Source: Parafrankia discariae
GTDB taxonomy: Bacteria > Actinomycetota > Actinomycetes > Frankiales > Frankiaceae
Assembly (NCBI RefSeq): GCF_000373365.1
Contig: NZ_KB891274.1
Coordinates: 115,568-179,567 of the forward strand
Length of the DNA: 64,000 nt
Reading direction: 5' to 3'
The position numbers and the translations under genes are program-made. Under the pieces are notes generated by a model. It was given only the letters and a program-made list of their open reading frames with translations, made no database searches and was not told the DNA's origin. Below are positions 1 through 64,000 of the stretch, one piece after another. Numbering within the stretch: the stretch's first letter is position 1; the number at the start of each line of letters is the position of its first letter.

Positions 1-476
1 CCGAGCGAGGAGCTCATCAGCGCCATGGCGGGGATCAGCCGCTTCGCCGGCAGCAGGTCACGCATGATGCTGATGCCCAGCGGGATGATCGCGAGCCCGA
101 GGCCCTGCATCGACCGGCCCACGACCATCGGCACCAGGGTGCTGCTCAGCGCGCAGACCAGGGAGCCGCAGCTGAGCACGAACCCGGAGACGAACAGCAT
201 CCGCCGCTTGCCGTAGAGGTCACCGAGCCGGCCGAACACCGGGTTCGCGACCGACGCGGCCAGCAGGGTGGCGGTGATCGCCCAGGAGGCGTTCGCCGCG
301 TGCGTGTGCAGCAGCGACGGCAGCACCGGGATCAGCGGCACCATCAGGGTCTGCGTCATCGCGACGACGATGCCCACCGCGCCCAGGACGGCGATGATCG
401 CGTTGACGGGCAGTGTGTCGTCCGCGCGGTGGACAGTGGCCGAGCCGCGGTGGCGGGTGTTCTTGATGGAGGCCAT
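1..476 (-). CDS. MFS transporter, N-terminal part (cut by window edge)
   Basis: The first 158 residues of a major facilitator superfamily permease, likely a drug/H+ antiporter of the plasma membrane. Translation from the ATG at 474-476 begins MASIKNTRHRGSATVHRA and continues with a hydrophobic first helix (VNAIIAVLGAVGIVVAMTQT), a second helix (NASWAITATLLAASVAN), the classic MFS loop 2-3 motif GRLGDLYGKRRM and a following helix and GRSMQGLGLAI motif, the order expected of the DHA2/EmrB-type family. The rest lies outside the window. The start is preceded by GGGAGG at a usable distance (484-490 region). The gene follows the giant TIR-caspase-Hsp90 gene on the same strand with a 140-base gap holding its own AT-rich promoter, so co-transcription is not assumed. 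Substrate unknown. Confidence 0.85.
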   Translation of the reverse strand, partial: MASIKNTRHRGSATVHRADDTLPVNAIIAVLGAVGIVVAMTQTLMVPLIPVLPSLLHTHAANASWAITATLLAASVANPVFGRLGDLYGKRRMLFVSGFVLSCGSLVCALSSTLVPMVVGRSMQGLGLAIIPLGISIMRDLLPAKRLIPAMALMSSSL

Positions 477-501
477 GCCTCCTCCCAACATTCGTTGCAC
501 A

Positions 502-517
502 ATACAAATATATGTAT
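502..517. promoter_or_regulatory. Palindromic operator-like site upstream of MFS gene
   Basis: ATACA-AATATA-TGTAT is a perfect inverted repeat with 5-base arms in an AT-rich island (about 500-527) that stands out from the roughly 70 percent GC surroundings. A second overlapping dyad (TATG ... CATA) lies at 511-525. The site is about 26 bases upstream of the exporter start, where a TetR- or PadR-type repressor would bind. No candidate repressor gene is visible next to it, so the regulator is unknown. Confidence 0.45.
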
Positions 518-616
518 CATGCATATGGGGCGAAGGTCAGCACACGGCCAGGCGGCGTCGGTCACACTCCACACAGCGACGCCCGGATCGAGCCCGCCGG
601 ACCCGCGCCCGGTGCG

Positions 617-3600
617 CTAGGGAGCGGCTCGCAGCCCGAGCTCGGCCAGCCTGGCGATGATCTGGTCCGGACGCCGACGAAGGCGGTGTGAGGCCATCAG
701 CACCTCGGCCCACGACACCTGTCGTTCCTGGTAGACGTCGTTCTCATCCCTGAGGAGCTCGGCGAGCGCCCGGTCCGCCCCGTCGATGACCGCCCCCCGG
801 GCGGACGCGACGAGCGGCGACGTCGAGTACCCGAGCTCGGAGAACCTCCCGACGACGCGGTCGGGCGTCCACCGCAGACGGCCCGCCGCCGCGAGCACGT
901 GCGCCATCGGCACCGGGCCTGGCCCGAGCCACGGGCCCGAGCCGTCGAGAGCCGCGCTGAGGAGGAGGCCGTCACGCGCCGACAGATCCGGCGGTGACGC
1001 GATCGGGGGCCTCGTCTCGTCCGGCACGGTGAACCCGAGCTTGGCGAAGCGATGCGCGACCTCGGCCGCCGGCCGCCCGGTGAACTCCGCGACACCGAGA
1101 ACCTGCGCGATCGACAGTGTGTCGCACGCGGCCGGGCTGGCACTGTCGATCTCGGCGCCGTGAAACGCGACGGTCACGAACGCGCGCTCGTCCTGATCGA
1201 GTTCGGAGGTCGGTCCCGCCGCCGTGAAACCCAGCCGGGCATAGCGGGCCCGGACCTCGGCCACGTCGCAGGAGAGGTCACAGGCAGCCGAGTAGACGTA
1301 CGCCAGCGGTACCCGGTCGCCGCGAAGCCACGGTGCCCCGCCGTCGAGATCCCGGCTCAGCAGGATGACGTCGACCGCGTCGACCTCGGTCGGCACCGGG
1401 TGCGGCAGATCCGCGACGGTGAATCCGAGATCGCCCAGGCGATCGGCGATCTCGGCCGGCGAACGGCCGGTCCGGCCGGCCGCCGCGAGGATGTGCCCGG
1501 TGCCGATCTCCCCGTCGGGTAGCCAGGGCGGCTCGCCGTCGAGCTCGCAGCTGAGTAGATCCAGGTCGTCCACGCCGATGGCGACGCGGGGCATCACCTC
1601 GACCTCAAGCCCTGGATCCTCACCGAGACCGGCCAACCACCGGGCGAGGCCGACCGGATCCCGACCGTGTCGCCACGCGGCGGCCAGCAGGGACGCCCGG
1701 CTGGCCCGGGCCCGGCCGCGCGCGCGGGCATCCGGCACGTCGAGGAGATCGATCAGCGTGCGGTCCTCGGCCGCGGTCAGGCGGACATCCGCGACCCAGC
1801 CGGTCTGGTAGCCGAGCTCGGCGAGTCGTCGGCCGACCTCCCGCGGCGACCGCCCGGAGTGGGCCGCCAACGCGATCACCTGCCCGCCGGGAACACCACC
1901 TGGCGGCAGCCAGGGGACCGCCGAGTCGGCCTTGCACGCGAGCAGCGGCGGGTCCGACGGGGTGACGGGCGTCGCGTCCCAACCGTCCGGATCCGCGACG
2001 GGCTCGCCGAGTTCCAGGAACCGCGCCGCTACCTCACAGGGACGACGGCGGATGCGGGCGGCAGCGGCGATCACGTGCGCGACCGCCACTCCGCCGACCG
2101 CACCCAGACCACCGAAGATGTTCCCGTCCAGGCCCGAACTGAAGATTATCGCGTCATCCGTGGTCATCTCGATTCCGGCGAGATCCGGTATCGGGATGGC
2201 GAGGTCGGCCAGCAGTGCTTCTACTTCCGAAGGTTGACCGCCGAGGGACTGAGCGAGCCCAAGAACACCAGGAATACCGACTGGAGCCCGCAACCACCCG
2301 AGAGTGAACCGGTCCCCGCGAATCCGAAGAAGCCGGTCATCGTCAATCTCGGACACGTTCGGGACGACGTAGCCCGCGGCGCGAAGATGCGCCGCGGTCC
2401 GCTCCAGACCCAGGCTCGCCTCGCGCGCCAGCTGATAGACGTCGACCCGGTCGAGCGGTCGTGATGTCGCCCGAAATTTGACCTGCGTTCCCATGCTCGG
2501 AAACAGATCGACCGGACTGCGGCCGTCCCGAACCGGCACACGGATGGTGTCGGCGATCGGAAAGCCCAGATCACGCAACCGCCCCGCACTCTCCAGCGCG
2601 TGGTTGCCGAGATTGCTCAGGAAAACCGCCGGCACGGGCTGCGCCGACAGCGCGCCAGTGGAGTCGCGACCGAATATCACCGCGTCATCAGGCCTGATCC
2701 CGGACCGTTCCAGACACCCGGTCGCCGGCGTCCGATACCCGAACCGGCGAAGCCGCGAACAGACGTCCCCGACACTCCTCCCCGTCTGGATGGCGGCCCG
2801 CACAACATGCGACAGGCCTACCCGGCCACCTGGCAGCGCACCACCGCGACCGTCCAGTGATCTGCTCAGCAGCACCAGGTCCAGCGGGTCGATGGTCATC
2901 GACTGGGTCGGTGCGGGCCGGACCTCGAAACCGAGCTCCCGGTAGCGGTCGCGGACCTCGGTGAACGAGAGCATCAGATGCTGGGTGGCTCTCGCCACCT
3001 GCAAGGGAGTCACATCACCCGCCGAGTAGAACATCGCCTCCTCGCCGTCCAGATCCGCACTGACCAGCTGAAGGTCGATGTCGCCCAACTCGTCGACGGC
3101 CACACCCTTCACACTCGCGACCGAAATCCCCAGACCCGACATCCGGTCGCGGACGCGCTGCGGCGAGGAGCGCAGCATCCCCGCCATGAAGACCACAGTG
3201 GAAAGATCGCCGATCGAATACCCGTAACGTTGTGAACCGTCACCTCGGACGCCCAGGATCACCATGTCACTCGGCAGCGCACGCCCGGAATCGCGCGTTC
3301 GCTCGGGATCCCCGGACCGGCCGACCACCCAGCCCCGCATCCGCGCGAACACGACCGAGTCCGACAGATCGGTGAGGTCGAAAGCCGTATATCGACCCGA
3401 TCTGCCGGCCGGGGCAGGGACTGCCGACGGCAGCAGGTCGTGGTCGAACGCCAGACAGCCAACCTGTTCCACAGGCACAAGGTCGCCGTCCACACGGGTC
3501 CAGGACTCTCCGTCTGCGACCTTGCCCGTCATGACGGCATCGGCCACCAGCGGGAATCCCAGACCGAAGCTGGCAAGCCACCGCCAGGAGACATCAAAGG

Positions 3601-6600
3601 ACGCGGCGGAACGCAGCACGGACAGCTCGCCTGTGAGCACCGCATCGATCGCGGAGCCATCCACGAACCTGCGGATCTCGTTGCGGTCCACGGAGAGCTC
3701 GGGCACCAGCGGTCCGGTCAGGTTGAGAACGACACCAAACGCCGTCCTGCCCACCCAGAGGCCGTCGGCGAGTACCGCCCCGGTGCCGTCACACCACCAG
3801 ACACCGTTGTCAGCCATGACGATCTGAGTGGTTTCCCGACGCAGGGTGCTGGTCAACGGGTGTTCCATCCCGACCGGCGCCGAGTCGGCGAGCCGGCCGG
3901 CGGGCCAGAACTGCCGCGCCACCCCCTCCGTCGCGCGGGTGTCGAACTCGGCCACCCAGAGGATGCGGCGCAGGGTGTCGACACAGGACACCGGCGAGCT
4001 CTGCGGGTCACGGCTCGGATACAGGCGCACGGTGGTGCCGGCGTCCCGGCCCGGCCCGAGGTTGCGGATCCGGAAGAGGTTCCCGGGGCCGGCGATCGTC
4101 ACCCGGAGGCGATCGCCGGGGCGGCCGTCCGGTCCCAGCCGGCACGTCTCCACGTCGATCTCGTCCGCGATCATGAAATAGCTGAGGACCCCCACCCCGA
4201 ACCGGCTGTTCGGGTGGAACTCGACCGGAGGGTCGCAGGCGGCCCAGGCGACCATCTCCTCGACGACCTCCGGCAGGTCGACGGCCCTGGTCCCGGCCTC
4301 CGCGAAGACGTCCGAGAGCTCCCGCAGCCCCATGCCGATCCCGTTGTCGCGGCACTCGATGTAGGGAGCTCCGTCCGGTTCGAAGCCCTGCCTGAAGGTG
4401 ATCTCACCCGCCCAGCCGGACGCCGCTGCGCCCGTCCGTTCCAGGTACTCCTCACGCGCGCGCCGGTACCGGCAGGCGTCCAGCGCATTCTGGTACAGCT
4501 CCCGGACGGCGAGCGCCCGGTTCGCGTAGAGCTGCTCGCCCATCAGCAGCTCCTGGACCTTGTCCTCGGCCAGCCGGAACTGGGCGCCGGCCGCGCTGTA
4601 CACCGCCCGCCCGTTCACCTCTGCCGCGTGGATGCGGTCAGCGGTCGCGTGCGTGGGAAGAGCCGCGAGGGCCGGGGTCTCCGCCGTCGCGCGGTGCGCC
4701 TCGGCGAACAGGGTGTCGAGCGCGGCGACGTGGTGCTCGAGGGCCACCTGAACGGCCTGGTGCCCGCATCGGGCCGCCAAGGCCCGGCTCGAGCGGCCCC
4801 GGTGCTGCCACTCGGCGCGCCGGATCGTCTCCCGCAGCTCGTCCAGCCTGACGGGATCAGCCACCCCGAGGTGCTCGACCAGCACGCTGGGCAGCGCCGC
4901 CGGTTCGAGCGCCATCCGCTGTCCCGCGGCCAGCAGGTATCCGACCAGGCGTTCCCGCAGCGGCATCTCGTCGCCCGTCGCCGGTGCCACCAGCACCAGG
5001 TCCCGCAGCGCACCCGACCGACCGGGTCGGCCGAGGAAGGTGGGAGCGGCGCGCAGCGCGGTCAGCAGCTCCGCGAGCCGGCCCGGCAGGAACACCTCGC
5101 TCGCGACGGTCTCCACGCCCAGGCCGGTGAGCAGGTCGGCGAACGCCGTGCCCGCATAGGACGCCGACCTCGAGATGATCCACTGATGAGCGAGCCACCA
5201 CCCGATCGCCGCCGCCGACTGCTGGTCGCCGCTGCGCCGGGCCCGCTCGGCCCGGCGCCGCAGCCGTGGGTGGAGGCGAAGGAAGGCTTCGAACTCCCCC
5301 CGCTCGACGTCGTCGGTCCACACACTCGGCGAGCCCGGGTGGGCAAGCGCCGCGCGGGCGACCAGGCGGGTCCAGACCGCCTGGTGCAGGAACGGCACGC
5401 TGACCAGCAGGGCCGCCTCGGCCGGAGAGAGCGCGTCCGCCTCCGCCGGCAGGCGGTTCACCAGGAACTCGACCCGCTTGGTCATCCGCGCCGCCAGGCC
5501 CGGGTCATGCCAGGGATCGCCGCGCAGCCGTCCCGCCGCGTCGTCGGATACCCGGCCCAGCCGCCCGATCAGCCGCAGGGTGCTCTCCCGCAGCTCGTCC
5601 CCCGCCCGCGGATCCCCGGCGGCGGCCTCCGCGCTGAGCGTCCAGGCGCTGTGCCGTTCGGCCACCGTCTGCCACGGATGGACGGGCCTGCCGGCCTGCT
5701 GCCCGACCGCGGCGGCGGGAAAGACCGTGAACAGTCGCGGATCGCGCGATGACGCCCGCAGAAGACAGGAGGGCGCGCGGCCCGACGTCCCCCGGCCACG
5801 TCCCGCGCCGCTGCCACTCCCCTGGTCACCGTGACCCAGGCTGGTGGTGAGGGCGGCGCGCAGCTCCTCGAGTCCCGCGGGCAGTGGCCGGTGCGAGGCG
5901 ACGTCGACCATCGCGCGCAGCAGCGACGCCCGTCCAGCGCCGCCGGCCGTTCCGCCCGGCTCCTCCGTCCCGCCCGGCTCGGCGGGCTCACCCGGCCCGG
6001 CAGGCCCGACAGGCCCGAACGGGTCAGACGGGTCGACGTACAGGTAGGCGAGGTCGGTTCCAGCCGGGGTGTCCAGCGGCCCGCCGGCCCAGCCGGCCTC
6101 CGTGACCAGGTCGCGGACGTCGTCGTCGAAGGCCACCGCGGCGTCGACCACGACCAGCACTCGCGCGGCGGCGCTGCGGGACACTGCCTGAGTCCAGTCG
6201 ACCGGTACGCACAGATCCCAGAACGGTTGGTACCCGACGGCCGCGTCGGACGGTACGAGGTAGTCCCGGCGCCCGCTGTGCACGCCGTGCCCGGCGAGTA
6301 CCAGCAGCAGCGTGTCACCGGGCGCGGCGCCGCTGATGAAGGCGTGGATGGCGGATTTCACCGCACTCAGGCCGAGCCGGGACCGATCCTGGATCTCCAC
6401 TCGGTAGCCGACGGCCTCCAGCGCCTCCACGGTGGTGTCGATCGCCTCCGTCACATCGGGAAGCGACGGCAGCCGGTCATCGTCATAGGCCGCGACCCCG
6501 ACCAGCAGCGCACGGAATTCGCCTCCGGCCGCCGCGGGCGCCGGATCCGCGGCTTGGTGCACGAGCCGGCGGGCAGGCACGGCCGAGGTGTCGGCGCGCA

Positions 6601-7183
6601 CCGGCTGACGTCGCCGAGCCGTCGTCGCCGCCGGTTCGGCCGCTCCGGGGAAGAGCGGCGCCACCCGCGGCGGAGGAGCCTGCGGCGGTATGGGCGTCGC
6701 GAGCGGTCCAGGAAACAGCGGCTCGTCCGAGGGCTTCGCGCGGCCCGAGACCGCGCCACGGATGGCGGTCAGCAGCGTGCTGCGCGTCGCCTCCGCCGGT
6801 TGGCCGAACAGGTCGACCGAGACCACCTGACCGAGCAGGCCGGGGCGGTCGCAGTCCTCGACGCGGACGGGCAGCAGTTTGCGCCGGGCACTGTCCGGAT
6901 CTGCGACAACGGCGGCCTGCCACTCGTGCCGACCATAAACCGACTGTAGATAGGCGTCCGAGAGGATCGCGATCGTGCGCGTACCGAATTGCATTCCGTC
7001 CTGCATGGTCGCGGTCCAGTTGGAGCCAGCCACCATGTCCCACGCCTGGACCAGAACCCGAAACCCGGCGTCCTCCAGCTGCCACGCAATCCACTCGGCC
7101 CAGGCGCGATCAGCCTGCGTGTAGGAGACGAAGAAACTCCAGCGGTCGCCCGGAAGCGCCCCGCCGTTCCCCCCATTGTGCAT
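617..7183 (-). CDS. Giant TIR / caspase-like / Hsp90-type ATPase protein with C-terminal wHTH repeats
   Basis: A 2188-residue multidomain protein. Order: a TIR domain (about 15-130) with the FFVSYTQADRAW strand and the candidate NAD-cleaving glutamate E87 in GRHEWQAAV; a Pro/Ala linker; a caspase-like fold (about 222-390) with the catalytic His in LVLAGHGVH (H299) but VVVDAAVAF where a DxC motif is expected; a helical region; a GHKL/Bergerat ATPase (about 885-1055) with ELYQNALDAC, DNGIGMG and RFGVGVLS boxes; then about 14 repeats of roughly 63 residues (about 1305-2188), each containing a (R/S)P.(E/D)(V/I)..R...LG core, resembling the winged-helix units found with bacterial Hsp90-like conflict proteins. 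Likely role, by analogy, is a nucleotide-gated sensor with a TIR effector. Start: I prefer the ATG at 7183 (GGGA upstream; TIR starts soon after) over an upstream in-frame start at 7258. Solitary, divergent from the DUF1214-like gene. Confidence 0.85.
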   Translation of the reverse strand: MHNGGNGGALPGDRWSFFVSYTQADRAWAEWIAWQLEDAGFRVLVQAWDMVAGSNWTATMQDGMQFGTRTIAILSDAYLQSVYGRHEWQAAVVADPDSARRKLLPVRVEDCDRPGLLGQVVSVDLFGQPAEATRSTLLTAIRGAVSGRAKPSDEPLFPGPLATPIPPQAPPPRVAPLFPGAAEPAATTARRRQPVRADTSAVPARRLVHQAADPAPAAAGGEFRALLVGVAAYDDDRLPSLPDVTEAIDTTVEALEAVGYRVEIQDRSRLGLSAVKSAIHAFISGAAPGDTLLLVLAGHGVHSGRRDYLVPSDAAVGYQPFWDLCVPVDWTQAVSRSAAARVLVVVDAAVAFDDDVRDLVTEAGWAGGPLDTPAGTDLAYLYVDPSDPFGPVGPAGPGEPAEPGGTEEPGGTAGGAGRASLLRAMVDVASHRPLPAGLEELRAALTTSLGHGDQGSGSGAGRGRGTSGRAPSCLLRASSRDPRLFTVFPAAAVGQQAGRPVHPWQTVAERHSAWTLSAEAAAGDPRAGDELRESTLRLIGRLGRVSDDAAGRLRGDPWHDPGLAARMTKRVEFLVNRLPAEADALSPAEAALLVSVPFLHQAVWTRLVARAALAHPGSPSVWTDDVERGEFEAFLRLHPRLRRRAERARRSGDQQSAAAIGWWLAHQWIISRSASYAGTAFADLLTGLGVETVASEVFLPGRLAELLTALRAAPTFLGRPGRSGALRDLVLVAPATGDEMPLRERLVGYLLAAGQRMALEPAALPSVLVEHLGVADPVRLDELRETIRRAEWQHRGRSSRALAARCGHQAVQVALEHHVAALDTLFAEAHRATAETPALAALPTHATADRIHAAEVNGRAVYSAAGAQFRLAEDKVQELLMGEQLYANRALAVRELYQNALDACRYRRAREEYLERTGAAASGWAGEITFRQGFEPDGAPYIECRDNGIGMGLRELSDVFAEAGTRAVDLPEVVEEMVAWAACDPPVEFHPNSRFGVGVLSYFMIADEIDVETCRLGPDGRPGDRLRVTIAGPGNLFRIRNLGPGRDAGTTVRLYPSRDPQSSPVSCVDTLRRILWVAEFDTRATEGVARQFWPAGRLADSAPVGMEHPLTSTLRRETTQIVMADNGVWWCDGTGAVLADGLWVGRTAFGVVLNLTGPLVPELSVDRNEIRRFVDGSAIDAVLTGELSVLRSAASFDVSWRWLASFGLGFPLVADAVMTGKVADGESWTRVDGDLVPVEQVGCLAFDHDLLPSAVPAPAGRSGRYTAFDLTDLSDSVVFARMRGWVVGRSGDPERTRDSGRALPSDMVILGVRGDGSQRYGYSIGDLSTVVFMAGMLRSSPQRVRDRMSGLGISVASVKGVAVDELGDIDLQLVSADLDGEEAMFYSAGDVTPLQVARATQHLMLSFTEVRDRYRELGFEVRPAPTQSMTIDPLDLVLLSRSLDGRGGALPGGRVGLSHVVRAAIQTGRSVGDVCSRLRRFGYRTPATGCLERSGIRPDDAVIFGRDSTGALSAQPVPAVFLSNLGNHALESAGRLRDLGFPIADTIRVPVRDGRSPVDLFPSMGTQVKFRATSRPLDRVDVYQLAREASLGLERTAAHLRAAGYVVPNVSEIDDDRLLRIRGDRFTLGWLRAPVGIPGVLGLAQSLGGQPSEVEALLADLAIPIPDLAGIEMTTDDAIIFSSGLDGNIFGGLGAVGGVAVAHVIAAAARIRRRPCEVAARFLELGEPVADPDGWDATPVTPSDPPLLACKADSAVPWLPPGGVPGGQVIALAAHSGRSPREVGRRLAELGYQTGWVADVRLTAAEDRTLIDLLDVPDARARGRARASRASLLAAAWRHGRDPVGLARWLAGLGEDPGLEVEVMPRVAIGVDDLDLLSCELDGEPPWLPDGEIGTGHILAAAGRTGRSPAEIADRLGDLGFTVADLPHPVPTEVDAVDVILLSRDLDGGAPWLRGDRVPLAYVYSAACDLSCDVAEVRARYARLGFTAAGPTSELDQDERAFVTVAFHGAEIDSASPAACDTLSIAQVLGVAEFTGRPAAEVAHRFAKLGFTVPDETRPPIASPPDLSARDGLLLSAALDGSGPWLGPGPVPMAHVLAAAGRLRWTPDRVVGRFSELGYSTSPLVASARGAVIDGADRALAELLRDENDVYQERQVSWAEVLMASHRLRRRPDQIIARLAELGLRAAP

Positions 7184-7582
7184 ATCGCGAATTATCCCAG
7201 GCGGAACCATCCCGGACGAAGGCCGGTCGCACGCCGGCGGCGGCCACAGTCCGGGCATCGACGGCGCCCGCCGTGACCAGCCCGCCCGGCACCAGCCTGA
7301 GCCAGCGGTCGCCGATCAGGATCTGGATCGTCAGGCGGCCGCACGGCGTGAGGACGGACAGCGCCGCGCACCCGACGTCGGCCGCCGTCGCGCCTCAGGG
7401 CGCGCCGTCGACCCGGCGCCTGTCGGGCGTTGCGCCGCCCGCAAATTGATGTCACGATACTGCCACTAAACCCCGGATCGAGCCCGATCGGGACCGCGAA
7501 CCCCGTGGACGTCGACCGGTGGCAGCGTTCCCAGCCGACCCGGTCTTAATCCGGGTACGAACAACCAATAGGAGCCGTCACG
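7184..7582. other. Divergent intergenic region
   Basis: About 400 bases between the giant TIR gene (minus) and the DUF1214-like gene (plus). It must hold both promoters. The plus-strand gene has a clear AGGAG ribosome site at 7570-7574. No convincing -35/-10 pair, repeat or RNA structure was recognised; an alternative upstream start for the TIR gene (7258) would use part of it. Confidence 0.5.
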
Positions 7583-8869
7583 ATGGCACCGGCTGATGCC
7601 CGGGACCCCCGGCCAGTTCTCGCGACGCCCGCGCAGATCCTCGCCGAGGAGACCCTCCTCCAGCTGCTCGACGACCCCGCGCTGAAGAACGTGCGGGCCG
7701 AGCTGCACGCCGAGCTGGCGGCGACACCCCGGGGGCGGACGAAGTCGGGCGCGGCCACCCTCGACGAGGCGCTGTCGCTGTGGACGAACTCGCTCGTCCT
7801 GGCCGAGATCGGAAACTTCCTGCCGACCCCCGCGCAGCTGTGGGGAACGGACGACACGCCGCGTGAATGGCTCGGCCGTACGCTTCCCGGTGTCGGGACC
7901 TCGGGCGACAACCCGGACGCGCTCTATCGCAACGCCTTCTTCGACGGGGACCGGCGCTTCGAGGTCGTCGGCCAGTTCGACCTGGCGCGGCGGCCCGCGC
8001 AGCTCAACATCGAGCTGCACCGGGGAAACAAGGTCAGCCCCCCGCCGATGGATCTCGACAAGTCGGATCTGACGCCGCTGGCCAGCATCACCGACCGCGA
8101 TCTGCGGATCGCCGCCGACGGGTCGTTCCGCATCACCATCGGCCCGGAGCCGGAGAGCCCGGTACATCTGCGGTCGGCGCCGGGCCGGCTGACGCTCGGT
8201 TCCCGCGACATGTTCGCCGACTGGGATCAGCGTCCGGTCCGCATGGAGCTGCGCGCGCTCGACGCCGTGCCGCCCGGCCGCTTCGACCCCGAGGAGATCG
8301 GGAAGGCGGCCCTGCGCGACCTTCCGCCCTACGTCCGTTTCTGGGCGAAGTTCCCGGAGCTCTGGTTCGGCGGCCTCAAGGGCAACAGGATCACCCCGGC
8401 CCAGGGCCGCAACGGCAGCATGGCGGGCTTCATCGCGGCGCTCAGCTGGGACCTCGCCGCGGACCAGGCCATCGTCGTCACCACCGATCCGGTCGGTGCC
8501 GCCTACACGGGCTTCCAGATGATGGACCCCTGGATGCTCAGCGCGAACGGCAAGAAGTCCCAGGTGTCCCTCAACCTGGGCCAGACCGCCCCGAATCCGG
8601 ACGGCACCTTCACCTTCGTGCTGTCCCACGAGGACCCCGGCGTCGCCAACTGGCTCGACACCACCGGTCTCGACGAGGGACTCGGCCTGATCCGGTGGCA
8701 GGCGGCTCCGGTCGGCGCGACGATCGACACGAGCACCCTCGTGCGCGACTTCGAGGTCCTCTCGCTCGCCGAGGTGGACGCGCTGACCGAGCTCCCCCGC
8801 GTCACGCCCGAGCAGCGCGCGGCACAGCTGGCCGCACGGGTCCAGGGTTACAACAACCGGACCCGCTGA
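7583..8869 (+). CDS. DUF1214-like protein
   Basis: A 428-residue soluble protein without signal peptide or membrane segment. The middle (YRNAFFDGDRRFEVVGQF) and the C-terminal half (FRITIGPEPESP, ...DADWxQR-like stretches, FTFVLSHEDPGVANWLDTTG) resemble actinobacterial proteins carrying DUF1214/DUF1254-type folds, often encoded near lipid or steroid catabolism genes. The biochemical function is not established. ATG at 7583 with AGGAG 8 bases upstream. Monocistronic by layout: divergent from the TIR gene and convergent with the F420-type reductase, separated from it by a strong hairpin. Confidence 0.75.
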   Translation: MAPADARDPRPVLATPAQILAEETLLQLLDDPALKNVRAELHAELAATPRGRTKSGAATLDEALSLWTNSLVLAEIGNFLPTPAQLWGTDDTPREWLGRTLPGVGTSGDNPDALYRNAFFDGDRRFEVVGQFDLARRPAQLNIELHRGNKVSPPPMDLDKSDLTPLASITDRDLRIAADGSFRITIGPEPESPVHLRSAPGRLTLGSRDMFADWDQRPVRMELRALDAVPPGRFDPEEIGKAALRDLPPYVRFWAKFPELWFGGLKGNRITPAQGRNGSMAGFIAALSWDLAADQAIVVTTDPVGAAYTGFQMMDPWMLSANGKKSQVSLNLGQTAPNPDGTFTFVLSHEDPGVANWLDTTGLDEGLGLIRWQAAPVGATIDTSTLVRDFEVLSLAEVDALTELPRVTPEQRAAQLAARVQGYNNRTR

Positions 8870-8936
8870 GGCCCGCTGCTCCCGCCGGCCGACGCCGGGG
8901 GCCCGGTCGGGTCCCCGGCCCCGCGCTCCCGCCGGC

Positions 8937-8962
8937 GGGGACCCGCCTCGAGGCGGGGCCCC
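8937..8962. terminator. Bidirectional hairpin terminator
   Basis: GGGGACCCGCCTC / GAGGCGGGGCCCC forms a 13-bp stem with a single mismatch and essentially no loop, centred between the convergent stop codons at 8869 (+) and 8984 (-). No U-tract follows, as usual for actinomycete terminators. Confidence 0.6.
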
Positions 8963-8983
8963 GCGTACGCCCGCCGGACGGTG

Positions 8984-9643
8984 TCAGGCGCGGAACTCCT
9001 CCGGGCGTACGGGGGACGCGGCGGCCAGCGCCTCGACGGCGGCCGCGGCCCCGAGGTCCTTGCCGTACACCGGCGTGCCCGGCTGCTGGCGCCAGGACTC
9101 CTCCAGCGGGCCGCCGTCGACCGGGTCGAAGCCCAGCTGGTCGACCAGGTCGAACACCGTCCGCTTCCCCGGGCCGTCCGCGCCGGCGACGGGCAGCGCG
9201 ATCCGCCCCTCGGCGCCCTTCGGGCGCCCGGACTCCAGCAGGTGCTTCCACCAGATCCCGTTGAAAACCTTGATCACCGGCGAGCCGATCTGCTCGGCGA
9301 CCCACACGCTCTCCGGGGTGCCCGCCTCGATCGCGGCGATGCGTCCGTCCCGTTCCCGCGGGTAGTAGTTGTTCGTCTCGACCACCGGGGCGCCGGGCCT
9401 CGCGCCCTTGAGCAGTCCCGCCGCGAGGTCCGGGACGCGCTTCTGCGGGATGCTGAGGATGACGAGATCGGCGTCCTCGGCCGCCTCCGCCGCCCAGACA
9501 GCCGTCGCCCCGGTCTCCTGTGCGAGGTCGGCCAGGGTCTGCGGATCCCGGGAGTTGGCCACGCGCACCTGATGCCCCAGCGCGGCCAGCCGCCGCGTCA
9601 GCGTCCCACCGATCTGACCCGCCCCGATAATCCCGATCCGCAT
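8984..9643 (-). CDS. NADPH-dependent F420 reductase-like protein
   Basis: A 219-residue Rossmann protein starting with MRIGIIGAGQIGGTLTRRLA, the GxGxxG dinucleotide-binding loop, followed by VRVANSRDPQTL (the NADP-phosphate-binding SR of the F420:NADP oxidoreductase family) and a LVILSIPQKRVPDLA strand. The family transfers hydride between reduced F420 and NADP+, or acts as a related NAD(P)-dependent reductase in the cytosol. The conserved VKVFNGIWWKHL segment matches the family FNNI/FN motif region. The ATG at 9643 is the only good start. It lies 160 bases downstream of the PPOX remnant on the same strand; the PPOX superfamily is often F420-linked, so an old functional pairing is possible. 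Confidence 0.85.
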   Translation of the reverse strand: MRIGIIGAGQIGGTLTRRLAALGHQVRVANSRDPQTLADLAQETGATAVWAAEAAEDADLVILSIPQKRVPDLAAGLLKGARPGAPVVETNNYYPRERDGRIAAIEAGTPESVWVAEQIGSPVIKVFNGIWWKHLLESGRPKGAEGRIALPVAGADGPGKRTVFDLVDQLGFDPVDGGPLEESWRQQPGTPVYGKDLGAAAAVEALAAASPVRPEEFRA

Positions 9644-9804
9644 GGTTGGCTCCCTACGACGACGGCTCGAACACCGGGCCTCCGGCCCGCGGGCTGCAAC
9701 CTCGCTCGTGGTCAGCCTGTTCCCGCTCCCGCGCCGCGGGAGAACGGTCGGCTACCGCTTCCCGAGGGGCGGTGGCCCGGGTCCGGCGTACCGGCGCGGC
9801 GCGG

Positions 9805-10314
9805 TCAGATCCGCCAGCGCGTGGCGCCACCCGGCTCGACGGTCCGCAGCGCGGTGACGGCCGTCAGGTCGATCCGGTAGACGGACCAGGGTGGCGGACC
9901 GGCCGAGGGAGCGCTGAACTCGGCGGTCAGGGCCTGCCCCGACTCGTCCACCCGGACCGGCCAGCCCTCGGCGGCCCAGCGTTCGGCCATCGCCGCCACG
10001 GTCACCGGGTCGGCGACCCGACTCGCCCGGCCCTCGACCACGACGTCGAACTCGGCGGTGGCCACGCTCAGCGCACAACGTGGGTCACGTGCGAGGTTCC
10101 TGGCCTTGCGGGTCCGCTCCCCCGTCTCGAACCAGAAGCAGCCGTCGACGAACAGGGCGCCGACGCCCGTGACGTGCGGGGCGCCGTCCCGACTGATCGT
10201 CGTCGGCCAGCAGGTGTGCCGGTCGGGCCCGCCGGAGCCGGGGGCCTGGGTGAGCCCGGTGTCCAGGCGGGCACCGCACCCGTCGCCGACGCCCGAGCGG
10301 CGCCACCGAAATAG
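9805..10314 (-). pseudogene. 5'-truncated pyridoxamine 5'-phosphate oxidase (PPOX) family gene
   Basis: The frame reads LTQAPGSGGPDRHTCWPTTI, then GAPHVTGVGALFVDG, CFWFETGERTRKARNLARDP and RCALSVATAEFDVVVEG, a clear split-barrel flavin/F420 PPOX-family protein, and ends GGATRWRI. Upstream the same frame hits a TGA at 10315-10317 with no ATG, GTG or TTG before the conserved core, so about 25-30 N-terminal residues expected in the family are missing. Translation from the internal GTG at 10065 would leave only 86 residues. The break coincides with the iron box and promoter of the divergent siderophore-interacting gene, suggesting the 5' end was lost when that gene was placed here. A rare CTG start cannot be excluded. 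Confidence 0.65.
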
Positions 10315-10332
10315 TCAGGTTAAGCTTACTTT
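10314..10332 (+). promoter_or_regulatory. Iron box (IdeR/DtxR-type operator)
   Basis: TCAGGTTAAGCTTACTTT closely follows the 19-bp IdeR/DmdR consensus TTAGGTTAGGCTAACCTAA (13 of 19 positions by eye, with the central GGTTA-GCT-AC core). It lies about 50 bases upstream of the siderophore-interacting protein start, so Fe(II)-loaded IdeR would repress the gene when iron is plentiful. Confidence 0.65.
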
Positions 10333-10380
10333 CATTCGATGTCTCCGGCGGCCCGGCCGGCGACGAAGGAGGTCAGGACC

Positions 10381-11202
10381 ATGGCCACGACCGGTCGCAC
10401 CCGGCCCGTTCGATCGCAGGCGGTTCTCACCGTCCAGGAGAAGAGCTGGATCAGCCCCGGCATCGCCCGCGTCGTGCTCGGCGGCCCTGGCTTCGACGCC
10501 TACAACGACAACACGTTCACCGACAAGTACGTGAAGATCTTCTTCGCCGATCCGGCGCACGGTCTGCGGCCACCGTACGATCTCGTCGCGCTGCGGGCCG
10601 AGCAGCCCGAGAAGCTGCCCGCGACCCGGACCTACACCGTCCGCTGGGCCGACGCCGACACCCGCCGGCTGGCCATCGACTTCATCGTGCACGGCGACGA
10701 GGGGGTCGCCGGGCCCTGGGCCGCGCGCGCCGAAGCCGGCGACCAGCTCGTCCTCAGCGGCGCCGGCGGCGCCTACCGCCCCGACCCGGCCGCCGACTGG
10801 CACCTGCTGGCCGGCGACGAGACGGTGATCCCCTCCGCCACCTCGGCACTGGCCGCGATGCCCGCCGAGGCGACGGGAACGGTGATCCTGCTCGTCGACT
10901 CCGCGAAGTACGAGGTTCCCCTCCCCCGGCCCGACGGCGTCAGCCTGCGCTGGCTGTACCGGGAGACGGCGGCGGCAGGCAGCGACCCGCTCGTGGCGGC
11001 GCTGCGCGAGCTGGCCTGGCCCGCCGGGACACCGCAGGTGTTCGTACACGGCGAGCGGGGCACCGTCAAGGCCGCCCGGCGCCTGCTCACCGATGAGCGC
11101 GACGTCCCCCGTGAGCGGCTCTCGATCTCCGCGTACTGGGCCACCGGCCGCGCCGAGGACCGCTTCCAGGCCGAGAAGCGCGAGCCCGTCGGCCAGATCT
11201 AG
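10381..11202 (+). CDS. Siderophore-interacting protein (ferric-siderophore reductase)
   Basis: A 273-residue cytosolic flavoprotein of the SIP/ViuB family, which reduces ferric siderophores with NAD(P)H to release iron. An FAD-binding barrel (about 10-125) contains YVKIFFADP and the RTYTVRWAD motif (RxYT, FAD contact) followed by FIVHGDEGVAGPWAARAEAGD; the NAD(P)H-side domain includes LLAGDETVIPSATSAL and a C-terminal ISAYWATGRAEDRF signature. The ATG at 10381 has GAAGGAGGTC about 8 bases upstream, better than the upstream in-frame ATG at 10339, which would sit almost on the iron box. Regulated by iron through the adjacent operator. No siderophore uptake gene is adjacent; a decayed one is found near 37.5 kb. 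Confidence 0.92.
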   Translation: MATTGRTRPVRSQAVLTVQEKSWISPGIARVVLGGPGFDAYNDNTFTDKYVKIFFADPAHGLRPPYDLVALRAEQPEKLPATRTYTVRWADADTRRLAIDFIVHGDEGVAGPWAARAEAGDQLVLSGAGGAYRPDPAADWHLLAGDETVIPSATSALAAMPAEATGTVILLVDSAKYEVPLPRPDGVSLRWLYRETAAAGSDPLVAALRELAWPAGTPQVFVHGERGTVKAARRLLTDERDVPRERLSISAYWATGRAEDRFQAEKREPVGQI

Positions 11203-11257
11203 CGCCGGATCCAGCGCTGATCCGGTGCCGCGTCCGCGGCGGAGGTCGACCGAAAGG

Positions 11258-11291
11258 CTCCGCCTCGACGGGCGTGCCCGTCGAGGCGGAG
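11258..11291. terminator. Strong bidirectional hairpin
   Basis: CTCCGCCTCGACGGGC and its exact complement GCCCGTCGAGGCGGAG are separated by only GT: a 16-bp perfect stem between the convergent stops of the siderophore-interacting gene (11202) and the MMPL gene (11340). Confidence 0.7.
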
Positions 11292-11339
11292 GGTGTCACG
11301 GCTGGTGGTGTCCTCGACCGTGTCGGGACGCGACCCGTC

Positions 11340-13664
11340 TCAGGAGCGGGCCAGTTCCCGTTCGTCGTCCGGCCGGTCGTCGTCAGGCCGGTCGTCGGTC
11401 GACTGGTCGTCGGCAGGCCGGTCGTCGGCAGGCCGGTCGTCGCCGTCGAGTGAGGTGGTGACCGCGCCGTGGGTGACGGGCTCGTCGGCCGGTTCGACCG
11501 AGACCCGCGGGGTGATGCGGTCCAGCCACTTCGGGAGATACCAGTTGGCCCTGCCGACGATGTGCATCAGCGACGGCACGAGCATCGTCCGGAGGACGAA
11601 GGCGTCGAGGAACACCGCGGCGGCGAGACCGGTGCCGAAAATCTTGATCGGCCGGCCCGGAGAGATCACGAAGCCGAGGAAGACGGCGATCATGATGATG
11701 GCGGCGGCGGTGATGATGCCGCCCGTCTCGCCCTGCCCGATGATCACCGATCGCTTGTTGTCGCGGGTGTGCACCCATTCCTCGTGCATCCGGCTGACCA
11801 GGAACACCTGGTAGTCCATCGACAGACCGAACAGGATGGCGAAGAGCATGACCGGCATCCAGGCGTCGATCGGCCCGCCCGGTCCGGCTCCCATGCTGTC
11901 GGAGAACCAGCCGTACTGGAAGACCGCCACGGCCAGACCGAACGAACCGCCCGCCGCCAGTAGGTTCATCACCGCCGCGGTCAGCGGGATGACCAGGCTG
12001 CGGAACGCGATGAGCAGCAGGATGAACGACAGACCGACCACGACCGCGATGAACAGCGGCATCTTCCGGGCCAGCACCGAGGCGAAGTCGACGTTGATCG
12101 CCGTGTCGCCGTAGGTGTAGATGTGGTTGTCCGTGCCGTCGTACAGCGGGGGCAGGACGGTCGAGCGAAGGTGTCGGACCAGCTGGTAGGTCTTCTCCGA
12201 CTGCGGTGACGTGGTCGTCTTGAACGTCACGAAGGCGACGTTCCTGGCCAGTGGCGCCGTGCCTATGCTGCCCGGGTCGACTCCTGGGACGTCCGCCAAC
12301 GTCTCCGAGACGCGCCGCAGATAGGCCTTGTCCGAGGCGCCCGGACCGCTTACGACGGCTTCCAGGGTGGAGTTGTAGCCGACGCCGAAGTCGGCGGAGA
12401 TCAGGTCGTAGCCGGTGCGGGTCGTGGAGGTCTTCGGATCGCTGCCCTGATCGCTGGAGCCCAGCTGCAGCGAGAAGAACGGCAGGGCGATCACGATCAT
12501 CACCGCGCCCGAGATGATCGCGACGGCGACGCGGCGCTGGGCGACGAACCGCGACCAGCGGGCCCAGAAGCCTGTCGGGCGGTCATCGATGAACTCGCCG
12601 GCCCGTACCGCCGCCCGCTGCTTGCGGGGCAGCACCTTGAGGCCGAACAGGCTGAGCAGGGCCGGCAGCAGCGTCAGTGAGGCGATCATGGTGAGGCCGA
12701 CCGCGAGCGCGGTCGCCACCGCCATGCCGTTGAAGAAGCTCACCCCGAGCGCGATGAGGCCGAGGATGGCGATGCACACGGTCGTACCGGCGAACAGCAC
12801 CGCCCGGCCAGAGGTGTTGATCGCGTTCACGACCGACTCCGCGACAGGCATGCCGCGCCGCAGATTGCGGCGATGTCGCGTGACGACGAACAGCGCGTAG
12901 TCGACGCCGACACCGATCACCATCAACTCGGACAGAGCCGGGGTGATGTTGGAGACGCTGATGACGTGACTGAGGATGTAGATCACGCCCAGGCCGCTGA
13001 CGAGCGCGACCATCGCACTTGCCAACGGCAGCACCGTGGCGGCCACAGTACGGAACACCAACGCCAGGATGATGAGCGCGGCCACGAAGCCAATGAGCAC
13101 CGAAGCGCCCGAACCGCTGCTTTGCCCGATGCCGGCGAAGGCGTTACCGGTGAACTCGACCTGGAGCGAGTCGCTGCGCAGGGTCTTCAGCTGGTCGTAG
13201 ACGTTCTTGAACAGCTCGGCGTCGTAGTGGTCGTTCTCCCAGATGATGGTGACCAGCGCCGTGGTGGAGCCATGCGCGCTGTTGAGCAACATCGGGTTTC
13301 CCGGCGCGTCCGTGCCGCTGTCCGCGCAGTCGATCGACCCCCACGGCGATGTGATGAGCGCCACATGGTTACCCGAGGCGCACACCTTCTCCAGGGCCGG
13401 CTTCAGCTGCGGGGGTGACGCGGTGAACGCCCCCGCCTTGTTCTTGAGCACAACTGTGCCCGGAGCACCGTTCTGATTGTTCAGGCCGGCGTCCTCGAGC
13501 AGCTTCGCGACGGACGCGGTCTCGGTGTGCGGCAGGCTGAACGTGTCCTTGTACGAAGCCCCACCCATCGCTCCGGCGATCCCCTGCGCCGCGATGATGA
13601 AGACAATCCAGCCGGCGACGACGAGCCATCGGCGCCGGACGACGAGTTCAGCGATCCGTTTCAT
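11340..13664 (-). CDS. MMPL family RND-type transporter
   Basis: A 774-residue inner-membrane protein of the MmpL/HpnN branch of RND transporters, which in actinomycetes export lipids, siderophores or drugs using proton motive force. Two MMPL halves are visible: helix 1 (WLVVAGWIVFIIAAQGI), an extracytoplasmic loop with paired cysteines, five helices starting VLIGFVAALIILALVF, the conserved VIGVGVDYALFVVTRHR motif, a second loop and a second helix set with LFGLSMDYQVFLVSRMHEEW (Asp-Tyr pair of proton relay). Start at the ATG of MKRIAELVVRRRW (13664), with AGGAG 7 bases upstream; an upstream in-frame start at 13715 lacks support. The C-terminal tail is an acidic DRPADDRPADDQSTDD repeat. No regulator gene adjoins it. 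Confidence 0.92.
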   Translation of the reverse strand: MKRIAELVVRRRWLVVAGWIVFIIAAQGIAGAMGGASYKDTFSLPHTETASVAKLLEDAGLNNQNGAPGTVVLKNKAGAFTASPPQLKPALEKVCASGNHVALITSPWGSIDCADSGTDAPGNPMLLNSAHGSTTALVTIIWENDHYDAELFKNVYDQLKTLRSDSLQVEFTGNAFAGIGQSSGSGASVLIGFVAALIILALVFRTVAATVLPLASAMVALVSGLGVIYILSHVISVSNITPALSELMVIGVGVDYALFVVTRHRRNLRRGMPVAESVVNAINTSGRAVLFAGTTVCIAILGLIALGVSFFNGMAVATALAVGLTMIASLTLLPALLSLFGLKVLPRKQRAAVRAGEFIDDRPTGFWARWSRFVAQRRVAVAIISGAVMIVIALPFFSLQLGSSDQGSDPKTSTTRTGYDLISADFGVGYNSTLEAVVSGPGASDKAYLRRVSETLADVPGVDPGSIGTAPLARNVAFVTFKTTTSPQSEKTYQLVRHLRSTVLPPLYDGTDNHIYTYGDTAINVDFASVLARKMPLFIAVVVGLSFILLLIAFRSLVIPLTAAVMNLLAAGGSFGLAVAVFQYGWFSDSMGAGPGGPIDAWMPVMLFAILFGLSMDYQVFLVSRMHEEWVHTRDNKRSVIIGQGETGGIITAAAIIMIAVFLGFVISPGRPIKIFGTGLAAAVFLDAFVLRTMLVPSLMHIVGRANWYLPKWLDRITPRVSVEPADEPVTHGAVTTSLDGDDRPADDRPADDQSTDDRPDDDRPDDERELARS
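11370..11444. repeat. Five 15-bp tandem repeats in MMPL 3' end
   Basis: Five units of the form AGGCCGGTCGTCGGC (with substitutions) lie head to tail and encode the DDRPA/DDQST/DDRPD tail of the MMPL protein. The unit is a multiple of three, so changes in copy number keep the frame. Confidence 0.75.
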
Positions 13665-14038
13665 CAGTTCTCCTGCTCGACATCTGGCGACCGGCGAACG
13701 TCTGCGCATCAGCAATCAAGTCCGAGCCGGCCTCGGCTGCGCACATACTTCCAGACGGCCACGGTCCCTGATTTGCGTGGCGTCACCGTCTGTCCTTTCC
13801 GTAGCCATACCGCTACTCGACGACTGGCACGGCACCCCGGCGCGGCACACCGGCAGGGTGGCCCGGCACGGCGGCCCCCTGGAGATTTCGCCCGGCCCGG
13901 CAGGGCGTCCCGCCGGGCCGGAGCAGCCGCTCCACAGGTGGCCACAAAATTTTCGGCGGACCGTGTCGATCCGCGGCGGGGCCGTTCGACCTGGTGGTGA
14001 GAGGGTCGAGCGGCGACCTCGAGAAAGGGAGATCGACG
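13665..14038. other. Divergent intergenic region
   Basis: 374 bases between the MMPL gene (minus) and the YCII protein (plus). Apart from the ribosome sites (AGGAG for MMPL at about 13670; GAAAGGGAG at 14023-14031 for the YCII gene) I recognise no operator or RNA; a long frame reading through it in the frame of the sigma factor is not a gene. Confidence 0.4.
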
Positions 14039-14458
14039 ATGGCGAAGTACATGCTGATCATGCGCAGCACGGACGAGTCCCTCGCGAAGATGATGGACAC
14101 GCCCTTCGAGGAGATGCTCGAGGTGGTGGGCAGCTTCAACGAGGAGTTGATCCGGGCCGGTGTGCTCGTCGCCGCCGAGGGGCTGGACGACCCGGCCCAG
14201 GGCGTGGTGGTCGACTACAGCAGCGAGACGCCGGTGGTCACCGACGGTCCGTACGGCGAGACCAAGGAGCTGTTCGGCGGCTTCTACATCATCGAGGTCG
14301 CCTCGAAGGAGGAGGCCGTCGAGTGGGCGAAGCGGATGCCCGCGATCAACGGCGCGAAGTGCGAGATCCGGCGCGTGCCGGGCATCGACGAGTTCCCGCA
14401 GGACAACGAGTGGGTCGCCCGGGAGCGGGCGTGGCGCGAGCGGACCGGCCAGCTCTGA
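14039..14458 (+). CDS. YCII-related (DGPF domain) protein
   Basis: A 139-residue dimeric alpha-beta barrel protein. It starts MAKYMLIMRSTDESLAKM and carries the family signature TDGPYGETKELFGGFYII, typical of the DGPF branch of YCII-like proteins, whose members are almost always encoded next to ECF42-type sigma factors. Enzymatic function is unproven; it is thought to act with the sigma factor. The ATG at 14039 has GAAAGGGAG upstream. Its TGA overlaps the ATG of the sigma factor by one base (TGATG), indicating translational coupling. Confidence 0.9.
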   Translation: MAKYMLIMRSTDESLAKMMDTPFEEMLEVVGSFNEELIRAGVLVAAEGLDDPAQGVVVDYSSETPVVTDGPYGETKELFGGFYIIEVASKEEAVEWAKRMPAINGAKCEIRRVPGIDEFPQDNEWVARERAWRERTGQL

Positions 14459-15816
14459 TGCCCGCGGCCACCGGTGGCCCGCCGAACGCCGAGCCGGCGC
14501 GGTGGGCCACCGAGGCGGCCGAGGCCACGAACATCACGAAAGCCGCGAAGGCCGCGAAGGCCGTCGAGGCCGTCTGGCGGATCGAGTCCGCCCGGATCGT
14601 CGGCGCGCTGGCCCGCTACACCGGCGACTTCGCGCTCGCCGAGGACGTCGCCCAGGAGGCGGTGGCCGAGGCGCTCGTCTCCTGGGCACGGGACGGCGAG
14701 CCGGCGAACCCGGCCGGCTGGCTCCTGACGACCGCGCGGCGGCGCGCCGTCGACAGCTTCCGCCGCCGGGCGGCGCTCGACGAGCGGTACGCGATGGTCG
14801 CCGGGCAGCTCACCGAAGGTGCGGCGGTCTCGGGCGGACCGCCCCCGGTGGACCGGTCGGACGACCTGCCGTGGGACCCCGACCGGATCGACGACGACGT
14901 CCTGGCGCTGATGTTCGTGGCCTGTCATCCGGTGCTGTCGGCCGAGGCCCGGGTGGCCCTGACCCTGCGGGCGGTCGGCGGGCTGTCCAGCGAGGAGATC
15001 GCCCGGGCCTTCCTGGTGCCCGTGCCGACGGTCCAGGCCCGGATCACCCGGGCGAAGAAGACCCTCGCCGCGGCCCGGGTGGCGTTCGAGCTGCCGGCGG
15101 CGGCGGAACGGCGCGGACGGCTCTCCGGCGTCCTGAGCGTGCTCTACGTGATCTTCACCGAGGGTTCGACGGCGACGTCCGGTGCCGACCTGCTGCGCCC
15201 CGATCTGGCCCACGAGGCGATCCGGGTCGCCCGGATGCTCGCCGCGCTGCTGCCCGACGAGCCGGAGGTGCACGGGCTGCTCGCCCTGTGCGAGCTGACG
15301 TCCGCGCGTTTCCCGGCGCGCACCGGGCCGGACGGCGAGGCGGTGCTTCTGGAGGACCAGGACCGGCGGCGGTGGGACAGGTCGGCGATCCGCCGCGGCA
15401 CCGCCGCGATCAGCCGGGCCGCGGCGCTCGGGCGGGGCCTCGGCCCGTACGGCCTGCAGGCGGCGATCGCCGCCTGTCACGCGTCGGCGCCCTCGGTGAC
15501 CCGGACCGACTGGGAGCGGATCGTGCTCCTCTACGAGGCGCTCGGCCGGGTGGCCCCCTCCCCCGTCGTCGAGCTCAACCGGGCCGTCGCCGTGGCGATG
15601 GCGACCGGGCCGCGGGAGGCGCTGGCCATCGTGGACGATCTTGTCGCCGCCGGCCGGCTGTCGGGGTCGCATCTGCTCCCGAGCGTGCGCGGCGAGCTGC
15701 TCTCCCGGCTCGGCCGGACAGCCGAGGCCCGTGCCGAGCTGGAGCTCGCCGCCCGGCTGTGCGGCAACATCCGCGAGCGGTCGGTGCTGGTGCGCAAGGC
15801 CGCCGCGCTGGCGTGA
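14458..15816 (+). CDS. ECF42-type RNA polymerase sigma factor
   Basis: A 452-residue sigma factor. Region 2 spans about 45-110 (GDFALAEDVAQEAVAEAL, PAGWLLTTARRRAVDSFRR) and region 4 about 155-210 (EARVALTLRAVGGLSSEEI, VPTVQARITRAKKTL). The rest is the long C-terminal TPR-like extension of the DUF6596 type (EALGRVAPSPVVELNRAVAV and following LEAA-type helices), which defines group ECF42 and replaces an anti-sigma partner for control. The coupled upstream DGPF protein supports this. The start is the ATG in TGATG at 14458; the in-frame opening far upstream is accidental. A target promoter is not visible. Confidence 0.92.
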   Translation: MPAATGGPPNAEPARWATEAAEATNITKAAKAAKAVEAVWRIESARIVGALARYTGDFALAEDVAQEAVAEALVSWARDGEPANPAGWLLTTARRRAVDSFRRRAALDERYAMVAGQLTEGAAVSGGPPPVDRSDDLPWDPDRIDDDVLALMFVACHPVLSAEARVALTLRAVGGLSSEEIARAFLVPVPTVQARITRAKKTLAAARVAFELPAAAERRGRLSGVLSVLYVIFTEGSTATSGADLLRPDLAHEAIRVARMLAALLPDEPEVHGLLALCELTSARFPARTGPDGEAVLLEDQDRRRWDRSAIRRGTAAISRAAALGRGLGPYGLQAAIAACHASAPSVTRTDWERIVLLYEALGRVAPSPVVELNRAVAVAMATGPREALAIVDDLVAAGRLSGSHLLPSVRGELLSRLGRTAEARAELELAARLCGNIRERSVLVRKAAALA

Positions 15817-15886
15817 CCCGAGCTCAGCGCCGGGCCGGGCCGGGCGGCCCCCTGGCCCGGCCCGGCTCAGCACGAGACCGGTGAGC

Positions 15887-16531
15887 TCACCAGCGGTCGC
15901 GGTGCAGGACGGTCTCCAGCGGCTCCCGCGCGGCCGGACGGAAGGTCGTGCCGATGGTGTGGGCGACCGGGATCAGCGCCCCCTGGCTGTACCCGGGCGG
16001 GATGCCGAGCAGCTCGGCGACCTCGCGGGAGTGGCCGAGGTGCAGCGACGTCCAGGCGGTGCCGAGGCCACGCAGGCGGGCGGCGAGCATGAAGCTCCAG
16101 ACCGCGGGCAGCAGGGAGCCCCAGAACCCTGGCTGGGCGTGCGGCGGGATCTGCGTGACGTCGCCCTCCAGACAGGGGATCAGCAGGACGGGCACCCGGT
16201 GCATGTTCTCGGCGAGGTAGCGGGCCGAGTCACGGACCCGGGTCTGCGTGGCCGCGCGTTCGCCCTCGTACCCCTCGGCGGACGTTCCGTCGGCGGCCAG
16301 GTAGGCGGACGCTCCGGCCCGGTAGTACCCGGCAACGCCGGCGCGCAGCTCGGGATCGGTCACCACGATCCAGTGCCAGCCCTGCCGGTTCGAGCCGCTC
16401 GGCGCCTGCAGCGCGATCCGCAGGCACTCCTCGATCAGCTCGGGTTCGACCGGGCGGTCCAGGTCCAGCCGCTTGCGGACGCTGCGGGTGGTGGTCAGCA
16501 GTTCCTCTGGGGTCAGCTCAGGTACGGCCAC
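15887..16531 (-). CDS. Nitroreductase family protein
   Basis: A 214-residue FMN-dependent nitroreductase-fold protein. The N-terminal TTTRSVRKRLDLDRPV contains the FMN phosphate-binding S/R pair, followed by LRIALQAPSGSNRQGWHW (the APS.SN.Q motif that contacts FMN) and a C-terminal GLGTAWTSLHLGHSREVAEL helix with the GG/GLG flavin motif, then IPVAHTIGTTFRPA. The family reduces nitro or quinone compounds with NAD(P)H. The GTG at 16531 has GGGAGGATG upstream, preferred over a start at 16591 with a low-complexity extension. It stands alone on the minus strand, 72 bases downstream of the Hsp70-operon tail and convergent with the sigma factor. Confidence 0.85.
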   Translation of the reverse strand: MAVPELTPEELLTTTRSVRKRLDLDRPVEPELIEECLRIALQAPSGSNRQGWHWIVVTDPELRAGVAGYYRAGASAYLAADGTSAEGYEGERAATQTRVRDSARYLAENMHRVPVLLIPCLEGDVTQIPPHAQPGFWGSLLPAVWSFMLAARLRGLGTAWTSLHLGHSREVAELLGIPPGYSQGALIPVAHTIGTTFRPAAREPLETVLHRDRW

Positions 16532-16601
16532 GGGGTCATCCTCCCACTGCCGGCCGCCGCCGGGGGTGGGCGCGCCGCCCCGCCACCCCACCGGATGATC
16601 A

Positions 16602-18029
16602 TCAGGGGCTGATCAGTGGTCGGAAGGCGGCCTGCACCTGGGAGTCGCTCGGGGTGACGTACCTGTCCGAGCCGAAGCCGTAGATGACCTGCGGGCAGCT
16701 GGTGCCGCTGATCTCCACCCGGGTGTCGGTCAGCAGCCGCCCGGACCGCAGGTCGTAGCCGCGGACGGGGATCGCCACCCGATGGAACGTCACGTTCCCG
16801 CCGAGGGTGTACGGGCAGGTCTTGACCGCCGCGCCGAGCTCCGGCGCGCCGACGCAGAGCACCCGCGTGGCGGTGGCGACGTCCTCGGTCATCCACTCGG
16901 CGGGCAGCCGGGCGGTGTACTGCCGGTCGCCGGCGATCAGTGCCCGGTTCGGCCCGGCCGGAGCGGCCGAGAACGGCACCGGGGCGGCGCAGTACGCCGG
17001 CTGACCGGACGCCGGACGCTGCAGCAGGCCACGCAGCTTCGCCAGCTCGGCCGCCTGCTCACGGCGGATCCGCGCCTCCTCGAGCTTCTGGTCGGCCTGC
17101 CCCACCCCCGCCCGGGCCGCGCCCGCCAGCTCGTGGTCGGGATACTGGTCGAGCAGCTGCTGGTAGGTCGTCCGCGCGTTCTCCCAGTCCTCGGCCGCCA
17201 GCCGGCGCCCGCCGCAGTCCGCCAGCGCCCCGGGCGCGATCCGCGGGACGGCCCGGCGGGCGCGGTCCAGCTCGCCGCCGCCGGTCGGCTGCCGGGCGAG
17301 CCAGGTGGCGATCCGCACCGTGACGCAGGGATCCTCGGTCGGCAGGCCGGCGAGGAACCGGTCCAGAGCCGCCCCTACCAGGCCCTCGTTGCCGGGCAGC
17401 GCCGTGAGCACGGTGGACAGCTGCCGGAAGCCCCGGTCCAACGCCGCGGTGTCGCCGGTCAGCCCGGCGTCGAGCGGGCCGGCGGCCGTCCGCAGCAGCG
17501 CGCACGCCTCGACCATGTCCTCACCGGCGGCGGCCGGGGCGACCTCCACCATGCGATGGGCGGGCGACACCCGCTCCACGGCCGACTCCACCCGCGGGCA
17601 GTCGTCGGCGCGGCGGGCCTGCGCGACGTCCCGCTCGATCCGCGCGACGTCGAACCGCAGGAGGCCGAAGGCCAGCAGCACCGGGAGCACGGCGGCGACG
17701 GCGACGGCCCACTGCCGCTTCGACCGGACCGGCCGGAGCCGGCCCCGGCTCGGCCGTCCCCCGGCCAGGTACCAGCCGTGCGCGATGACGGCCACCCACC
17801 AGGCGAGCAGGACGAGCCCGAACCACAGTGTCTGCGCGACCGAGGCGAAGATGATCAGAAGTTCGGCGGTGATCAGGAGGACGACTACGGCGAGCTGTCC
17901 CCGACCCAGCATCAGGTAGCCGCCGCCGAACAGCGAGGCGTTGGCGACGGCGACGGCGAGCGGGTCGTGGGACCGGGCCGCCGGTCTCGGCTCCGGCTCC
18001 GGCTTCGGCTCCGACTCACCCTGCGTCAT
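16602..18029 (-). CDS. Membrane protein with TPR-like periplasmic region (Hsp70 operon tail)
   Basis: A 475-residue protein of unknown family. After an acidic/proline N-terminus it has three membrane helices (about 46-66, 68-88 and 107-125), then an extracytoplasmic helical domain with a tetratricopeptide-like unit (DWENARTTYQQLLDQYPDHELAGAARAGVG is split around 285-310) and a coiled-coil-prone stretch (QKLEEARIRREQAAELAKL), and a C-terminal globular domain with four cysteines. The first helix pair resembles small TM2-type hairpins (SLFGGGYLMLGRGQ). ATG at 18029 with AAGGAC upstream. It is the last gene of the FHA-kinase-chaperone operon, 67 bases after the OmpA-domain gene. Probably a structural or sensory membrane component; function inferred only from context. 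Confidence 0.7.
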   Translation of the reverse strand: MTQGESEPKPEPEPRPAARSHDPLAVAVANASLFGGGYLMLGRGQLAVVVLLITAELLIIFASVAQTLWFGLVLLAWWVAVIAHGWYLAGGRPSRGRLRPVRSKRQWAVAVAAVLPVLLAFGLLRFDVARIERDVAQARRADDCPRVESAVERVSPAHRMVEVAPAAAGEDMVEACALLRTAAGPLDAGLTGDTAALDRGFRQLSTVLTALPGNEGLVGAALDRFLAGLPTEDPCVTVRIATWLARQPTGGGELDRARRAVPRIAPGALADCGGRRLAAEDWENARTTYQQLLDQYPDHELAGAARAGVGQADQKLEEARIRREQAAELAKLRGLLQRPASGQPAYCAAPVPFSAAPAGPNRALIAGDRQYTARLPAEWMTEDVATATRVLCVGAPELGAAVKTCPYTLGGNVTFHRVAIPVRGYDLRSGRLLTDTRVEISGTSCPQVIYGFGSDRYVTPSDSQVQAAFRPLISP

Positions 18030-18096
18030 GTGTTCGTCCTTCCCTGCCGCCCGCTCTGTCGCCGCCCGCTTCGTCGCCTGCTCAGGCGCGGTCGCC

Positions 18097-19080
18097 TCAG
18101 GCGGGCGGCGAGACGCGGAGGGTCACCGTTCGGTTCCGGGGGTCACCGGCGGACGTCCCGGCCGCGGCGCCGGCCGGATCGCCGGCGTAGGGGGTCAGGG
18201 CGTCGCCGGCCGCGGAGACCGCGAAAGCCGCGGCCGGGACTCCGGCCGCGCGCAGGATCCGCGCGGCGGACGCGGCGCGAGCCAGGCTCAGCGCGGTGTT
18301 GTCGGGGAAGGGACCTCCCGGGCGGACCGGAAGGCTGTCGCTGTGGCCGACGACCTCGACGGCGATCCCGGGCACGGCCGCCAGCCGGGCGCCCAGCCCG
18401 CTCAGCGCGGCGCGGCCGTCCGGGGTGGGGGTGTCCTGGGTGGCGAACAGCGCGGCGCGGAAGACCACGACCACCTGGCCGCCGGCCCGGGTGATCGTGG
18501 CGTCCGGCCCGGCGAGACGCGCGGCCAGATCCGCCGTCAGCTCCCCCGGCCCGGCGGGAGCCGGCGCGGAGACGGCGGGAGCCGGCGCGGCGGAGATCAC
18601 CGGAGCCGCGGGGCCCGGTGGGTGGCTGGTCGAGGCCACCGGGTCGGCGCCGTCGTGGCCGAGCCACCAGCCGCCGCCGAAGGCGAGCGCGCCGAGCAGC
18701 GCGGCGGCCGCGCCGCCCCGGACCAGGCCGCCGCCACCGCGGGCCCGTGGCCGCTGCAGGCGGCGCAGGCCCGCCGCCGCCGCCGCGTGGTCGCCGTCCA
18801 GGGCCAGCGCGGCGCGCCAGTGCCGCTCGGCATCGACGAACCGGCCCTGCTGCGCCCGGATCCGGGCCAGCAGGTCGTGCTCCGCCGCGGTGTGGTCGCG
18901 CCCGGTGGCCAGCTCCGCGAGCAGGCGCGCGGCGTCCTCGTGCCGGCCGGAGCGGGCCAGCGTGGCGGCCTGCCCACGGACGACCTCGCCGACCAGCGCG
19001 GCCCGGGCGGTGGCGCCGTCACCGTTCCCGGTCGTGGCCGCGACCGGCGGCGACGGCGCGTCACCGGGATCGGCGGACAC
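18097..19080 (-). CDS. OmpA-family domain membrane protein with TPR-like N-terminus
   Basis: A 327-residue protein. Residues about 30-108 form two TPR-like helix pairs (HEDAARLLAELATG, GRFVDAERHWRAALALDGDH), followed by one membrane helix (about 120-140), a Pro/Ala linker and a C-terminal OmpA/MotB-like peptidoglycan-binding domain (about 200-327) with VEVVGHSDSLPV (the GHTD-like motif), LSLARAASAARIL and DPRNRTVTLRV (the NR...) motifs. It would tie a cytoplasmic TPR to the cell wall across the membrane. GTG start at 19080 with GGAGGGC inside the end of the Hsp70 gene; the two genes overlap by 20 bases, so translation is coupled. Confidence 0.85.
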   Translation of the reverse strand: MSADPGDAPSPPVAATTGNGDGATARAALVGEVVRGQAATLARSGRHEDAARLLAELATGRDHTAAEHDLLARIRAQQGRFVDAERHWRAALALDGDHAAAAAGLRRLQRPRARGGGGLVRGGAAAALLGALAFGGGWWLGHDGADPVASTSHPPGPAAPVISAAPAPAVSAPAPAGPGELTADLAARLAGPDATITRAGGQVVVVFRAALFATQDTPTPDGRAALSGLGARLAAVPGIAVEVVGHSDSLPVRPGGPFPDNTALSLARAASAARILRAAGVPAAAFAVSAAGDALTPYAGDPAGAAAGTSAGDPRNRTVTLRVSPPA

Positions 19081-21559
19081 TGCTGCCCTCCGGCCGCGCT
19101 GGCGTGTCCTCGGTCGGCAGCAGGTCGAACAGCTGCCGGTTCACCGTGCGCAGCCGCTCGATGTCGTTGCTGTCGACGGCGCGCCGGCCCTCGGCGATCA
19201 GGCGGTTGGCCAGCGCCTGGTCGCGCAGCTCGGAGCGCTGTTCGACCAGCTGGGAGAAGTGGGCCATCACGACGGCGCCCGTCTTGCGGTCGACCACCAT
19301 GGCCAGGTGGCCGGTCAGTTCGTCGACGAGGGTCCGCAGGTGGGCGGCGTCCCGGCCGTCCAGTGCCCGGCGGACGTCGGCGGCGAGGATCTCGAACCGG
19401 CGCCGGTCCTGGGCGTCGCCGTACTCGTCGATGATGCCCGGCGCGTCGCGCAGCACCCGGTTCGCCCACTCGACCAGCGAGGGCCACTCCAGCGCCTCCT
19501 CGACGGCGTCGAGCTTCGCCCGCAGGTCGAGCATCCGCTTGCCGGCGGTGCCCGCCGCGTCCGCGTCGCCGTGCTCGGTGGAGGACACGTCGTTCTCGAG
19601 CTGACCGAGCGCCTGCTCGTCCTCCAGCTCGCCGAGCAGGGCGAGCGCCGCCGGGTCGGACGTCCGTTCCGCGTCGGCGCGCAGCGCGTCGTACCGCTCC
19701 TGCTCGGCGGTCAGGTCCCGGCGCAGCCTGGCCGGATCGGCGGCGGTCTCGGTGGTCAGGTCGTGGAACGCCTCGAAGTCCTCGTCGAGGATCGGCACGT
19801 AGGCCTTGGTGGTGACCAGCCGGGAGGCGTCGATCTGGATCTCCACCTCGATCTCGCTGCCCTTCGGGATGTCCCGGGCCACCTGGTCGGCGAGGATCTC
19901 CAGCGCGCCGACCTGCCGGTTGCGGTCGGCCCGGGGATGCTCACCCTCCAGGATCGGGATCCGCAGCAGGCCGCCGGACTGACCGCGGGTGAGCCGCACG
20001 GTGCTGCGCAGGATCTCGCGGCCCTTGGCGGGGATCCGGGTGCCCTTCTCCAGCAGCCAGGCGACCTCGTTGCCGGCCAGCGCCACCCCGATCGAGTGGG
20101 TGAGGGTGGCGCCGGGCGCGACCACGCCGAGGGTGTAGGTCAGTTCCGCGGGCTGGATCCGCTCGCGGGTTCCCGTCGGGTCCTCCAGGACGATCTCGTA
20201 GCTGTTGCGCAGCCCGGGCTCGGCCCGCAGCGTGGTGATGAACGAGCCGGCCGCCGGCAGGATGATCTGCCCGCTGCGCCACGGCGGGCGGGCCTGCGCG
20301 TTGACGAACTCGACGGTGAACCCCTCCAGGCTCCGGTCCGCCGGGCCCCGCACCACCCCGCCGACCACCGGCTCCGGGTCGGAGCCGATCGGCCGGTACT
20401 CCAGGTCCACGGTGTAGGAGACCCCGGCCCGTACCGGCTCCGCCGGCAGCCGCTGCGTCCCGGCGAAGATCGCCGCGCCGCGGGCCACGACGGTCATCGG
20501 ATCCTGGCTGACGTCCAGCTCGATGCCGAGGCCCTCGCCCAGCCGCCGGCGCAGGTAGGGCATGAGGGTGGGCCCGCCGACGAGCAGCACCCGGTCGATC
20601 TTCTCCGGCGCGAGCTGGCTCTCCCGCAGCGCGGCCTGGCAGATGTTGATCGCGCGGGCGACGAAGGGCTCGGTCAGCCGGTCGACGTCCGCGGCGGACA
20701 GCTCGTGGACGAACTCCACCGGGTTCCCCCGGGAGTCGGTGCACAACGGGGGGTCGCTGATGTCGATGAGTGCCGAGTCAGCGGAGGACAGCTCGATCTT
20801 CGCGTTCTCGGCGGCGGCCTTCAGCTTCGCGACCGCCTGCGCCCAGGTGGGCTCGCCCCGCCCGAAGCCGGGCAGGGAGTACTGCCGGAGCAGCGCGGGC
20901 ATCAGCAGCTCCTCGACGATCGCCCAGTCGATGAGCTTCCCGCCGAGGAAGTTGTCACCGCGGTGGTTGACGATGTCGAACTCGCCGTCCCGGATGTGCA
21001 CGACCGAGGCGTCGAAGGTTCCGCCGCCCAGGTCGAACACCAGCCGGTAGATGTTGTCCTCGTCGCGCTGGAAGCTGTAGGCGAGGGCGGCCGCGGTCGG
21101 TTCCTGCAGCAGCGGCGACAGGCCGAGGCCGGCGGCCTCGGCGGCCCGCCGGGTGGCGTCGGTCTGGTTCAGTTCGAACGCCGCCGGAACGGTGATGACC
21201 GCCGCCCGGATGTCCTCCCCGAGCTGCCTGTTCACATTCGCCTTCAGCGCCCGCAGCACGTGCGCGGACAGTTCCTCCGGGCTCAGGGAAAGGCCGCTGT
21301 TGGCGAAGTTCGTCGCCTGGTCGCGTAATCCCATCCTGAGCTTGAACTCGGCGGCGGCGTTCGCCGGATCGGACTCGACCCGTTCCCGGGCGCGTTCACC
21401 GACGTGGATCCGGCCGTTGCGGTCGGCGTAGACCGCCGACGGGGTCGTGTCGTGCCCGAACGCGTTCTTGACGATGCGGGCCTCGGTGCCGTCGAGGACC
21501 GCGATCGCGCTGTTGGTGGTGCCAAGGTCGATGCCGAAGTCCATCGTCGATCGCGCCAT
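19061..21559 (-). CDS. Hsp70 family protein, long atypical DnaK paralogue
   Basis: An 832-residue Hsp70-like ATPase. The N-terminal nucleotide-binding domain (about 1-375) shows the phosphate loop GIDLGTTNSAIAVLDG, the AVITVPAAFELNQTDATR segment, LVFDLGGGTFDASVV and VLLVGGPTLMPYLRRRLGE. The substrate-binding part is diverged and much longer than in canonical DnaK (about 640 residues in total), with several beta-rich segments and a helical C-terminus lacking an EEVD-type tail. It probably handles a dedicated client rather than general folding. ATG at 21559 after GCAGGAGGAACG. Gene order kinase / J-like / GrpE-like / Hsp70 provides a complete private chaperone cycle. Confidence 0.93.
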   Translation of the reverse strand: MARSTMDFGIDLGTTNSAIAVLDGTEARIVKNAFGHDTTPSAVYADRNGRIHVGERARERVESDPANAAAEFKLRMGLRDQATNFANSGLSLSPEELSAHVLRALKANVNRQLGEDIRAAVITVPAAFELNQTDATRRAAEAAGLGLSPLLQEPTAAALAYSFQRDEDNIYRLVFDLGGGTFDASVVHIRDGEFDIVNHRGDNFLGGKLIDWAIVEELLMPALLRQYSLPGFGRGEPTWAQAVAKLKAAAENAKIELSSADSALIDISDPPLCTDSRGNPVEFVHELSAADVDRLTEPFVARAINICQAALRESQLAPEKIDRVLLVGGPTLMPYLRRRLGEGLGIELDVSQDPMTVVARGAAIFAGTQRLPAEPVRAGVSYTVDLEYRPIGSDPEPVVGGVVRGPADRSLEGFTVEFVNAQARPPWRSGQIILPAAGSFITTLRAEPGLRNSYEIVLEDPTGTRERIQPAELTYTLGVVAPGATLTHSIGVALAGNEVAWLLEKGTRIPAKGREILRSTVRLTRGQSGGLLRIPILEGEHPRADRNRQVGALEILADQVARDIPKGSEIEVEIQIDASRLVTTKAYVPILDEDFEAFHDLTTETAADPARLRRDLTAEQERYDALRADAERTSDPAALALLGELEDEQALGQLENDVSSTEHGDADAAGTAGKRMLDLRAKLDAVEEALEWPSLVEWANRVLRDAPGIIDEYGDAQDRRRFEILAADVRRALDGRDAAHLRTLVDELTGHLAMVVDRKTGAVVMAHFSQLVEQRSELRDQALANRLIAEGRRAVDSNDIERLRTVNRQLFDLLPTEDTPARPEGSSVRRSR

Positions 21560-21643
21560 CGTTCCTCCTGCTGCCCGGCGGGACGGATGTGGGACGGGGA
21601 GTGGGGCGGTTCGGGGGGCGAGGGTGGGGCGGGTGCCGGCGGG

Positions 21644-22210
21644 TCAGCCGGCCTCGTCCCGGATCACGGGGACGCCGACGACGACCTCGCCGGTCTGGAC
21701 GCGCCGCCCGTGCAGGTAGACGCTCGGCCGCAGGGTCTCCAGGACGGTCTCGCCGGTCAGGCCCGCGGTCTGCTGGAACTCCAGGACCTGCAGGTCGAGA
21801 CCCGAGTCGTACCGGGTGTGGTCGTGCTCCTGGATCTCGACGCCGGCCGCGGCGAGGGTGCTCCAGAGCGATTCGAACTGGCGCCGCGCCCGGCGCAGAT
21901 CCGCCGCCCCACCGCCGTCGCCCGCGCCGGAACCCGCCGCCGGGCCGGCGAGGCGCCGACGCAGGCGCCACAGCCCGGTCGCGAGCTGGGCCACCGCCGG
22001 CTCGCCCAGCGCCGCCTCCGCCGGGGCCGGGTCCCCCGATCGCTCGGCGGGTGCCGGCCGCTCGGCGGGTGCCGGCCGCTCGGCGGGTGCCGGCACGGGC
22101 TCGGCCTGCGCGACGGCCCGCAACAGCGCCGCGGCCCATTCCTCCGGTGTCGCCGGCCGGGCGATGCGGAACTCGCGGGGATGGCGCCACTGGCGCGGGA
22201 TCTCAGGCAC
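21644..22210 (-). CDS. GrpE-like nucleotide exchange factor
   Basis: A 188-residue protein whose C-terminal half (TVLETLRPSVYLHGRRVQTG, EVVVGVPVI) matches the beta-domain ending of GrpE, preceded by a helix (LRRARRQFESLWSTLAAAGV) in the position of the GrpE four-helix bundle. It would exchange nucleotide on the Hsp70 encoded 84 bases downstream. The N-terminal third is Pro/Ala-rich with a triple PAPAER repeat. The start is the GTG at 22210, overlapping the TGA of the upstream gene (GTGCCTGA), with a G-rich ribosome site; longer in-frame starts would overlap the upstream gene by over 100 bases. Confidence 0.75.
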   Translation of the reverse strand: MPEIPRQWRHPREFRIARPATPEEWAAALLRAVAQAEPVPAPAERPAPAERPAPAERSGDPAPAEAALGEPAVAQLATGLWRLRRRLAGPAAGSGAGDGGGAADLRRARRQFESLWSTLAAAGVEIQEHDHTRYDSGLDLQVLEFQQTAGLTGETVLETLRPSVYLHGRRVQTGEVVVGVPVIRDEAG

Positions 22211-23849
22211 CGCCCACCCCCAGCGGCCGTTCCCCGTTCTGCCATCCCTTTTCGCGTAGTTCCACGATCGTTGGGAACTGGTCGACATGTTTTCGTTGTC
22301 TTCTGCGGGCGAACCCGACGACGACATTGAGGTCCTCGAAAACCGCCAAGAACGCGATCAGTACGGCCAGGAAGATCCATCCGCCGCCGGCGCCGGTGAA
22401 CAGCATCGTGGGAAGGCTGATCGCGACCACGAAGTACAGCGCGCACCGCAGCGCGGCCAGCCAGCCCCGGCTCGTCTCGGCGCGCTTGCAGGACCGGCAG
22501 CGCGGCACGGTGACCTCCACCTTGTTCCAGCGCACCTCGCGCACCGCCCGGACCACGTCGCCGTGCATCCATCTCGTGATCGCCGCTCCGGGGTCGGCCG
22601 GCTGCTCGTGGCAGATCCAGCAGGTCAGCCGGATGGAGGCCCGGTCGAGGATCTCCCGGTTCTCGGCCAGCCGGCCGCGGACGGCCTCGGACGCCGCCAC
22701 CCGCTCGGCCCGGCCGAGCACCTCGATCATCCGCAGGTGGTCGCGGGCGGCGGCGGCCTCCGATCTGTCCCTGCCCTGGTCGAAGAGCAGCAGGCAGCGC
22801 AGCGCGTCGAGGGCGACCTTGTCGTGGGTGCGCACCCGCGTCGGGTCCTCGGCCGGCAGCAGCCGGTCCAGCCGTGCCAGCGGCTCCACGGAGTGGTCGA
22901 GCAGGTGCGTGGCGTGGTCCAGGCCCGCCGTCCGGTCGTCGGTGGCCAGCCGGACGTCCTCCTCGCCCAGCTCGCCGAGCTGGTCGGCCCAGGGCTCGCC
23001 GGCCGCGCGCAGGGCGGCGCCCAGCGCCTCCCGGGCGCCGTCCCCGAGCTGGGCGGCCCGCAGCGCCGTCAGCTGCCGCTCGGCCCGGTCGTCGTCGCCG
23101 TCCCCGATGGCGGCGACGACGACCGCGGCGCCGATGGACAGCAGGGCGGCCGGCAGCGCCGCGCGGATCCGGGCGGCGCGGCCCACGTCGAGACGGGCGT
23201 CGGCGGCACGGCTGATCCGCGCCGCCAGGCTGTCCCAGACCCGGTCGTCGTGCAGGACGACGCCCCAGCGGCGGTACACCGAAGCCCAGTCGGGCTGGTC
23301 GCCCGCGGCGCCCAGCTCGACTTCCAGGGCCCGCAGGTGCTCGAGCACCGCGAGGTTGTGAACCGCGCTCGCGGGATCCCCGGGCGGGGCCGGATCTCCG
23401 GAGGTCCCCGGGCCCGCGGACGCGGCCGGGCCGCCGTCCCCGCCGTCCCCGGCGACGCCGGCGTCGCCGGGGACGGCCGCCGCGCTCCAGTGTCGGAGCG
23501 CGGCGGCCGCGTCGCCGGCGGCCAGGGCGGTGATCCCCGGGTCCGGCACGGCGCCGGACCCGGCCGGCCAGAACCAGAAGAACTCGTCGACCAGCCGCTG
23601 ACGCGGGTCGCCCAGCCGGTCGAGAGCGGCCCGGACCTCCCCGGCGGACGGGGCCGGCCGCAGTGGGAGGACCTCCGGGGCCGGTAGCTGCCCGCCGGTC
23701 TTCTCGATCACGGCGAGCATGTCGGCCCTGCGCCGGATGTCGCGTCCCGTGGCAGAGAGCGGCAGGCCGGTCACCCGGAAGGCGTTCTGCCGGTAGATCA
23801 GCGCGGACACCCGCGGCAGGGCGTCGGTGTCGGTGTCCCGGGTCGTCAC
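22203..23849 (-). CDS. J-like / zinc-ribbon membrane protein of Hsp70 operon
   Basis: A 548-residue protein. The N-terminal region (RQNAFRVTGLPLSATGRDI, RRRADMLAVIEKTG ... LGDPRQRLVDEFFWFWP) resembles the start of J-domain-like modules found with Hsp70s, but no HPD tripeptide is seen, so stimulation of ATPase activity is uncertain. A long helical middle follows; in the last third two CxxC pairs (TCWICHEQ ... PRCRSCKRA) can bind zinc, followed by two membrane helices (LRCALYFVVAISLPTMLFTG and WIFLAVLIAFLAVF) and a basic tail. The GTG at 23849 overlaps the kinase stop (ATGTGA) and has AGGGGG upstream. It probably recruits Hsp70 to the membrane, an inference from order and domains. Confidence 0.65.
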   Translation of the reverse strand: MTTRDTDTDALPRVSALIYRQNAFRVTGLPLSATGRDIRRRADMLAVIEKTGGQLPAPEVLPLRPAPSAGEVRAALDRLGDPRQRLVDEFFWFWPAGSGAVPDPGITALAAGDAAAALRHWSAAAVPGDAGVAGDGGDGGPAASAGPGTSGDPAPPGDPASAVHNLAVLEHLRALEVELGAAGDQPDWASVYRRWGVVLHDDRVWDSLAARISRAADARLDVGRAARIRAALPAALLSIGAAVVVAAIGDGDDDRAERQLTALRAAQLGDGAREALGAALRAAGEPWADQLGELGEEDVRLATDDRTAGLDHATHLLDHSVEPLARLDRLLPAEDPTRVRTHDKVALDALRCLLLFDQGRDRSEAAAARDHLRMIEVLGRAERVAASEAVRGRLAENREILDRASIRLTCWICHEQPADPGAAITRWMHGDVVRAVREVRWNKVEVTVPRCRSCKRAETSRGWLAALRCALYFVVAISLPTMLFTGAGGGWIFLAVLIAFLAVFEDLNVVVGFARRRQRKHVDQFPTIVELREKGWQNGERPLGVGGA

Positions 23850-24961
23850 ATCGTCACCCCCTTGCGCCACAGCCGGATCCGTGAGGCGTACTGGTTACGC
23901 AGCCCGGGCCACTTGTTGCAGGCCTCCTCCATCAGGTCGGCGGCGCGGTCGTACTGGCCGCCGGTGGCGACGGTGACCGCCTGGCGGGCCATCCGCACGG
24001 CCGTCGCCTCGTCCGCGGACGAGGATCGGCCGAGCGCGTTCTTGCCCGCGGCGATCTCCCCGGCCGGTCCGGGCTCCCGTTCCGGCGGGCGTGGCGGCGC
24101 CGGCCTCCCGGGCTCCCACGCCTCCAGGTCGGCGAGCATCCCGACGGCCGACGGGTAGCGTTTCGCCGGGTCGTAGGACAGCGCCCGGCCGACGATCCCG
24201 TCCAGTGCTTCGTCCACGGAGTACCGGATCTCGCTGGGCGGTACGAGCGTGCCGGTGTTCCAGCCGGCCGTGATCGGGTCGCCGCCGGAACGCCGCGGGT
24301 AGGGCAGCTGGTCGGTCAGCAGCAGGTAGAGCACCGCGCCCAGAGCCCACACGTCGCCCGGTACCGACGCGAGATGCGGGTGGAGCAGGGTCTCGGGCGC
24401 CATGAAGGCGATGGTTCCCTGAGAGCTGGCCAGCAGGGTCAGCGCACTGACTTTCCTGGCGAGACCGAAATCGCTGATCCGCACGTGCAGGCCGGCCCCG
24501 CTGTAGCCGACCAGAATGTTCTGCGGGGTGATGTCACGGTGCACGATCGGCGGGGAGGCCCGGTGGGCGACCGCCAGGCCGCGCGTCATCTGCCGCAGGA
24601 TGTCGACCGCGGTCGGGACGGGAACGAACGTGGTGCCGTACGACGACCAGAAGCTGTGCAGGGTGCCGCCGGCCACATATTCCATGGTGAAGTACGCGTA
24701 TGTCCCGCCGGCCGTCTCGACGGTGTTGGCCTCGAACACGCGGATCACGTTGGGGTGCCCCATGCCGGACAGCAGCATCGCCTCGCCGAGAGCGTCGCGT
24801 ACCTGTTCCGCGGACATTCCGACCTGCCGGAAGACCTTCATCGCCTGCCGGCCCAGATACCGGTGCTCGACCCGGTAGACCTCGGCGAAGGCACCCTCGC
24901 CCAACAGCCGGTCGACCTTGTAGGTATCCCGGATTACCTGCCCCTCGCGTAACAGGACCAT
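23846..24961 (-). CDS. Serine/threonine protein kinase (Hsp70 operon)
   Basis: A 371-residue soluble Hanks-type kinase. The glycine loop GEGAFAEVY (21-29), Lys42 in AMKVF, the HRDITPQN catalytic loop (Asp143), DFG (164-166) and a MAPE motif are all present, so it should be active. It ends in a short helical segment (about 320-365, VATGGQYDRAADLMEEA) reminiscent of one TPR, and has no membrane helix. ATG at 24961. Its stop overlaps the start of the J-like gene. With the FHA gene 105 bases upstream it forms a phospho-signalling input to the Hsp70 cassette: the FHA domain may read threonines phosphorylated by this kinase. Confidence 0.93.
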   Translation of the reverse strand: MVLLREGQVIRDTYKVDRLLGEGAFAEVYRVEHRYLGRQAMKVFRQVGMSAEQVRDALGEAMLLSGMGHPNVIRVFEANTVETAGGTYAYFTMEYVAGGTLHSFWSSYGTTFVPVPTAVDILRQMTRGLAVAHRASPPIVHRDITPQNILVGYSGAGLHVRISDFGLARKVSALTLLASSQGTIAFMAPETLLHPHLASVPGDVWALGAVLYLLLTDQLPYPRRSGGDPITAGWNTGTLVPPSEIRYSVDEALDGIVGRALSYDPAKRYPSAVGMLADLEAWEPGRPAPPRPPEREPGPAGEIAAGKNALGRSSSADEATAVRMARQAVTVATGGQYDRAADLMEEACNKWPGLRNQYASRIRLWRKGVTM

Positions 24962-25066
24962 AGGTGAGACCTCCGGCGGCCGAGCTCCAGGTTTTCGTTG
25001 TCGCGAGCCGGCTCCGGCCGCCGGACCAGAACCTAGGTGAAAGGCTCCCGGCCGGATAGTTGAGCG

Positions 25067-25783
25067 CTACACCCCGGCGTCCGGTTGCCGGGACCTCCGG
25101 ATGTCCCGCTCGGTGATCAGGCGGTTGAGGATCATCCAGCGGGCCAGGTCCTCCCAGTCCGCCAGGCCGGGCTCGTCGCGGTCGCTCAGTTCCCGACGGA
25201 CGTCCGAGATGACGTTGCGCACGTAGTTCGGGCCGCGGCCCAGCCGCTCGCCGATCTCCTTGTAGGTGGCCGGCCGGGCGTCGGCCCCGGACTTCGTCAG
25301 CAGTGGCCGGCACAGCTCGATGATGATGTCGAGCTGCGCCGGGGTGAGCCGGACCGGCCGGCTGAGGGTCGCCCTGCTCTCGGCGAGCGTCTCCTGGCCG
25401 AGCGACTTCCGGTCATGGGTGACGGCGGAGGCGTCGACCTGAACGGTGGCGGTCGCCCCGCCGCGGCGGGCCGCGACGATGTCGAACCTGGGGAACGGCA
25501 GCGAGGTCATCGCCGCCCCGGGTTCGACGATTCTGTCCTCGCCGGCGGGCGGGCGCAGACAGAATGGTTTCGACCGCGACCTGTTGTACACCAGCACGCA
25601 GTCGTCCAGAACCCGCAGCGAGGCCATGTGCCGCGACAGGTAGGTGTCGTCCGGAAGCTTGACGGCGCAGGCGCCGCTGCGCCCCACGGTGATCTCCTCG
25701 CCGAGAGCGACCTGCCACTTCCGCCCGCAGTACTCCAGTACGACGACCGGACCCGGCGAGCGGCCCGTACCGTGGCTACCCAC
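25067..25783 (-). CDS. FHA domain protein with C-terminal wHTH-like domain
   Basis: A 238-residue cytosolic protein. The N-terminal half is an FHA phosphothreonine-binding domain (EITVGRSGACAVKLPDD, TYLSRHMASLRVLDD, with the GRS, SRHH-like SRH and N/R residues of the pThr pocket). The C-terminal half (LTPAQLDIIIELCRPLL, TYKEIGERLGRGPNYVRNVI) looks like a winged helix of the type fused to FHA in actinomycetes. It may link kinase output to another component or to DNA. First gene of the seven-gene minus operon. The GTG at 25783 with AAAAGGGGGTGG upstream is preferred to a GTG at 25816 that adds a Trp-rich stretch. Confidence 0.85.
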   Translation of the reverse strand: MGSHGTGRSPGPVVVLEYCGRKWQVALGEEITVGRSGACAVKLPDDTYLSRHMASLRVLDDCVLVYNRSRSKPFCLRPPAGEDRIVEPGAAMTSLPFPRFDIVAARRGGATATVQVDASAVTHDRKSLGQETLAESRATLSRPVRLTPAQLDIIIELCRPLLTKSGADARPATYKEIGERLGRGPNYVRNVISDVRRELSDRDEPGLADWEDLARWMILNRLITERDIRRSRQPDAGV

Positions 25784-26152
25784 CCACCACCCCCTTTTCC
25801 ACGCTGCCTGCCACACCGCGGCGCAAGCGATCTGATCACCCGAACCGGGCTCATTTTAGGGTGTGTACGCGGTGGTGACCAGATCGGTGGCGGACGGCGC
25901 GTGCGTTCCCGTCCGCATCACCGGGATTCCGCGCCGCCGCGGGCCGGCGGCATTCCTGACGGCCCGGGGCCGAAGTCGCTCGAAGCCGACACACGCCGGG
26001 ATTGCCGGAAGGGCCACCGGGCCGGGACGCACAAGCGGGGCTATCCGTAGTGGTCCGGAATCCCGGGGCGGTCGTTAAGCTGGTTTCATCGTGATGATCA
26101 GAATCGTGATGACGCGACGACCGGCGATTCGACCGGGCCACCGGGTCCGCCG
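25784..26152. other. Divergent regulatory region between FHA operon and TPR kinase
   Basis: 369 bases that must hold the operon promoter (minus) and the kinase promoter (plus). A 10-base direct repeat ATCGTGATGA occurs at 26088-26097 and 26103-26112, 15 bases apart, about 45 bases before the kinase start; it could be a regulator site. A TTTTAGGG AT-rich patch lies at 25852-25861 close to the operon side. No RNA gene recognised. Confidence 0.4.
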
Positions 26153-27919
26153 GTGATCGTCGATCGGGGGCGGGTGGCCGCGGCGGCGCCCAACTACGTC
26201 CTCGGTGAGCAGCTCGGCGCCGGCGCGTTCGGGCTGGTCCTGCGGGCGGAGCACCGGCGAATGCGCCGGCCGGCGGCGATCAAGGTCATGCCGGCCCAGA
26301 CCGCCGAGGGTGAGCGGATCGACTTCGCCGCCGAGGCACGGCTGCTCGGCGGTCTTGATCATCCACATGTGGTCCGGGTCTACGACTACATCGAGGCCGA
26401 CGACCTGTGTCTGGTGGTGATGGAGCTCCTCGCCGGGGGCACGCTGACCCGGCAGCGCGCCGGGATGACGCCGGAACAGGCGTGCGCGGTGGGCCTGGCG
26501 GTGTCCGCGGCGCTGAGCCACGCCCACGCCCGCAACGTGCTGCACCGCGACGTCAAGGCCGACAACATCCTGTTCGCCGCGGACGGGACCGTGAAGGTCG
26601 GCGACTTCGGCATCGCGAAGCTGTTCGAGGGGTCGGCGACCACCGCCAGCAAGGTAGCCGGCACCCCGGTCTACATGGCACCCGAGCAGATCGAGGGCGG
26701 CCGGCTGGTCCCGGCCACCGATCTCTACGCGCTGGGCATCGTGCTCTACCGGCTGCTGGCCGGCCGGCCGCCGTTCGACCCGAAGCTGCCGTTGCACATC
26801 CTGTGGCGGCGCCAGCTGACCGAGCCCGTCCCGCCCCTGGCCGGGGTGCCCGCCCCGGTCGCGGAGGTGGTGCTGCACGCGCTGGAGAAGGAGCCGGCCG
26901 ACCGTCAGCCGGACGCCGCCACGTTCGCGCTCGCGCTCGCGCGCGCCGGCGCCGCGGCCTACGGCGGGGGCTGGCTCGCCCGGGCCGGCCTGCCGCTGCA
27001 CCTCGACGACACCGTCCGCCGCCTCGCCGAGGGTTCACCGGCCGGGGGGTCACCGGGGGCCGGCCGCACCCGGGGCGCCACCGGGGCCGCGATCTCCACG
27101 ACCGCCCGGGTGGACCCGACGACCGTCCGCACGAGGAGACAGCCCGCGGGTGGGCCGCCGGGTGGCCCCGAATCCGCCGAGGAGCTGTTCGCCCGGCTGC
27201 GGCGAACCCACGGCCCCGAGCACCCCGACACCCTGGACGCCGCCAACACCCTCGCCGTACGGCTCAGCGCCCTCGGTGACCACCGGGGCGCCCGCGACCT
27301 CGACGAGGACACCCTCACCCGGCGCCGCCAGGTGCTGGGGCCCAGCCATCCGGACACCCTCACCTCGGCCCACAACCTCGCCGTCGACCTGGCCGAGATC
27401 GGCGAGCACCCCGCGGCCCGCGAGCTGTACCGGGACACCCTGGCCCGGCGCCGTCAGGCGCTGGGGCCCGACCATCCGGACACCCTCAGCTCGGCGACCG
27501 ACCTCGGCATCCTGCTCAACGCGTTGGGCGACCACTCCGGCGCCCGCGACCTCGGCGAGGACACCCTGGCTCGGCGGCGCCGCGCGCTGGGCGCCGACCA
27601 CCCCGACACCCTCGACTCGGCCTACAACCTGGCCGTGCGGCTGAGCGCGCTCGGTGACCACCGGGCCGCCCGCGACCTCGGCGAGGACACCCTCACCCGA
27701 CGCCGCCGCGTCCTCGGGCCCGAGCACCCGGACACCGTCACGTCCGCCTACAACCTCGCCGTCTACCTGGGCAAACTGGGCCGGTACCGGGAGGCCCGCG
27801 CGCTCGGCGAGCAGGTCCTGGCCAGTCGCCGCCGGATCCTCGGGCCCGACCACCCGGACACCCTCGGCACCGCGGAGGCCCTGCAGTGGTGGATCCGCCA
27901 GGATCCGGACGGCGCATAG
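26153..27919 (+). CDS. Serine/threonine protein kinase with six C-terminal TPRs
   Basis: A 588-residue soluble kinase. The kinase domain (about 15-270) has LGAGAFGLVL, Lys44 in AAIKVM, HRDVKADN (Asp133), DFG (151-153), VAGTPVYMAPEQ and a DLYALGIVLY segment. A Pro/Gly linker (about 295-345) leads into six 42-residue tetratricopeptides of the kinesin-light-chain type, each with a GP.HPDTL turn (five HPDTL, one HPDTV). No membrane helix separates the two parts, so it is not a PknB-like receptor; the TPRs probably bind substrates. GTG start at 26153. Divergent from the FHA/kinase/Hsp70 operon, likely its partner kinase. At DNA level the TPRs are near-perfect 126-base tandem repeats, prone to copy change. 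Confidence 0.93.
   Translation: MIVDRGRVAAAAPNYVLGEQLGAGAFGLVLRAEHRRMRRPAAIKVMPAQTAEGERIDFAAEARLLGGLDHPHVVRVYDYIEADDLCLVVMELLAGGTLTRQRAGMTPEQACAVGLAVSAALSHAHARNVLHRDVKADNILFAADGTVKVGDFGIAKLFEGSATTASKVAGTPVYMAPEQIEGGRLVPATDLYALGIVLYRLLAGRPPFDPKLPLHILWRRQLTEPVPPLAGVPAPVAEVVLHALEKEPADRQPDAATFALALARAGAAAYGGGWLARAGLPLHLDDTVRRLAEGSPAGGSPGAGRTRGATGAAISTTARVDPTTVRTRRQPAGGPPGGPESAEELFARLRRTHGPEHPDTLDAANTLAVRLSALGDHRGARDLDEDTLTRRRQVLGPSHPDTLTSAHNLAVDLAEIGEHPAARELYRDTLARRRQALGPDHPDTLSSATDLGILLNALGDHSGARDLGEDTLARRRRALGADHPDTLDSAYNLAVRLSALGDHRAARDLGEDTLTRRRRVLGPEHPDTVTSAYNLAVYLGKLGRYREARALGEQVLASRRRILGPDHPDTLGTAEALQWWIRQDPDGA
27195..27890 (+). repeat. 126-bp tandem repeats encoding TPRs
   Basis: Successive 42-codon units share phrases such as CCGGACACCCTC and GCCCGCGACCTCG. 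Six copies of the HPDTL/V codon block can be followed from about 27220 to 27865. Multiples of three, so recombination between units would keep the frame. Confidence 0.75.
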
Positions 27920-28245
27920 CGCCCCGGGGCCGCGCCGGCCGGCCGGCCCGACAGCGAGCGCCGGCCGGTACCCGCCCCGGCCCCACGATCCGATCGCTGC
28001 TGTCACAGCAGATCAATCCACGGTCCACCGCATCCCCGCCCACTCGGCCGGCAGGCGCGAACGGAGCGAGGGAAAAGCCAGGTCAGAGCTGGTTTCCCGG
28101 CGATCGGCACGCGACCGGCAGCGAATTTCACCAGGTTCGACCAAATCAATGAAAACACTACAGAACATCTCGACTTGAAAAACCTCGGTGGACGGTCCGA
28201 TCCCGTCACGACGCGGATTCCGCGGGTCTGGAAACATCCATCCCC
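27920..28245. other. Intergenic region
   Basis: 326 bases between the TPR kinase and the lipoprotein gene. The last 130 bases are less GC-rich (AATCAATGAAAACACTACAG at about 28144) and probably hold the lipoprotein promoter. I looked for a riboswitch, since the next gene is a substrate-binding protein, and recognised none. Confidence 0.4.
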
Positions 28246-29418
28246 GTGCGAGTTTCAGGATTCCGTCGCCGTTCCGTGACCACGAGCGTCTGCGTCGCCG
28301 CCCTCCTGTGCGGACTAACCGCGTGTGCCGACTCCGACGACCAGCCGGCCGCGAGCGGCACGGGAGCGGTCTCCGCATCCCGGTACAGCACTCCGCTGAA
28401 GGGAATCTGCCCGGATACCGTCGTCGTCCAACAACCATGGTGGCCCGGTGCCGACCAGGGATTCCTCTTCCAGCTTCTCGGGCCGAACCCCACCGTCGAC
28501 AAGGACTCCAGCCGCATCACCGGCCAGCTCGGCGGAACCGGTGTGACGCTGGAGATCCGGGCCGGCGGCCCGGCGGTCGGCTTCCAGCCGGCGTCGTCGC
28601 TCCTCGCCCAGGACGACGACATCCTGCTCGGCGACATCAGCACGGACGAGGCGGTCCAGAACTCGGCCAAGGCCCCGTCGACGGCGGTCTTCTCGGTGTA
28701 TGAGAAGAACCCGCAGGTCCTGCTGTGGGGAAATCCGGACTGGAACTTCACCAGCGTCGCCGACATCGGTCGGGAAGGCGCGACGGTGCTGGTCTCCACC
28801 AGCCAGGTCTCCTACCCGGACGTGTTCGAGCGGGAAGGCCTGCTGAACAAGTCCCAGATCGACACCTCCTACCAGGGAACCCCGGACCGGTTCGTCGCGG
28901 CCGACGGTAAGGTCGTGCAGCAGGGGTTCGTGACCTATGAGCCCTACCAGCTCGAACACGATGTCAAGGCCTGGAACAGGCCCGTCAGATATCTGCTTCT
29001 CGACAAGGACTACCCGGTCTACCGGTCGCAGCTTTCCATCCGGCCGGACAAGCTCGCCGCCAACCAGGCCTGCCTCAGCGGGCTCGTGCCGCTGTTCCAG
29101 CAGGCGCAGCGCGACTACCTCGACGATCCGGCGGCGACCAACCAGCTCCTGCTCAAGGTCCTCGGCTCGCTCAACACCAGCGGGTTCACCCTCTCCCCCG
29201 AGCTGCTCGCGAACGCCAACGCCCAGCAGAAGCGCCTCGGCCTGATCGCCGACGGCAGCGACGGCGTCCTGGGCAGCTTCGACACCGCGCGGGTGCAGAC
29301 TCTGATCGGCCGCCTCACTCCCGTGTTCGAGGCCCAGGGCGACCGGCTGAAGCCCGGCCTGGCCCCGAAGGACCTGGTCACCAACGAGTTCCTCGACCGG
29401 TCGATCTCCCTGAAGTAG
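28246..29418 (+). CDS. ABC transporter substrate-binding lipoprotein (NMT1-like)
   Basis: A 390-residue exported lipoprotein. The N-terminus MRVSGFRRRSVTTS, a hydrophobic core and the lipobox LTAC (Cys27) give a type II signal peptide. The mature part (VQQPWWPGADQGFLFQLLG, LEIRAGGPAVGFQPASSLLA, DILLGDISTDEAVQNSAKAP, VFSVYEKNPQVLLW) follows the NMT1/THI5-like and SsuA/TauA fold of periplasmic binding proteins for thiamine precursors, taurine or similar ligands. GTG start at 28246. No permease or ATPase gene adjoins it, so it is an orphan that may serve a transporter elsewhere. The gene is followed after 39 bases by the methyltransferase. Confidence 0.8.
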   Translation: MRVSGFRRRSVTTSVCVAALLCGLTACADSDDQPAASGTGAVSASRYSTPLKGICPDTVVVQQPWWPGADQGFLFQLLGPNPTVDKDSSRITGQLGGTGVTLEIRAGGPAVGFQPASSLLAQDDDILLGDISTDEAVQNSAKAPSTAVFSVYEKNPQVLLWGNPDWNFTSVADIGREGATVLVSTSQVSYPDVFEREGLLNKSQIDTSYQGTPDRFVAADGKVVQQGFVTYEPYQLEHDVKAWNRPVRYLLLDKDYPVYRSQLSIRPDKLAANQACLSGLVPLFQQAQRDYLDDPAATNQLLLKVLGSLNTSGFTLSPELLANANAQQKRLGLIADGSDGVLGSFDTARVQTLIGRLTPVFEAQGDRLKPGLAPKDLVTNEFLDRSISLK

Positions 29419-29457
29419 CCGAACAGCAGCCATCCACCGCACGCAGGGAGCCGCCCC

Positions 29458-30249
29458 GTGAACAGCCCCGCCGACGACCACCCGCCAGCCACGTTCGACA
29501 CCAGCAGACCCCAGTCGGCCCGGGTCTGGAACTACTGGCTGGGCGGTAAGGACTACTTCGAGGTCGACAGCGAGTACGGCGACCGCTACGTCGGGCTCTA
29601 CCCGGACATCGTGGAGATGGCCCGGGCCTCCCGGGCGTTCCTCGGCCGCGCGGTCCGCCACCTGACCGGCGAGGTGGGCCTGCGCCAGTTCCTCGACATC
29701 GGCACCGGCCTGCCGGTCAGCGGGAACACCCACGAGGTCGCGCAGTCGGTCGACCCGCGGTCCCGCGTCGTCTACGTCGACAACGACCCGCTGGTGCTGG
29801 CGCACGCCCGCGCCCTGCTGACCGGCAGCCCCGAAGGGGCCACCGCCTACCTCGACGCCGACGTGCACGACCCCGGGACGATCCTGGCCGGCGCGGCCGG
29901 GACCCTGGACCTCAGCCGCCCGGTCGGGGTCATCCTCATGGGGATCATGGGCAACGTGGCCGACCTCGACGAGGCGTACGCGATCGTGCGGCGGCTTCTC
30001 GACGCCGTTCCGTCGGGGAGCCACCTGGTGCTCGCGGACGGGGCCATCGCCGACGGGCGGGTGCACGCCCTCAGCGAGGGATCCGGCGGGCACGGCTACT
30101 ACAACCGGACGGCCGAGGAGATCGCCCGGTACTTCGACGGGCTCGAACTGCTCGAACCCGGCCTGATCTCGACCCCCTTGTGGCGCCCCGACCCGGGCAC
30201 CACCCCCACCACACTGGACTCGTTCTGCGGTGTCGCACGCAAGGCGTGA
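29458..30249 (+). CDS. SAM-dependent methyltransferase (DUF574 type)
   Basis: A 263-residue S-adenosyl methyltransferase of the actinomycete-specific family once called DUF574. It opens with the family hallmark TFDTSRPQSARVWNYWLGGK and DYFEVDSE, then the SAM-binding LRQFLDIGTGLPVSGNTHEV (glycine motif I) and VVYVDNDPLVLAHARALL (acidic residue binding ribose hydroxyls). Substrate unknown; actinomycetes carry many paralogues, often next to XRE/DUF5753 regulators as here. GTG at 29458. Confidence 0.93.
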   Translation: MNSPADDHPPATFDTSRPQSARVWNYWLGGKDYFEVDSEYGDRYVGLYPDIVEMARASRAFLGRAVRHLTGEVGLRQFLDIGTGLPVSGNTHEVAQSVDPRSRVVYVDNDPLVLAHARALLTGSPEGATAYLDADVHDPGTILAGAAGTLDLSRPVGVILMGIMGNVADLDEAYAIVRRLLDAVPSGSHLVLADGAIADGRVHALSEGSGGHGYYNRTAEEIARYFDGLELLEPGLISTPLWRPDPGTTPTTLDSFCGVARKA

Positions 30250-30318
30250 GCGCCCCAGGGATGAGTGCCCCAGGGAAAGGAAGAGATCCTCGGACGATGA
30301 TCACACACGGGGGACGGG

Positions 30319-31191
30319 ATGGTAGACCAGCGGAACCGCGGGCCGGTCGCGCTGCGGATCCTGCTCGGCGGCCAGCTGCGCCGGTTCCGGGAGAAACAGG
30401 AGATCACCCGCGAGGCGGCCGGGTACGCGATCCGGAGCTCTGACTCGAAGATCAGCCGCCTGGAGCTGGGACGGGTCGCGTTCAAGATCCGCGACATCGA
30501 GGACCTGCTGACCCTCTACGGGGTGACCGACGAGGCCGTGCGCGCCCCGCTGCTCGCCCTGGCCCGGGAGGCCAACCAGCCCGGCTGGTGGCGTGCCTAC
30601 GCCGCCGTCCTGCCGGACTGGTCCGAGCTGTACCTCGGCCTGGAGACCGCCGCGACGCGGATCCGGGCCTACGAGGCCCAGTTCATCCCGGATCTGCTCC
30701 AGACCGAGGACTACGCCCGCGCCGCCATCGGCCTGAACAGCAGCCAGGTCGCGGGCCCGCGCGGGGAGCTCGAACGCCGGGTCAGCCTGCGGATGCGCCG
30801 CCAGGAGATACTGACGCACCCGGAGGACCCCGCCACGCTCTGGGTCGTCCTGGACGAGGCGGCCCTGCGCCGCCCGATCGGCGGGCCGCGAGTCACCCGC
30901 GCCCAGCTGAAACACCTGCTCGCGGTCTCCGAACAGCCGAACATCATCATCCAGGTGATGCCGTTCGCCTTCGGCGGCCACGCCGCGGAAGGCGGCACCT
31001 TCAGCATCCTGCGCTTCGCCGAGCCGGAGCTTTCCGACATCGTCCACTGCAGGTACCTGAGCGGTGCGGTCTACCTGGACAAACCGGCCGACGTGCTCCG
31101 GTACTCGGAGGTCATGGGCCGCATGATCATTGACAGCACACAGCCCGGGGAGTTCGCCGACTTCCTGCGGCGAATCCTCGCCGAGGAATAG
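30319..31191 (+). CDS. XRE-type HTH regulator with DUF5753 domain
   Basis: A 290-residue DNA-binding protein. The helix-turn-helix lies at about 12-70 (LGGQLRRFREKQEITREAAG, IRSSDSKISRLELGRVAFK) and the C-terminal DUF5753 domain at about 100-280 (YLGLETAATRIRAYEAQFIP, LLQTEDYARAAIG, PNIIIQVMPFAFGGH). This BldD/WhiJ-like class is frequent in actinomycetes, normally next to a small DUF397 gene; none is seen here, the adjacent gene being the DUF574 methyltransferase. ATG at 30319. Confidence 0.93.
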   Translation: MVDQRNRGPVALRILLGGQLRRFREKQEITREAAGYAIRSSDSKISRLELGRVAFKIRDIEDLLTLYGVTDEAVRAPLLALAREANQPGWWRAYAAVLPDWSELYLGLETAATRIRAYEAQFIPDLLQTEDYARAAIGLNSSQVAGPRGELERRVSLRMRRQEILTHPEDPATLWVVLDEAALRRPIGGPRVTRAQLKHLLAVSEQPNIIIQVMPFAFGGHAAEGGTFSILRFAEPELSDIVHCRYLSGAVYLDKPADVLRYSEVMGRMIIDSTQPGEFADFLRRILAEE

Positions 31192-31259
31192 CCACGGAAC
31201 AACCGAGGCACGCGCCGGCCGCGCCGGCCCTCCGTCCCGGCCCTCGGAGCAGCCCCGGC

Positions 31260-31608
31260 CACTTCCCAGATCCACCCGGACCAGCGCGTCGAGCACCGCC
31301 CGCACGGAGGCGGCCGGGCCGGCCGCGTAGTCGAGACAGTGCAGGGAGCTCAGCAACGGCAGCCCGACGCCCGGTTCCGCCAGCAGCGGCAACAGGACCG
31401 CGCCGCGCGAGCGGGCGACGGCCAGCTCGGCCAGGCACCAGCTCGACGCCACATAGCCGGAGGTGATCACAGCGACAAGCGCGTCCGCGGCCCGCAGTTC
31501 CTGATAGAGCCGCTTTTCCCAGTCCTCCCCGATCCGTACGCCCCGCTCCTGGTCGGTGTCGACGGCGGCCTCAGCCGGACCGCGGCGGAGCGCGGTCGGG
31601 CCGGGGCG
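31260..31608 (-). pseudogene. TIR-domain gene remnant lacking its N-terminus
   Basis: Reading on from the stop codon of the NmrA-type gene (TGA 31609-31611) in the same frame gives DTDQERGVRIGEDWEKRLYQ, ELRAADALVAVITSGYVASS and WCLAELAVARSRGAVLLPLL, a typical bacterial TIR domain from strand B onward with the SSWCLAE catalytic-glutamate motif. The first strand (V-F-S-H/Y) and any start codon are missing; the only in-frame start is a GTG at 31470 inside the domain. After DALVRVDL the frame loses homology. Such TIR domains usually head STAND/NACHT-type proteins. I read it as a deletion scar of a defence gene. Confidence 0.6.
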
Positions 31609-32475
31609 TCACCCGGCCGCGGGCACGGTGGCGGCCACCGCGTCCGTCAGGAGCGCGGTCGGGTGACCGATGAGTCGACTCAGGTCGCCGGTGTCGATCC
31701 GCAGCCACCCGGCCCCGATCGCCCGGTCCGCGTCGGCGAGGACGCGCGCGACGGGCGCGGGCAGACCCGCGCCGGTCAGGACGGCCTCCAGCTCGGGCTG
31801 GGTGACGTCGCGGTACACGACCGGCTGGCCGGTGCGCCTGACGATCTGCTCGGCCAGCTCCGACAGGGTGAACGACGTGTCGCCGCCCAGCTCGTACACG
31901 GCGCCCTCGTGGCCCGTCCCGGTCAGGACGGCGCCGGCCGCCTCGGCGTACTCCGAGCGGGCGGCGCCGCTGACCCGACCCTCGCCGGCGCAGCCCACGA
32001 CCGCGCCCGTCTGGAGGTACACCGGCAGCTGGGCGGTGTAGTTCTCGTAGTACCAGCCGTTGCGCAGGAAGGCGAACGGGACGCCGAGATCGCGGATACC
32101 CGCCTCGGTCTCCCGGTGGTCGGCGGCCAGCAGCATGTCCGTGGTGTCGGCGTACGGCGCGCTGGTGTAGACGACGAGGGACGCGCCGGCGTCGCGCGCC
32201 GCCCGAGCCGCGCCCACGTGCTGTTCGACCCGGCGGCCGAAGTCCGTCCCCGACACGATCAGCGCCTTCTCGGCCCCGGCGAACCCCGCCGCGAGCGAGG
32301 CGGCGTCGTCGAAGTCCAGCCGGCGGACGTCCACGCCCCGCCCCGCCAGCGCCGACAGCGCGGCGACATCACGGGTGCCCGCCACGATCTGCCCTGCGGG
32401 GACGCCGCGGGCGAGCAGGTTCTCGACGACGAGCCGGCCGAGGTGACCGCCGGCTCCGGTGACGACGATGGACAT
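31609..32475 (-). CDS. NAD(P)H:quinone oxidoreductase-like SDR (NmrA/QorB type)
   Basis: A 288-residue atypical short-chain dehydrogenase. MSIVVTGAGGHLGRLVVENL holds the GxxGxxG loop; RRLDFDDAASLAAGFAGAEK, FAFLRNGWYYENYT and EYAEAAGAVLTG are the hallmarks of the QorB/NmrA branch that reduces quinones or senses NADP redox state. ATG at 32475 after AGGAGGGCACC; the much longer upstream frame is antisense to the HxlR gene. Divergent from the HxlR regulator with an operator in between, the standard arrangement for quinone or aldehyde responsive QorR/HxlR systems. Confidence 0.9.
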   Translation of the reverse strand: MSIVVTGAGGHLGRLVVENLLARGVPAGQIVAGTRDVAALSALAGRGVDVRRLDFDDAASLAAGFAGAEKALIVSGTDFGRRVEQHVGAARAARDAGASLVVYTSAPYADTTDMLLAADHRETEAGIRDLGVPFAFLRNGWYYENYTAQLPVYLQTGAVVGCAGEGRVSGAARSEYAEAAGAVLTGTGHEGAVYELGGDTSFTLSELAEQIVRRTGQPVVYRDVTQPELEAVLTGAGLPAPVARVLADADRAIGAGWLRIDTGDLSRLIGHPTALLTDAVAATVPAAG

Positions 32476-32554
32476 GGTGCCCTCCTGGGGTGGGTGTGGT
32501 CGAACAGCGCCGTCTGCGCCCACCAGGACCCTCTCGTGACCACTTTCCCAGGTA

Positions 32555-32581
32555 CAGTACCCACCTTCAGGTAAGGTACTG
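32555..32581. promoter_or_regulatory. HxlR-type inverted-repeat operator
   Basis: CAGTACC (32555-32561) and GGTACTG (32575-32581) form a perfect 7-bp inverted repeat with 13 bases between, six bases ahead of the HxlR start and about 80 ahead of the NmrA gene. HxlR/QorR/YodB-type regulators bind similar GTAC-containing dyads, so this is the probable shared, autoregulated operator. Confidence 0.6.
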
Positions 32582-32586
32582 TCTTC

Positions 32587-33045
32587 GTGGTTAGTAACCA
32601 GGTGGCGAGCCAGTCCATTCGTCAGTCCAACAGCCAGTCCCGCGGCGAATCCGTCGACCGGTCCGCGGGCGAGTTCAGCGAGCTGCGGGCGCTCTTCGCA
32701 GGCGGGTTCTTCCCCCGTGACTGCCCGACCCGGACGGTCCTCGACCACGTCACGAGTCGTTGGGGGATCCTCGTCCTGCTGACGCTCGCCGAGGGGACCC
32801 TCCGATGGGGGGAGCTGCGTCGGGCCGTCGAGGGTGTGAGCGAGAAGATGCTCGCCCAGACGCTGCGCGTCCTCGAGCAGGACGGGCTCGTCCACCGGGA
32901 GGCCTTCGTGGTCATCCCGCCGCACGTCGAGTACAGCCTCACCGGTCTCGGGGACGATCTGGTCACCCGGCTCGTGCCGCTGATGGCCTGGATCGCCCGG
33001 CACGCCGACGAGATCGTCACCCACGCGGCACCGGCCACGCCCTGA
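32587..33045 (+). CDS. HxlR family transcriptional regulator
   Basis: A 152-residue winged-helix (MarR/DUF24) regulator. The signature RDCPTRTVLDHVTSRWGILV contains the redox-sensing N-terminal cysteine of the family, followed by LRWGELRRAVEGVSEKMLAQ and TLRVLEQDGLVHREAF (recognition helix and wing). A serine/glutamine-rich leader precedes the domain. GTG start at 32587. It likely represses the divergent quinone oxidoreductase and itself until the cysteine reacts with quinone or electrophile. Confidence 0.92.
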   Translation: MVSNQVASQSIRQSNSQSRGESVDRSAGEFSELRALFAGGFFPRDCPTRTVLDHVTSRWGILVLLTLAEGTLRWGELRRAVEGVSEKMLAQTLRVLEQDGLVHREAFVVIPPHVEYSLTGLGDDLVTRLVPLMAWIARHADEIVTHAAPATP

Positions 33046-33119
33046 CCCCGGCCACGCCCTGTCACGACCATCCCTTCCGGTGGTTCACTCGGGCCGACGG
33101 AGCCCGGCCGGGCACCCGC

Positions 33120-33445
33120 TCAGCCGTTCGCCCCCGTGGGCATCTGGCCGCCGTCCCCGGGCGCCGGGATCACGGGCCCGCCGGGTGACGCGCCCGCCGA
33201 GCCGTCGTCCACCGCCGCCACGCGGGCGGTCGCCTGTGCCGGACGGACGAGCAGCAGCACCACGACCCCGGCGACCACACCGGCGACGCCGCAGATCAGG
33301 AAGACCCGGTCGAGGCCAGCGGCGAACGCGGCGTGCAGGGCCTGGTCGGCGGCGGCGCGGGTGGCCGCGGGGGTGCGCGCGACGATCTCCGGCGCGCCGC
33401 CGCCGGACAGCGCGTTGGCGACGGCCCGCAGGTCGGCGAACTGGC
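33120..33445 (-). pseudogene. C-terminal fragment of an MFS (DHA2) exporter
   Basis: The minus frame encodes ATRAAADQALHAAFAAGLDR and VFLICGVAGVVAGVVVLLLV, then a polar tail ending at the TGA 33120-33122. The last helix and the preceding AFAAGLD segment are the standard end of EmrB/QacA-type exporters. Upstream of about 33445 homology stops and plus-strand coding begins, so most of the exporter has been deleted. Confidence 0.6.
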
Positions 33446-33449
33446 CACT

Positions 33450-33626
33450 TTCGAGTCCACCCTCGCCGACCGCGTCGACGACCCGGAGCTGACCGCCGTC
33501 CTGCTGTGCAGCGCCCTGCACCGCGCCTTCGACCGCATCTGGCACCGCAACGAGATGGACGACACCACCCGGCTCGTCACCGCCGCCCGGCAGCTCCTCC
33601 ACCGCGCGGTCGGCCTGCGCGACTGA
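33450..33626 (+). pseudogene. 3' fragment of an unidentified gene
   Basis: From about 33450 the plus frame reads FESTLADRVDDPELTAVLLC, SALHRAFDRIWHRNEMDDTT and RLVTAARQLLHRAVGLRD to a TGA at 33624-33626. It looks like a genuine helical C-terminus, perhaps of a transcriptional regulator, but no start or N-terminal domain exists; upstream sequence is antisense to the MFS fragment. The two fragments meet tail to head at about 33445-33450, marking a deletion or rearrangement junction. Confidence 0.45.
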
Positions 33627-33992
33627 AGCGACTACGACCCGTTCGCCAGACCAGTGGCATCCGGGCTGGCGAACGGGTCGCGGGTCAGCCGACCTGGCGG
33701 CACGGTAGCCACAAGACCCCGGCGAACCCGCACGGGACGATGCGCTCAGAGGCCCGGTTCACCTCCCTGCGCTACTCCGCCCTCGGCGGGCATCGACACC
33801 TTGTACGGCCCGCACCTCGCTGTTATACAGGTGTTCAGCAGCAAGACTGGTGGATCAAGGGCGCCCGGTGACGTGAGACGGAGCGGATGTCCCGCTCCCG
33901 GTGTCGGTCGACGTCGAAGGCGCGGACGGCAGCAGGTCCGACGCCGTGTATCGGGGCGGCAGTGCGCTTCAACCGAGAGGACGGGCAGGCGT
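33627..33992. other. Intergenic region with likely promoter
   Basis: 366 bases with no recognised gene. It contains a good sigma-70-like promoter, TTGTAC (33801-33806), 17-base spacer, TATACA (33824-33829), reading into the DapB-like gene with a leader of about 155 bases. No structured RNA recognised in that leader. Confidence 0.45.
33801..33829 (+). promoter_or_regulatory. Putative promoter of DapB-like gene
   Basis: -35 TTGTAC and -10 TATACA with optimal 17-base spacing, in a locally AT-richer patch; transcription would begin near 33836. Confidence 0.5.
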
Positions 33993-35039
33993 ATGGAAAG
34001 GCTTCGCGTCATCCAGTGGACCACCGGGAAGGTGGGCAAGCTGGCGTTACGGGCGGTACTTGACGACCCGCGTCTGGACCTTGTGGGTGTGTACGCCTGG
34101 TCGCCGGACAAGGTCGGCACCGATGCGGGAACGCTGTGCGGTCGGCCGCCATGTGGCGTCGCGGCGACCAACGACGTCGACGCCCTGGTCGCGCTCAAGG
34201 CGGACACTGTCGTCTACACCCCGTTCATGGCCGATCTCGACCATGTCCTGCCGCTGCTCGAGGCGGGGATGGACGTGGTCAGCACCAACCTGTTCTTCAA
34301 CGTCGGCGGCGTCAGGGGAGCGACGAAGGAGCGGCTGGAGGCCGCCTGCGCCCGCGGGAACAGCTCGCTCTACATCACGGGCGTGAGTCCCGGGTGGATC
34401 AACACGATGGTGACGGCCATGACCGGCGCATGCCGGGACGTGCGGAAGATCTCCATTCTGGAGTCCGCCGACTGCGCCGTCTACGAGTCGAAGGAGACCT
34501 GGGAGGGCATGGGCATCTCCCTGACCGGCACCACACAGCAGATCATCGACACGGCGAAACTGTGGATGATGTCGGCCGAGGAAGCTGTGCAGCGCATGGC
34601 GCACGCCCTGGAATACACGCTCGACGACGTCGAGTTCTTCCTTGGCTACGCCACCGCTTCCCAGACGGTCGACCTGGGCTATATGACCATCGAGAAGGAT
34701 ACGAACGCCGCTGTGGAGGTCGGCTGGAACGGCAATCTGGGCGGCAGCACGGTCATCCAGATGAAGTTCCGCTGGTACCTGACCAAGCATCTGAACGAGG
34801 GCTGGGAGTTCAGCGACGACCAGTACCGGGTGGTCATCGACGGTGAGCCGGGGATCGACACCCGGATCCGCTTCATCCCGCCCGACCACTGGGGGAACCA
34901 CGAGTGGGACACCATGACCGCCCTGCCCGCGGTCAACGCCGTCTTCAACGTCAAGGCCGCAAGGCCCGGGATCCTGCACCTGGCCGACGTCGGCCTGCCC
35001 CGCGCGCCAGCCGGTCAGTGGCACGCGGCGCGGGAGTGA
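33993..35039 (+). CDS. Dihydrodipicolinate reductase-like NAD(P)H-dependent dehydrogenase
   Basis: A 348-residue Rossmann-fold protein, MERLRVIQWTTGKVGKLALR with the G-x-VG loop, LDLVGVYAWSPDKVGTDAG, the strand ADTVVYTPFMADLDHVLPLL and the ACARGNSSLYITGVSPGWIN segment. This is the actinobacterial DapB-like family annotated as NAD(P)H-dependent amine dehydrogenase or dihydrodipicolinate reductase; it is longer than true DapB (about 250 residues) and probably acts on other substrates. Start ATG at 33993; in-frame sequence further upstream is non-coding. No operon partner. Confidence 0.85.
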   Translation: MERLRVIQWTTGKVGKLALRAVLDDPRLDLVGVYAWSPDKVGTDAGTLCGRPPCGVAATNDVDALVALKADTVVYTPFMADLDHVLPLLEAGMDVVSTNLFFNVGGVRGATKERLEAACARGNSSLYITGVSPGWINTMVTAMTGACRDVRKISILESADCAVYESKETWEGMGISLTGTTQQIIDTAKLWMMSAEEAVQRMAHALEYTLDDVEFFLGYATASQTVDLGYMTIEKDTNAAVEVGWNGNLGGSTVIQMKFRWYLTKHLNEGWEFSDDQYRVVIDGEPGIDTRIRFIPPDHWGNHEWDTMTALPAVNAVFNVKAARPGILHLADVGLPRAPAGQWHAARE

Positions 35040-35321
35040 AGCCCGGCGGGACGCTCGCGCAGGGCGTCCCAGGCGGCGAGCCGGCTGAAGTCCGACCCCC
35101 AACGCTCCCGCGCGCACACCGCCCGCTCGACCGCGCGTAGGCCACGGGCGATCATGGTGTTCTGCGGAGCACCGGAGCCCACCGCCACCGCACGTCGGCC
35201 GGCCGTAGAAACTGGCCGTGGCCGGCAGCGGGGGATCTGTCCGGCGGACAGGCCGGCGGAGGCTGTTGGCCGCAGTGGGGAGCGCGGCGGCGGGGCCGGT
35301 GACCGGGCGTGGAGCGGAGGG

Positions 35322-36443
35322 TCAGCTACGGCCGACGAGAAGCCTCGACCGCAGGTCCTTCAGCGTCTGGCTGCTCAGACCGAGTCCCTTCACCGCGTAG
35401 TTCTCCATCGAGCCGTAGGACGTCCTCACCTGGTCCAGGCCGGCCTGGAGGTAGGAGGGTTCGACGTCGGACAGGTGGCGGTAGATGTTCGCCTGCGCGG
35501 GCGGCAGCGCGGCGAGCGAGGCCTGGACGGCCGGCGAGTCGTAGTAGTACTGGTTGCTCAGCAGGTAGTCCCGCATGACCGTGTCCCGGTCGACCCCGAG
35601 GAGGGTGAGCAGGACGGCGGACACCCAGCCGCTGCGGTCCTTGCCGGCCGTGCAGTGGAAGAGGACCGGGCCGGAGGCGCCGGCGAAGTCCGTCAGCAGG
35701 GTTCCGATCACCTGGCGGGAGGTGGCGTTCGTGACGAACTGCCGCTCTCCGTCCTGCAGGAGCTGCTGCGCCACCGTTTCGGAGGTCAGCGCGGGAGTGG
35801 CCGACAACCCGGAGCCGAGCACGTTGAGCTGGGTGTAGGTGGCACCGGCGGGAACGACATCCGGCTTGGCGGTGGACTCGGCCGGGGTGCGTAGGTCGTA
35901 GTCGGCGGTGATGCCGAGCTGGTCGACGACCTGCTGGTCGGTGGGGCTGAGGGTGAGTGCCTGCGACCGGTAGATCATCCCCATCCGGACCCAGCGGCCG
36001 TCCGACGTGCGGTAGCCGCCGAAGTCCCGCAGGTTCGGGTCGCTGACCAGGCCGGGATCACGGACGGTCAGTGTCAGGGAGCGGCCGTGCTCCGGGACCA
36101 GCTGGAACCAGCTGCCGCCGGTGGTGGGCAGCGTCCGCGAGCCCCGGCCCGGGCCGACCGCCACGACTCTGGTCGCGGTGGTGGAGGTCTTCCCGGCCTC
36201 GATCCGGACGTGGCCCACGCCGGGTGCGGTCCAGGAGACGGTGACCTTGCCGGCGCCCGCCGGGGTGACCGAGGCGGCGGTGAAGGGCACCGGACGGCCC
36301 TGGTCGACCTGGGCGGAGAAGGAACGCGGGGGCGCGGCGGCCGCGGCCGCCGCGGGGACGGCGGCGAGCGCGACCAGTGATCCGGAGAGCACGATCGACC
36401 CGAGCACGGCGACCGGGCGATTCCGGTGGGATGAGAGGGGCAC
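35322..36443 (-). CDS. Secreted tyrosine-protein phosphatase
   Basis: A 373-residue exported phosphatase. From the GTG at 36443 the protein begins with a basic n-region (SHRNRPVAVLG), a hydrophobic core and an Ala-rich AxA cleavage region, a Sec signal. Residues about 40-130 form a beta-sandwich-like domain (VTVSWTAPGVGHVRIEAG), then the phosphatase: NLRDFGGYRTSDGRWVRMGM, YDLRTPAE and the P-loop VLFHCTAGKDRSGWVSA with nucleophilic Cys and Arg. This is the Y_phosphatase3 (PtpB/IphP-like) family acting on phosphotyrosine and sometimes phosphoinositides. The start is uncertain; a longer frame opens at 36515 with an unlikely N-terminus. Confidence 0.9.
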   Translation of the reverse strand: MPLSSHRNRPVAVLGSIVLSGSLVALAAVPAAAAAAAPPRSFSAQVDQGRPVPFTAASVTPAGAGKVTVSWTAPGVGHVRIEAGKTSTTATRVVAVGPGRGSRTLPTTGGSWFQLVPEHGRSLTLTVRDPGLVSDPNLRDFGGYRTSDGRWVRMGMIYRSQALTLSPTDQQVVDQLGITADYDLRTPAESTAKPDVVPAGATYTQLNVLGSGLSATPALTSETVAQQLLQDGERQFVTNATSRQVIGTLLTDFAGASGPVLFHCTAGKDRSGWVSAVLLTLLGVDRDTVMRDYLLSNQYYYDSPAVQASLAALPPAQANIYRHLSDVEPSYLQAGLDQVRTSYGSMENYAVKGLGLSSQTLKDLRSRLLVGRS

Positions 36444-36618
36444 GGGCGGAAACGCTAGGTCGACCAGGTGAACAGCCCACGAAACCCGACACCCCCAACT
36501 CTTGCTAACCGTCAAACACTGGACGGTCCACGGGCCGCATGTGGTGGTTGGCGGTGCCTAGCGGTGGATGTGATTGGTCGCGGGTGGGGCTGGAAATCCA
36601 GGTCCCAGCCGTGCCCCG

Positions 36619-37413
36619 CTAACCCGGGAAGGTTTCCCGGGGGAGGGGACAGTCGCCGCAGGTACCGCCGCCCGGCACCCGGTAGAACAGGCAGCAGCTG
36701 CGCCGGACCACCGAGGAGACCGCCAGGCCACCGTCGGAGGTGACGGCGTGCACGGTCGTCCCGGCGAGCGGCGGGGTCGCCAGCAGCGCCGCCGCGGCCC
36801 GGGGAACGTCCCCGGCGCGGGTGGCGAGCGGGGATGCGGCCAGTGCCCGCGTCGAGCCGACCAGCGCGGACGCGGCGTTGCCCCAGAGCAGGCGCGGGGC
36901 GAGCCGGGTCTCACCGCCCAGGGCCGCGAAGTAGGGCCGCAGGTGGTTCTCGACGACGGTCTCGCGGAGCAGGTCGACGGCCTCGGCGAGGCTCTCGACC
37001 CGCCGGCCGGCGGGCTCGGCCACGATGAGCCGCACCGGCCTGGTGAGTCTCGGCTGGACCCACAGGAGGTGCGCGGGCAGGTCGGGGATGATGCCGGCGG
37101 TCGCCCAGCAGCCCAGGGCGACGGACCAGAGCCGGGCGGCGTGGCCGAGCGCGAGGGTGGACGCGGCGACCCGTCGTTCGACGCCGCCCAGCCGCTCGTT
37201 CACCCCGTCGACCGCGGCCGCCAGGGCCGCTCCGCCCCGGTGGAGCTCGTCGACGCGGGTCGGCGCCGGCCCGGGGCCACCCGCCTCGTCGGCACCGGCG
37301 GCACCGGCGGGATCGGCGGGATCGGCCGCGACGTCAGCCTCGAAGTAGGGGCTGATCTCGGCGAGCCTCCGCAGCGCGCTCGCCACCTCGGTTGGGTCGG
37401 GCTGGCCCGTCAA
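36619..37413 (-). CDS. (2Fe-2S)-binding protein, FhuF-like ferric siderophore reductase
   Basis: A 264-residue protein with the FhuF C-terminal signature RRSCCLFYRVPGGGTCGDCP, four cysteines in CC-x(10)-C-x2-C that bind a 2Fe-2S cluster used to reduce ferric siderophore complexes in the cytosol. The middle (AARLWSVALGCWATAGIIPD, LAEAVDLLRETVVENHLRPY, PRLLWGNAASALVGS) fits the FhuF-like family. TTG start at 37413 with GGGAGACAG directly upstream; the longer open frame upstream runs antisense to the FecCD remnant. It lies back to back with a decayed ferric-siderophore importer, whose product it presumably once served. Confidence 0.85.
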   Translation of the reverse strand: MTGQPDPTEVASALRRLAEISPYFEADVAADPADPAGAAGADEAGGPGPAPTRVDELHRGGAALAAAVDGVNERLGGVERRVAASTLALGHAARLWSVALGCWATAGIIPDLPAHLLWVQPRLTRPVRLIVAEPAGRRVESLAEAVDLLRETVVENHLRPYFAALGGETRLAPRLLWGNAASALVGSTRALAASPLATRAGDVPRAAAALLATPPLAGTTVHAVTSDGGLAVSSVVRRSCCLFYRVPGGGTCGDCPLPRETFPG

Positions 37414-37439
37414 ACTGTCTCCCGTAGCTCGAATGTCCT

Positions 37440-37632
37440 GGTCACCGGCGCCGATCATCGTTTCCTGCTCCCGTTCGCCGCGATCTGCGGTGCCCTGCTC
37501 GTCCTCGCCGCCGACACCGCCGGGCGCACCCTGTTCGCCCCCGCGGTCATCCCCGTCGGGATCGTCGTCGCGTTCCTCGGCGCCCCGCTGTTCATCAACC
37601 TGATCCTGACCCGGCGGAGGCAGTTCCTTTGA
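37440..37632 (+). pseudogene. FecCD-type siderophore permease, C-terminal fragment
   Basis: The plus frame reads VTGADHRFLLPFAAICGALL, VLAADTAGRTLFAPAVIPVG and IVVAFLGAPLFINLILTRRR before the TGA at 37630-37632: the last two helices of a FecCD family permease (GADHR and E/VIPVGI..A..GAP.F motifs). The first three quarters are absent; upstream is the minus-strand FhuF-like gene. It cannot be functional. Confidence 0.75.
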
Positions 37633-38468
37633 GCCCTTCGAGCGCGCCGCGACCTCCGCCGGCAGTCTCCGGCCGCGCTGGACATCCGGGGCGCCCGGTT
37701 CGCCTACGGGCGGCGCACCGTCATCGCCGATCTCGACCCGACGGTCGCACCCGGTACCGTCGTCGACCTGCTCGGGCCGAACGGGAGCGGCAAGTCCACC
37801 CTCATCCGCGGCGTCGGCCGCATCCACCGGCCGAAGGCGGGCACTTTCCGCCTCGGCGACACCGACCTGCACCGGCTCGCACCACGTGACCTGGCCCGCG
37901 TCGTCGCCTACGTGCCCCAGGGCTCGCCGGGCGCCTTCTCGCTGACCGTCACCGAGGCCGTCATGCTCGGCCGCACCCCGCACCCCGCACCCCGCGCAGC
38001 CGGCTGCGGGCCTCCGCCGCGGACGAGCGGCGCGTCCACGAGGCGCTCGACCTGCTCGATCTCACCGCGCTCGCCGACCGGCACGTCGACGAGCTCTCCG
38101 GCGGCCAGGCGCGACGGGTCGTGATCGCCCGCGCGCTCGCCCAGGAGCCGACCGTGCTGCTCCTCGACGAACCCACCAGCGCCCTCGATCTGCGTCACCA
38201 GGTGGAGACCCTGCATCTCGTCCAGACCCTGGCCGAACGCAACGGCCTGCATGTGCTGCCGGCCATCCACGGCCTCAACCTGGCCGCCCGGTTCTGTCAC
38301 CAGGTCGCCCTGCTCCACGACGGCCGGATCGTCGCCTCCGGGGCTCCGGCGGACGTCTACACCGCGGTGCTCATCGAACGGGCCTACGGGCTGCCCGTCG
38401 ACGTCGACCTCCGCGACGGCATGCCCGAGGTCAGGCCGGCCCGGCCCGGATCGCGCGGGCGGCGCTGA
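37629..38468 (+). pseudogene. Siderophore ABC transporter ATP-binding gene with two frameshifts
   Basis: Three frames together encode one FepC/FhuC-type ATPase: a TTG start at 37629 (LSPSSAPRPPPAVSGRA), then, one frame over, LDIRGARFAYGRRTVIADLD, Walker A LLGPNGSGKSTLIRG, Q-loop AYVPQGSPGAFSLT and VTEAVMLGRTPH; then, in a third frame, DERRVHEALDLLDLTALADR, signature ELSGGQARRVVIARALAQEP, Walker B VLLLDEPTSALD and HGLNLAARFCHQVALLHDGR. The second shift falls exactly in three copies of CCGCACC (37971-37991); one or four copies would restore the frame. The first shift is near 37675-37682. Either a true pseudogene or, for the heptamer, a slippage switch. Confidence 0.75.
37971..37991 (+). repeat. 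(CCGCACC)x3 heptamer repeat causing frameshift
   Basis: Three perfect copies of CCGCACC in the ATP-binding gene just after the VMLGRT codons. Seven bases is not a multiple of three, so each gain or loss changes frame. Confidence 0.85.
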
Positions 38469-38622
38469 CGCCCCGCGGCACCGACGGTGACGGTGGGGTC
38501 TCCCATCCTGCCGGGGTGCCGGCGGCGGCGTAACATCGAAACGGAGCAACAGCCACCCGGGTCGTGACCCGCGAGCGGCGCCCAGCCAGGGCGCACCGGT
38601 GGCCATCTTACGGAGCGACTTG

Positions 38623-38853
38623 ATGGACTCCGACAACCTGCTCACAGCGACCCAGTCTGAACCGCCCGCGCTCGGCAGACACTACGGCTCCTGCGACGGC
38701 AAGGCCGCCCTCGCCCGCGAGACCAGCCCCGGCAACTGGCAGGTGAAGGTCCGCGACCCGATCAACCGCCTGGCCGGCCACGACGGCTGGATGATGCTCG
38801 GCACCGGCTGGAGCACTCTGGACGAGGCCCGCAAGGCCACCGGGCTGTCCTAG
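38623..38853 (+). CDS. Small hypothetical protein
   Basis: A 76-residue protein of unknown family, starting MDSDNLLTATQSEPPALGRH and ending WSTLDEARKATGLS. The centre (GNWQVKVRDPINRLAGHDGW) suggests a small soluble beta-alpha domain. ATG at 38623 with GGAG 8 bases upstream (a GTG at 38599 is in frame but less likely). It is followed by a hairpin at 38865-38885. Base composition fits its neighbours. No function can be assigned. Confidence 0.6.
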   Translation: MDSDNLLTATQSEPPALGRHYGSCDGKAALARETSPGNWQVKVRDPINRLAGHDGWMMLGTGWSTLDEARKATGLS

Positions 38854-38864
38854 AACGTCAGCGG

Positions 38865-38885
38865 CCCGCCGGATCCCCCGGCGGG
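38865..38885 (+). terminator. Hairpin terminator
   Basis: CCCGCCGG / CCGGCGGG 8-bp stem with a 5-base loop, 11 bases after the small hypothetical gene. Confidence 0.5.
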
Positions 38886-39028
38886 TGGCAGCGCCCCTCC
38901 CCGATCCCGGCGGCCCCTCGGTCCGTCCGTCACGCCGCACCCCGACACCCCAGTTATGCATCGAATTTGCAGCTGCGTATAAGTTGCAACTACTGTCAGC
39001 TCGGTGGTCGATCGAGGGGAGCAGGATC

Positions 39029-39322
39029 ATGGCCGGCGTCCCTGACCGTCCGGCGGTGTGCCTGCCGGTGGCAATCGAGATCATGACCGCCTACACCGAC
39101 TCCGCGACCGACCCCGCGTTCTTCTGGACCGCCGTCCAGCGGGTGATGGCGGACGGAGCCGACCGCGCCAACCCCGCGGCGGCGATGGCGGAACTCGTCC
39201 TCGGTCTCGCCACCCTGTGCGGGATCACCCTCGACCACCTCGCGGACCGCTCCGGACCCGGCACCGGACCGCGCGACCTCCTGGCCGCGATCCGCAACGC
39301 CTACGTCACCGACCCCGTCTGA
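39029..39322 (+). CDS. Small hypothetical protein
   Basis: A 97-residue protein, MAGVPDRPAVCLPVAIEIMT ... LATLCGITLDHLADRSG, of unknown family and largely helical. ATG at 39029 with GAGGGGAGCAGG upstream. The upstream sequence (38950-39000) is AT-richer, with TTGCAGCTGCGTATAAG a possible promoter (TTGCAG ... TATAAG is too close for a standard pair). The last 22 bases overlap the convergent cobK 3' end. Confidence 0.55.
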   Translation: MAGVPDRPAVCLPVAIEIMTAYTDSATDPAFFWTAVQRVMADGADRANPAAAMAELVLGLATLCGITLDHLADRSGPGTGPRDLLAAIRNAYVTDPV

Positions 39323-40089
39323 CCCGGCGGGCCGGCCGGCCCGTCCAGCCGGGTGACCCAGGCGAGGGCCTCCCGTGTGGTCGCCGCGACCAGCGCGCCC
39401 GGCGGCACCGGCGGGCGGTCCACCACCAGGACCGGCAGGCCGAGCAGGCGCGCGGCGACGAGCTTCGCGGCCGTCAGCGGGCCACCGCTGTCCTTGGTGA
39501 CCACGACGTCCACCCGGTGCCCGCGCATCAGCGCCACCTCCGCGTCCACCGTGAACGGCCCCCGTTCGAGCAGGACGTCCAGCCGCGCCGGCAGCGGGGG
39601 CGACGGCGCCTCGATCGAGCGCAGGAGGAACCGGTGCCGGTCCAGTCCCGCGAACGCGGCGACCCCCGAGCGTCCGGTGGTCAGGAACACCCGCTCACCG
39701 AAACCGTCCAACGCCACGGCGGCGGCGGCCAGCGACGGCACCCGGTGCCAGTCGTCACCGTCGGCCTCCCGCCAGCCCGGCCGGCGCACGACCAGCAGCG
39801 GCACCGCGGCGGCACCGCAGCCCGCCACCGCGGACCGGGTCATCACCGCCGCGTAGGGATGGGTCGCGTCGATCACCGCCGCGACCCCGGCGGACCGCAG
39901 GTAGCGGGCCAGGCCGTCCGCGCCGTCGAAGCCACCCACCCGGATCCGCGCGGCCTCGGGCAGCGCGGGCGCGGCCACCCGGCCCGCGATCGAGTAGACC
40001 ACCTCGACTCCCGCCAGCCCGACCAGCGCGCCGGCGAGCTGGCGGCCCTCCGCGGTGCCGCCGAGCACCAGCACCCGCCGGGTCACCAC
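39301..40089 (-). CDS. cobK: Cobalt-precorrin-6A (precorrin-6x) reductase
   Basis: A 262-residue enzyme reducing precorrin-6A to precorrin-6B in cobalamin synthesis with NADPH. MVTRRVLVLGGTAEGRQLAG carries the CobK/CbiJ signature LGGT.E, followed by VYSIAGRVAAP, FDGADGLARYLRSAG, AVIDATHPYAAVMT (family DATHPFA motif), VFLTTGRSGV and VVTKDSGGPLTAAKL (the K-x-SGG motif). GTG at 40089, no clear alternative. It is isolated from other cobalamin genes in this window, which is common in actinomycetes. Confidence 0.94.
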   Translation of the reverse strand: MVTRRVLVLGGTAEGRQLAGALVGLAGVEVVYSIAGRVAAPALPEAARIRVGGFDGADGLARYLRSAGVAAVIDATHPYAAVMTRSAVAGCGAAAVPLLVVRRPGWREADGDDWHRVPSLAAAAVALDGFGERVFLTTGRSGVAAFAGLDRHRFLLRSIEAPSPPLPARLDVLLERGPFTVDAEVALMRGHRVDVVVTKDSGGPLTAAKLVAARLLGLPVLVVDRPPVPPGALVAATTREALAWVTRLDGPAGPPGQTGSVT

Positions 40090-40228
40090 CAGGCCGTCCC
40101 GTCCGTCCGGCCGTGCTGGTCGGGATGGCGGTGCGCGGCCCGGACGGAGCCGAACAGGGCGGAAGGGGCGGGCACGGCGGACGTCCTTCCAGGGAGAGGA
40201 CCGGAAATTCCGAGGAGAACCGGAGAGC

Positions 40229-41122
40229 TCAGATCCGGAAGTTGAAGGTGCTGGTGTCGAAGGTGTTGTAGGCGGGGTAGTCGAGGAGCTCGTAGAGGCG
40301 GGAGCGGGTCTGCATCCGGTCGACGAGACCGGCCTGCGTGCCGTCCGCCAGCAGCTGACGCAGGCCGTCCTCGACGGCGCCCATCGCCAGGCGCAGCAGG
40401 GTCACCGGGTAGATGACGAGGTTCACGCCGGCGGATTCCAGCGCCGGGACGGTGAGGAGCTCGCTCTTCCCGAACTCGGTCATGTTCGCCAGGATCGGCA
40501 CGTCGACCGCCCTGCGCATCGCCTCGAACTCGGCGAGGTCGGCCATCGCCTCCGGGAAGATCAGGTCCGCGCCGGCGTCGACGTAGGCGCGGGCCCGTTC
40601 GGTGGCGCCGGCCAGGCCCTCGGCGGCGCGGGCGTCGGTGCGGGCGCAGATGACGAAGTTGTCGTCCCGGCGGGCGGTGACCGCGGCGTGGATCCGGCGG
40701 ACCATCTCCGCGGTGCCGACCACGGACTTGCCGTCGAGGTGCCCGCACCGCTTCGGGTTGACCTGGTCCTCCAGGTGACAGCCGGCGAGTCCGGCGTCCT
40801 CGAGGACCTGGACGGTGCGGGCGACGTTCATCGGCTCACCGAAGCCGGTGTCGGCGTCCACGAGGGCCGGCAGGTCGGTGACCCGGGCGATCTGCCCGGC
40901 CCGCCCGGCGACCTCGGTCAGGGTGGTCAGCCCGATGTCGGGCAGGGCCAGCTCGGCGGAGAGCACCGCGCCGGAGACGTAGACGCCGTCGAAGCCGAGC
41001 TCGGTGATGAGAACGGCGCTCAGCGGGTTGAACGCGCCGGGGAAACGCAGCAGCCGGCCGGAGCGCAGCGCCTCGCGGAACGCGGCGCGGCGGGCGTGGG
41101 CGGGTGTTCTCGCGTGCAGCAT
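40229..41122 (-). CDS. prpB: 2-methylisocitrate lyase
   Basis: A 297-residue member of the isocitrate lyase / PEP mutase superfamily that splits 2-methylisocitrate to pyruvate and succinate in the methylcitrate cycle for propionyl-CoA. Features: FPGAFNPLSAVLITELGFDG, the metal-site LPALVDADTGFGEPMNVART, HLEDQVNPKRCGHLDGKSVV (K-R-C-G-H, catalytic Cys) and VICARTDARAAEGL, and a C-terminal YPVTLLRLAMGAVEDGL. ATG at 41122; 35 bases after prpD. Co-transcribed with prpD and the SnoaL-like gene. No prpC is adjacent. Confidence 0.95.
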   Translation of the reverse strand: MLHARTPAHARRAAFREALRSGRLLRFPGAFNPLSAVLITELGFDGVYVSGAVLSAELALPDIGLTTLTEVAGRAGQIARVTDLPALVDADTGFGEPMNVARTVQVLEDAGLAGCHLEDQVNPKRCGHLDGKSVVGTAEMVRRIHAAVTARRDDNFVICARTDARAAEGLAGATERARAYVDAGADLIFPEAMADLAEFEAMRRAVDVPILANMTEFGKSELLTVPALESAGVNLVIYPVTLLRLAMGAVEDGLRQLLADGTQAGLVDRMQTRSRLYELLDYPAYNTFDTSTFNFRI

Positions 41123-41157
41123 CAGACGACTCGTCCCGTGGTCAGATCGTCCTGTGG

Positions 41158-42666
41158 TCAGAAGATTCCCCGGGTGTGCCCGGTGGTCGGCGCGGGCTCA
41201 GGGGTGAGGGTGAGTCCGCCGAGCTCATCGGGGGTGAGTTCGGGCAGGCGGGCGGCGAGGCCGAGGAACCGCTCCTGCTCGGCGTCGGAGATAACGCCCG
41301 CGGCGAGGCGGCGGAACTTGCCGACGTACTCGTCGCGGCCGAACGGGCGGGCGCCGAGCGGATGCGCGTCGGCGACGGCGATCTCGTCGGTGAGCACGGT
41401 GCCGTCGTCGAACTCGACGACGACCCGGCCCCCGAACGCCTTCTCGGCGGGGTCGATGGCGTGGTAGCGCCGGGTCCACTCCTTGTCCTCCAGCGTGGTG
41501 ATCTTCCGCCAGAGGGCGACGGTGTCCGGCCGCGCCGCCCGCTCGGGGGCGTAGGAGCGCTCGTGGTGCCAGTCGCCGTCCTGCAGGGCCACCGCGAAGA
41601 TGTAGGGAATCGAGTGGTCGAGGGTCTCCCGGCTGGCCTTCGCGTCGTACTTCTGCGGGTCGTTCGCCCCGGAGCCGATCACCTGGTGGGTGTGATGGCT
41701 GGTGTGGATCACGATGGAGCGGACCCGGGCGAAGTCCCCGATCCGCGGGCCGAGGCGGCGGGCCAGGTCGATCAGCGCCTGGCTCTGGTACTCGGCGGAG
41801 TGCTCCTTGGTGTAGGTCTCCAGGATGCCCCGCCTGGCCTCCCCGGCGGCGGGCAGCGAGACCACGTACTGCCCGCCGGGCCCGTCGAGCAGCCAGGCGA
41901 TGAACCCGTCCTCCCCCTCGTAGGCCGGTGACGGCGCGCCCTCACCGCGCATCGCGCGGTCCACCGCCTCGACGGCGAGCTTGCCGGCGAACGCGGGCGC
42001 GTACGCCTTCCAGCTCGAGATCTCGCCCTTGCGGGACTGCCGCGTCGTCGTGGTCGTGTGCAGCGCCTGCTGCACCGCCTGGTAGACGGTCTCCGTCGGC
42101 AGACCGAGCAGGGTCCCGACGCCGGCGGCGGCCGACGGGCCGAGGTGCGCGATGTGGTCGATCCTGTGCCGGTGCAGGCAGATCCCGCGGACGAGCGCGA
42201 CCTGGATCTCGTAGCCGATGGCGATCCCGCGCAGCAGCGCGGCGCCGTCGCGCCCCAGGTGCTGCGCCACGGCCAGCAGCGGCGGGATGTTGTCCCCGGG
42301 GTGGGAGTAGTCCGCCGCCAGGTAGGTGTCGTGGAAGTCCAGCTCGCGCACGGCGACGCCGTTGGCCCAGGCCGCCCACTCCGGGGAGACGCGGACGTCG
42401 GCCGGCGCGCCGAACACGGTCGCGCCGGCCCGGCCGGGGGCGGGGACGTGCCGCAGCGCCTGGTCGCGGGCGGCGGCCACCGGTCCGCGGCTCAGCGCGG
42501 CGGCGGCGACCCCGGCGTTGTCGATGACCCGGTTGATCACCATGTCGGTCACGTCGCCGGTGACCTCGACCGGGTCGGTCGCCACCGCGGCGATCTTCCA
42601 GGCGAGCTGGTCCTCCCGGGCCAGCCGCTCGACGCTGCGATGTGCCCGGACCTTGTGGTCGATCAT
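41158..42666 (-). CDS. prpD: 2-methylcitrate dehydratase (MmgE/PrpD)
   Basis: A 502-residue cytosolic dehydratase of the MmgE/PrpD family, converting 2-methylcitrate toward 2-methylaconitate. [93 protein letters not shown] and [16 protein letters not shown] are family landmarks. ATG at 42666 overlaps the stop of the SnoaL-like gene (ATGA), so translation is coupled. Length matches the family (about 480-500). Confidence 0.95.
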
Positions 42667-43223
42667 GTGTTCACGCCCTCCTCGGAGCTTCCCGTTGGTC
42701 CGTCCGCGCTTTCCCGACGTCGCCGGCCCGAGCCCTCACCCGGGCTCCCGTCGCCGTTTCCCGTGGTCGGGTCGAGGCCGGTCAGCAGTTCCGGGAGCTG
42801 GCCCAGCGCCGCCGCCATACCGAGGACGTTCTGGTACTCGCGGAGGTGCACGATCCGTCCGGCGCGGACCCGGAGCACGAGGACGAACGACTCCGCCGCC
42901 TGGCGGTTGGTGGTGGTCACCGTTCCGGCCAGGTCATACTCCGCGATGATCACCTCAGGATCAGTCGTGTCGTGGATGACCACGTCGCGAAATTCCTCGA
43001 ACCGTACCGGGCTCGACGCGCCGCCCGCCGCCGCCGCGAAGGACCGGAACGCGTCCCGCCCCTCGAAACACCGGCGCATGCCCGGCCGGGCGAACGGAAA
43101 CTCGACGACGACGTCCTCGGCGTACAGGTCGTCCGCGAGTTCGGGGGCGTTCCCCAGCAGTACCTGCTGGAAGCGCGCGTAGGCCTCCCGCGGCGTGAGC
43201 TCGGCGTTGCCGGACGGCGGCAT
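42663..43223 (-). CDS. SnoaL-like (NTF2-fold) protein
   Basis: A 186-residue cone-barrel protein of the SnoaL/nuclear transport factor 2 superfamily: [49 protein letters not shown] and [20 protein letters not shown]. The superfamily includes isomerases, hydrolases and small-ligand carriers; the substrate is not predictable. The C-terminus is a basic, Ser/Gly-rich tail. First gene of the SnoaL-prpD-prpB operon, divergent from a TetR regulator with two palindromes between, so probably induced by a ligand of that regulator. Confidence 0.85.
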
Positions 43224-43291
43224 GGATCCCGTTCCCTTCGGCCGGTGCGCGCGGCGGGGAGCAGTCCGGGAGCTACCGCGGGCACTAACAT

Positions 43292-43305
43292 GAGTGGCGA
43301 CTCAG
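43292..43305. promoter_or_regulatory. Operator 1 of the TetR/prp intergenic region
   Basis: TGAGT-GGCG-ACTCA, a perfect palindrome with 4-base centre. It pairs with the second copy 22 bases downstream (two helical turns), and the larger block 43288-43305 is the inverted complement of 43314-43331 with one mismatch. Typical of a TetR repressor binding as two dimers. Confidence 0.7.
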
Positions 43306-43313
43306 ACTATGGT

Positions 43314-43327
43314 GAGTCACCACTCAT
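43314..43327. promoter_or_regulatory. Operator 2 of the TetR/prp intergenic region
   Basis: TGAGT-CACC-ACTCA, the second copy of the palindrome TGAGTN4ACTCA, 31 bases before the TetR start and about 91 bases before the SnoaL-like start. Confidence 0.7.
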
Positions 43328-43357
43328 GTTGTCAACCGCACGGGGGTACGTCCGGTC

Positions 43358-43957
43358 ATGACGTCACGCACGCCCGCGGCGGACGGCCGTAGCACCCCAC
43401 CGGCCAGCAGCCAGGGCCTGCGCGCGGACGCCCGGCGAAACCGGACACGGATCCTCGAGGCCGCCGAGGCCGTCTTCGCCGAGCGGGGCGCGTCGGGGTC
43501 GACCGAGGAGGTCGCCCGGCGGGCCGGGGTCGCGGTCGGCACCGTCTTCCGGCACTTCCCGACCAAGGAAGCCCTGCTGCGGGCACTCGTCGGCGATCTC
43601 GTGACCCGGTTGGAGCGCGAGATCACCGCCCTCGTCGCCGGAGGCGAGGCCGCCACCGGGCTGTTCGCCTTCTTCACCAGCATGGTCGAGCAGGCGGCGG
43701 CCAAGAGGACCGTCGTCGACCTCCTCGCCGCCTCCGGAATCGACCTCCCGGTCGCCAAACCGGTCCACGCCCTCCGGCAGCCGATCACGGAACTGCTCAC
43801 CCGCGCCCAGCAGGCCGGCGGCGTGCGCGACGAGGTCCGCGTCCCCGAGGTGCTCGCGCTTCTCACGGCCTGCTGCCAGGCCGCCCTGCACGACGGCTGG
43901 GACGACGAGCTGCAGGCCCGAACCCTCGCCGTCGTCTTCGCCGGGCTGCGTCCCTGA
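43358..43957 (+). CDS. TetR/AcrR family regulator
   Basis: A 199-residue repressor. The N-terminal HTH (about 25-75) is RILEAAEAVFAERGASGSTE, EVARRAGVAVGTVFRHFPTK, EALLRALVG; the rest is an all-helical ligand domain (FAFFTSMVEQAAAKRTVVDL). ATG at 43358. It presumably binds the two TGAGTN4ACTCA palindromes and controls both itself and the divergent SnoaL-prpD-prpB operon. Confidence 0.93.
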   Translation: MTSRTPAADGRSTPPASSQGLRADARRNRTRILEAAEAVFAERGASGSTEEVARRAGVAVGTVFRHFPTKEALLRALVGDLVTRLEREITALVAGGEAATGLFAFFTSMVEQAAAKRTVVDLLAASGIDLPVAKPVHALRQPITELLTRAQQAGGVRDEVRVPEVLALLTACCQAALHDGWDDELQARTLAVVFAGLRP

Positions 43958-43984
43958 CGGGTCCCCGACGGCGAGGCTGAGCTG

Positions 43985-44095
43985 TCAGGCGTCGCGGGAG
44001 ACCGACCCGCGCTTCTCGGTGAACGCGGCCATGCCCTCCTTCTGCTCGGCGGTGGCGCACGTGGAATGGAAGTCCCACCCCTCGACCCGGGCCGG
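43985..44095 (-). pseudogene. Enoyl-CoA hydratase C-terminal remnant
   Basis: The minus strand encodes DFHSTCATAEQKEGMAAFTE KRGSVSRDA then TGA (43985-43987): the conserved T.EQKEGM.AF.EKR tail of crotonase-family enzymes. Upstream the homology ends within a few codons and the promoter of the plus-strand monooxygenase begins, so only the last 35-40 residues remain. Confidence 0.6.
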
Positions 44096-44167
44096 CCCCG
44101 CCCGCCTGGCCACACACCGTCGATCCGGTTGACCTCAGGGCGGACTCGACGTCTAATGTCGAGACTC

Positions 44168-44177
44168 TGATATATCA
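44168..44177. promoter_or_regulatory. TGATATATCA operator, LLM monooxygenase promoter
   Basis: A perfect 10-base palindrome in front of the LLM gene (start 44196), just downstream of TTGACC (about 44129) and TAATGT (about 44152). The same sequence is found at 47300-47309 and with two changes at 46414-46423. Probable site for the GntR regulator encoded at 45633-46406. Confidence 0.65.
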
Positions 44178-44195
44178 ATCGCGAGAGGGGCAACC

Positions 44196-45584
44196 GTGTC
44201 GCCAAGGCGCGAGGACCAGCTCACCCTGGTCGCGTTCATGCAGGCCTCGAACGTGTCCGTCTACTCGGGGTCGTGGCGGTACCCGAGCTCGGCGCACGAC
44301 TTCCTCGACCTCCGCTACTACCAGCGGATCGCCCGGGTGCTCGAGGAGGGCACGTTCGACCTGATGTTCTTCGACGACCGCCTGGCGATGCCGTCGATCT
44401 ACGGCGACTCCACCGCCGACGCCGTCCGCTACGGCGCGCGCCCGGTCAAGCTGGACCTGACCGCCGTCCTGGGCGCCGCCGCGGCCGCGACGACCCACCT
44501 GGGTCTCGGCGCGACCTACTCGACGACGTACTACCCGCCGTTCCACGTCGCGCGGACCTTCGCGACCCTGGACCACCTCAGCGGCGGGCGGGCGGCCTGG
44601 AACGTGGTCACCTCGGTGAACGACTCCGAGGCCCGCAACTTCGGCGTCGACCGGCACCTCGGCCACGACGAGCGCTACGACCGCGCCGAGGAGTTCATCG
44701 ACGTCGTCACCCGGCTCTGGGACTCCTGGGAGGACGACAGCCTGGTGCTGGACCGCGAGTCCGGCGTCTTCGCCGACCCGGGCAAGGTCCACGAGCTCGA
44801 CCACCACGGCAAGTACTTCGACGTGCAGGGACCGCTGACGGTGCCGCGCCCGCCGCAGGGCCGGGTGCCCATCATCCAGGCCGGCCAGTCGGGCCGCGGC
44901 CAGCGGTTCGCCGCCCGGTGGGCCGACCTGATCTTCACCGCGGACCCGAGCCAGAACGTCGCCGCCGAGCACTACCGCGCCCAGAAGGACCTCATCACCG
45001 CCGAGGGCCGGTCCGCCGAGGCCGTCCGGCTGCTGCCGATGGCGTACGCCATCGTCGGCGAGACCGAGACGATCGCCCGGGAGAAGGAGAACATCTTCCT
45101 CAACGAGCTCGTCCACCCGATGGCGTCGCTGACGCTGCTCTCCGAGCTGACGAACCACGACTTCGCGGGCTACTCACTCGACGACGAGATCACCGACGAG
45201 CTCATCGACTCCGTCTCCGGCATCCGCGGCCTGGTCCAGGGCGTGAAGAAGCACCTCGGCGGCGGGCCGATGACGCTGCGGACCCTGGCCAACCACCGCG
45301 CCACCCTGCTGCAGGGCCCGCGCTTCGTCGGCACCGGCCCGCAGATCGCCGACCAGATGCAGGACTGGTTCGAGACCTACTCCTGCGACGGCTTCGTCCT
45401 CGCGGCCACCCACTTCCCCGGGGCGTTCGAGGACTTCGTCCGGCTGGTCGTGCCCGAGCTGCGCCGCCGCGGGCTGTTCCGTACCGAGTACACGGGCTCG
45501 ACGCTGCGGGAGAACCTCGGGCTGGCCCGTCCGGCCAGCAGCTTCACGGCGTCGGCCACCGCCGGCGGTGGCGCCGGCGCCTGA
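44196..45584 (+). CDS. LLM-class flavin-dependent monooxygenase (NtaA/SnaA/DszA type)
   Basis: A 462-residue two-component FMNH2-dependent oxygenase. LVAFMQASNVSVYSGSWRYP, RVLEEGTFDLMFFDDRLAMP, LGLGATYSTTYYPPFHVART, FATLDHLSGGRAAWNVVTSV and GRVPIIQAGQSGRGQRFAAR are classic for the NtaA/SnaA/SoxA/DszA group acting on nitrilotriacetate, sulfonate-like or polycyclic sulfur substrates. The length is as expected (about 450). It needs reduced FMN from a partner; the flavin reductase encoded at 46552-47217 under the same operator is the likely donor. GTG at 44196 with GAGAGGGGC upstream. Confidence 0.93.
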   Translation: MSPRREDQLTLVAFMQASNVSVYSGSWRYPSSAHDFLDLRYYQRIARVLEEGTFDLMFFDDRLAMPSIYGDSTADAVRYGARPVKLDLTAVLGAAAAATTHLGLGATYSTTYYPPFHVARTFATLDHLSGGRAAWNVVTSVNDSEARNFGVDRHLGHDERYDRAEEFIDVVTRLWDSWEDDSLVLDRESGVFADPGKVHELDHHGKYFDVQGPLTVPRPPQGRVPIIQAGQSGRGQRFAARWADLIFTADPSQNVAAEHYRAQKDLITAEGRSAEAVRLLPMAYAIVGETETIAREKENIFLNELVHPMASLTLLSELTNHDFAGYSLDDEITDELIDSVSGIRGLVQGVKKHLGGGPMTLRTLANHRATLLQGPRFVGTGPQIADQMQDWFETYSCDGFVLAATHFPGAFEDFVRLVVPELRRRGLFRTEYTGSTLRENLGLARPASSFTASATAGGGAGA

Positions 45585-45632
45585 ACAGGCCGCCGCCGCC
45601 GCTTGGGCCGGGCAGCGGGGTCTCCGGGCCGG

Positions 45633-46406
45633 TCAGCCGGCCGAGCCGGCTGCCGGCCCGGTGGCGGCGCCGGCCGGGCCGGCGCCGAACACCCGGGTGA
45701 CCAGCAGGCGGCCGGCGCTGAGCACGTGCTCCTCCGACACCCGGCGCGCGCGGGCGCCGTTGCGGGCGGCGAGCGCGTCGACGATGTCGTCGTGCTCGCG
45801 CAGGGCGCAGCCCACCTGCTCGGGGACGAGGTCGAAGAACGACCACGGGATGATCCGCCCGGTCTGACGGATGAGCGCGATCAGGCGCACCGAGTCACTG
45901 GCCCGGTTCACGGCCCGGTGGAACAGGAAGTTCGCCGTCCTCAGATCACCGCCGGTCTCGACAGCGGAGCGGACGTCGCCGGCGAGGCGCCGGATCTCGG
46001 CCAGGTGGGACTCGGAGACCCGCTCCGCGGCCCAGGCCGCCGCCGCTCCGGAGAGCATGGCGATCAGAGCGAAGTTGTCCTCGACGTCGCGCTGACGCAG
46101 GCCGATCACGGACACACCACTGCGGGGAGCGACGCGGACCAGGCCTTCGAACTGGAGGGTCAGGCACGCCTCGCGCACCGGAGTCCGGCTCGTGCCCAGC
46201 CGGGCGGCGGTCTCGTCCAGGTCGACGCGGGCGCCGGGACCGAGCCGGCCGCCCATGATCTCGTCCCGCAGCACGTCGGCCACCCTGTCGCGGGCGGTCG
46301 CGCCGAGCCGGAGCCTGCGAAGACTGCCTCCACCGGTGTCGGCTGCCGCCCGCTCATCTCCGACGAACGCGCCCTCCTGGGCGCGGAGGTGTTCGGGCCT
46401 GGACAC
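45633..46406 (-). CDS. GntR/FCD family regulator
   Basis: A 257-residue FadR-like regulator. The winged helix (about 35-100) reads VADVLRDEIMGGRLGPGARV, DLDETAARLGTSRTPVREAC, LTLQFEGLVRVAPRSGVSVI; the FCD ligand domain follows with NFLFHRAVNRASDSVRLIAL and EHDDIVDALAARNGARARRV (metal-binding His residues). GTG at 46406. On the minus strand a TGATATACC lies only 8-17 bases upstream, so the mRNA may be leaderless and autoregulated. Sits between the LLM and flavin reductase genes and shares their operator. Confidence 0.93.
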   Translation of the reverse strand: MSRPEHLRAQEGAFVGDERAAADTGGGSLRRLRLGATARDRVADVLRDEIMGGRLGPGARVDLDETAARLGTSRTPVREACLTLQFEGLVRVAPRSGVSVIGLRQRDVEDNFALIAMLSGAAAAWAAERVSESHLAEIRRLAGDVRSAVETGGDLRTANFLFHRAVNRASDSVRLIALIRQTGRIIPWSFFDLVPEQVGCALREHDDIVDALAARNGARARRVSEEHVLSAGRLLVTRVFGAGPAGAATGPAAGSAG

Positions 46407-46413
46407 GCGACCA

Positions 46414-46423
46414 GGGTATATCA
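46414..46423. promoter_or_regulatory. Degenerate TGATATATCA operator at the gntR promoter
   Basis: GGGTATATCA matches 8 of 10 positions of the palindrome found at the LLM and flavin-reductase promoters, immediately upstream of the gntR start. Confidence 0.5.
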
Positions 46424-46551
46424 GAGAGAGGGCGAGGCCGCGCCGTCAAGTGGGCGGCGCGATGACCGTGATGACATCGGCGAAACCGCCCGAGTACCGC
46501 CCGGCGGCCACCTGGGACTCGTTCGGCGGCCGCCCGACCGCGGTCGTCAGC

Positions 46552-47217
46552 TCAGGTGGCATCCCCGAGCAGGTGGAACCGGCGGCGGAAGTAGACAGCG
46601 GGACGGTCCTCCCCGACCCGCGTCCGCTCGACCCGGCCGAGCAGGATCGAATGGTCACCAGCCGGTTGGATGGCGTGGGAGGCGCAGTCCAGCACCACGC
46701 ACGCCCGGTCGAGCACCGGCAGACCGCTCTCGTCGGGGCGGAAGCCCGCGTCGGCGAACTTGTCCGCGCCGCGCGTCGCGAACCGGACCGCGAGGTCGGT
46801 GTGCTCCGGCGGCACCACGTGCACGATGAACCGCCGCGCCCGCTCGAACGCGGGGTGGCACTGCGCGGACGTCGCGAGACAGACCAGGACCAGCGGCGGG
46901 CTCATGGACACCGAGCAGAACGAGCTCGCCGTGAAGCCCCACCACCGACCGGTCTCGTCGGCGGTCGTCACGATCGTGACGCCGCTGGGGAACGAGGCCA
47001 TGGCGTCACGGAACCGACCGGCGTCGTCCTCCGCGGCCGCCCACGCCGCCGCCGTGGGCGCGGTGTCAACAGGCACGGCGCTGACAGGCACGGCGCCGAC
47101 GTCGGCGGGCGCGGCACTGACGGACGCCGTGTCGGCGGACACGGTGTTGACGGACGCCGTGTCGGTGGACGCCGCGTCGACCGCGCTGGTCCTGGTTGCC
47201 TCCGGCCGCCGGCCCAT
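46552..47217 (-). CDS. Flavin reductase family protein
   Basis: A 221-residue flavin:NAD(P)H reductase of the HpaC/SnaC/DszD split-barrel type, supplying FMNH2 to LLM monooxygenases. Signature: FRDAMASFPSGVTIVTTADE, WWGFTASSFCSVSMSPPLVL, VCLATSAQCHPAF and FIVHVVPPEHTDLAVRFA, then GDHSILLGRVER. An unusual Val/Ser/Asp/Thr/Ala repeat of about 50 residues precedes the domain (SVNTVSADTASVSAAPADVG). ATG at 47217 with GAGAGG 9 bases upstream; an in-frame GTG at 47283 has no spacing for a ribosome site. Regulated by the 47300-47309 palindrome. Confidence 0.9.
   Translation of the reverse strand: MGRRPEATRTSAVDAASTDTASVNTVSADTASVSAAPADVGAVPVSAVPVDTAPTAAAWAAAEDDAGRFRDAMASFPSGVTIVTTADETGRWWGFTASSFCSVSMSPPLVLVCLATSAQCHPAFERARRFIVHVVPPEHTDLAVRFATRGADKFADAGFRPDESGLPVLDRACVVLDCASHAIQPAGDHSILLGRVERTRVGEDRPAVYFRRRFHLLGDAT
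47058..47188. repeat. Imperfect tandem repeats in flavin reductase 5' part
   Basis: Phrases such as GACGGACGCCGTGTCGG and GGCACGGCGCTGACAGGCAC recur in tandem and encode the VSADTASV / VPVSAVPVDT low-complexity leader. Confidence 0.6.
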
Positions 47218-47299
47218 CGTGGCCCACCTCTCGATCAGCGAAGGATGCGTGGTGTCCGCCCGGGCGGACGACGTCCCCGTCACCTCAACACTGACATTT

Positions 47300-47309
47300 T
47301 GATATATCA
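47300..47309. promoter_or_regulatory. TGATATATCA operator, flavin reductase promoter
   Basis: Perfect palindrome identical to 44168-44177, directly following a TTGACA box (on the minus strand, about 47313-47318), 83 bases before the flavin reductase ATG. Confidence 0.65.
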
Positions 47310-47918
47310 GGTGTCAAGGTTGACCGCGAAGCTCGATCGACGAGGACCTCGAGCACGGCTCAGATCCGCCCGGCCCCGTCGTCCACCACCTGTTCGAGAT
47401 CAGTCGGCCGAACCCCGGCCCGCCGCGACCCTCTCGGGCCGGGCCGGGTTCCGCCGCGGTCCACCCGGCCCGGACCCGGTCTCCCGCTGGGATCCGCCCG
47501 AGCCGGGTCGGCCTCGCGGTCCTCGCCATCTCATTTCTTTCTCACCTCTTCGGGCTAAAATTTGTCCGAAATATCCCCTCGGAATGGCGAGAAGGATGCG
47601 AAACGGCGAGGAGCTGAGCCGGCTTTTGCTGACGTCCTCGCCGTTTGCGGGGCGGTATGGCCGGGTTCTGCTCCCGTTGAGGGCAAGGTGGCCGCCGGAG
47701 GGCAAGCAGCTCGCTACCCGACGCCGTCGACGCGGAGACGGTGTTCGCGCCCAACCCGCTCGCCGGCGGCGTCGGTGGCATGACCGCGCCGGACATGCGC
47801 TCCTGCCTGGAGCACGTCACGGACCACGGACTCGCCGAGCTCGGCTTCGCCCGGGTGACCCGTCCGGGTCGACCCGGGTGGGTCGACCCGGACGGGCGGC
47901 ACGCCGGAGAATGCGGGT
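47310..47918. other. Intergenic region with a large hairpin
   Basis: 609 bases with no convincing gene. 47520-47590 is AT-richer (CATTTCTTTCTCACCTCTTC, AAAATTTGTCCGAAATATCC) and could hold a promoter. A possible 65-codon frame at 47741-47938 ending CGCADCIA overlaps the acyl-CoA synthetase start and spans the hairpin at 47859-47896; I do not trust it. Confidence 0.4.
47859..47896 (+). repeat. 17-bp perfect inverted repeat upstream of acyl-CoA synthetase
   Basis: CCCGTCCGGGTCGACCC and its exact complement GGGTCGACCCGGACGGG flank a GGGT loop, ending 22 bases before the synthetase GTG. Such a stem would sequester or shape the 5' end of the mRNA; it may be an attenuator, a terminator of upstream transcription or a protein site. 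Confidence 0.7.
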
Positions 47919-49211
47919 GTGCTGACTGCATTGCGTGAAGGCCGGGCCGTGGTCCGGATGTCGGGCGCCGCGCTCGCGGGCGACGACCTGGCCGGCGCGG
48001 TGGGCGCCGTCGCCGGGCGGCTGCGGGGGCTGCGCCGGATCGCGGTGGTGGCCACCCCGACCCTGGAGACCGTGGTCGCGATCGCCGGGGCGGTGGAGGC
48101 CGGCGTCACCGTGGTCACGGTCAACCCGCAGGCCGGCGACGCCGAGCGGGCGTACGTCCTGGCCGACAGCGACCCCGACCTGCTGCTCGACGACGTGGAT
48201 CTCACCGCGCGCGGCGCGCTGCCGGCCGAGTCGGCCGACGACGACGCACCCGCGCTGGTCATCTACACCTCCGGGACCACCGGGCCCCCGAAGGGCGCGG
48301 TGATCCCGCGCCGCGCGGTCGCGTCCAACATCGACGCGCTGGCCGACGCTTGGGCCTGGTCGCCGGACGACGTGCTCGGGCACGCGCTGCCGCTGTTCCA
48401 CGTGCACGGGCTGGTGCTCGGGACGCTGGGCCCGCTGCGGATCGGGTCCGCGCTGCACCATGTGGCCCGGTTCGCGCCGGTGCCGGGCGCGACGTTGTAC
48501 TTCGCCGTGCCGACCATGTGGTCGCGGGTGCCCGAGCCCGCGGCGTTCGCGTCCGCCCGGCTGCTCGTGTCGGGTTCGGCGGCGCTGCCCGTGCCGGTGT
48601 TCGACCGGTTCGTCGCCCGCGCCGGCCAGCGGGTCGCCGAACGGTACGGGCTCACCGAGACCCTCATCAACACCGCCGCGCGGGCCGACGGCGACCGCCG
48701 GCCGGGCCTGGTGGGTGCGCCGCTGGGCGGCGTCGAGGTCCGGGTCACCGGCGACGACGAGTTCGGACCGGTGGAGGTGCGCGGCCCGAACGTCTTCACC
48801 GGCTACCTGGGCAACCCGGCCGCCACCGCCGCGGCGCTGACATCCGACGGCTGGTTCTCCACCGGAGATCTCGGCCTCTTCGAGCCGGACGGGCAGCTGC
48901 GCATCGTCGGACGGCAGAGCACCGACCTCATCAAGTCGGGCGGATACAAGATCGGAGCCGGTGAGGTCGAGAACGCGCTGCTGGCCCATCCGTCCGTCGC
49001 CGAGGCCGCGGTCGTCGGCGTGCCCGACGACGATCTCGGCCAGCGCGTCGTGGCGGTTGTCGTCACGCACGAACCGATCGACGCCACGACTTTGATCGAC
49101 CATGTCGCGACCGCGCTGGCCCCGCACAAACGCCCGCGCGAGATCCGGTTCGCCACCGAACTGCCGCGCAACCAGATGGGCAAGGTGCAGAAGAAAAAGC
49201 TGCTCACCTGA
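47919..49211 (+). CDS. AMP-forming acyl-CoA synthetase (malonyl/fatty acyl-type)
   Basis: A 430-residue ANL-superfamily ligase activating a carboxylic acid as acyl-AMP then acyl-CoA. Motifs: LVIYTSGTTGPPKGAVIPRR (P-loop A3), HALPLFHVHGLVLGTLGPLR, ERYGLTETLINTA (A5), WFSTGDLGLFEPDGQLRIVG (A7/A8 D and R), QSTDLIKSGGYKIGAGEVEN (hinge A8) and RNQMGKVQKKKL (catalytic Lys, A10). The H-L-HG layout and short N-terminus resemble malonyl-CoA synthetase MatB, but specificity is not certain. GTG at 47919. Monocistronic; preceded by the 17-bp stem. Confidence 0.9.
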   Translation: MLTALREGRAVVRMSGAALAGDDLAGAVGAVAGRLRGLRRIAVVATPTLETVVAIAGAVEAGVTVVTVNPQAGDAERAYVLADSDPDLLLDDVDLTARGALPAESADDDAPALVIYTSGTTGPPKGAVIPRRAVASNIDALADAWAWSPDDVLGHALPLFHVHGLVLGTLGPLRIGSALHHVARFAPVPGATLYFAVPTMWSRVPEPAAFASARLLVSGSAALPVPVFDRFVARAGQRVAERYGLTETLINTAARADGDRRPGLVGAPLGGVEVRVTGDDEFGPVEVRGPNVFTGYLGNPAATAAALTSDGWFSTGDLGLFEPDGQLRIVGRQSTDLIKSGGYKIGAGEVENALLAHPSVAEAAVVGVPDDDLGQRVVAVVVTHEPIDATTLIDHVATALAPHKRPREIRFATELPRNQMGKVQKKKLLT

Positions 49212-50389
49212 TCATCGGTCGCCGAAGAGTTACCGGACGGCCCGCGCTCGACGACGCCGACCCGCTGTTCCGGAAAACGAAGTACGCCGACACTCCCCGG
49301 CGACGCGGTCCGGCCCACCCGGATGCCGGTGAATTGCCGGTTTTCCGGCCGGGGCGGCGGAATTAGCCGCCGTGACGGGCGGTGCCGTCGGTCGGAGTAC
49401 TGACACCGGCCGCACGCGACGTCGCCGTCGGTCGGAATCGGAAGATCCGGCGGCTCCGGCAGGTCGGTTCTTCCGGCTCTCGACCGGCGCGCCGAGCGCC
49501 GCGTCGTCGGGGCAACGCCGGGCGGCCGCCGCCTTGTCCGACTCAGCCCGGTGCCGATGACCAGGCCTGTCCGGTGCGTCAGCGGTAGCGACCAAACGCG
49601 AAGGGTTCGCGCTGAACGCCCGGTTTGTCATGGCACGACCATTTCGTCCCATCAACCGTCCGCGCGACAGCCCACGGAGCGGACCCGCGTCCGTCGAAGC
49701 GCGCACCGCGGCGCCGATATGGGTGCTGCGTCACATCCACCGCGCCAAGCCCTGGCCCGCTCTCCATAACAGCCGGTCAGGCACCGAAAGCGGGACCCGA
49801 ACACGAGAACGGCAGGACGAAGATCCACATTGACGAGACCGAAGCTAAATGGTCAAATACGCAATGTGTATCGTTCGGCCGTGCTGGTGACCCGAAGTCA
49901 CATCGACTTCCTGCGCGTTAACTCCGCCGCCTGTACCAACGGCTGAACGGCTCGTAGCACCCAGCACGGACGACGGAGACCCGACCCCGGCTCCACGGGA
50001 TACGGCCCCCACGGTCGCGTCTGAGCATCGGCATCCCGGCATCGGAATACAGCCGCACCCGCCGACTACTTCCTTCTCACACCGCGCTGACAGCCGGTGT
50101 GGGCCCCCGTGACGCAAAACCGAAGAAGAGATCGAGACGGTATCAACGCGGCCCCCCGGCCGCCCGCGTCCTCGAGATCCGCGCCTGCCCGCCGATGAAG
50201 CAGACCAGCCGCCCCGGAGAAGCCTGGGGCGGCTACGACGATGCCGTGACATCGCACGGCGGCCGGCGCGGGCACGTCCCACCGACCGGGCGACCACCAC
50301 GGGCATGCATGATTCGTGCCCCGGCCACCACAGCGCCGTCGTCCGTCGAAGAATGTCCGGAACCGCGTCGAGAAGGAGAGGCACAGGGC
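49212..50389. other. 1.2-kb gene-poor region before the LuxR gene
   Basis: I find no gene with recognisable sequence here on either strand; open frames present are arginine/proline-rich shadows without ribosome sites. Around 49830-49925 the DNA is AT-richer (CTAAATGGTCAAATACGCAA) and may contain promoters. It marks the left border of the tetronate cluster. Confidence 0.45.
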
Positions 50390-53242
50390 ATGACCACAGC
50401 CGCGATGACCACCGCCGAGCTCACTGCGACGGGTGCGCGCGGCACCGTCCGAACAGCGGAGCACGGCCGGATCCTGAACGTGCTCGCGGGCGCGGACAGC
50501 GGTGGCCCGGCGATCGTGGAGCTCACCGGCGATCCCGGCTACGGCAAGACCCGGCTGCTGACGGCCGTGGCGGACGAGGCCCGCAAGCGTGGCGTCGACG
50601 TGCTGCGGGGCAGGTCGCTCGAGACCCGTCGGCACCGGCCCTTCCACCCGTTCATCGACGCCTTCAGCACCTGGCGGCCCACCGGCGCCGGGCCGCTGCC
50701 GCAGGCCACCGCGTTCGTCCAGGCCCTGGCGACCGCCGGTGACATGCTCGCCGACACCGAGACCGGCCGCTGCCGGCTCTTCGCCGAGCTGCGATCGCTG
50801 CTGGAGGAGACGCTGGCGGCGGCGCCCGACCCACTGCTGCTGCTGCTCGACGACGTGCATTTCGCCGACCGGGCGTCGGTCGAGCTGCTCGAGATCCTGA
50901 CGCGCTGGCCGCTGGGGCAGCCGCTGTCGGTCGTGGTGGCGCATCGCCGGCGTCAGATGTCCTCCTGGCTGCAGGTCACCCTGCAGCAGGGCGTCGAGGT
51001 GGGCGCGGTGGACCAGGTCGCGTTGCCGGCGCTCAGCCTGCGCCAGAGCGCCGAGCTCCTCGGGCTCGCGGTCACCGCGCCGGGGCTGGCCGACCTGCAC
51101 GAGCGCAGTGCCGGCAATCCGCTCTACCTGACGGCGTTGGCCGAGCGGGAGCGCGGTCTGAACGGAGTGGACCCGACCGGCCCGGACCCGACCGGCGCGG
51201 GTGGCCACGACCCGGCCGGTGAGCCGCCCGACCTGTGGACGCGCAGCGCGCTCGGCGCCCGGCTGCTGGCCGAGACCGTGCATCTCGACGCCCGCCAGCG
51301 GCTGGTCGCGCACGCGGCCGCCGTACTCGGCGACACCTTCTCGATCGACGCCGTGGCGGCCGTCGCGCAGCTCGACCGGGAGGACGCCTGCCAGGCGCTC
51401 GGCCAGCTGCGTGGCCGCGACCTGGTGCGCATGGTGCCGGGCGGCGAGCTGGCCTTCCGCCACCCGCTGCTGGGCAGCTGTGTCTACGGGGAGACCGACT
51501 CCTGCTGGCGGGCCGGGGCGCACCGGCGCGCCCTCGAGCACCTCCGGTCGACGTTCGCCGCGCCGGCCGTGCTCGCCCGGCATGTCGAGCGCTCCGGATC
51601 GCACAGCCAGGCCCTGGACCTGACGGTGCTGCTCGACGCGACCCGGGCGGCCGTGCAGAGCGAGCAGGGCACCGAGGCCGCCCACTGGCTCAGCACCGCC
51701 CTGCGGCTGCGCCGCGCCACCCCGGAAACCCCGAACGGCACAGGCAGCACAGACAGCACCGGCGACACAGCCGGTGCGGGGCTCCCGCCGGTCGGCCCGG
51801 ACGTCTGGCGCCCGGTGATCGACCTGCTCGCCCGTCCCGACACCGTCCCGCGCCTGCGCGCCCTCGGCCAGGAGGTCCTGAACACCCCGGCCGCGTACGG
51901 GGCGGCCGGCCGGGTGGGCACGGCGGCGCACCTGGCGATGGTCTCGGCCTCGATGGGCTGCCACGACCACGCCGTCGCCCTGCTGTCGACCGCGCTCGCC
52001 GACGCCCGCGGGCCGGCGGAGGAGGGGCGCGTGCAGCTGTTCACCCAGCTCGCCCGCATCGTCTCCGGTGGCATACCGAGTCGCGCCGAGGTCGACGCGC
52101 TGACCGGGCCGGAGCCGGCCGGTGACCCGCTGACCCGGGCCGGCGGGCTCGCGGTCCGGGCGCTGTGCGCCGCGCTCACCACCGACCGCGGCACCACCGG
52201 GAACAGGTCCGCGGGCGCGGAGACGGACGCGGCGGCCACCGCGCTCGACGCCCTGGCGGTGAACGGCCCGGACCCCTCGGGCCCGGAGCTGTACCTCCTG
52301 CAGTGCCTGGGCTGGACGGAGGCGATGCTCGGTCGCTACGACAGCGCGCACGCCAGGATCACCCGCGCGGTGCGCGGCGCCCGCAAGCACGGCGAGCGCC
52401 ACCTGCTGCCCGCCCTGCTCAACAGCCTCGCCTACATCCACTACCAGTCGGGGCGCCGGAGCGAGGCGATCGAGGTCACCCGGGAGGCCCAGCACGTGTC
52501 GCAGCGGGCCGGTCGCGCCGACCAGGCGGCGCTGGCACAGGCCGTGGCCACGGCCGCCTGGGCCGGGCTGGGGCGCTCCCCCACGTTCGGCCCGGAGCTG
52601 CCGGAGGGCGTGCACGCCGACGCGCCCCGCACACCGCTGACCGCGCTGTTGTTCGCCGAGGCCGCGCTGGCCGCCGGCGACGGACCGGCTGCCCTGGCCC
52701 TGCTGGGGTCGAAGCGGGAGACCTGGCGGGTCGCCGAGCCGATCCCGGTGCTGGGCGCCCGCATCTTCGAGGTGCTGGCCGCCGCCGCGCTGCTGGCCGG
52801 GGAGGATCCGCGGCCATGGGCGGCCCGCGCGGCCGAGGAGGCCGCCCGGGTCGGGCTGCCCGAGCAGCGGGGCCACGCACTGCTCGCCCGCGGCTACGCA
52901 CTGGGCCGCGGCCCGGAGGCCGACCGGTGCTACGCCGAGGCGGCCGACCTGCTGGCGGGCGCGCCCGCCGGCGGCCGGGCCCGGACGTTCGCGCGGTCGG
53001 CTCAGCAACGGCGCCACCGCCCCGGCCCCGACCCGCTGGTCGAGCTCACCACCAGGGAGCAGGAGGTCGCCCAGCTCGCCGGCCAGGGGCTGCGGACCCG
53101 GGACATCGCCAGCCGACTGCGGGTGAGCCCGCGCACCGTCGACACCCACCTCTCGCACATCTACGACAAGCTCGGCATGAGTTCGCGGGTCGAGCTGGCC
53201 CGGCTGCTGTCCCCGGTCCAACTGCTGCCCCCGGGCCGCTGA
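50390..53242 (+). CDS. Large LuxR-family (LAL) ATPase regulator
   Basis: A 950-residue regulator of the LAL class. AAA-type domain near the N-terminus with Walker A LTGDPGYGKTRLL (about 43-55) and Walker B PLLLLLDDVHFADRASVELL, a long TPR-like middle, and a C-terminal LuxR HTH (LTTREQEVAQLAGQGLRTRD, IASRLRVSPRTVDTHLSHIY, DKLGMSSRVELARLL). Such proteins activate antibiotic clusters in an ATP-dependent way. ATG at 50390 with AAGGAG upstream; the open frame further upstream has no ribosome site. In the abyssomicin cluster a LuxR-type regulator occupies an equivalent role (from memory). Confidence 0.93.
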   Translation: MTTAAMTTAELTATGARGTVRTAEHGRILNVLAGADSGGPAIVELTGDPGYGKTRLLTAVADEARKRGVDVLRGRSLETRRHRPFHPFIDAFSTWRPTGAGPLPQATAFVQALATAGDMLADTETGRCRLFAELRSLLEETLAAAPDPLLLLLDDVHFADRASVELLEILTRWPLGQPLSVVVAHRRRQMSSWLQVTLQQGVEVGAVDQVALPALSLRQSAELLGLAVTAPGLADLHERSAGNPLYLTALAERERGLNGVDPTGPDPTGAGGHDPAGEPPDLWTRSALGARLLAETVHLDARQRLVAHAAAVLGDTFSIDAVAAVAQLDREDACQALGQLRGRDLVRMVPGGELAFRHPLLGSCVYGETDSCWRAGAHRRALEHLRSTFAAPAVLARHVERSGSHSQALDLTVLLDATRAAVQSEQGTEAAHWLSTALRLRRATPETPNGTGSTDSTGDTAGAGLPPVGPDVWRPVIDLLARPDTVPRLRALGQEVLNTPAAYGAAGRVGTAAHLAMVSASMGCHDHAVALLSTALADARGPAEEGRVQLFTQLARIVSGGIPSRAEVDALTGPEPAGDPLTRAGGLAVRALCAALTTDRGTTGNRSAGAETDAAATALDALAVNGPDPSGPELYLLQCLGWTEAMLGRYDSAHARITRAVRGARKHGERHLLPALLNSLAYIHYQSGRRSEAIEVTREAQHVSQRAGRADQAALAQAVATAAWAGLGRSPTFGPELPEGVHADAPRTPLTALLFAEAALAAGDGPAALALLGSKRETWRVAEPIPVLGARIFEVLAAAALLAGEDPRPWAARAAEEAARVGLPEQRGHALLARGYALGRGPEADRCYAEAADLLAGAPAGGRARTFARSAQQRRHRPGPDPLVELTTREQEVAQLAGQGLRTRDIASRLRVSPRTVDTHLSHIYDKLGMSSRVELARLLSPVQLLPPGR

Positions 53243-53263
53243 TGTCGCCGATCCGCTGATCGG

Positions 53264-53293
53264 CGCGCGGCGCGCAACGGCGCGCGCCGCGCG
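53264..53293. terminator. GC-rich hairpin between convergent regulators
   Basis: CGCGCGGCGCGC and GCGCGCCGCGCG form a perfect 12-bp stem with a 6-base loop between the stops of the LuxR gene (53242) and the SARP gene (53329). Confidence 0.6.
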
Positions 53294-53328
53294 TGACACC
53301 ACGGGACGGCTCGGCACCCGCCGCCACG

Positions 53329-54102
53329 TCAGCTCGCGGTGGGCAGGTCGAGCAGCCGGTCGGAGGTGAGGATGGCGTGGTGCAGCCGCCGTAGCGAGCG
53401 GCAGGGCTCCAGCCCCAGCTCGGCCCGCAGCACCCGCTGGGCGTCGCGGTACACCGACAGTGCCTCGGCCTGCCGGCCCGAGCGGTAGAGGACGAGCATC
53501 AGCTGCGAGTACAGCGACTCCCGCAGCGGATGCTGGGCGATGAGCGTGCCGAGCAGGCTGATCACCTCCCGGTGCCGGCCGAGCGCCGTGCGGGCCTCGA
53601 CCGACAGCTCCAGGGCGGCGAGGAGCTCCTCCTCGGCCCAGGCGGCGAAGGCGGTCAGGACCGGCCCCTCCACGGCGGATTCCAGCACCGGGCCACGGAC
53701 CAGGGACAGCGCGAGCTCGGCGGCGGCCAGCGCCTCCTCGTAGCGCCCGGCCAGGTGGTGCTCCCGCCCGTCGCGCATCGCCTCCTGGAACTCGACGACG
53801 TCGTAGCTGGCGCCGTCCAGCCGCAGCAGGTAGCCGGCGGGCTTGGTGACGATGGTGCGGGTGGGGTTCGCGCCGGCGGCCGCGAGGAACTTGCGCAGCT
53901 GGGAGATGTAGACGTGGATGGCGGCCGCCGCCCGGCGGGGCGGCCGATCTCCCCACAGTTCCATGACCAGAGTGTCCTTGGTCGTGATCCGGCCGGCGCC
54001 GACGAGCAGCACGGCCAGGGTGGTCTCCATCTTCGGCGCGCTCAGCAGGTGGCTCTCCCGGCTGTTCGACACGCGCAGGGGCCCGAGCAGTTCGTATCGC
54101 AT
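53329..54102 (-). CDS. SARP/AfsR-type BTAD regulator
   Basis: A 257-residue pathway-specific activator. OmpR-like winged helix at the N-terminus (MRYELLGPLRVSNSRE, TTLAVLLVGAGRITTKDTLV, YISQLRKFLAAAGANPTRTI, VTKPAGYLLRLDG) followed by the bacterial transcriptional activation domain with TPR-like helices (YEEALAAAELALSLVRGPVL, LIAQHPLRESLYSQLMLVLY, GRQAEALSVYRDAQRVL). SARPs bind heptameric direct repeats and switch on antibiotic genes. ATG at 54102 with GAGG 9 bases upstream; divergent from the RHS gene. Confidence 0.94.
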   Translation of the reverse strand: MRYELLGPLRVSNSRESHLLSAPKMETTLAVLLVGAGRITTKDTLVMELWGDRPPRRAAAAIHVYISQLRKFLAAAGANPTRTIVTKPAGYLLRLDGASYDVVEFQEAMRDGREHHLAGRYEEALAAAELALSLVRGPVLESAVEGPVLTAFAAWAEEELLAALELSVEARTALGRHREVISLLGTLIAQHPLRESLYSQLMLVLYRSGRQAEALSVYRDAQRVLRAELGLEPCRSLRRLHHAILTSDRLLDLPTAS

Positions 54103-54461
54103 TGACACCTCGTGCAGGCAGCAGGAAACGAGTCCGGGAAGGGGAGGGCCTCACTGTCCCGCGGCAACGTGGTGCGCACATCGGTGAAACTGCGTAGGTA
54201 AACCGATACGCCGCCCGGCGGCGTTCCAGCCGCGTTCCTCCGGCCGGGGCGTCGGGGGGGGAATTCCCGCCGCGGCGCGGGGCGCGCCGCCTGCGGAGTA
54301 CCGCACTATAGCGGGCGATCAAGGACGTGGCGGCCCGGCCCGCCATCCGCGATGACGGCATTGGCGGTACCCGCCGGGCGCTGGTCCGGCCGCCGGATTA
54401 GAAAACCTTTAGACGGCCCGCCGACTCTCACCTCGTCGAGACAGCGACGAGGGGACCGTCC
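54103..54461. other. Divergent promoter region of SARP and RHS/tetronate operon
   Basis: 359 bases that must hold the SARP promoter and the promoter of the RHS-tetronate gene row. TTAGAAAACCTTTAG (54397-54411) is an AT-rich dyad about 50 bases before the RHS start. SARP-type direct repeats were looked for and not found with certainty. Confidence 0.4.
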
Positions 54462-57400
54462 GTGTCAGATTTCCAGGACGACCACGATCCGGGCGCCGTG
54501 TGGCGGCTGCCGGTCAGTGACACCACGATCCTGTTGGTCGAACTCACCACCGGTGAGCCGGTGCTGCGCCAGCGGGACCTGCTCGCCCCACGCGCCGACG
54601 CGGTCCGGCCGCCGTCGCGTGAGTACCGCGGCCGGCGGACCGGCGAGAACAGCGGGCCGGGACCGGGCTGGTCGGTCACCGGCCCCGACGACTCCGCGGG
54701 GGTCGAGTACGACCCGGCCGGGCGGCCGGTGCGGCACACCGACGCCGCCGGCGCGGTCACCGCCTTCAGCTGGGACGACGAGCACCGGCTGACCGGGCTC
54801 ACCGACGCGGCCGGCGCCCTCGTCCGCCTCTCCTACACCGCCGCCGGGGCCGTCAGCGAGGTCGTCCTGGAGGGCGTCGGGCGCACCGGCTTCACCTACC
54901 AGGACGAACCGTCCGGGACGGGCGGGCCGGCGGGCTCCGGCGGGCCGGCGGCCGAGGGGACCCGCACCGTGGTGACGGACCCGCTCGGCCGCGCCACCGC
55001 GTACACCTTCGACGGCCACGGCCGGCTGCTGACGGTCACCGACCCGCTGGGCGGCGTGCACCGCCAGGAATGGGATCCGGTGGGCCGGCTGGCCGCCGTC
55101 GTCGACCGGACGGGCGGGCGCACCGCCTACGAGTACGACGGGCACGGCCGCCTCGTCGCCCGGGTCGCGCCGACCTCGGCCCGCTCGTCGGTCGGCTACG
55201 GCGACCCGGCGCATCCGGACCTGGTCACCACACTGCGGGACCCGGCGGGCAACGAGGTCGTCCTCGAGCACGACACCGCCGGCCGGGTGGTGCGCGCCGG
55301 CACCCCGGGCACCGCGGGGGCAGCCGACACCGCGGGCGCGGCCGGCTCTCTCGACCGGCGGGCCTACGACCCCGTGCACGGCCGGATCAGCTCCGTCACG
55401 AACGGTGCCGGCCATCGCACCTCCTTCGAGTACGACGCGGCGGGCGAGCTCGTCGCGGTCAGCCCGCCGGCACCGCGGCGCCGCGCCTCGTACGACTACG
55501 ACGAGTTCGGCCGCGTCGTCGCCGTGACCGGCGGCAACGGGCGGCGCACGGCGTACCGTCACGACCCGGTCGGCCGGCTCGTCGAGGTCAGCGGCCCCGG
55601 CGGGGTGCTCCTCTCCCAGACGCACGACCCGCTGGGCCGGATCGTGCGCCGCGCGGGCGCCGGCTGGCGCTACGACTACAGCTGGGTGGCGACGTCGGCC
55701 GGCAGCCGGCTCGCCGCGGTGGTGCGCACCGACGACGCCGGCCGGGAGGAGGTGCGCGCGGAGCACGGTCCCGACGGGGCGCTGCGCTCGCTGACGACCG
55801 CCGGCGGCACCACGGACTACGACTACGACCCCGCCGGCCGGCTGGCCGGGGTGCGCACCCCCACCGGGCACCAGGCCCGCTTCACCCGCGACGCCGCCGG
55901 GCGCGCGCTGCGGATCGAGTTCGGCGGCGCCGTCCAGGAGATCTCCTACGACGCGGCGGGCCGCCGCCGGGCGCTGACCCTGCTCGGCGCGGACGGCGCG
56001 ACGCTGCTGAGCGCCGAGTACGACTACCGGGACCCGACCGGCGCGGACGGCGACCGGTTGCGCCGGCTCGTCCTGGACGGGCAGGCCACCGAGTACGCCT
56101 ACGACCCGCTCGGCCAGCTCATCCAGGCCGGGCCCACCAGCTACGCCTACGACGCTGCGCTCAACCTCGTCCGCCTCGGGGAGACGGCGTTCACCATCGG
56201 CGCGGCCGGCGAGGTCACCCGCTTCGGCGCGACCGAGTTCGACTACGACGGCGCCGGCAACTTCGTCGAGGAGGTCAACCCGACCGGCTCGTTCCGCTAC
56301 AGCGACACGAACCAGACCGTGCTCGGCGTCTTCGGCGGCGCGATCGTCGCCGACATCGCCCACGACGGCCTCGGCCAGCAGACACCCCGGCGGGTCACCG
56401 AGACCACGGTCGACGGGCGGACCGTCACCCACGTCCTGACGCACGGCCCGCTGGGCGTCGCCCGGGTGGTCGACGACGGCGTGCCCCTCGACGTGGTGCG
56501 CCTCCCCGACGGCACGGTGCTCGCGGTCATCACCGCCGAGGGCCGGCTGCTGTGGACGGTGACCGACCACCAGGGCTCCGTGCTGGCACTCGTCGACGAG
56601 CAGGGGGGGCTGGCCGCCCGCTACGGCTACACCCCGCACGGCGCGGTGACCGCCACCGGCCCGGACGCCGCCACCAACCCGTTCCGCTACCGGGGTGCCT
56701 ACCAGCTGCTGCGCAGCGCGCACTTCCTCGACAACCGCCTCTACAACGGCTACTGGGGCCGGTTCACCCAGCCCGACCCCACCGGCCGGCAGTACGGCCC
56801 CTACACGTTCGCGGACAACGACCCGCTCGGCGCCGGACTCCCCGGCCGGCACGACTTCTGGGCGGCGCTGACCGGGCCGCCGGAGCTCGCCGCCGAGCTG
56901 TTCTTCCCGCCGGCCGACGTCGCGGCGCCCACCGCCGGCGCCGCGGACGGCCCGCACGCGCGGGCGGCGCTGGCCGCGCTGACCGGCCCCGGGGTGACCC
57001 CCGCCCAGCTGCCGCGCATCGCCGAACACGGCACCGGCCACACCGCCGGCCGCCGCACCGACCGCACCACCGCGCCCGCCGGCCCGGCGGGCCGGGCGAA
57101 CCCCACCCCGAAAGGACGTCCCACCGTGGCTGACCAGATCGTGATCCGGGTTCCGAACGAGGTCGTCGTCAAGGTCGTCGACGACGTGGTCGACCTGGGC
57201 GACCCGCAGATCGGCCAGACCGGCGTCTTCGACGACGAGCTGTACGACGAGGACGGCAATCTGATCGGCACCTCGCACGGCTCGTTCCGCATCGAGTACG
57301 TGCGGCCCGGCGACGGCGGCCTGATCACCTACTACACCGAGGACATCACCCTCGACGACGGCACCATCCACGCCGAGGGGTGGGCGGACTTCAAGGACGT

Positions 57401-57533
57401 CAAGACGAGCAAGTGGGTGCACTACCCCGCGACCGGGACGGGCGGGCGTTACGCCGGCCTCACCGGTTTCCGCACCTGGCGGATGACGGGCGTGCGGGCT
57501 TCCGCCGAGGCCCGCATCCTGCTGTCCGACTGA
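54462..57533 (+). CDS. RHS/YD-repeat protein reading into an AbyU-like Diels-Alderase domain
   Basis: A 1023-residue open frame. Residues about 60-780 are YD repeats (YDPAGRPVRHTDAAGAVTAF, YTFDGHGRLLTVTDPLGG, YEYDGHGRLVARVAPTS and many more), closing with the RHS core HFLDNRLYNGYWGRFTQPDP (about 755-775). After an Ala/Pro linker the frame continues without a stop into an allene-oxide-cyclase-barrel domain (889-1023). No signal peptide, PAAR or transport domain is visible, unlike secreted Rhs toxins, and no immunity gene follows. RHS shells enclose their C-terminal cargo; here the cargo would be a cyclase. Whether the fusion polypeptide is made or the tail is translated separately is open. GTG at 54462 with GAGGGGA upstream. 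Confidence 0.85.
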   Translation: MSDFQDDHDPGAVWRLPVSDTTILLVELTTGEPVLRQRDLLAPRADAVRPPSREYRGRRTGENSGPGPGWSVTGPDDSAGVEYDPAGRPVRHTDAAGAVTAFSWDDEHRLTGLTDAAGALVRLSYTAAGAVSEVVLEGVGRTGFTYQDEPSGTGGPAGSGGPAAEGTRTVVTDPLGRATAYTFDGHGRLLTVTDPLGGVHRQEWDPVGRLAAVVDRTGGRTAYEYDGHGRLVARVAPTSARSSVGYGDPAHPDLVTTLRDPAGNEVVLEHDTAGRVVRAGTPGTAGAADTAGAAGSLDRRAYDPVHGRISSVTNGAGHRTSFEYDAAGELVAVSPPAPRRRASYDYDEFGRVVAVTGGNGRRTAYRHDPVGRLVEVSGPGGVLLSQTHDPLGRIVRRAGAGWRYDYSWVATSAGSRLAAVVRTDDAGREEVRAEHGPDGALRSLTTAGGTTDYDYDPAGRLAGVRTPTGHQARFTRDAAGRALRIEFGGAVQEISYDAAGRRRALTLLGADGATLLSAEYDYRDPTGADGDRLRRLVLDGQATEYAYDPLGQLIQAGPTSYAYDAALNLVRLGETAFTIGAAGEVTRFGATEFDYDGAGNFVEEVNPTGSFRYSDTNQTVLGVFGGAIVADIAHDGLGQQTPRRVTETTVDGRTVTHVLTHGPLGVARVVDDGVPLDVVRLPDGTVLAVITAEGRLLWTVTDHQGSVLALVDEQGGLAARYGYTPHGAVTATGPDAATNPFRYRGAYQLLRSAHFLDNRLYNGYWGRFTQPDPTGRQYGPYTFADNDPLGAGLPGRHDFWAALTGPPELAAELFFPPADVAAPTAGAADGPHARAALAALTGPGVTPAQLPRIAEHGTGHTAGRRTDRTTAPAGPAGRANPTPKGRPTVADQIVIRVPNEVVVKVVDDVVDLGDPQIGQTGVFDDELYDEDGNLIGTSHGSFRIEYVRPGDGGLITYYTEDITLDDGTIHAEGWADFKDVKTSKWVHYPATGTGGRYAGLTGFRTWRMTGVRASAEARILLSD
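57126..57533 (+). CDS. AbyU-like spirotetronate Diels-Alderase (internal start)
   Basis: The last 135 residues of the RHS frame, which could start at the GTG 57126 with AAAGGA exactly 9 bases upstream. The sequence (QIVIRVPNEVVVKVVDDVV, GVFDDELYDEDGNLIGTSHG, SFRIEYVRPGDGG, LITYYTEDITLDDGTIHAEG, WADFKDVKTSKWVHYPATGT, GGRYAGLTGFRTWRMTGVRA) matches, from memory, the eight-stranded barrel enzyme AbyU of abyssomicin synthesis, which performs the intramolecular [4+2] cycloaddition joining the exocyclic tetronate methylene to a triene. The tetronate cassette right behind it supports this strongly. The active-site residue set must be checked against AbyU. Confidence 0.75.
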   Translation: MADQIVIRVPNEVVVKVVDDVVDLGDPQIGQTGVFDDELYDEDGNLIGTSHGSFRIEYVRPGDGGLITYYTEDITLDDGTIHAEGWADFKDVKTSKWVHYPATGTGGRYAGLTGFRTWRMTGVRASAEARILLSD

Positions 57534-57561
57534 GGCCCGCCGCGCAGGAGAGGAGCACACC

Positions 57562-58605
57562 GTGCCCGGTCCCGACATCCACGTCCTGTCCGCCGGTTCG
57601 GCGCTGCCGGGGCCAGCGGTGGACAACGCCACCCTGGCCCAGCGGTTCGGCATGGACACGCTCTGGCAGCAGTGGATCGAGGTGTTCATCGGGACCAGGG
57701 CCCGGCACCTGGCCCTCGACCTGGAGTCCGGCCAGCTCACCAGCACCCTCGCCGAGCTCGTCGAGCGGGCGGGCCGCCAGGCGCTGGCCGCGGCCGGGCT
57801 GGGGCCCGGCGACATCGACGCGGTGGTGCTCGGCACCGCCACCCCCGACCAGCTCATGCCGGCCACCGTGAACATCGTCGCCGACCGGCTGGGCATCAAC
57901 GACGTCCGGACCTACCAGTTGCAGTCCGGGTGCTCCGGTGCCGTGCAGGCGCTGGACGTGGCGCGCCAGATCCTGCTGGCCGGCAGCGGCCGGCGGGTAC
58001 TGGTCCTCGGCGGCGACGTGATCGCCCGGTTCTACGACGTCACCGCAGACCTGCGCAAACTGCCGCCCGCGCAGCTCGTCAACTACGTGCTGTTCGGGGA
58101 CGCCGCCGGCGCGGCGGTGCTGTCGACCGAGCCGGGCCCCGGCTCGGCGGTGGTGCGGGCGCTGTTCACCCGGCTGGTCGGGCTCGGCCGTCCGCCCGGC
58201 GCGACGCTGGAGTGGTTCGGGCCGACCGACCGTGACAGCACCCGCCCGGCCGCGACCGAGGACTACAAGGCCATCGAGCAGCACGTGCCGGCGATGACCG
58301 GCGAGGTGCTCGAGGAGCTGCTCACCGCCACCGGCTGGAGCCCCGGCGAGGTGGACCTGCTGCTGCCGCCGCAGCTGTCCGGGCGGATGACCAGGCTGAT
58401 CACCGAGAAGCTGGCGCTGCCCCGGGCCGGTGAGGTGACCGTCGTCGACGAGGCCGGCAACTGCGGCAACGCGATCGTCTTCCTCCAGCTGGAGCGGGCG
58501 CTGGCCAAGCTCGGCGCGGGTGAGCGGGCGGTCGGCGTCTCCATCGAGTCCAGCAAGTGGATCAAGGCCGGCTTCGCCCTGCAGGGCGGCGGAGGGGACT
58601 CCTGA
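57562..58605 (+). CDS. KASIII-like tetronate-forming ketosynthase (AbyA1 type)
   Basis: A 347-residue thiolase-fold enzyme like 3-oxoacyl-ACP synthase III. Nucleophile Cys124 in YQLQSGCSGAVQALDVARQI; the Asn site is intact in DEAGNCGNA (Asn300), but LLLPPQLSGRM has Pro270 where KASIII has His of PHQ. In tetronate pathways (AbyA1-type) the homologue condenses glyceryl-ACP with the polyketide to close the tetronate ring, a C-C and C-O bond formation that need not use the decarboxylative His. GTG at 57562 with AGGAGAGGAG upstream, 28 bases after the RHS/AbyU frame. Its stop overlaps the FkbH start. Confidence 0.9.
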   Translation: MPGPDIHVLSAGSALPGPAVDNATLAQRFGMDTLWQQWIEVFIGTRARHLALDLESGQLTSTLAELVERAGRQALAAAGLGPGDIDAVVLGTATPDQLMPATVNIVADRLGINDVRTYQLQSGCSGAVQALDVARQILLAGSGRRVLVLGGDVIARFYDVTADLRKLPPAQLVNYVLFGDAAGAAVLSTEPGPGSAVVRALFTRLVGLGRPPGATLEWFGPTDRDSTRPAATEDYKAIEQHVPAMTGEVLEELLTATGWSPGEVDLLLPPQLSGRMTRLITEKLALPRAGEVTVVDEAGNCGNAIVFLQLERALAKLGAGERAVGVSIESSKWIKAGFALQGGGGDS

Positions 58606-60578
58606 TGACCCGGACCGCACCAGCCGAGGCCGCGCCGACCGAGGCGGCCCCGGACCAGACCGCGCCACCCCAGACCGCGGCGACTGAAGCCGCGCCGGCC
58701 GAGAACGCGCCGGAGCCGGATCTGCGGGCGCTGCACCGGGCCGGGCGGCTCGCCGCCGACTACCCGACTGTCCGGGGGCTGCTCGCCGGGCTGAGCGGGC
58801 CCGAGCTGCTCGCCGCCGGGCGGCTGCTGGCCCGGCTCGACCCCGACGAGGTGCTCGCCGCGCATCCCCGGGTGCCCGCGCCGGCGGTCACCGTCACCGG
58901 GCACGGCACCCTCAACGCGCTGGTCCCCGCGTTGACCGCCGAGCTCGCCCGGCACGGCGTGCTCGGCCGTCTCGAACTCGCGGACTTCGACACCTGGGTC
59001 ACCGAGCTGATCGACCCCGGCAGCGCGCTGTACGCGGGACGGCCGTCCTTCGTGCTGCTCGTGCTCGACCCGGAGGTCGTCAGCGACGACCTGCCGAACC
59101 CGTGGCGGGCCGGCGACGCCGAACGGGTGCTGGCGGAGAAGACCGCGCTGGTGGAGCGGGTCGTGGACGTCTTCGGCTCGGCCGGGCAGGGCGCCACGCT
59201 GGTACTCAACACACTGGCGCTGCCCGGCGAGCTGACCGGCCAGCTGCTCGACCGCCGCGAGCGGGCCCGGCTGGGAGCGGCCTGGCGGGAGGCGAACGCG
59301 CGGCTGCTGCGGCTCGCCGAGACCCATCCGGCGGTGGCCGTCGTCGACCTCGACCCGCTGCTCGCCGCCGGCATCCCCGCCCGTGACCCGCGGGCGGCCG
59401 TCTACGCGCACGCGCACCTGTCCGACGCGCTGCTCGCCGCCTACGCCCGGGAGGTGGCCCACCTGATCCGGGCCGCGACCGGCGGCGGGCGCAAGGTGCT
59501 CGCGCTCGACCTCGACGAGACCGTCTGGGGCGGCATCCTCGGTGAGGTCGGCCCGGAGGGCATCGAGGTCGACGGCGGCTACCGCGGCCAGGCGTTCCGC
59601 CGGTTCCAGCGGGTCGTGCGCCAGATCGGCGCGCAGGGCGTGCTGCTCGCGGCGGTCAGCAAGAACGACCAGGAGCCGGTCGTCTCGGTGCTGCGCGAAC
59701 ACCCGGGCATGGTGCTGCGCGAGGACGACTTCGCCGTGGTCCGCGCCGACTGGGGGCCCAAGCACCGCCATCTCGCCGAGCTGGCCGCCGAGCTCGGTCT
59801 GGGGGTGGACAGCATCGTCTTCGTCGACGACAGCCCGTTCGAGCGCGGTGTGGTGCGCCGCGAGCTGCCCGGGGTCGCCGTCGTCGACGTCGACGGTGAG
59901 CCGGCGCTGCACGTCCAGCGGCTGCTCGCCGACGGCTGGTTCGACGTGCGCGAGCTGACCGCCGACGACGTGGCCCGCCCCGAGCGCTACCGGGCCGACC
60001 GGGCCCGCCGGGAGCTGCTGGACACCGCCGGCTCCCTGGACGACTACCTGCGCGAGCTCGGTATCGCGGTCACCGTCGAGCCGGCAGCACCCGCGCAGCT
60101 CGCCCGGGTCTCCCAGCTGACCCTGCGCACCAACCAGTTCAACCTGAACACCCGTCGGCTGCGGCCCGCCGAGGTCGAGGCGCTTGCCGCGGACCCGGCG
60201 GTCCGGGTACTCGTCGTCTCCTCGGCCGACCGGCTGGGCGACAACGGCCTGGTCGGGGTGGTGGTGACCAGCCGGGACGGCACCACGCTGCGCATCGACG
60301 ACTTCCTGCTCAGCTGCCGGGTGTTCGCCCGCGGCATCGAGCAGGCGGTGCTGGCCGCGGTGCTGCGCCACGCGCACCGGACCGGCGCCGCCGAGGTCCG
60401 CGCCGACTACACCCGCACCGCGAAGAACGGCAAGGTCGCCGACTTCTACCCCCGCGCCGGCTTCGCCGCGGTGAGCGCGGACGACGCCGGTGCCCGCTTC
60501 CGCCACGACCTTCGCGACCTGCCCGAGCCGCCGCCGCACGTCCGCCTGACCGCCCGCTTCGATGAGGACGCACCGTGA
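58605..60578 (+). CDS. FkbH-like glyceryl-ACP synthase (AbyA2 type)
   Basis: A 657-residue HAD-superfamily protein. After an Ala/Pro-rich N-terminus, an SGNH-like region, then the HAD core: KVLALDLDETVWGGILGEVG (DxDxT, Asp302 and Asp304), LLAAVSKNDQEPVVSVLREH and SIVFVDDSPFERGVVRRELP, and a C-terminal GNAT-like part (LTLRTNQFNLNTRRLRPAEV, VVVTSRDGTTLRIDDFLLSC, FYPRAGFAAV). FkbH-type enzymes take 1,3-bisphosphoglycerate, dephosphorylate it and load D-glyceryl on an ACP, here the one encoded next. ATG at 58605 inside TGATG, GGAGGGG upstream. Confidence 0.95.
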   Translation: MTRTAPAEAAPTEAAPDQTAPPQTAATEAAPAENAPEPDLRALHRAGRLAADYPTVRGLLAGLSGPELLAAGRLLARLDPDEVLAAHPRVPAPAVTVTGHGTLNALVPALTAELARHGVLGRLELADFDTWVTELIDPGSALYAGRPSFVLLVLDPEVVSDDLPNPWRAGDAERVLAEKTALVERVVDVFGSAGQGATLVLNTLALPGELTGQLLDRRERARLGAAWREANARLLRLAETHPAVAVVDLDPLLAAGIPARDPRAAVYAHAHLSDALLAAYAREVAHLIRAATGGGRKVLALDLDETVWGGILGEVGPEGIEVDGGYRGQAFRRFQRVVRQIGAQGVLLAAVSKNDQEPVVSVLREHPGMVLREDDFAVVRADWGPKHRHLAELAAELGLGVDSIVFVDDSPFERGVVRRELPGVAVVDVDGEPALHVQRLLADGWFDVRELTADDVARPERYRADRARRELLDTAGSLDDYLRELGIAVTVEPAAPAQLARVSQLTLRTNQFNLNTRRLRPAEVEALAADPAVRVLVVSSADRLGDNGLVGVVVTSRDGTTLRIDDFLLSCRVFARGIEQAVLAAVLRHAHRTGAAEVRADYTRTAKNGKVADFYPRAGFAAVSADDAGARFRHDLRDLPEPPPHVRLTARFDEDAP

Positions 60579-60808
60579 CCGTGAGAACCGTCGAGGACTT
60601 CGTCGCCCTGCTGCGCGACGAGCTCGCCCTGCCCGTCACCGCCGACGACCTCGACCGGGATCTCGACTCCGTGGAGTCGTGGGACTCGGTCCAGCTGCTG
60701 GCGCTGTGCACGATCCTGGAGCGGGAGACCGGCCGCTCGCTCCCGCTGGCCGAGGTCCTGGAGGCCCCCAGCCTGGAGGCCGTCTACCAGCTGGCGGTGC
60801 GGTCGTGA
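60575..60808 (+). CDS. Acyl carrier protein for glycerate (AbyA3 type)
   Basis: A 77-residue free-standing ACP. The phosphopantetheine serine is Ser38 in ESWDSVQLLALCTILE. It carries the glyceryl unit made by the FkbH-like protein to the acyltransferase/KASIII. GTG at 60575 overlaps the FkbH stop (GTGA); its own stop overlaps the next GTG (GTGA), so stoichiometric coupled translation is likely. Confidence 0.93.
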   Translation: MTVRTVEDFVALLRDELALPVTADDLDRDLDSVESWDSVQLLALCTILERETGRSLPLAEVLEAPSLEAVYQLAVRS

Positions 60809-61716
60809 CGGCGGGCACGCCGACGGCTCCCGCCGGCCCGCGCGCGGCTGCCGGCGGCGGCCCGGCGGCGGCTCCCGCGCCCGGCACGGGCACCGGCACC
60901 GGCGGTACCGCCGGCACCGCCGGCGGCGGCGAACCCGAGCTGGTGGCCGCCGGGCCCGCGCCGCTGCCCCGGCAGCGCCGGCACACCCAGTTCTTCCTGG
61001 CGACGGTGCGCGAGTTCTCCCCCGTGTTCCTGGACACCGAGGTGGACATGACCCGGGTGCTCGCCCACCGCGAGGCGGCGCGGGCGCAGAGCGGGGTGCG
61101 CTACGCGACGAGCGCCTACGTGCTGCGGGCCGCCGGGCGCGTGCTGGCCCGCCACCCGGACGCCAACGCGGCGCTGCGCGGCGGGCTGCGGACCCGGGTC
61201 GCGCACTACCCGTTCGTCCACGGCAAGCTGACGCTGGACAAGGTCCTGGACGGGCGGCGGGTGGTCCTCGGCACCGTGGTGCCGAACCTGCACGAGGTGG
61301 GCCTGGCGGAGATCCAGGCGCACCTGGAGCGGGTCCGCGACGGCGACCCGCAGCGGCTGCCCGACTTCGAGGGGATCCGCCGGCTGCACGCGGCGCCGTG
61401 GCTGGTGGGCCGGCTCCGTTTCCGCCGGGCAGCCCGCTCGCTGGCCCTGCGCCCGCATCTGACCGGCACCTTCGCCGTGACATCGCTGGGCCACCGGGCG
61501 GTCGACTCCTTCCAGTCGGTCGGCGGCACGACCACGACCTTCGGCGTCGGGCGCGTCCTGCCCCGGGCGGTGGTGCGCGACGGCGAGCTGGCCGTGGCCC
61601 CGGTGCTGCGCCTGAGCCTCTCCTTCGACCACCGGGCGATCGACGGCGCCCAGGCCGCCGACGTGCTGACCGAGGTCAAGGAAGCCCTGGAACAGAACGA
61701 TCTGGAGCGGACGTGA
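60805..61716 (+). CDS. E2-like acyltransferase acetylating the tetronate (AbyA4 type)
   Basis: A 303-residue protein with only the catalytic domain of 2-oxoacid dehydrogenase E2 enzymes; no lipoyl domain. After a Gly/Ala/Pro leader (about 1-60), RVLAHREAARAQSGVRYATS, LTLDKVLDGRRVVLGTVVPN, FAVTSLGHRAVDSFQSV and LSLSFDHRAIDGAQAADVLT (His276, Asp280, HxxxDG) form the chloramphenicol-acetyltransferase-like fold. In tetronate pathways this enzyme acetylates the hydroxymethyl of the ring. GTG at 60805 overlapping the ACP stop. Confidence 0.92.
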   Translation: MTAGTPTAPAGPRAAAGGGPAAAPAPGTGTGTGGTAGTAGGGEPELVAAGPAPLPRQRRHTQFFLATVREFSPVFLDTEVDMTRVLAHREAARAQSGVRYATSAYVLRAAGRVLARHPDANAALRGGLRTRVAHYPFVHGKLTLDKVLDGRRVVLGTVVPNLHEVGLAEIQAHLERVRDGDPQRLPDFEGIRRLHAAPWLVGRLRFRRAARSLALRPHLTGTFAVTSLGHRAVDSFQSVGGTTTTFGVGRVLPRAVVRDGELAVAPVLRLSLSFDHRAIDGAQAADVLTEVKEALEQNDLERT

Positions 61717-62834
61717 ACGATCTCGCCGAGCTGAAGACCTTCGTCGTGGCACACGCGGTGTCGCAGGGGCTGCCCGCCGGGCACTACGACCCGCTGCTGG
61801 CCCGGATCCGCCACGACGAGGACGGCGTCCCGGGCTCGTGGGCGTTCGAGTGGAGCGCGCTGGCCGACGACCTGGCCGCCGAGGGCCGGTCGCTGGAGGC
61901 CAGCGTGCACTACACGATGGCCCGCTTCCCGTTCGTCGACGGTCCGGCGCGGGCCCGGGCGCTCGAGCGGGCGACCGGGGAGTTCGCCCGCTGGAGCACC
62001 GCGCACCCGGCGCTGCGCCGCCTGGACGTCGAGCTGCCCGCGGGCCGGGTGCGCTGCTGGACGACCGGCCTCGACGCTGGGAGCACCGGGGAGGCCGGGG
62101 GCGCCGCCGGGCCACGGCCGCTGCTGGTCATGACCGGGGGCATCGTGTCGACCAAGGAGCAGTGGGCGCCGGTGCTGCTGGGCCTGGCCGAGCTGGGCTT
62201 CGCCGGGCTGGTCACCGAGCTGCCGGGCGTCGGCGAGAACACGTTGCCCTACCGGGCCGACAGCTGGACGCTGTTCCCCGCCCTGCTCGACGCGATCGGC
62301 CGGCCGGCCGGCACCGCCGACGTCTACCTGCTGGCGCTGAGCTTCAGCGGTCAGCTGGCGCTGCGGGCCGCGCTGCACGACGACCGGATCGCCGGGGTGG
62401 TGGGCGCGGGCGCCCCGGTGCGGGAGTTCTTCACCGACCCCGCCTGGCAGCGCCGGGTGCCGAGGGTCACCACCGACACCCTGGCGCACCTGACCCGGAC
62501 CAGCGCCGAGGACGTCTACCCGGCTGTGCGGGACTGGGCGCTGCGGGAGGACGAGCTGGCGGCGCTGCGGATTCCGGTCGCGCACGTGACCAGCCTGCGT
62601 GACGAGATCATCCCGCCCGGCGACGCGCGGCTGCTGCGCCGGCTGGTGCCGCGGATCCGGCTGCTCGCCCATGACGACGTGCACGGCGCGCCGTCGCACT
62701 TCGCCCAGACCCGGCTGTGGACGCTGTTGTCGGTGCTGCGCATGCACGGCGGCAACGCCCCGACCCGGCTGGCGCTGACCCGGCAGTTCGCCCGGCTGCG
62801 CTACGCCGACCCGGCGGTGCGCTCCGCCGCCTGA
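61713..62834 (+). CDS. Alpha/beta hydrolase, acetate-eliminating (AbyA5 type)
   Basis: A 373-residue FrsA-like alpha/beta hydrolase. Oxyanion region LLVMTGGIVSTKEQ, nucleophile Ser210 in LLALSFSGQLALR (a GxSxG variant with small residues), acid near SLRDEIIPPGD and catalytic His in HDDVHGAPSHF. The AbyA5 homologue removes acetate from the O-acetylated tetronate to create the exocyclic methylene, the dienophile used by the AbyU cyclase. GTG at 61713 overlapping the acyltransferase stop (GTGA). The final 34 bases overlap the convergent TetR gene. Confidence 0.92.
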   Translation: MNDLAELKTFVVAHAVSQGLPAGHYDPLLARIRHDEDGVPGSWAFEWSALADDLAAEGRSLEASVHYTMARFPFVDGPARARALERATGEFARWSTAHPALRRLDVELPAGRVRCWTTGLDAGSTGEAGGAAGPRPLLVMTGGIVSTKEQWAPVLLGLAELGFAGLVTELPGVGENTLPYRADSWTLFPALLDAIGRPAGTADVYLLALSFSGQLALRAALHDDRIAGVVGAGAPVREFFTDPAWQRRVPRVTTDTLAHLTRTSAEDVYPAVRDWALREDELAALRIPVAHVTSLRDEIIPPGDARLLRRLVPRIRLLAHDDVHGAPSHFAQTRLWTLLSVLRMHGGNAPTRLALTRQFARLRYADPAVRSAA

Positions 62835-63550
62835 GCTCGGGCGTCGTCCGCGCCTCCGGGCCCCCCGGAGGGCGCGGACGGCGCGACGGGTGCGGCCGAA
62901 GCGGGGCCGAAGGCGCGCAGGAAGGTGTCGACCCCGGCGCGGACGACCTCGTCGACCTCACGCGGCTGCAGTGGCCGGGCGCCCAGGATGCTGCGCGCCG
63001 GCAGCTCCTCGTAGACCAGCGAGATGAACTGGTTCGCCCCGCGCATCGGGTCGTCGATGTGCAGCAGACCCGCGTGCGCGAGCCGGGCGAGCCGCCCGGC
63101 CAGCACCTCCACGAACTGGTCGGCGCCGCTGGCGCGCACGGCGTCGTAGAGGTCGGGGAAGCGCAGCGCCTCGGCGTAGAGCAGCCGGCGCACCGCCTCG
63201 GACCGCTCGTCGCAGTAGCAGTCGACGAGCCGGGTCGCTACGTCCTCCAGCCCGCCGCGCAGCCCGCCCGCGTCCTGGGGAAAGCTCTCGAGCACCTCGA
63301 GCGCCTTCGCGTTGGACAGCGCCGCGGTCGTCGTCATGACGTACCGGAACAGGTTCTCCTTCGACCCCAGGTGGTTGTAGATCGTCGGCTTCGCCACCCC
63401 CGCCTCGGTGGCGATCAGGTCGATCGTCGCCTCGGCGTAGCCGTGCCGGGCGAAGACCCGCAGCGCGGCCTCCACGATCGCGCGCCGCTTGTCCAGCCGG
63501 CCCCGTTCTGCCGGGATTCCCGCCGCGCCGGTGGTCTCGCCCACACCCAT
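62801..63550 (-). CDS. TetR family regulator of the exporter
   Basis: A 249-residue repressor. HTH at about 20-70: RRAIVEAALRVFARHGYAEA, TIDLIATEAGVAKPTIYNHL, GSKENLFRYVM. The all-helical C-terminal domain (YAEALRFPDLYDAVRASGAD) belongs to the AcrR/TetR_C_11-like class; the last 35 residues are Pro/Gly/Ala-rich. ATG at 63550. Divergent from the EmrB/QacA exporter with a wide inverted repeat between them, so it very likely controls export of the cluster product. Confidence 0.92.
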   Translation of the reverse strand: MGVGETTGAAGIPAERGRLDKRRAIVEAALRVFARHGYAEATIDLIATEAGVAKPTIYNHLGSKENLFRYVMTTTAALSNAKALEVLESFPQDAGGLRGGLEDVATRLVDCYCDERSEAVRRLLYAEALRFPDLYDAVRASGADQFVEVLAGRLARLAHAGLLHIDDPMRGANQFISLVYEELPARSILGARPLQPREVDEVVRAGVDTFLRAFGPASAAPVAPSAPSGGPGGADDARAQAAERTAGSA

Positions 63551-63579
63551 GCACGCATGCTACCGTCCGACCCATCACA

Positions 63580-63619
63580 TTGAAACGAGCAGTTCACTTT
63601 TACTCAAGATCGGTTTCAA
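63580..63619. promoter_or_regulatory. Inverted repeat between TetR and exporter genes
   Basis: TTGAAAC (63580-63586) and GTTTCAA (63613-63619) are perfect inverted arms 26 bases apart; the inner bases (CG ... CG) extend it slightly. It lies between the divergent starts at 63550 and 63630, overlapping likely promoters. It may be a TetR operator. Confidence 0.5.
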
Positions 63620-63629
63620 GGAGGGTTCG

Positions 63630-64000
63630 ATGGTAGGCACGGACACGGCGGAGGACAGCCCCCCTCGGCTCGATTCCGCCCTGCTGATCCTCATCGGGGT
63701 GATGGTGCTCGGCGGGATGATGTCCTACCTGGACGCGACCATCGTCAACGTCGGGATCAGCACGCTCAGCGCGGAGTTCGAGGCCTCGCTCGCCACGATC
63801 GAGTGGGTGACCACCGGCTACCTGCTGGCGGTCGCGCTCGCCATCCCGCTGGCCGGCTGGGCGATGGCGCGCTTCGGCTCGCGGCGGATGTGGCTGCTCG
63901 GCCTGTCGCTGTTCCTCGCCGGCTCGGCGCTGTGCGCGGTGGCCTGGAACGCGGAGAGTCTGATCGCCTTCCGGGTCCTGCAGGGGCTCGGCGGCGGCAT
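63630..64000 (+). CDS. EmrB/QacA-type MFS exporter, N-terminal part (cut by window end)
   Basis: The first 123 residues of a DHA2 family drug exporter. Helix 1 (LLILIGVMVLGGMMSYLDAT) leads to the hallmark LDATIVNVGI (motif D1), TIEWVTTGYLLAVALAIPLA, loop motif GWAMARFGSRRMWLLGL and FRVLQGLGGG (motif C start). ATG at 63630 with AAGGAGGG upstream. As in the abyssomicin cluster, where an EmrB/QacA-like pump is reported, it probably exports the spirotetronate and gives self-resistance; the gene continues beyond the window. Confidence 0.92.
   Translation, partial: MVGTDTAEDSPPRLDSALLILIGVMVLGGMMSYLDATIVNVGISTLSAEFEASLATIEWVTTGYLLAVALAIPLAGWAMARFGSRRMWLLGLSLFLAGSALCAVAWNAESLIAFRVLQGLGGG

Follow-up and report, generated by a model that had tools for sequence, protein, structure and literature searches.

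Gene content of the locus

Seven genes were found on the minus strand at positions 16602-25816 of the window (the whole stretch of 64,000 nucleotides of Parafrankia DNA analyzed here), and a divergent kinase-TPR gene was located on the plus strand at 26153-27919. The reading frames of the eight ORFs (P0001 to P0008) were all intact (8/8), which bore out the gene-for-gene description in the sequence-only reading, namely seven minus-strand genes and a divergent TPR kinase. The same reading had described the genes as overlapping, which was the case at three of the six junctions: the Ser/Thr kinase (STK) and J-like genes overlapped by 25 nt, the Hsp70 and OmpA-type genes by 20 nt, and the J-like and GrpE-like genes by 8 nt if the GrpE-like gene starts at the GTG at 22210, as orthologues suggest. 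The remaining junctions had gaps of 67-105 nt. Its labels for the kinase, Hsp70 and OmpA parts were confirmed by Pfam and those for the J-like and GrpE-like proteins were supported by profile comparison, while the FHA (P0001) and TPR (P0007) labels were less well supported. A 2213-aa TIR/HD/Hsp90-associated protein was also encoded in the window (617-7258).

P0001 (25067..25816) encodes a probable FHA and helix-turn-helix regulator, whose orthologues begin at approximately residue 12 (GTG near 25783). Its only match to FHA was a weak one to NCBIfam FhaB (E 0.037), and a Sigma70_r4-like stretch was detected at E 0.028; no Pfam or PDB match was obtained in sequence searches. The motif GR..SRH..N, which we take to be the FHA signature, was found in P0001, and the gene was present in 5/9 Frankiaceae loci. 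The region between P0001 and P0008 (25784..26152), a candidate shared control region of the divergent genes, contained conserved patches in four Frankiaceae, and no operator motif was found in it.

The core Ser/Thr kinase with a conserved C-terminal helical tail (P0002; 23846..24961) matched Pkinase in Pfam at 4e-41. In an alignment of 26 of the 44 kinase matches, K42, E60, D143, N148, and D164 were invariant, and the predicted active site is intact. Identity of the core kinase was approximately 50% across phyla, with at most 38% to its closest paralogues in the same genome. P0008 (26153..27919) also matched Pkinase (Pfam 3e-47) together with TPR_10/TPR_12, and was near full length in 8/9 Frankiaceae loci, with a 57-aa remnant in L017.

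P0006 (18097..19080) comprised TPR, a weak transmembrane segment, and an OmpA/MotB/TssL-like peptidoglycan-binding domain. It matched OmpA (Pfam 1.2e-6) and, below the cut-off, TPR_2 (3.6e-5), and the R268 and N316 motif region was kept in most rows of the alignment. A type VI secretion reading of the TssL-like domain was rejected, as no other component of such a system was identified in the operon proteins or scanned neighbors; a Zorya/MotB-like motor, suggested by the resemblance of the domain to MotB/ZorB, was likewise set aside since no other component was seen. P0007 (16602..18029) had three hydrophobic segments, and its TPR-like stretch scored weakly (Pfam 3e-4, below the cut-off). Its orthologue was present in 5/9 Frankiaceae loci, one of the four misses being a contig end.

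J-like, GrpE-like and Hsp70 proteins

The J-like protein (P0003; 22203..23870) consisted of a J-like domain (approximately residues 25-100), a helical repeat (166-415), a CxxC..CxxC zinc ribbon (417-461), and two hydrophobic segments (473-517), and had no Pfam family match at E<=1. Its N-terminus matched the profile of 27 canonical J domains with a probability of 90 (E 1.6e-6), compared with 1.3 for the best of 50 column shuffles; by profile, the protein has a J domain. Helices were predicted in the P0003 model at residues 30-34, 42-58, 76-87, and 89-97. The HPD motif was present in all 27 canonical J domains, and E. coli HscB and DjlC contain it, but it was absent from the helix II-III loop of the J-like proteins; the tripeptide occurred in 2/57 ORFs, in both near the N-terminus and outside the loop. 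For the J-like alignment, 28 of the 57 ORFs were used, and a PDB sequence search with it returned nothing useful. No structural relative was accepted: Foldseek gave TPR/helical-repeat matches only, none at E<=0.001, and VIA-align covered only residues 278-417, with the best Z of 12.6 to designed helical proteins falling in the uninformative range of the tool. No C-terminal hydrophobic segment was seen in some short J-like relatives (those at L041, L055, L060, and L063).

The GrpE-like protein (P0004; 21644..22327, with GTG 22210 as the likelier start) also lacked a Pfam family match at E<=1. Its alignment (27 of 45 ORFs) matched the profile of 25 canonical GrpE proteins with a probability of 85 (E 6.6e-6; best of 30 shuffles, 0.84) over the beta-wing only, the long dimeric helix of GrpE lying outside the aligned region. 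PDB sequence searches gave nothing useful except GrpE 4ani (E 0.12).

The Hsp70 (P0005; 19061..21559) matched HSP70 in Pfam at 2.6e-79, chiefly over the nucleotide-binding domain (NBD). It comprised an NBD (1-370), a beta-rich insert (approximately 378-483), SBD-beta (approximately 484-600), and a long helical C-terminal part, so that an insert of approximately 105 residues occupied the position of the interdomain linker. The Hsp70 alignment contained 37 of 43 ORFs, from ten phyla, after removal of partial sequences, a near-duplicate (L040), a short one (L057), and the second Hsp70 copy at L048. The equivalents of K70, E171, T199, and D201 were kept in 37/37 rows, and with these NBD catalytic residues and an aligned SBD-beta the proteins belong to the Hsp70 superfamily.

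R167 is given as the Hsp70 residue on which HPD acts in the consulted part of PMC7289447. It was kept in E. coli DnaK, HscA, and HscC and replaced in 33/37 rows of the family (P in 30, L in 2, T in 1, with R in 4). R151 and N170 were replaced in 37/37 rows and R34 was changed to D/E in 37/37; the substitutes at R151, R167, N170, and R34 recurred across rows as C, P, Q, and D/E, respectively. R167 was retained by four Streptomyces Hsp70s, though no HPD was found in the loops of their J-like proteins. Loss of R167 was not unique to the family, since other Hsp70 paralogues in the same genomes also lacked it (three D, one S). D481, the second partner of R167, was S in 34/37 rows, but this change was dropped as evidence because canonical DnaKs of the same genomes carry N. 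In a quick tree with long branches and one E. coli sequence per named type, a branch with SH-aLRT 99 separated the 37 rows from E. coli DnaK, HscA, and HscC, and the rows did not group with any of these subtypes.

Conservation and distribution of the module

Among 52 J-like loci, GrpE-like genes were found in 46, Hsp70 in 42, the core kinase in 36, and the OmpA-type gene in 21, counting genes on the same strand within 6 kb of the J-like gene, with many loci cut by contig ends; the core-kinase count left out kinase matches of more than 200 aa with E above 1e-60. Nine of the ten loci without Hsp70 ended at a contig edge, L059 being the one that did not. From these counts for the OmpA-type gene and core kinase, neither belongs to the minimal J-GrpE-Hsp70 unit. 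Loci of Streptomyces, Virgisporangium, and Glycomyces contained J-GrpE-Hsp70 only, and no core kinase was present near those of Actinomadura/Thermomonospora.

The J-like gene was detected in 9/58 relatives, and full-length Hsp70 in the same 9/58. The sequence-only reading had taken an unconserved order in related genomes as the sign against its proposal; in our neighborhood comparison, the order was identical in the nine J-like-bearing Frankiaceae genomes (in one the genes are split over two contigs, in another the contig ends within the OmpA gene) and was also kept across phyla. Identity of the P0005-type Hsp70 within Frankiaceae was 62-96%. GrpE-like genes were found in at least 5/194, 1/148, and 3/199 genomes of three other phyla; the prevalence counts are lower bounds, with 5 to 22 candidates scored per genome, and a second match in one search, covering only profile positions 385-517, was not counted as a member.

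Pairwise distances of Hsp70 and STK were correlated (Mantel test, rho 0.78, 0/999 permutations), and the test was significant for most part pairs but not for STK-OmpA (118/999 permutations). Being confounded by species history, these correlations may reflect only that shared history.

Neighbors outside the module varied between genera. Two distant loci had FHA regulators ahead of the kinase gene: a Nitrospira locus had PP2C and an FHA-GAF-sigma54 protein upstream, and a Bacteroidia locus had an FHA and Trans_reg_C protein. The Frankia FHA protein did not align with the FHA-Trans_reg_C protein of L037, and the two are taken as analogous in position. A divergent kinase-WD40 gene was present in 3/3 Acidobacteria loci, a ClpB-like AAA+ protein in L032, a protein joining a cyclase to a Clp-N-like region in L038, a Fic domain near L051, and FGE-sulfatase domains near some loci. 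In five loci (from Verrucomicrobiota and an unplaced bin, L051), the 'f9' genes lying upstream resembled sigma-factor genes by eye.

A putative phosphorylation-gated Hsp70 machine

Canonical DnaK-DnaJ-GrpE (with ClpB) resembles the module in its ATPase site and SBD-beta, in having partners of the J and GrpE kind, and, sometimes, in a ClpB-like neighbor. The module differs in having no HPD, R167 mostly replaced, R34 changed to D/E (37/37), and the linker insert of approximately 105 aa, and in being kinase-coupled and membrane-anchored. E. coli HscC-DjlB/DjlC, as presented in the sections of the review drawn on here (PMC8215388), pairs a specialised Hsp70 with J partners of its own that are anchored in the membrane, and is like the module in these partners, in an insertion relative to DnaK, and in sporadic distribution. 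However, DjlC carries HPD and HscC carries R167, whereas the module usually lacks both. In those sections, the authors infer that HscC works without GrpE, the HscC insertion is drawn in SBD-beta, and no kinase is mentioned, whereas the module encodes its own GrpE-like protein, has its insert between NBD and SBD-beta, and has a kinase; HscC was also separate in the tree.

The GAP1-N2 GTPase-centered conflict systems, as described in the consulted part of Kaur et al. (2020; PMC7159879), include HSP70, GrpE, and DnaJ-FNIII, and likewise join Hsp70 and GrpE in an operon with a partner of the J or TPR kind; another conflict theme in that part combines an active kinase, a zinc ribbon, and PP2C. These systems are defined by the GTPase, whereas none was detected by Pfam among the eight Frankia proteins (neighbors of other loci were only sampled), and the module has a single orthologous kinase family and an HPD-less membrane J-like protein. 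Cyanobacterial DnaK1-DnaJ3-GrpE and Myxococcus xanthus StkA/SglK are Hsp70s to which envelope functions (type IV pili, polysaccharide) have been assigned in the excerpts used (PMC9239167, PMC8265645, PMC4319316). Membership in the M. xanthus systems was rejected on such descriptions, which give other architectures: StkA has 540 residues and other neighbors, and SglK complements E. coli dnaK (PMC8265645, PMC4319316). No comparable system was found in the literature searched, which included few subscription papers or preprints. Pam16/Magmas of mitochondria is a membrane-linked Hsp70 regulator with a J fold lacking HPD, and operates with an HPD-bearing J partner; no partner of this kind was encoded in the operon.

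We give about an even chance to the reading in which the operon specifies an Hsp70 remodeling machine of its own, gated by phosphorylation and held at the cell envelope, that does without the classical J/HPD contact as its trigger. The mechanism that we infer is as follows. The J-like protein would be a membrane-anchored adaptor whose helical repeat presents clients to Hsp70, rather than a classical ATPase trigger. Hsp70 would act on them via its canonical ATPase and substrate-binding domain, and the GrpE-like protein would reset it. Because the HPD/R167 trigger is usually missing on both sides, hydrolysis would be triggered otherwise, most likely through phosphorylation by the operon kinase and/or through the inserted domain. 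The OmpA-type protein, where present, may tether the assembly to peptidoglycan, the divergent repeat-kinase, whose repeats are TPR in Frankia but WD40 in the three Acidobacteria loci, may sense the stimulus, and FHA regulators may report the phosphorylation state to transcription; at loci with a ClpB-like neighbor, clients could be passed on for full disassembly. Given the kinase-poor loci (Streptomyces, Virgisporangium, Glycomyces, and Actinomadura/Thermomonospora), kinase gating would not be general unless the kinase is encoded elsewhere. The private chaperone machine with kinase and anchor envisaged in the sequence-only reading was retained as to its own J-like and GrpE-like proteins, conserved kinase, and membrane-plus-wall anchor, but not as a constant set, since the OmpA-type gene (21/52), core kinase (36/52), FHA-HTH gene (5/9), and last membrane protein (5/9) were not found in every locus. 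The machine may plausibly help to build or dismantle a wall complex. The HPD-less J protein, the mostly R167-less Hsp70, and the wide spread of the module went beyond that reading.

In the main rival reading, the module would act against invaders, as a phage-defense or conflict system: invasion would be sensed by a repeat-kinase or by the J-like protein, the signal amplified by Hsp70 and the kinase, and the effect exerted by the membrane J-like protein or by a partner. Its patchy spread (9/58 relatives; at least 5/194, 1/148, and 3/199 genomes in three other phyla) would fit, as would the repeat-kinases, the nearby cyclase/Clp-N-like fusion (L038), Fic (L051), and FGE-sulfatase domains, and the TIR/HD/Hsp90-associated protein at 617-7258. 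Published conflict systems employ Hsp70/GrpE/DnaJ (PMC7159879), and phage sensing by bNACHT25 relies on DnaJ (PMC12169576), as far as the consulted parts of these papers describe. We nevertheless regard this explanation as unlikely: PADLOC-DB 2.0.0 gave kinase models and a weak ZorB only, with none for the J-like, GrpE-like, or Hsp70 proteins; Pfam detected no toxic domain (nuclease, TIR, or other) among the eight proteins; the module was not found on the plasmids, phages, or viral contigs searched; neighbors beyond it change from genus to genus; and the sequences are conserved rather than fast-evolving.

An ordinary HscC-like Hsp70, specialised in proteostasis of the envelope or under stress, with the kinase and anchor as accessories and the HPD/R167 losses as drift compensated by host DnaJ, is rather improbable. 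HscC/DjlB/DjlC sets a precedent (PMC8215388, consulted part), several family members lack the kinase and OmpA, and the ATPase site and substrate-binding fold are retained, but a kinase orthologue with a conserved tail accompanies Hsp70 across phyla, the family falls outside HscC in the tree, and the non-random substitutes at R151, R167, N170, and R34 look like a selected new interface. That the genes are grouped by chance or merely locally co-expressed, forming no single machine, is very improbable; the proteins are linked only by gene proximity and co-inheritance and the flanks vary, but Hsp70 was adjacent in 42/52 loci, contig ends explain 9/10 misses, and order was maintained in Frankiaceae and across phyla.

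The phosphorylation-gated machine can be put more broadly, and more tentatively: the family might be a fourth bacterial Hsp70 type beside DnaK, HscA, and HscC, in which the J trigger has been taken apart in both partners (HPD absent, R167 mostly lost, and a domain in place of the linker). A Ser/Thr kinase of its own would then drive the cycle within a complex anchored to the membrane/wall, making this Hsp70 a phosphorylation-operated remodeling switch in at least ten phyla. We hold this as a possible but doubtful extension. In the textbook view, Hsp70 action is absolutely dependent on the HPD of the J protein meeting an arginine of Hsp70. A family spanning ten phyla has dropped this contact, usually on both sides, yet its ATPase and its own J-like and GrpE-like partners persist, and a conserved kinase has been added. 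A plausible function is also offered for proteins without any Pfam family. If the kinase truly replaces the trigger, the family would be a natural experiment on what constitutes the Hsp70 cycle, and would provide a testable case of bacterial Ser/Thr signaling driving an envelope chaperone.

Operon layout and conservation in close relatives

The host genome of the window is actinobacterial (7.9 Mb), and among named organisms it is closest to Parafrankia soli and Frankia, with an Hsp70 identity of 96%. The eight ORFs described in the sequence-only reading proved to be real and to lie where it had placed them, seven in a minus-strand operon (window positions 16602-25816) and one, encoding a kinase-TPR protein, divergently on the plus strand (26153-27919). 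Within the operon, the putative FHA gene is followed after 105 nt by the core Ser/Thr kinase gene, which overlaps the J-like gene by 25 nt. The J-like and GrpE-like genes overlap by 8 nt, given a GrpE-like start at GTG 22210, placed there because orthologues suggest it. Gaps of 84 and 67 nt separate the GrpE-like from the Hsp70 gene and the OmpA-type from the last membrane gene, respectively, and the Hsp70 and OmpA-type genes overlap by 20 nt. The seven genes are probably transcribed as a single unit.

The J-like gene was found in 9 of 58 related genomes, and full-length Hsp70 orthologues (62-96% identity) were present in the identical nine. Gene order was the same in 9/9 of them, with differing accessory genes, which bears out the grouping made in the sequence-only reading. 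The FHA gene and the last membrane gene were each detected in five of nine Frankiaceae loci, one locus ending before the position of the latter. The divergent kinase-TPR gene was approximately full length in eight; in Frankia sp. EI5c (L017), a remnant (6262-6432, minus strand; 57 residues matched) was found, the remaining operon being present. No FHA gene was found by tblastn in three Pseudofrankia loci (L021, L022, and L023), where small ORFs (113-146 aa) occupy the FHA position between the core and divergent kinases.

Elsewhere in the window, a minus-strand gene approximately 9 kb from the operon (617-7258) encodes a 2213-aa protein whose TIR_2 and iHD-CE/HD-CE domains and eight wHTH-HSP90_Na-associated stretches make up an architecture like that of conflict systems. 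A 1023-aa RHS-repeat protein with a C-terminal allene-oxide-cyclase-like barrel is encoded at 54462-57533 (plus strand).

Distribution and gene neighborhoods across phyla

A scan of the J-like alignment against 84,980 species genomes yielded 51 loci. With the window they make up 52 loci, of which 46 have a GrpE-like gene on the same strand within 6 kb of the J-like gene; counted in this way, the operon-type Hsp70, the core kinase, and the OmpA-type gene are present in 42, 36, and 21 loci, respectively. Of the ten loci that lack Hsp70, nine end at a contig edge, whereas L059 (Planctomycetota) represents a genuine absence. Record titles and taxonomy assigned the 37 aligned Hsp70s to Actinomycetota, Nitrospirota, Pseudomonadota, Bacteroidota, Acidobacteriota, Planctomycetota, Chloroflexota, Thermodesulfobacteriota, Verrucomicrobiota, and Kiritimatiellota. 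Outside Actinomycetota, the most frequent order was kinase-J-GrpE-Hsp70-(OmpA); Acidobacteria had kinase-GrpE-J-Hsp70, Actinomadura had GrpE-Hsp70-OmpA-J, and the Streptomyces and Virgisporangium loci contained J-GrpE-Hsp70 only.

The module is rare within phyla: the GrpE-like gene occurred in 5/194 (one weak), 1/148, and 3/199 genomes of three phyla, and the full-length J-like gene in 1/296 Actinomycetota genomes, counts that include the center genome and are bounded by the number of candidates scored. No module was found in the plasmids, phages, and viral contigs searched. Distances among the parts co-varied in Mantel tests (Hsp70-kinase, rho 0.78; Hsp70-J-like, rho 0.82; 0 of 999 permutations as high), correlations that are confounded by common species history; the kinase-OmpA pair was not significant.

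The core kinase, aligned in 26 rows, showed 38-54% identity to that of the window in nearly all rows outside Frankiaceae, with K42, E60, D143, N148, and D164 invariant and a conserved tail, while other kinases of its own genome reached at most 38%. Judging from these alignments, it is a single orthologous family. The OmpA-type protein begins with a TPR-like part, followed by a hydrophobic stretch and then the OmpA domain. Its GH(S/T)D..P..N..L..RA motif, which has a role in wall binding, could be recognized in the proteins of Frankiaceae and Accumulibacter and in several from Actinomadura; in others it is looser.

Distant loci carry signaling genes next to the module. In the Nitrospira locus (L032), the kinase is preceded by genes for an FHA-GAF-sigma54-activator and for a PP2C phosphatase, and a ClpB-like two-AAA protein is encoded downstream; in Bacteroidia (L037), a protein with FHA and Trans_reg_C is encoded immediately upstream of the kinase. 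A divergent kinase-WD40 gene upstream of the module in Acidobacteria (L041, L055, and L068) corresponds in position to the kinase-TPR gene of Frankia. A Clp-N-like protein, with Pfam Clp_N below the cut-off, was common to 11 loci; full-length AAA+ members were found in L032 and, by length alone, in L046 and L053. In Candidatus Magnetominusculus (L038), a gene adjoining the module (15710-16849, plus strand) encodes this Clp-N-like region joined in one protein with a class III adenylate/guanylate cyclase.

The Hsp70 and its partners

The Pfam HSP70 match spans the NBD, and the profile aligned with E. coli DnaK over its whole length (probability 100). The AlphaFold model (mean pLDDT 91) matched DnaK and BiP structures at Z of approximately 48. 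An insert of approximately 105 residues (378-483), with beta strands in the model, lies between the NBD and SBD-beta, where DnaK has a short linker. In a quick tree, a branch with SH-aLRT 99 separated the 37 Hsp70s from E. coli DnaK, HscA, and HscC and from ten own-genome paralogues; deeper placement is unsure because branches are long.

ATPase residues K70, E171, T199, D201, and P143 were conserved in 37/37 rows. The R167 position carried P in 30, R in four (all Streptomyces), L in two, and T in one; N170 was replaced by Q in 35/37, R151 by C, T, or N in all 37, and R34 by D or E in all 37. Positions serving J-dependent control in canonical Hsp70s thus differ, as judged from this alignment, in the operon-type proteins.

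In profile comparison, the J-like N-terminus matched canonical J domains (probability 90, E 1.6e-6; no more than 1.3 in 50 column shuffles), and the model shows the four helices expected of this fold. HPD, present in 27/27 canonical J domains, is absent from the J-like loop; the tripeptide occurred in 2/57 J-like ORFs, both near the N-terminus. A helical repeat and a CxxC..CxxC ribbon follow, with hydrophobic segments close to the C-terminus in most members; shorter members in L041, L055, L060, and L063 have neither ribbon nor hydrophobic segment. The GrpE-like protein matched only the GrpE beta-wing (probability 85; 30 shuffles at most 0.84).

Other divergent Hsp70s were also observed. In Anaerolineales (L048, 13051-15519, plus strand), a second one (822 aa) stands in tandem ahead of the orthologue. 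A second Hsp70-rich locus in the window's genome (L118; G000:C124:34000-53000) encodes three Hsp70-like proteins unrelated to the operon's clade. One ORF there combines HSP70 with a PQQ propeller, and the locus also gave a GrpE-like match, though a weak one.

Possible working of the module

We propose, with about an even chance of being right, that the module is a phosphorylation-gated, envelope-tethered Hsp70 remodeling machine. R167 is the Hsp70 residue on which HPD acts (PMC7289447). Since the losses of HPD and R167 are coupled and the ATPase residues are intact, which is the strongest single point, the machine presumably runs without the classical J trigger. In kinase-bearing loci, the kinase would be the most economical substitute. 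The kinase-less loci are the main difficulty for phosphorylation gating, and the four Streptomyces Hsp70s with R167 also count against it.

That the module is instead an anti-invader system seems rather unlikely, although its patchy occurrence, its repeat-kinases, and the TIR/HD/Hsp90-associated gene in the same window would fit, as would the precedents for Hsp70/GrpE/DnaJ in GTPase conflict systems (PMC7159879) and for DnaJ in phage sensing (PMC12169576). Against this reading, no toxic domain was found in the eight genes and no PADLOC match for the J-like, GrpE-like, and Hsp70 proteins. The ordinary alternative, an HscC-like proteostasis paralogue, we regard as slightly less probable still. 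Compared with DnaK, HscA, and HscC, the three prokaryotic types counted in a review (PMC8215388), the operon-type Hsp70 matches none by architecture or tree.

There is a case for the operon-type Hsp70 as a candidate fourth prokaryotic type. No description of this gene set was found in the literature searched, a coverage that leaves out most subscription papers and preprints. Hsp70 machines are a known kind, and we rate the gene set of this operon as a variant within them.

Follow-up and report, generated by a model that had tools for sequence, protein, structure and literature searches.

The locus analyzed here is an abyK-abyU gene pair in an abyssomicin-type spirotetronate cluster of a Frankia-type actinomycete, with the two genes read as one continuous frame. 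This frame (54462-57533, forward strand, 1023 aa) encodes a YD/RHS-repeat protein that runs into an intact AbyU-type spirotetronate Diels-Alderase. It lies in the window, the 64,000-nt stretch of Parafrankia discariae contig NZ_KB891274.1 that was analyzed. We consider it likely (probability approximately 0.85) that the merged frame is an incidental product of indels or a sequencing or assembly error and that the key enzyme is most likely the free 135-aa AbyU starting at GTG 57126. The locus is ordinary in its parts; the fixed pairing of its Diels-Alderase with an RHS shell that carries no toxin is genuine and already known in outline. The features of the region are as follows.

50099-53242, forward: abyH-type LuxR-family regulator (AAA_16 and GerE)
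53329-54108, reverse: abyI-type SARP regulator (BTAD and Trans_reg_C)
54462-57092, forward: abyK orthologue, cytosolic YD/RHS-repeat protein, approximately 877 aa before the abyU leader (Pfam RHS_repeat, PDB and fold matches, identity to Frankia EI5c)
56910-57125, forward: variable, GC-rich linker joining the two frames (length difference from EI5c, pLDDT)
57111-57116, forward: abyU ribosome-binding site AAAGGA (sequence, similar site in the 22 orthologous loci)
57126-57533, forward: abyU orthologue, spirotetronate Diels-Alderase, 135 aa, with its own GTG (5dyv match, AOC_like, residues, TM-score)
57131-57133, forward: ancestral abyK stop TGA in GTGGCTGA, outside the present RHS frame (same ATGNCTGA-type overlap in relatives)
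57562-58605, forward: abyA1 orthologue, ketoacyl-ACP synthase III-like, tetronate formation (Pfam ACP_syn_III)
58557-60578, forward: putative abyA2-type glyceryl transferase/phosphatase, start uncertain (from aby gene order, without a Pfam match)
60562-61716, forward: abyA4-type acyltransferase frame with a 2-oxoacid dehydrogenase acyltransferase domain (Pfam 2-oxoacid_dh and gene order), probably with the abyA3 ACP near its start
61398-62834, forward: abyA5-type alpha/beta hydrolase, whose true start lies after the listed GTG (Pfam Abhydrolase_1/FrsA-like and gene order)

The fused frame starts at GTG 54462, which is preceded by the ribosome site GAGGGGA. Pfam identified 10 RHS_repeat stretches (PF05593, E 1.4e-55) and an AOC_like domain at residues 900-1021 (PF18678, positions 2-123 of 123, E 2.5e-42). 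In a search against solved structures, the N-terminal part matched RHS effectors and teneurin shells, and the C-terminal part matched AbyU (5dyv, E 1e-63); RHS shells were the top PDB matches of the N-terminal part both by sequence and by fold (Foldseek). The internal abyU start, GTG 57126-57128, is preceded by AAAGGA at 57111-57116, 9 nt upstream. The results support two statements of the initial annotation, namely that the RHS gene continues in frame without a stop into a spirotetronate cyclase, and that this cyclase has its own GTG and ribosome site. A normal end of the RHS core, which had also been claimed, was not found: the DPXG-X18-DPXG motif is missing, and the TIGR03696 core model is matched at positions 1-69 of 76 only.

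With an AbyU alignment as the query, one genome of each GTDB species was scanned, and 25 loci were found. Of these, 22 (L023-L044) carry close AbyU orthologues, with the best tblastn segment 71-87% identical. An RHS gene was found directly upstream on the same strand in all 22 close orthologues; none lies beside the three 52-55% relatives. The RHS gene is separate from abyU in 21 of the 22 loci, owing to a different frame or an intervening stop, and abyK ends there between 8 nt inside abyU and 103 nt before it. The 8-nt overlap, of the ATGNCTGA type, occurs in Frankia EI5c, six Streptomyces, and two Micromonospora; in the other unfused loci, abyK ends 16-103 nt before the AbyU start. Across the 22 orthologous loci, the abyU start is conserved, and a similar purine-rich ribosome site (AGAGGA-like in the orthologues) is found at the matching position. 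The abyA1 gene adjoins the pair in 20 of the 22; in Micromonospora it lies on the opposite strand, and abyK and abyU stay paired despite this.

The closest relative, Frankia EI5c (L019/L024), has the same gene order as the window, with AbyK 74% and AbyU 87% identical. Unlike the window, it is unfused, and its AbyK stop TGA overlaps the AbyU ATG in ATGGCTGA. In Verrucosispora (Micromonospora) maris AB-18-032 (PMC3625739; PDB 5dyv, 7pxo), members of the same two families are likewise adjacent in a tetronate/PKS cluster, but they are separate genes with an AbyK of 579 aa, whereas the window frames are continuous and its AbyK comprises approximately 877 aa. One Micromonospora genome encodes an AbyU with no difference from the crystallised AbyU; there it is a separate 141-aa protein with the 8-nt overlap with abyK. 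This genome and one of the two Micromonospora loci may belong to a single species. The only other in-frame AbyK-AbyU fusion, of 1025 aa, was found in Streptomyces iconiensis (L036), which brings the fused loci to 2 of 23 with the window included. This fusion differs from that of the window in lineage and in its unrelated linker, and no conserved in-frame linker was found among the 23 loci. In the AbyK tree, the window is sister to the unfused EI5c (100/100) and S. iconiensis is placed elsewhere, which indicates that the two fusions are independent. A conserved RHS-cyclase fusion was rejected because 21 of the 22 relatives are unfused. Frankia AiPa1 and Parafrankia colletiae carry a different arrangement (L016/L021 and L020/L022, also L046 and L047), with two tandem AOC_like (AbyU-type) genes beside abyA1 and no RHS gene, possibly corresponding to two cyclisation steps.

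The window RHS frame aligns with that of EI5c through residue 855, after which five gaps (6+4+8+10+7 = 35 nt, 2 mod 3) follow. The linker (56910-57125) holds a degraded C-terminal tail of AbyK of the 'PLIAG' type and the abyU ribosome site. A second frame, 55070-57133, is ended by the TGA at 57131-57133 with '..PHPERTSHRG*', and EI5c AbyK ends with '..PHPEGTSRHG*'; in EI5c, six Streptomyces, and Micromonospora, abyK does stop at this ATGNCTGA-type overlap. The probable origin of the merge is that indels in the unconserved abyK tail, with a net length not divisible by three, shifted the RHS frame, which would then pass the old stop at 57131-57133 and enter the abyU frame. Codon-position composition left the frameshift unplaced; the linker is GC-rich at all positions. 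When single indels of 1-2 nt were simulated in the abyK tails of the 21 unfused relatives, 27% led to a fusion, and two fusions among 23 loci thus need no selective explanation. Chance does not account for the RHS and AbyU halves of the frame. It could account for the uninterrupted junction, which takes one of the three phases of a stop-poor, GC-rich DNA and which simulated indels produce at this rate. The fusion itself is probably incidental.

Alternatively, the merge could be an indel that sequencing or assembly introduced into the GC-rich linker, in which case the real abyK would end at the overlapping TGA, 57131-57133, as in EI5c. The source assembly is a draft of 194 contigs, the linker is gap-prone as well as GC-rich, and the end of frame 55070-57133 resembles the EI5c AbyK end. 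Nevertheless, the window differs in length from EI5c at several separate places, a pattern more like true divergence than a single error, and S. iconiensis shows that fusions arise elsewhere too; we therefore regard an artefact as rather unlikely.

The window AbyU is 73% identical to the crystallised AbyU, and its predicted structure has a TM-score of 0.88 to 5dyv. The window and every orthologue carry the same residues as AbyU at E19, F41, Y76, F95, Y106, R122, W124, and M126. We take F41, F95, Y106, W124, and M126 to be active-site positions. Tyr76 and the Glu19-Arg122 bridge of AbyU have been described, and AbyU produced in E. coli with no shell present forms a homodimer and binds a substrate analogue (PMC11268479). 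AbyU works alone in vitro. Given the conserved start and ribosome site, the retained residues, and the free homodimeric state of AbyU, the active product here is most likely free AbyU, 135 aa long and translated from GTG 57126; its activity and the balance between fused and free protein are inferred. This enzyme would catalyse the intramolecular [4+2] cyclisation of a tetronate polyketide. In any 108-kDa fusion, a disordered linker of roughly 95 residues would connect AbyU to an RHS shell without a toxin. Such a fusion is at least tolerated, since it is encoded here and two independent lineages carry one. Ribosomes reading abyK could cross the internal start and lower the yield of free AbyU, and the fusion would then be the main product. 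The initial annotation had offered either an RHS cage hosting a pericyclase or dual translation into a fusion and a free enzyme; with 21 of 22 loci unfused, a designed payload is not supported. Dual translation may occur, the free enzyme then being the likely functional form. AbyU in 5dyv was deposited as 'YD repeat-containing protein', and the free-standing cyclases in PDB 8of7, 9qp8, and 5dyv all bear this name or 'Rhs family protein'; these names probably spread from a neighbouring or fused RHS gene.

AbyK shares the YD-repeat shell fold of the RHS polymorphic toxins Tse5, RhsA, Tse15, and TcC but, unlike them, lacks an N-terminal secretion domain, the DPXG-X18-DPXG motif, and a toxin domain. 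The aspartyl autoprotease motif defined for RHS toxins (PMC10684867) is absent from the window AbyK and all 22 orthologues. The window AbyK contains no N-terminal secretion or delivery domain, no further Pfam domain, and no hydrophobic or transmembrane stretch (KD19 at most 1.33). No C-terminal toxin domain was found in the orthologues, 21 of 22 of which end in a short tail with no further domain; this tail carries a conserved 'PLIA(G)' in most loci and lineages. Delivery of an RHS toxin was rejected on the grounds that protease motif, secretion domain, and toxin are all missing. AbyK is under purifying selection (dN/dS 0.22-0.51, compared with 0-0.30 for AbyU) and evolves much faster than AbyU. 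In the Micromonospora loci L043 and L044, AbyK is shortened at the N-terminus, to approximately 617 aa in L043, and the lineage that holds the type cluster thus has a smaller RHS shell. The AlphaFold model of the fusion shows an RHS shell and an AbyU barrel, with pLDDT below 50 at residues 818-913, where the linker is predicted to be disordered. The C-terminal core and linker are of low confidence in this model, and the position of AbyU inside or outside the shell is unreadable; the model of the shorter Micromonospora AbyK gave the same partial picture.

The initial annotation had placed the cyclase in the payload position of the RHS shell. A functional RHS-pericyclase fusion, in which the cage would enclose AbyU instead of a toxin and serve it as chaperone or reaction chamber, agrees with the in-frame fusions in two lineages, with the confirmed RHS fold, and with the position of AbyU, which matches that of an RHS payload. 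We nevertheless judge it highly improbable. The genes are unfused in 21 of 22 loci, the closest relative EI5c included; the linker is unconserved and disordered; and the Micromonospora shell has been shortened to approximately 617 aa. A designed payload is made less likely still by the absence of the DPXG-X18-DPXG motif that would release it, by AbyU made alone, a free homodimer that binds a substrate analogue, and by the identical AbyU that is encoded as a separate 141-aa protein.

A complex in trans is a more tenable, if still tentative, suggestion: the toxin-less shell would bind or enclose AbyU, or a hydrophobic substrate or product, and the fusion would be a harmless covalent version of this pairing. 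This suggestion concerns the role of AbyK and is compatible with an incidental origin of the fusion. AbyK accompanies AbyU in all 22 loci, and all six AbyK genes among 394 Streptomyces genomes adjoin AbyU. The pair is kept even where abyA1 sits on the other strand, the overlap between abyK and abyU is tight in many loci, and AbyK is under purifying selection and has no transmembrane stretch. However, co-occurrence in one cluster is no proof of binding, AbyK evolves much faster than its neighbour, AbyU works alone in vitro, and abyK has been reported as of obscure function. On the favoured explanation of the locus, AbyK would probably serve AbyU, or the AbyU substrate, as a dedicated cytosolic partner. 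A more specific proposal, that AbyK is a domesticated, toxin-less RHS cage or chaperone for the pericyclase or a reactive polyketide, acting mostly in trans and in cis here and in S. iconiensis, appears quite doubtful; if true, AbyK would be the first case of an RHS shell that serves biosynthesis.

All AbyU-clade Diels-Alderases found have a toxin-less RHS protein encoded directly ahead of them, and the reverse holds in the sampled Streptomyces. The pairing turns the long-unassigned abyK into a partner that can be tested for a natural Diels-Alderase that is among the best studied, and makes AbyK a rare RHS shell whose role is probably biosynthetic rather than toxic. The RHS neighbour has been named abyK since 2011. 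In the abyssomicin cluster, it was described as a 'YD repeat' protein of 579 aa with obscure function, beside abyA1 (PMC3625739), and the literature on abyK that we consulted contained only this description and no assigned role. In genome mining, abyU mostly adjoins abyK, abyH, and abyI (PMC7176366, Table 2). Frankia, Herbidospora, Micromonospora, and Streptomyces are already-listed carriers of abyssomicin-type clusters.

The gene order in the window follows this pattern, with the abyH-type and abyI-type regulators, the RHS gene, AbyU, and then abyA1-, A4-, and A5-type tetronate genes. Directly downstream of the window lie an MFS transporter, a luciferase-like monooxygenase, an ABC transporter, a P450, and a modular PKS, so that the AbyU orthologue sits within a tetronate/modular PKS cluster. 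Together these genes make up the set known from the abyssomicin cluster (PMC3625739). Elsewhere in the window, positions 617-7258 on the reverse strand encode a 2213-aa protein with TIR and HD-CE/iHD-CE domains and eight wHTH-HSP90-associated repeats, a large multidomain protein of signalling or defence type.
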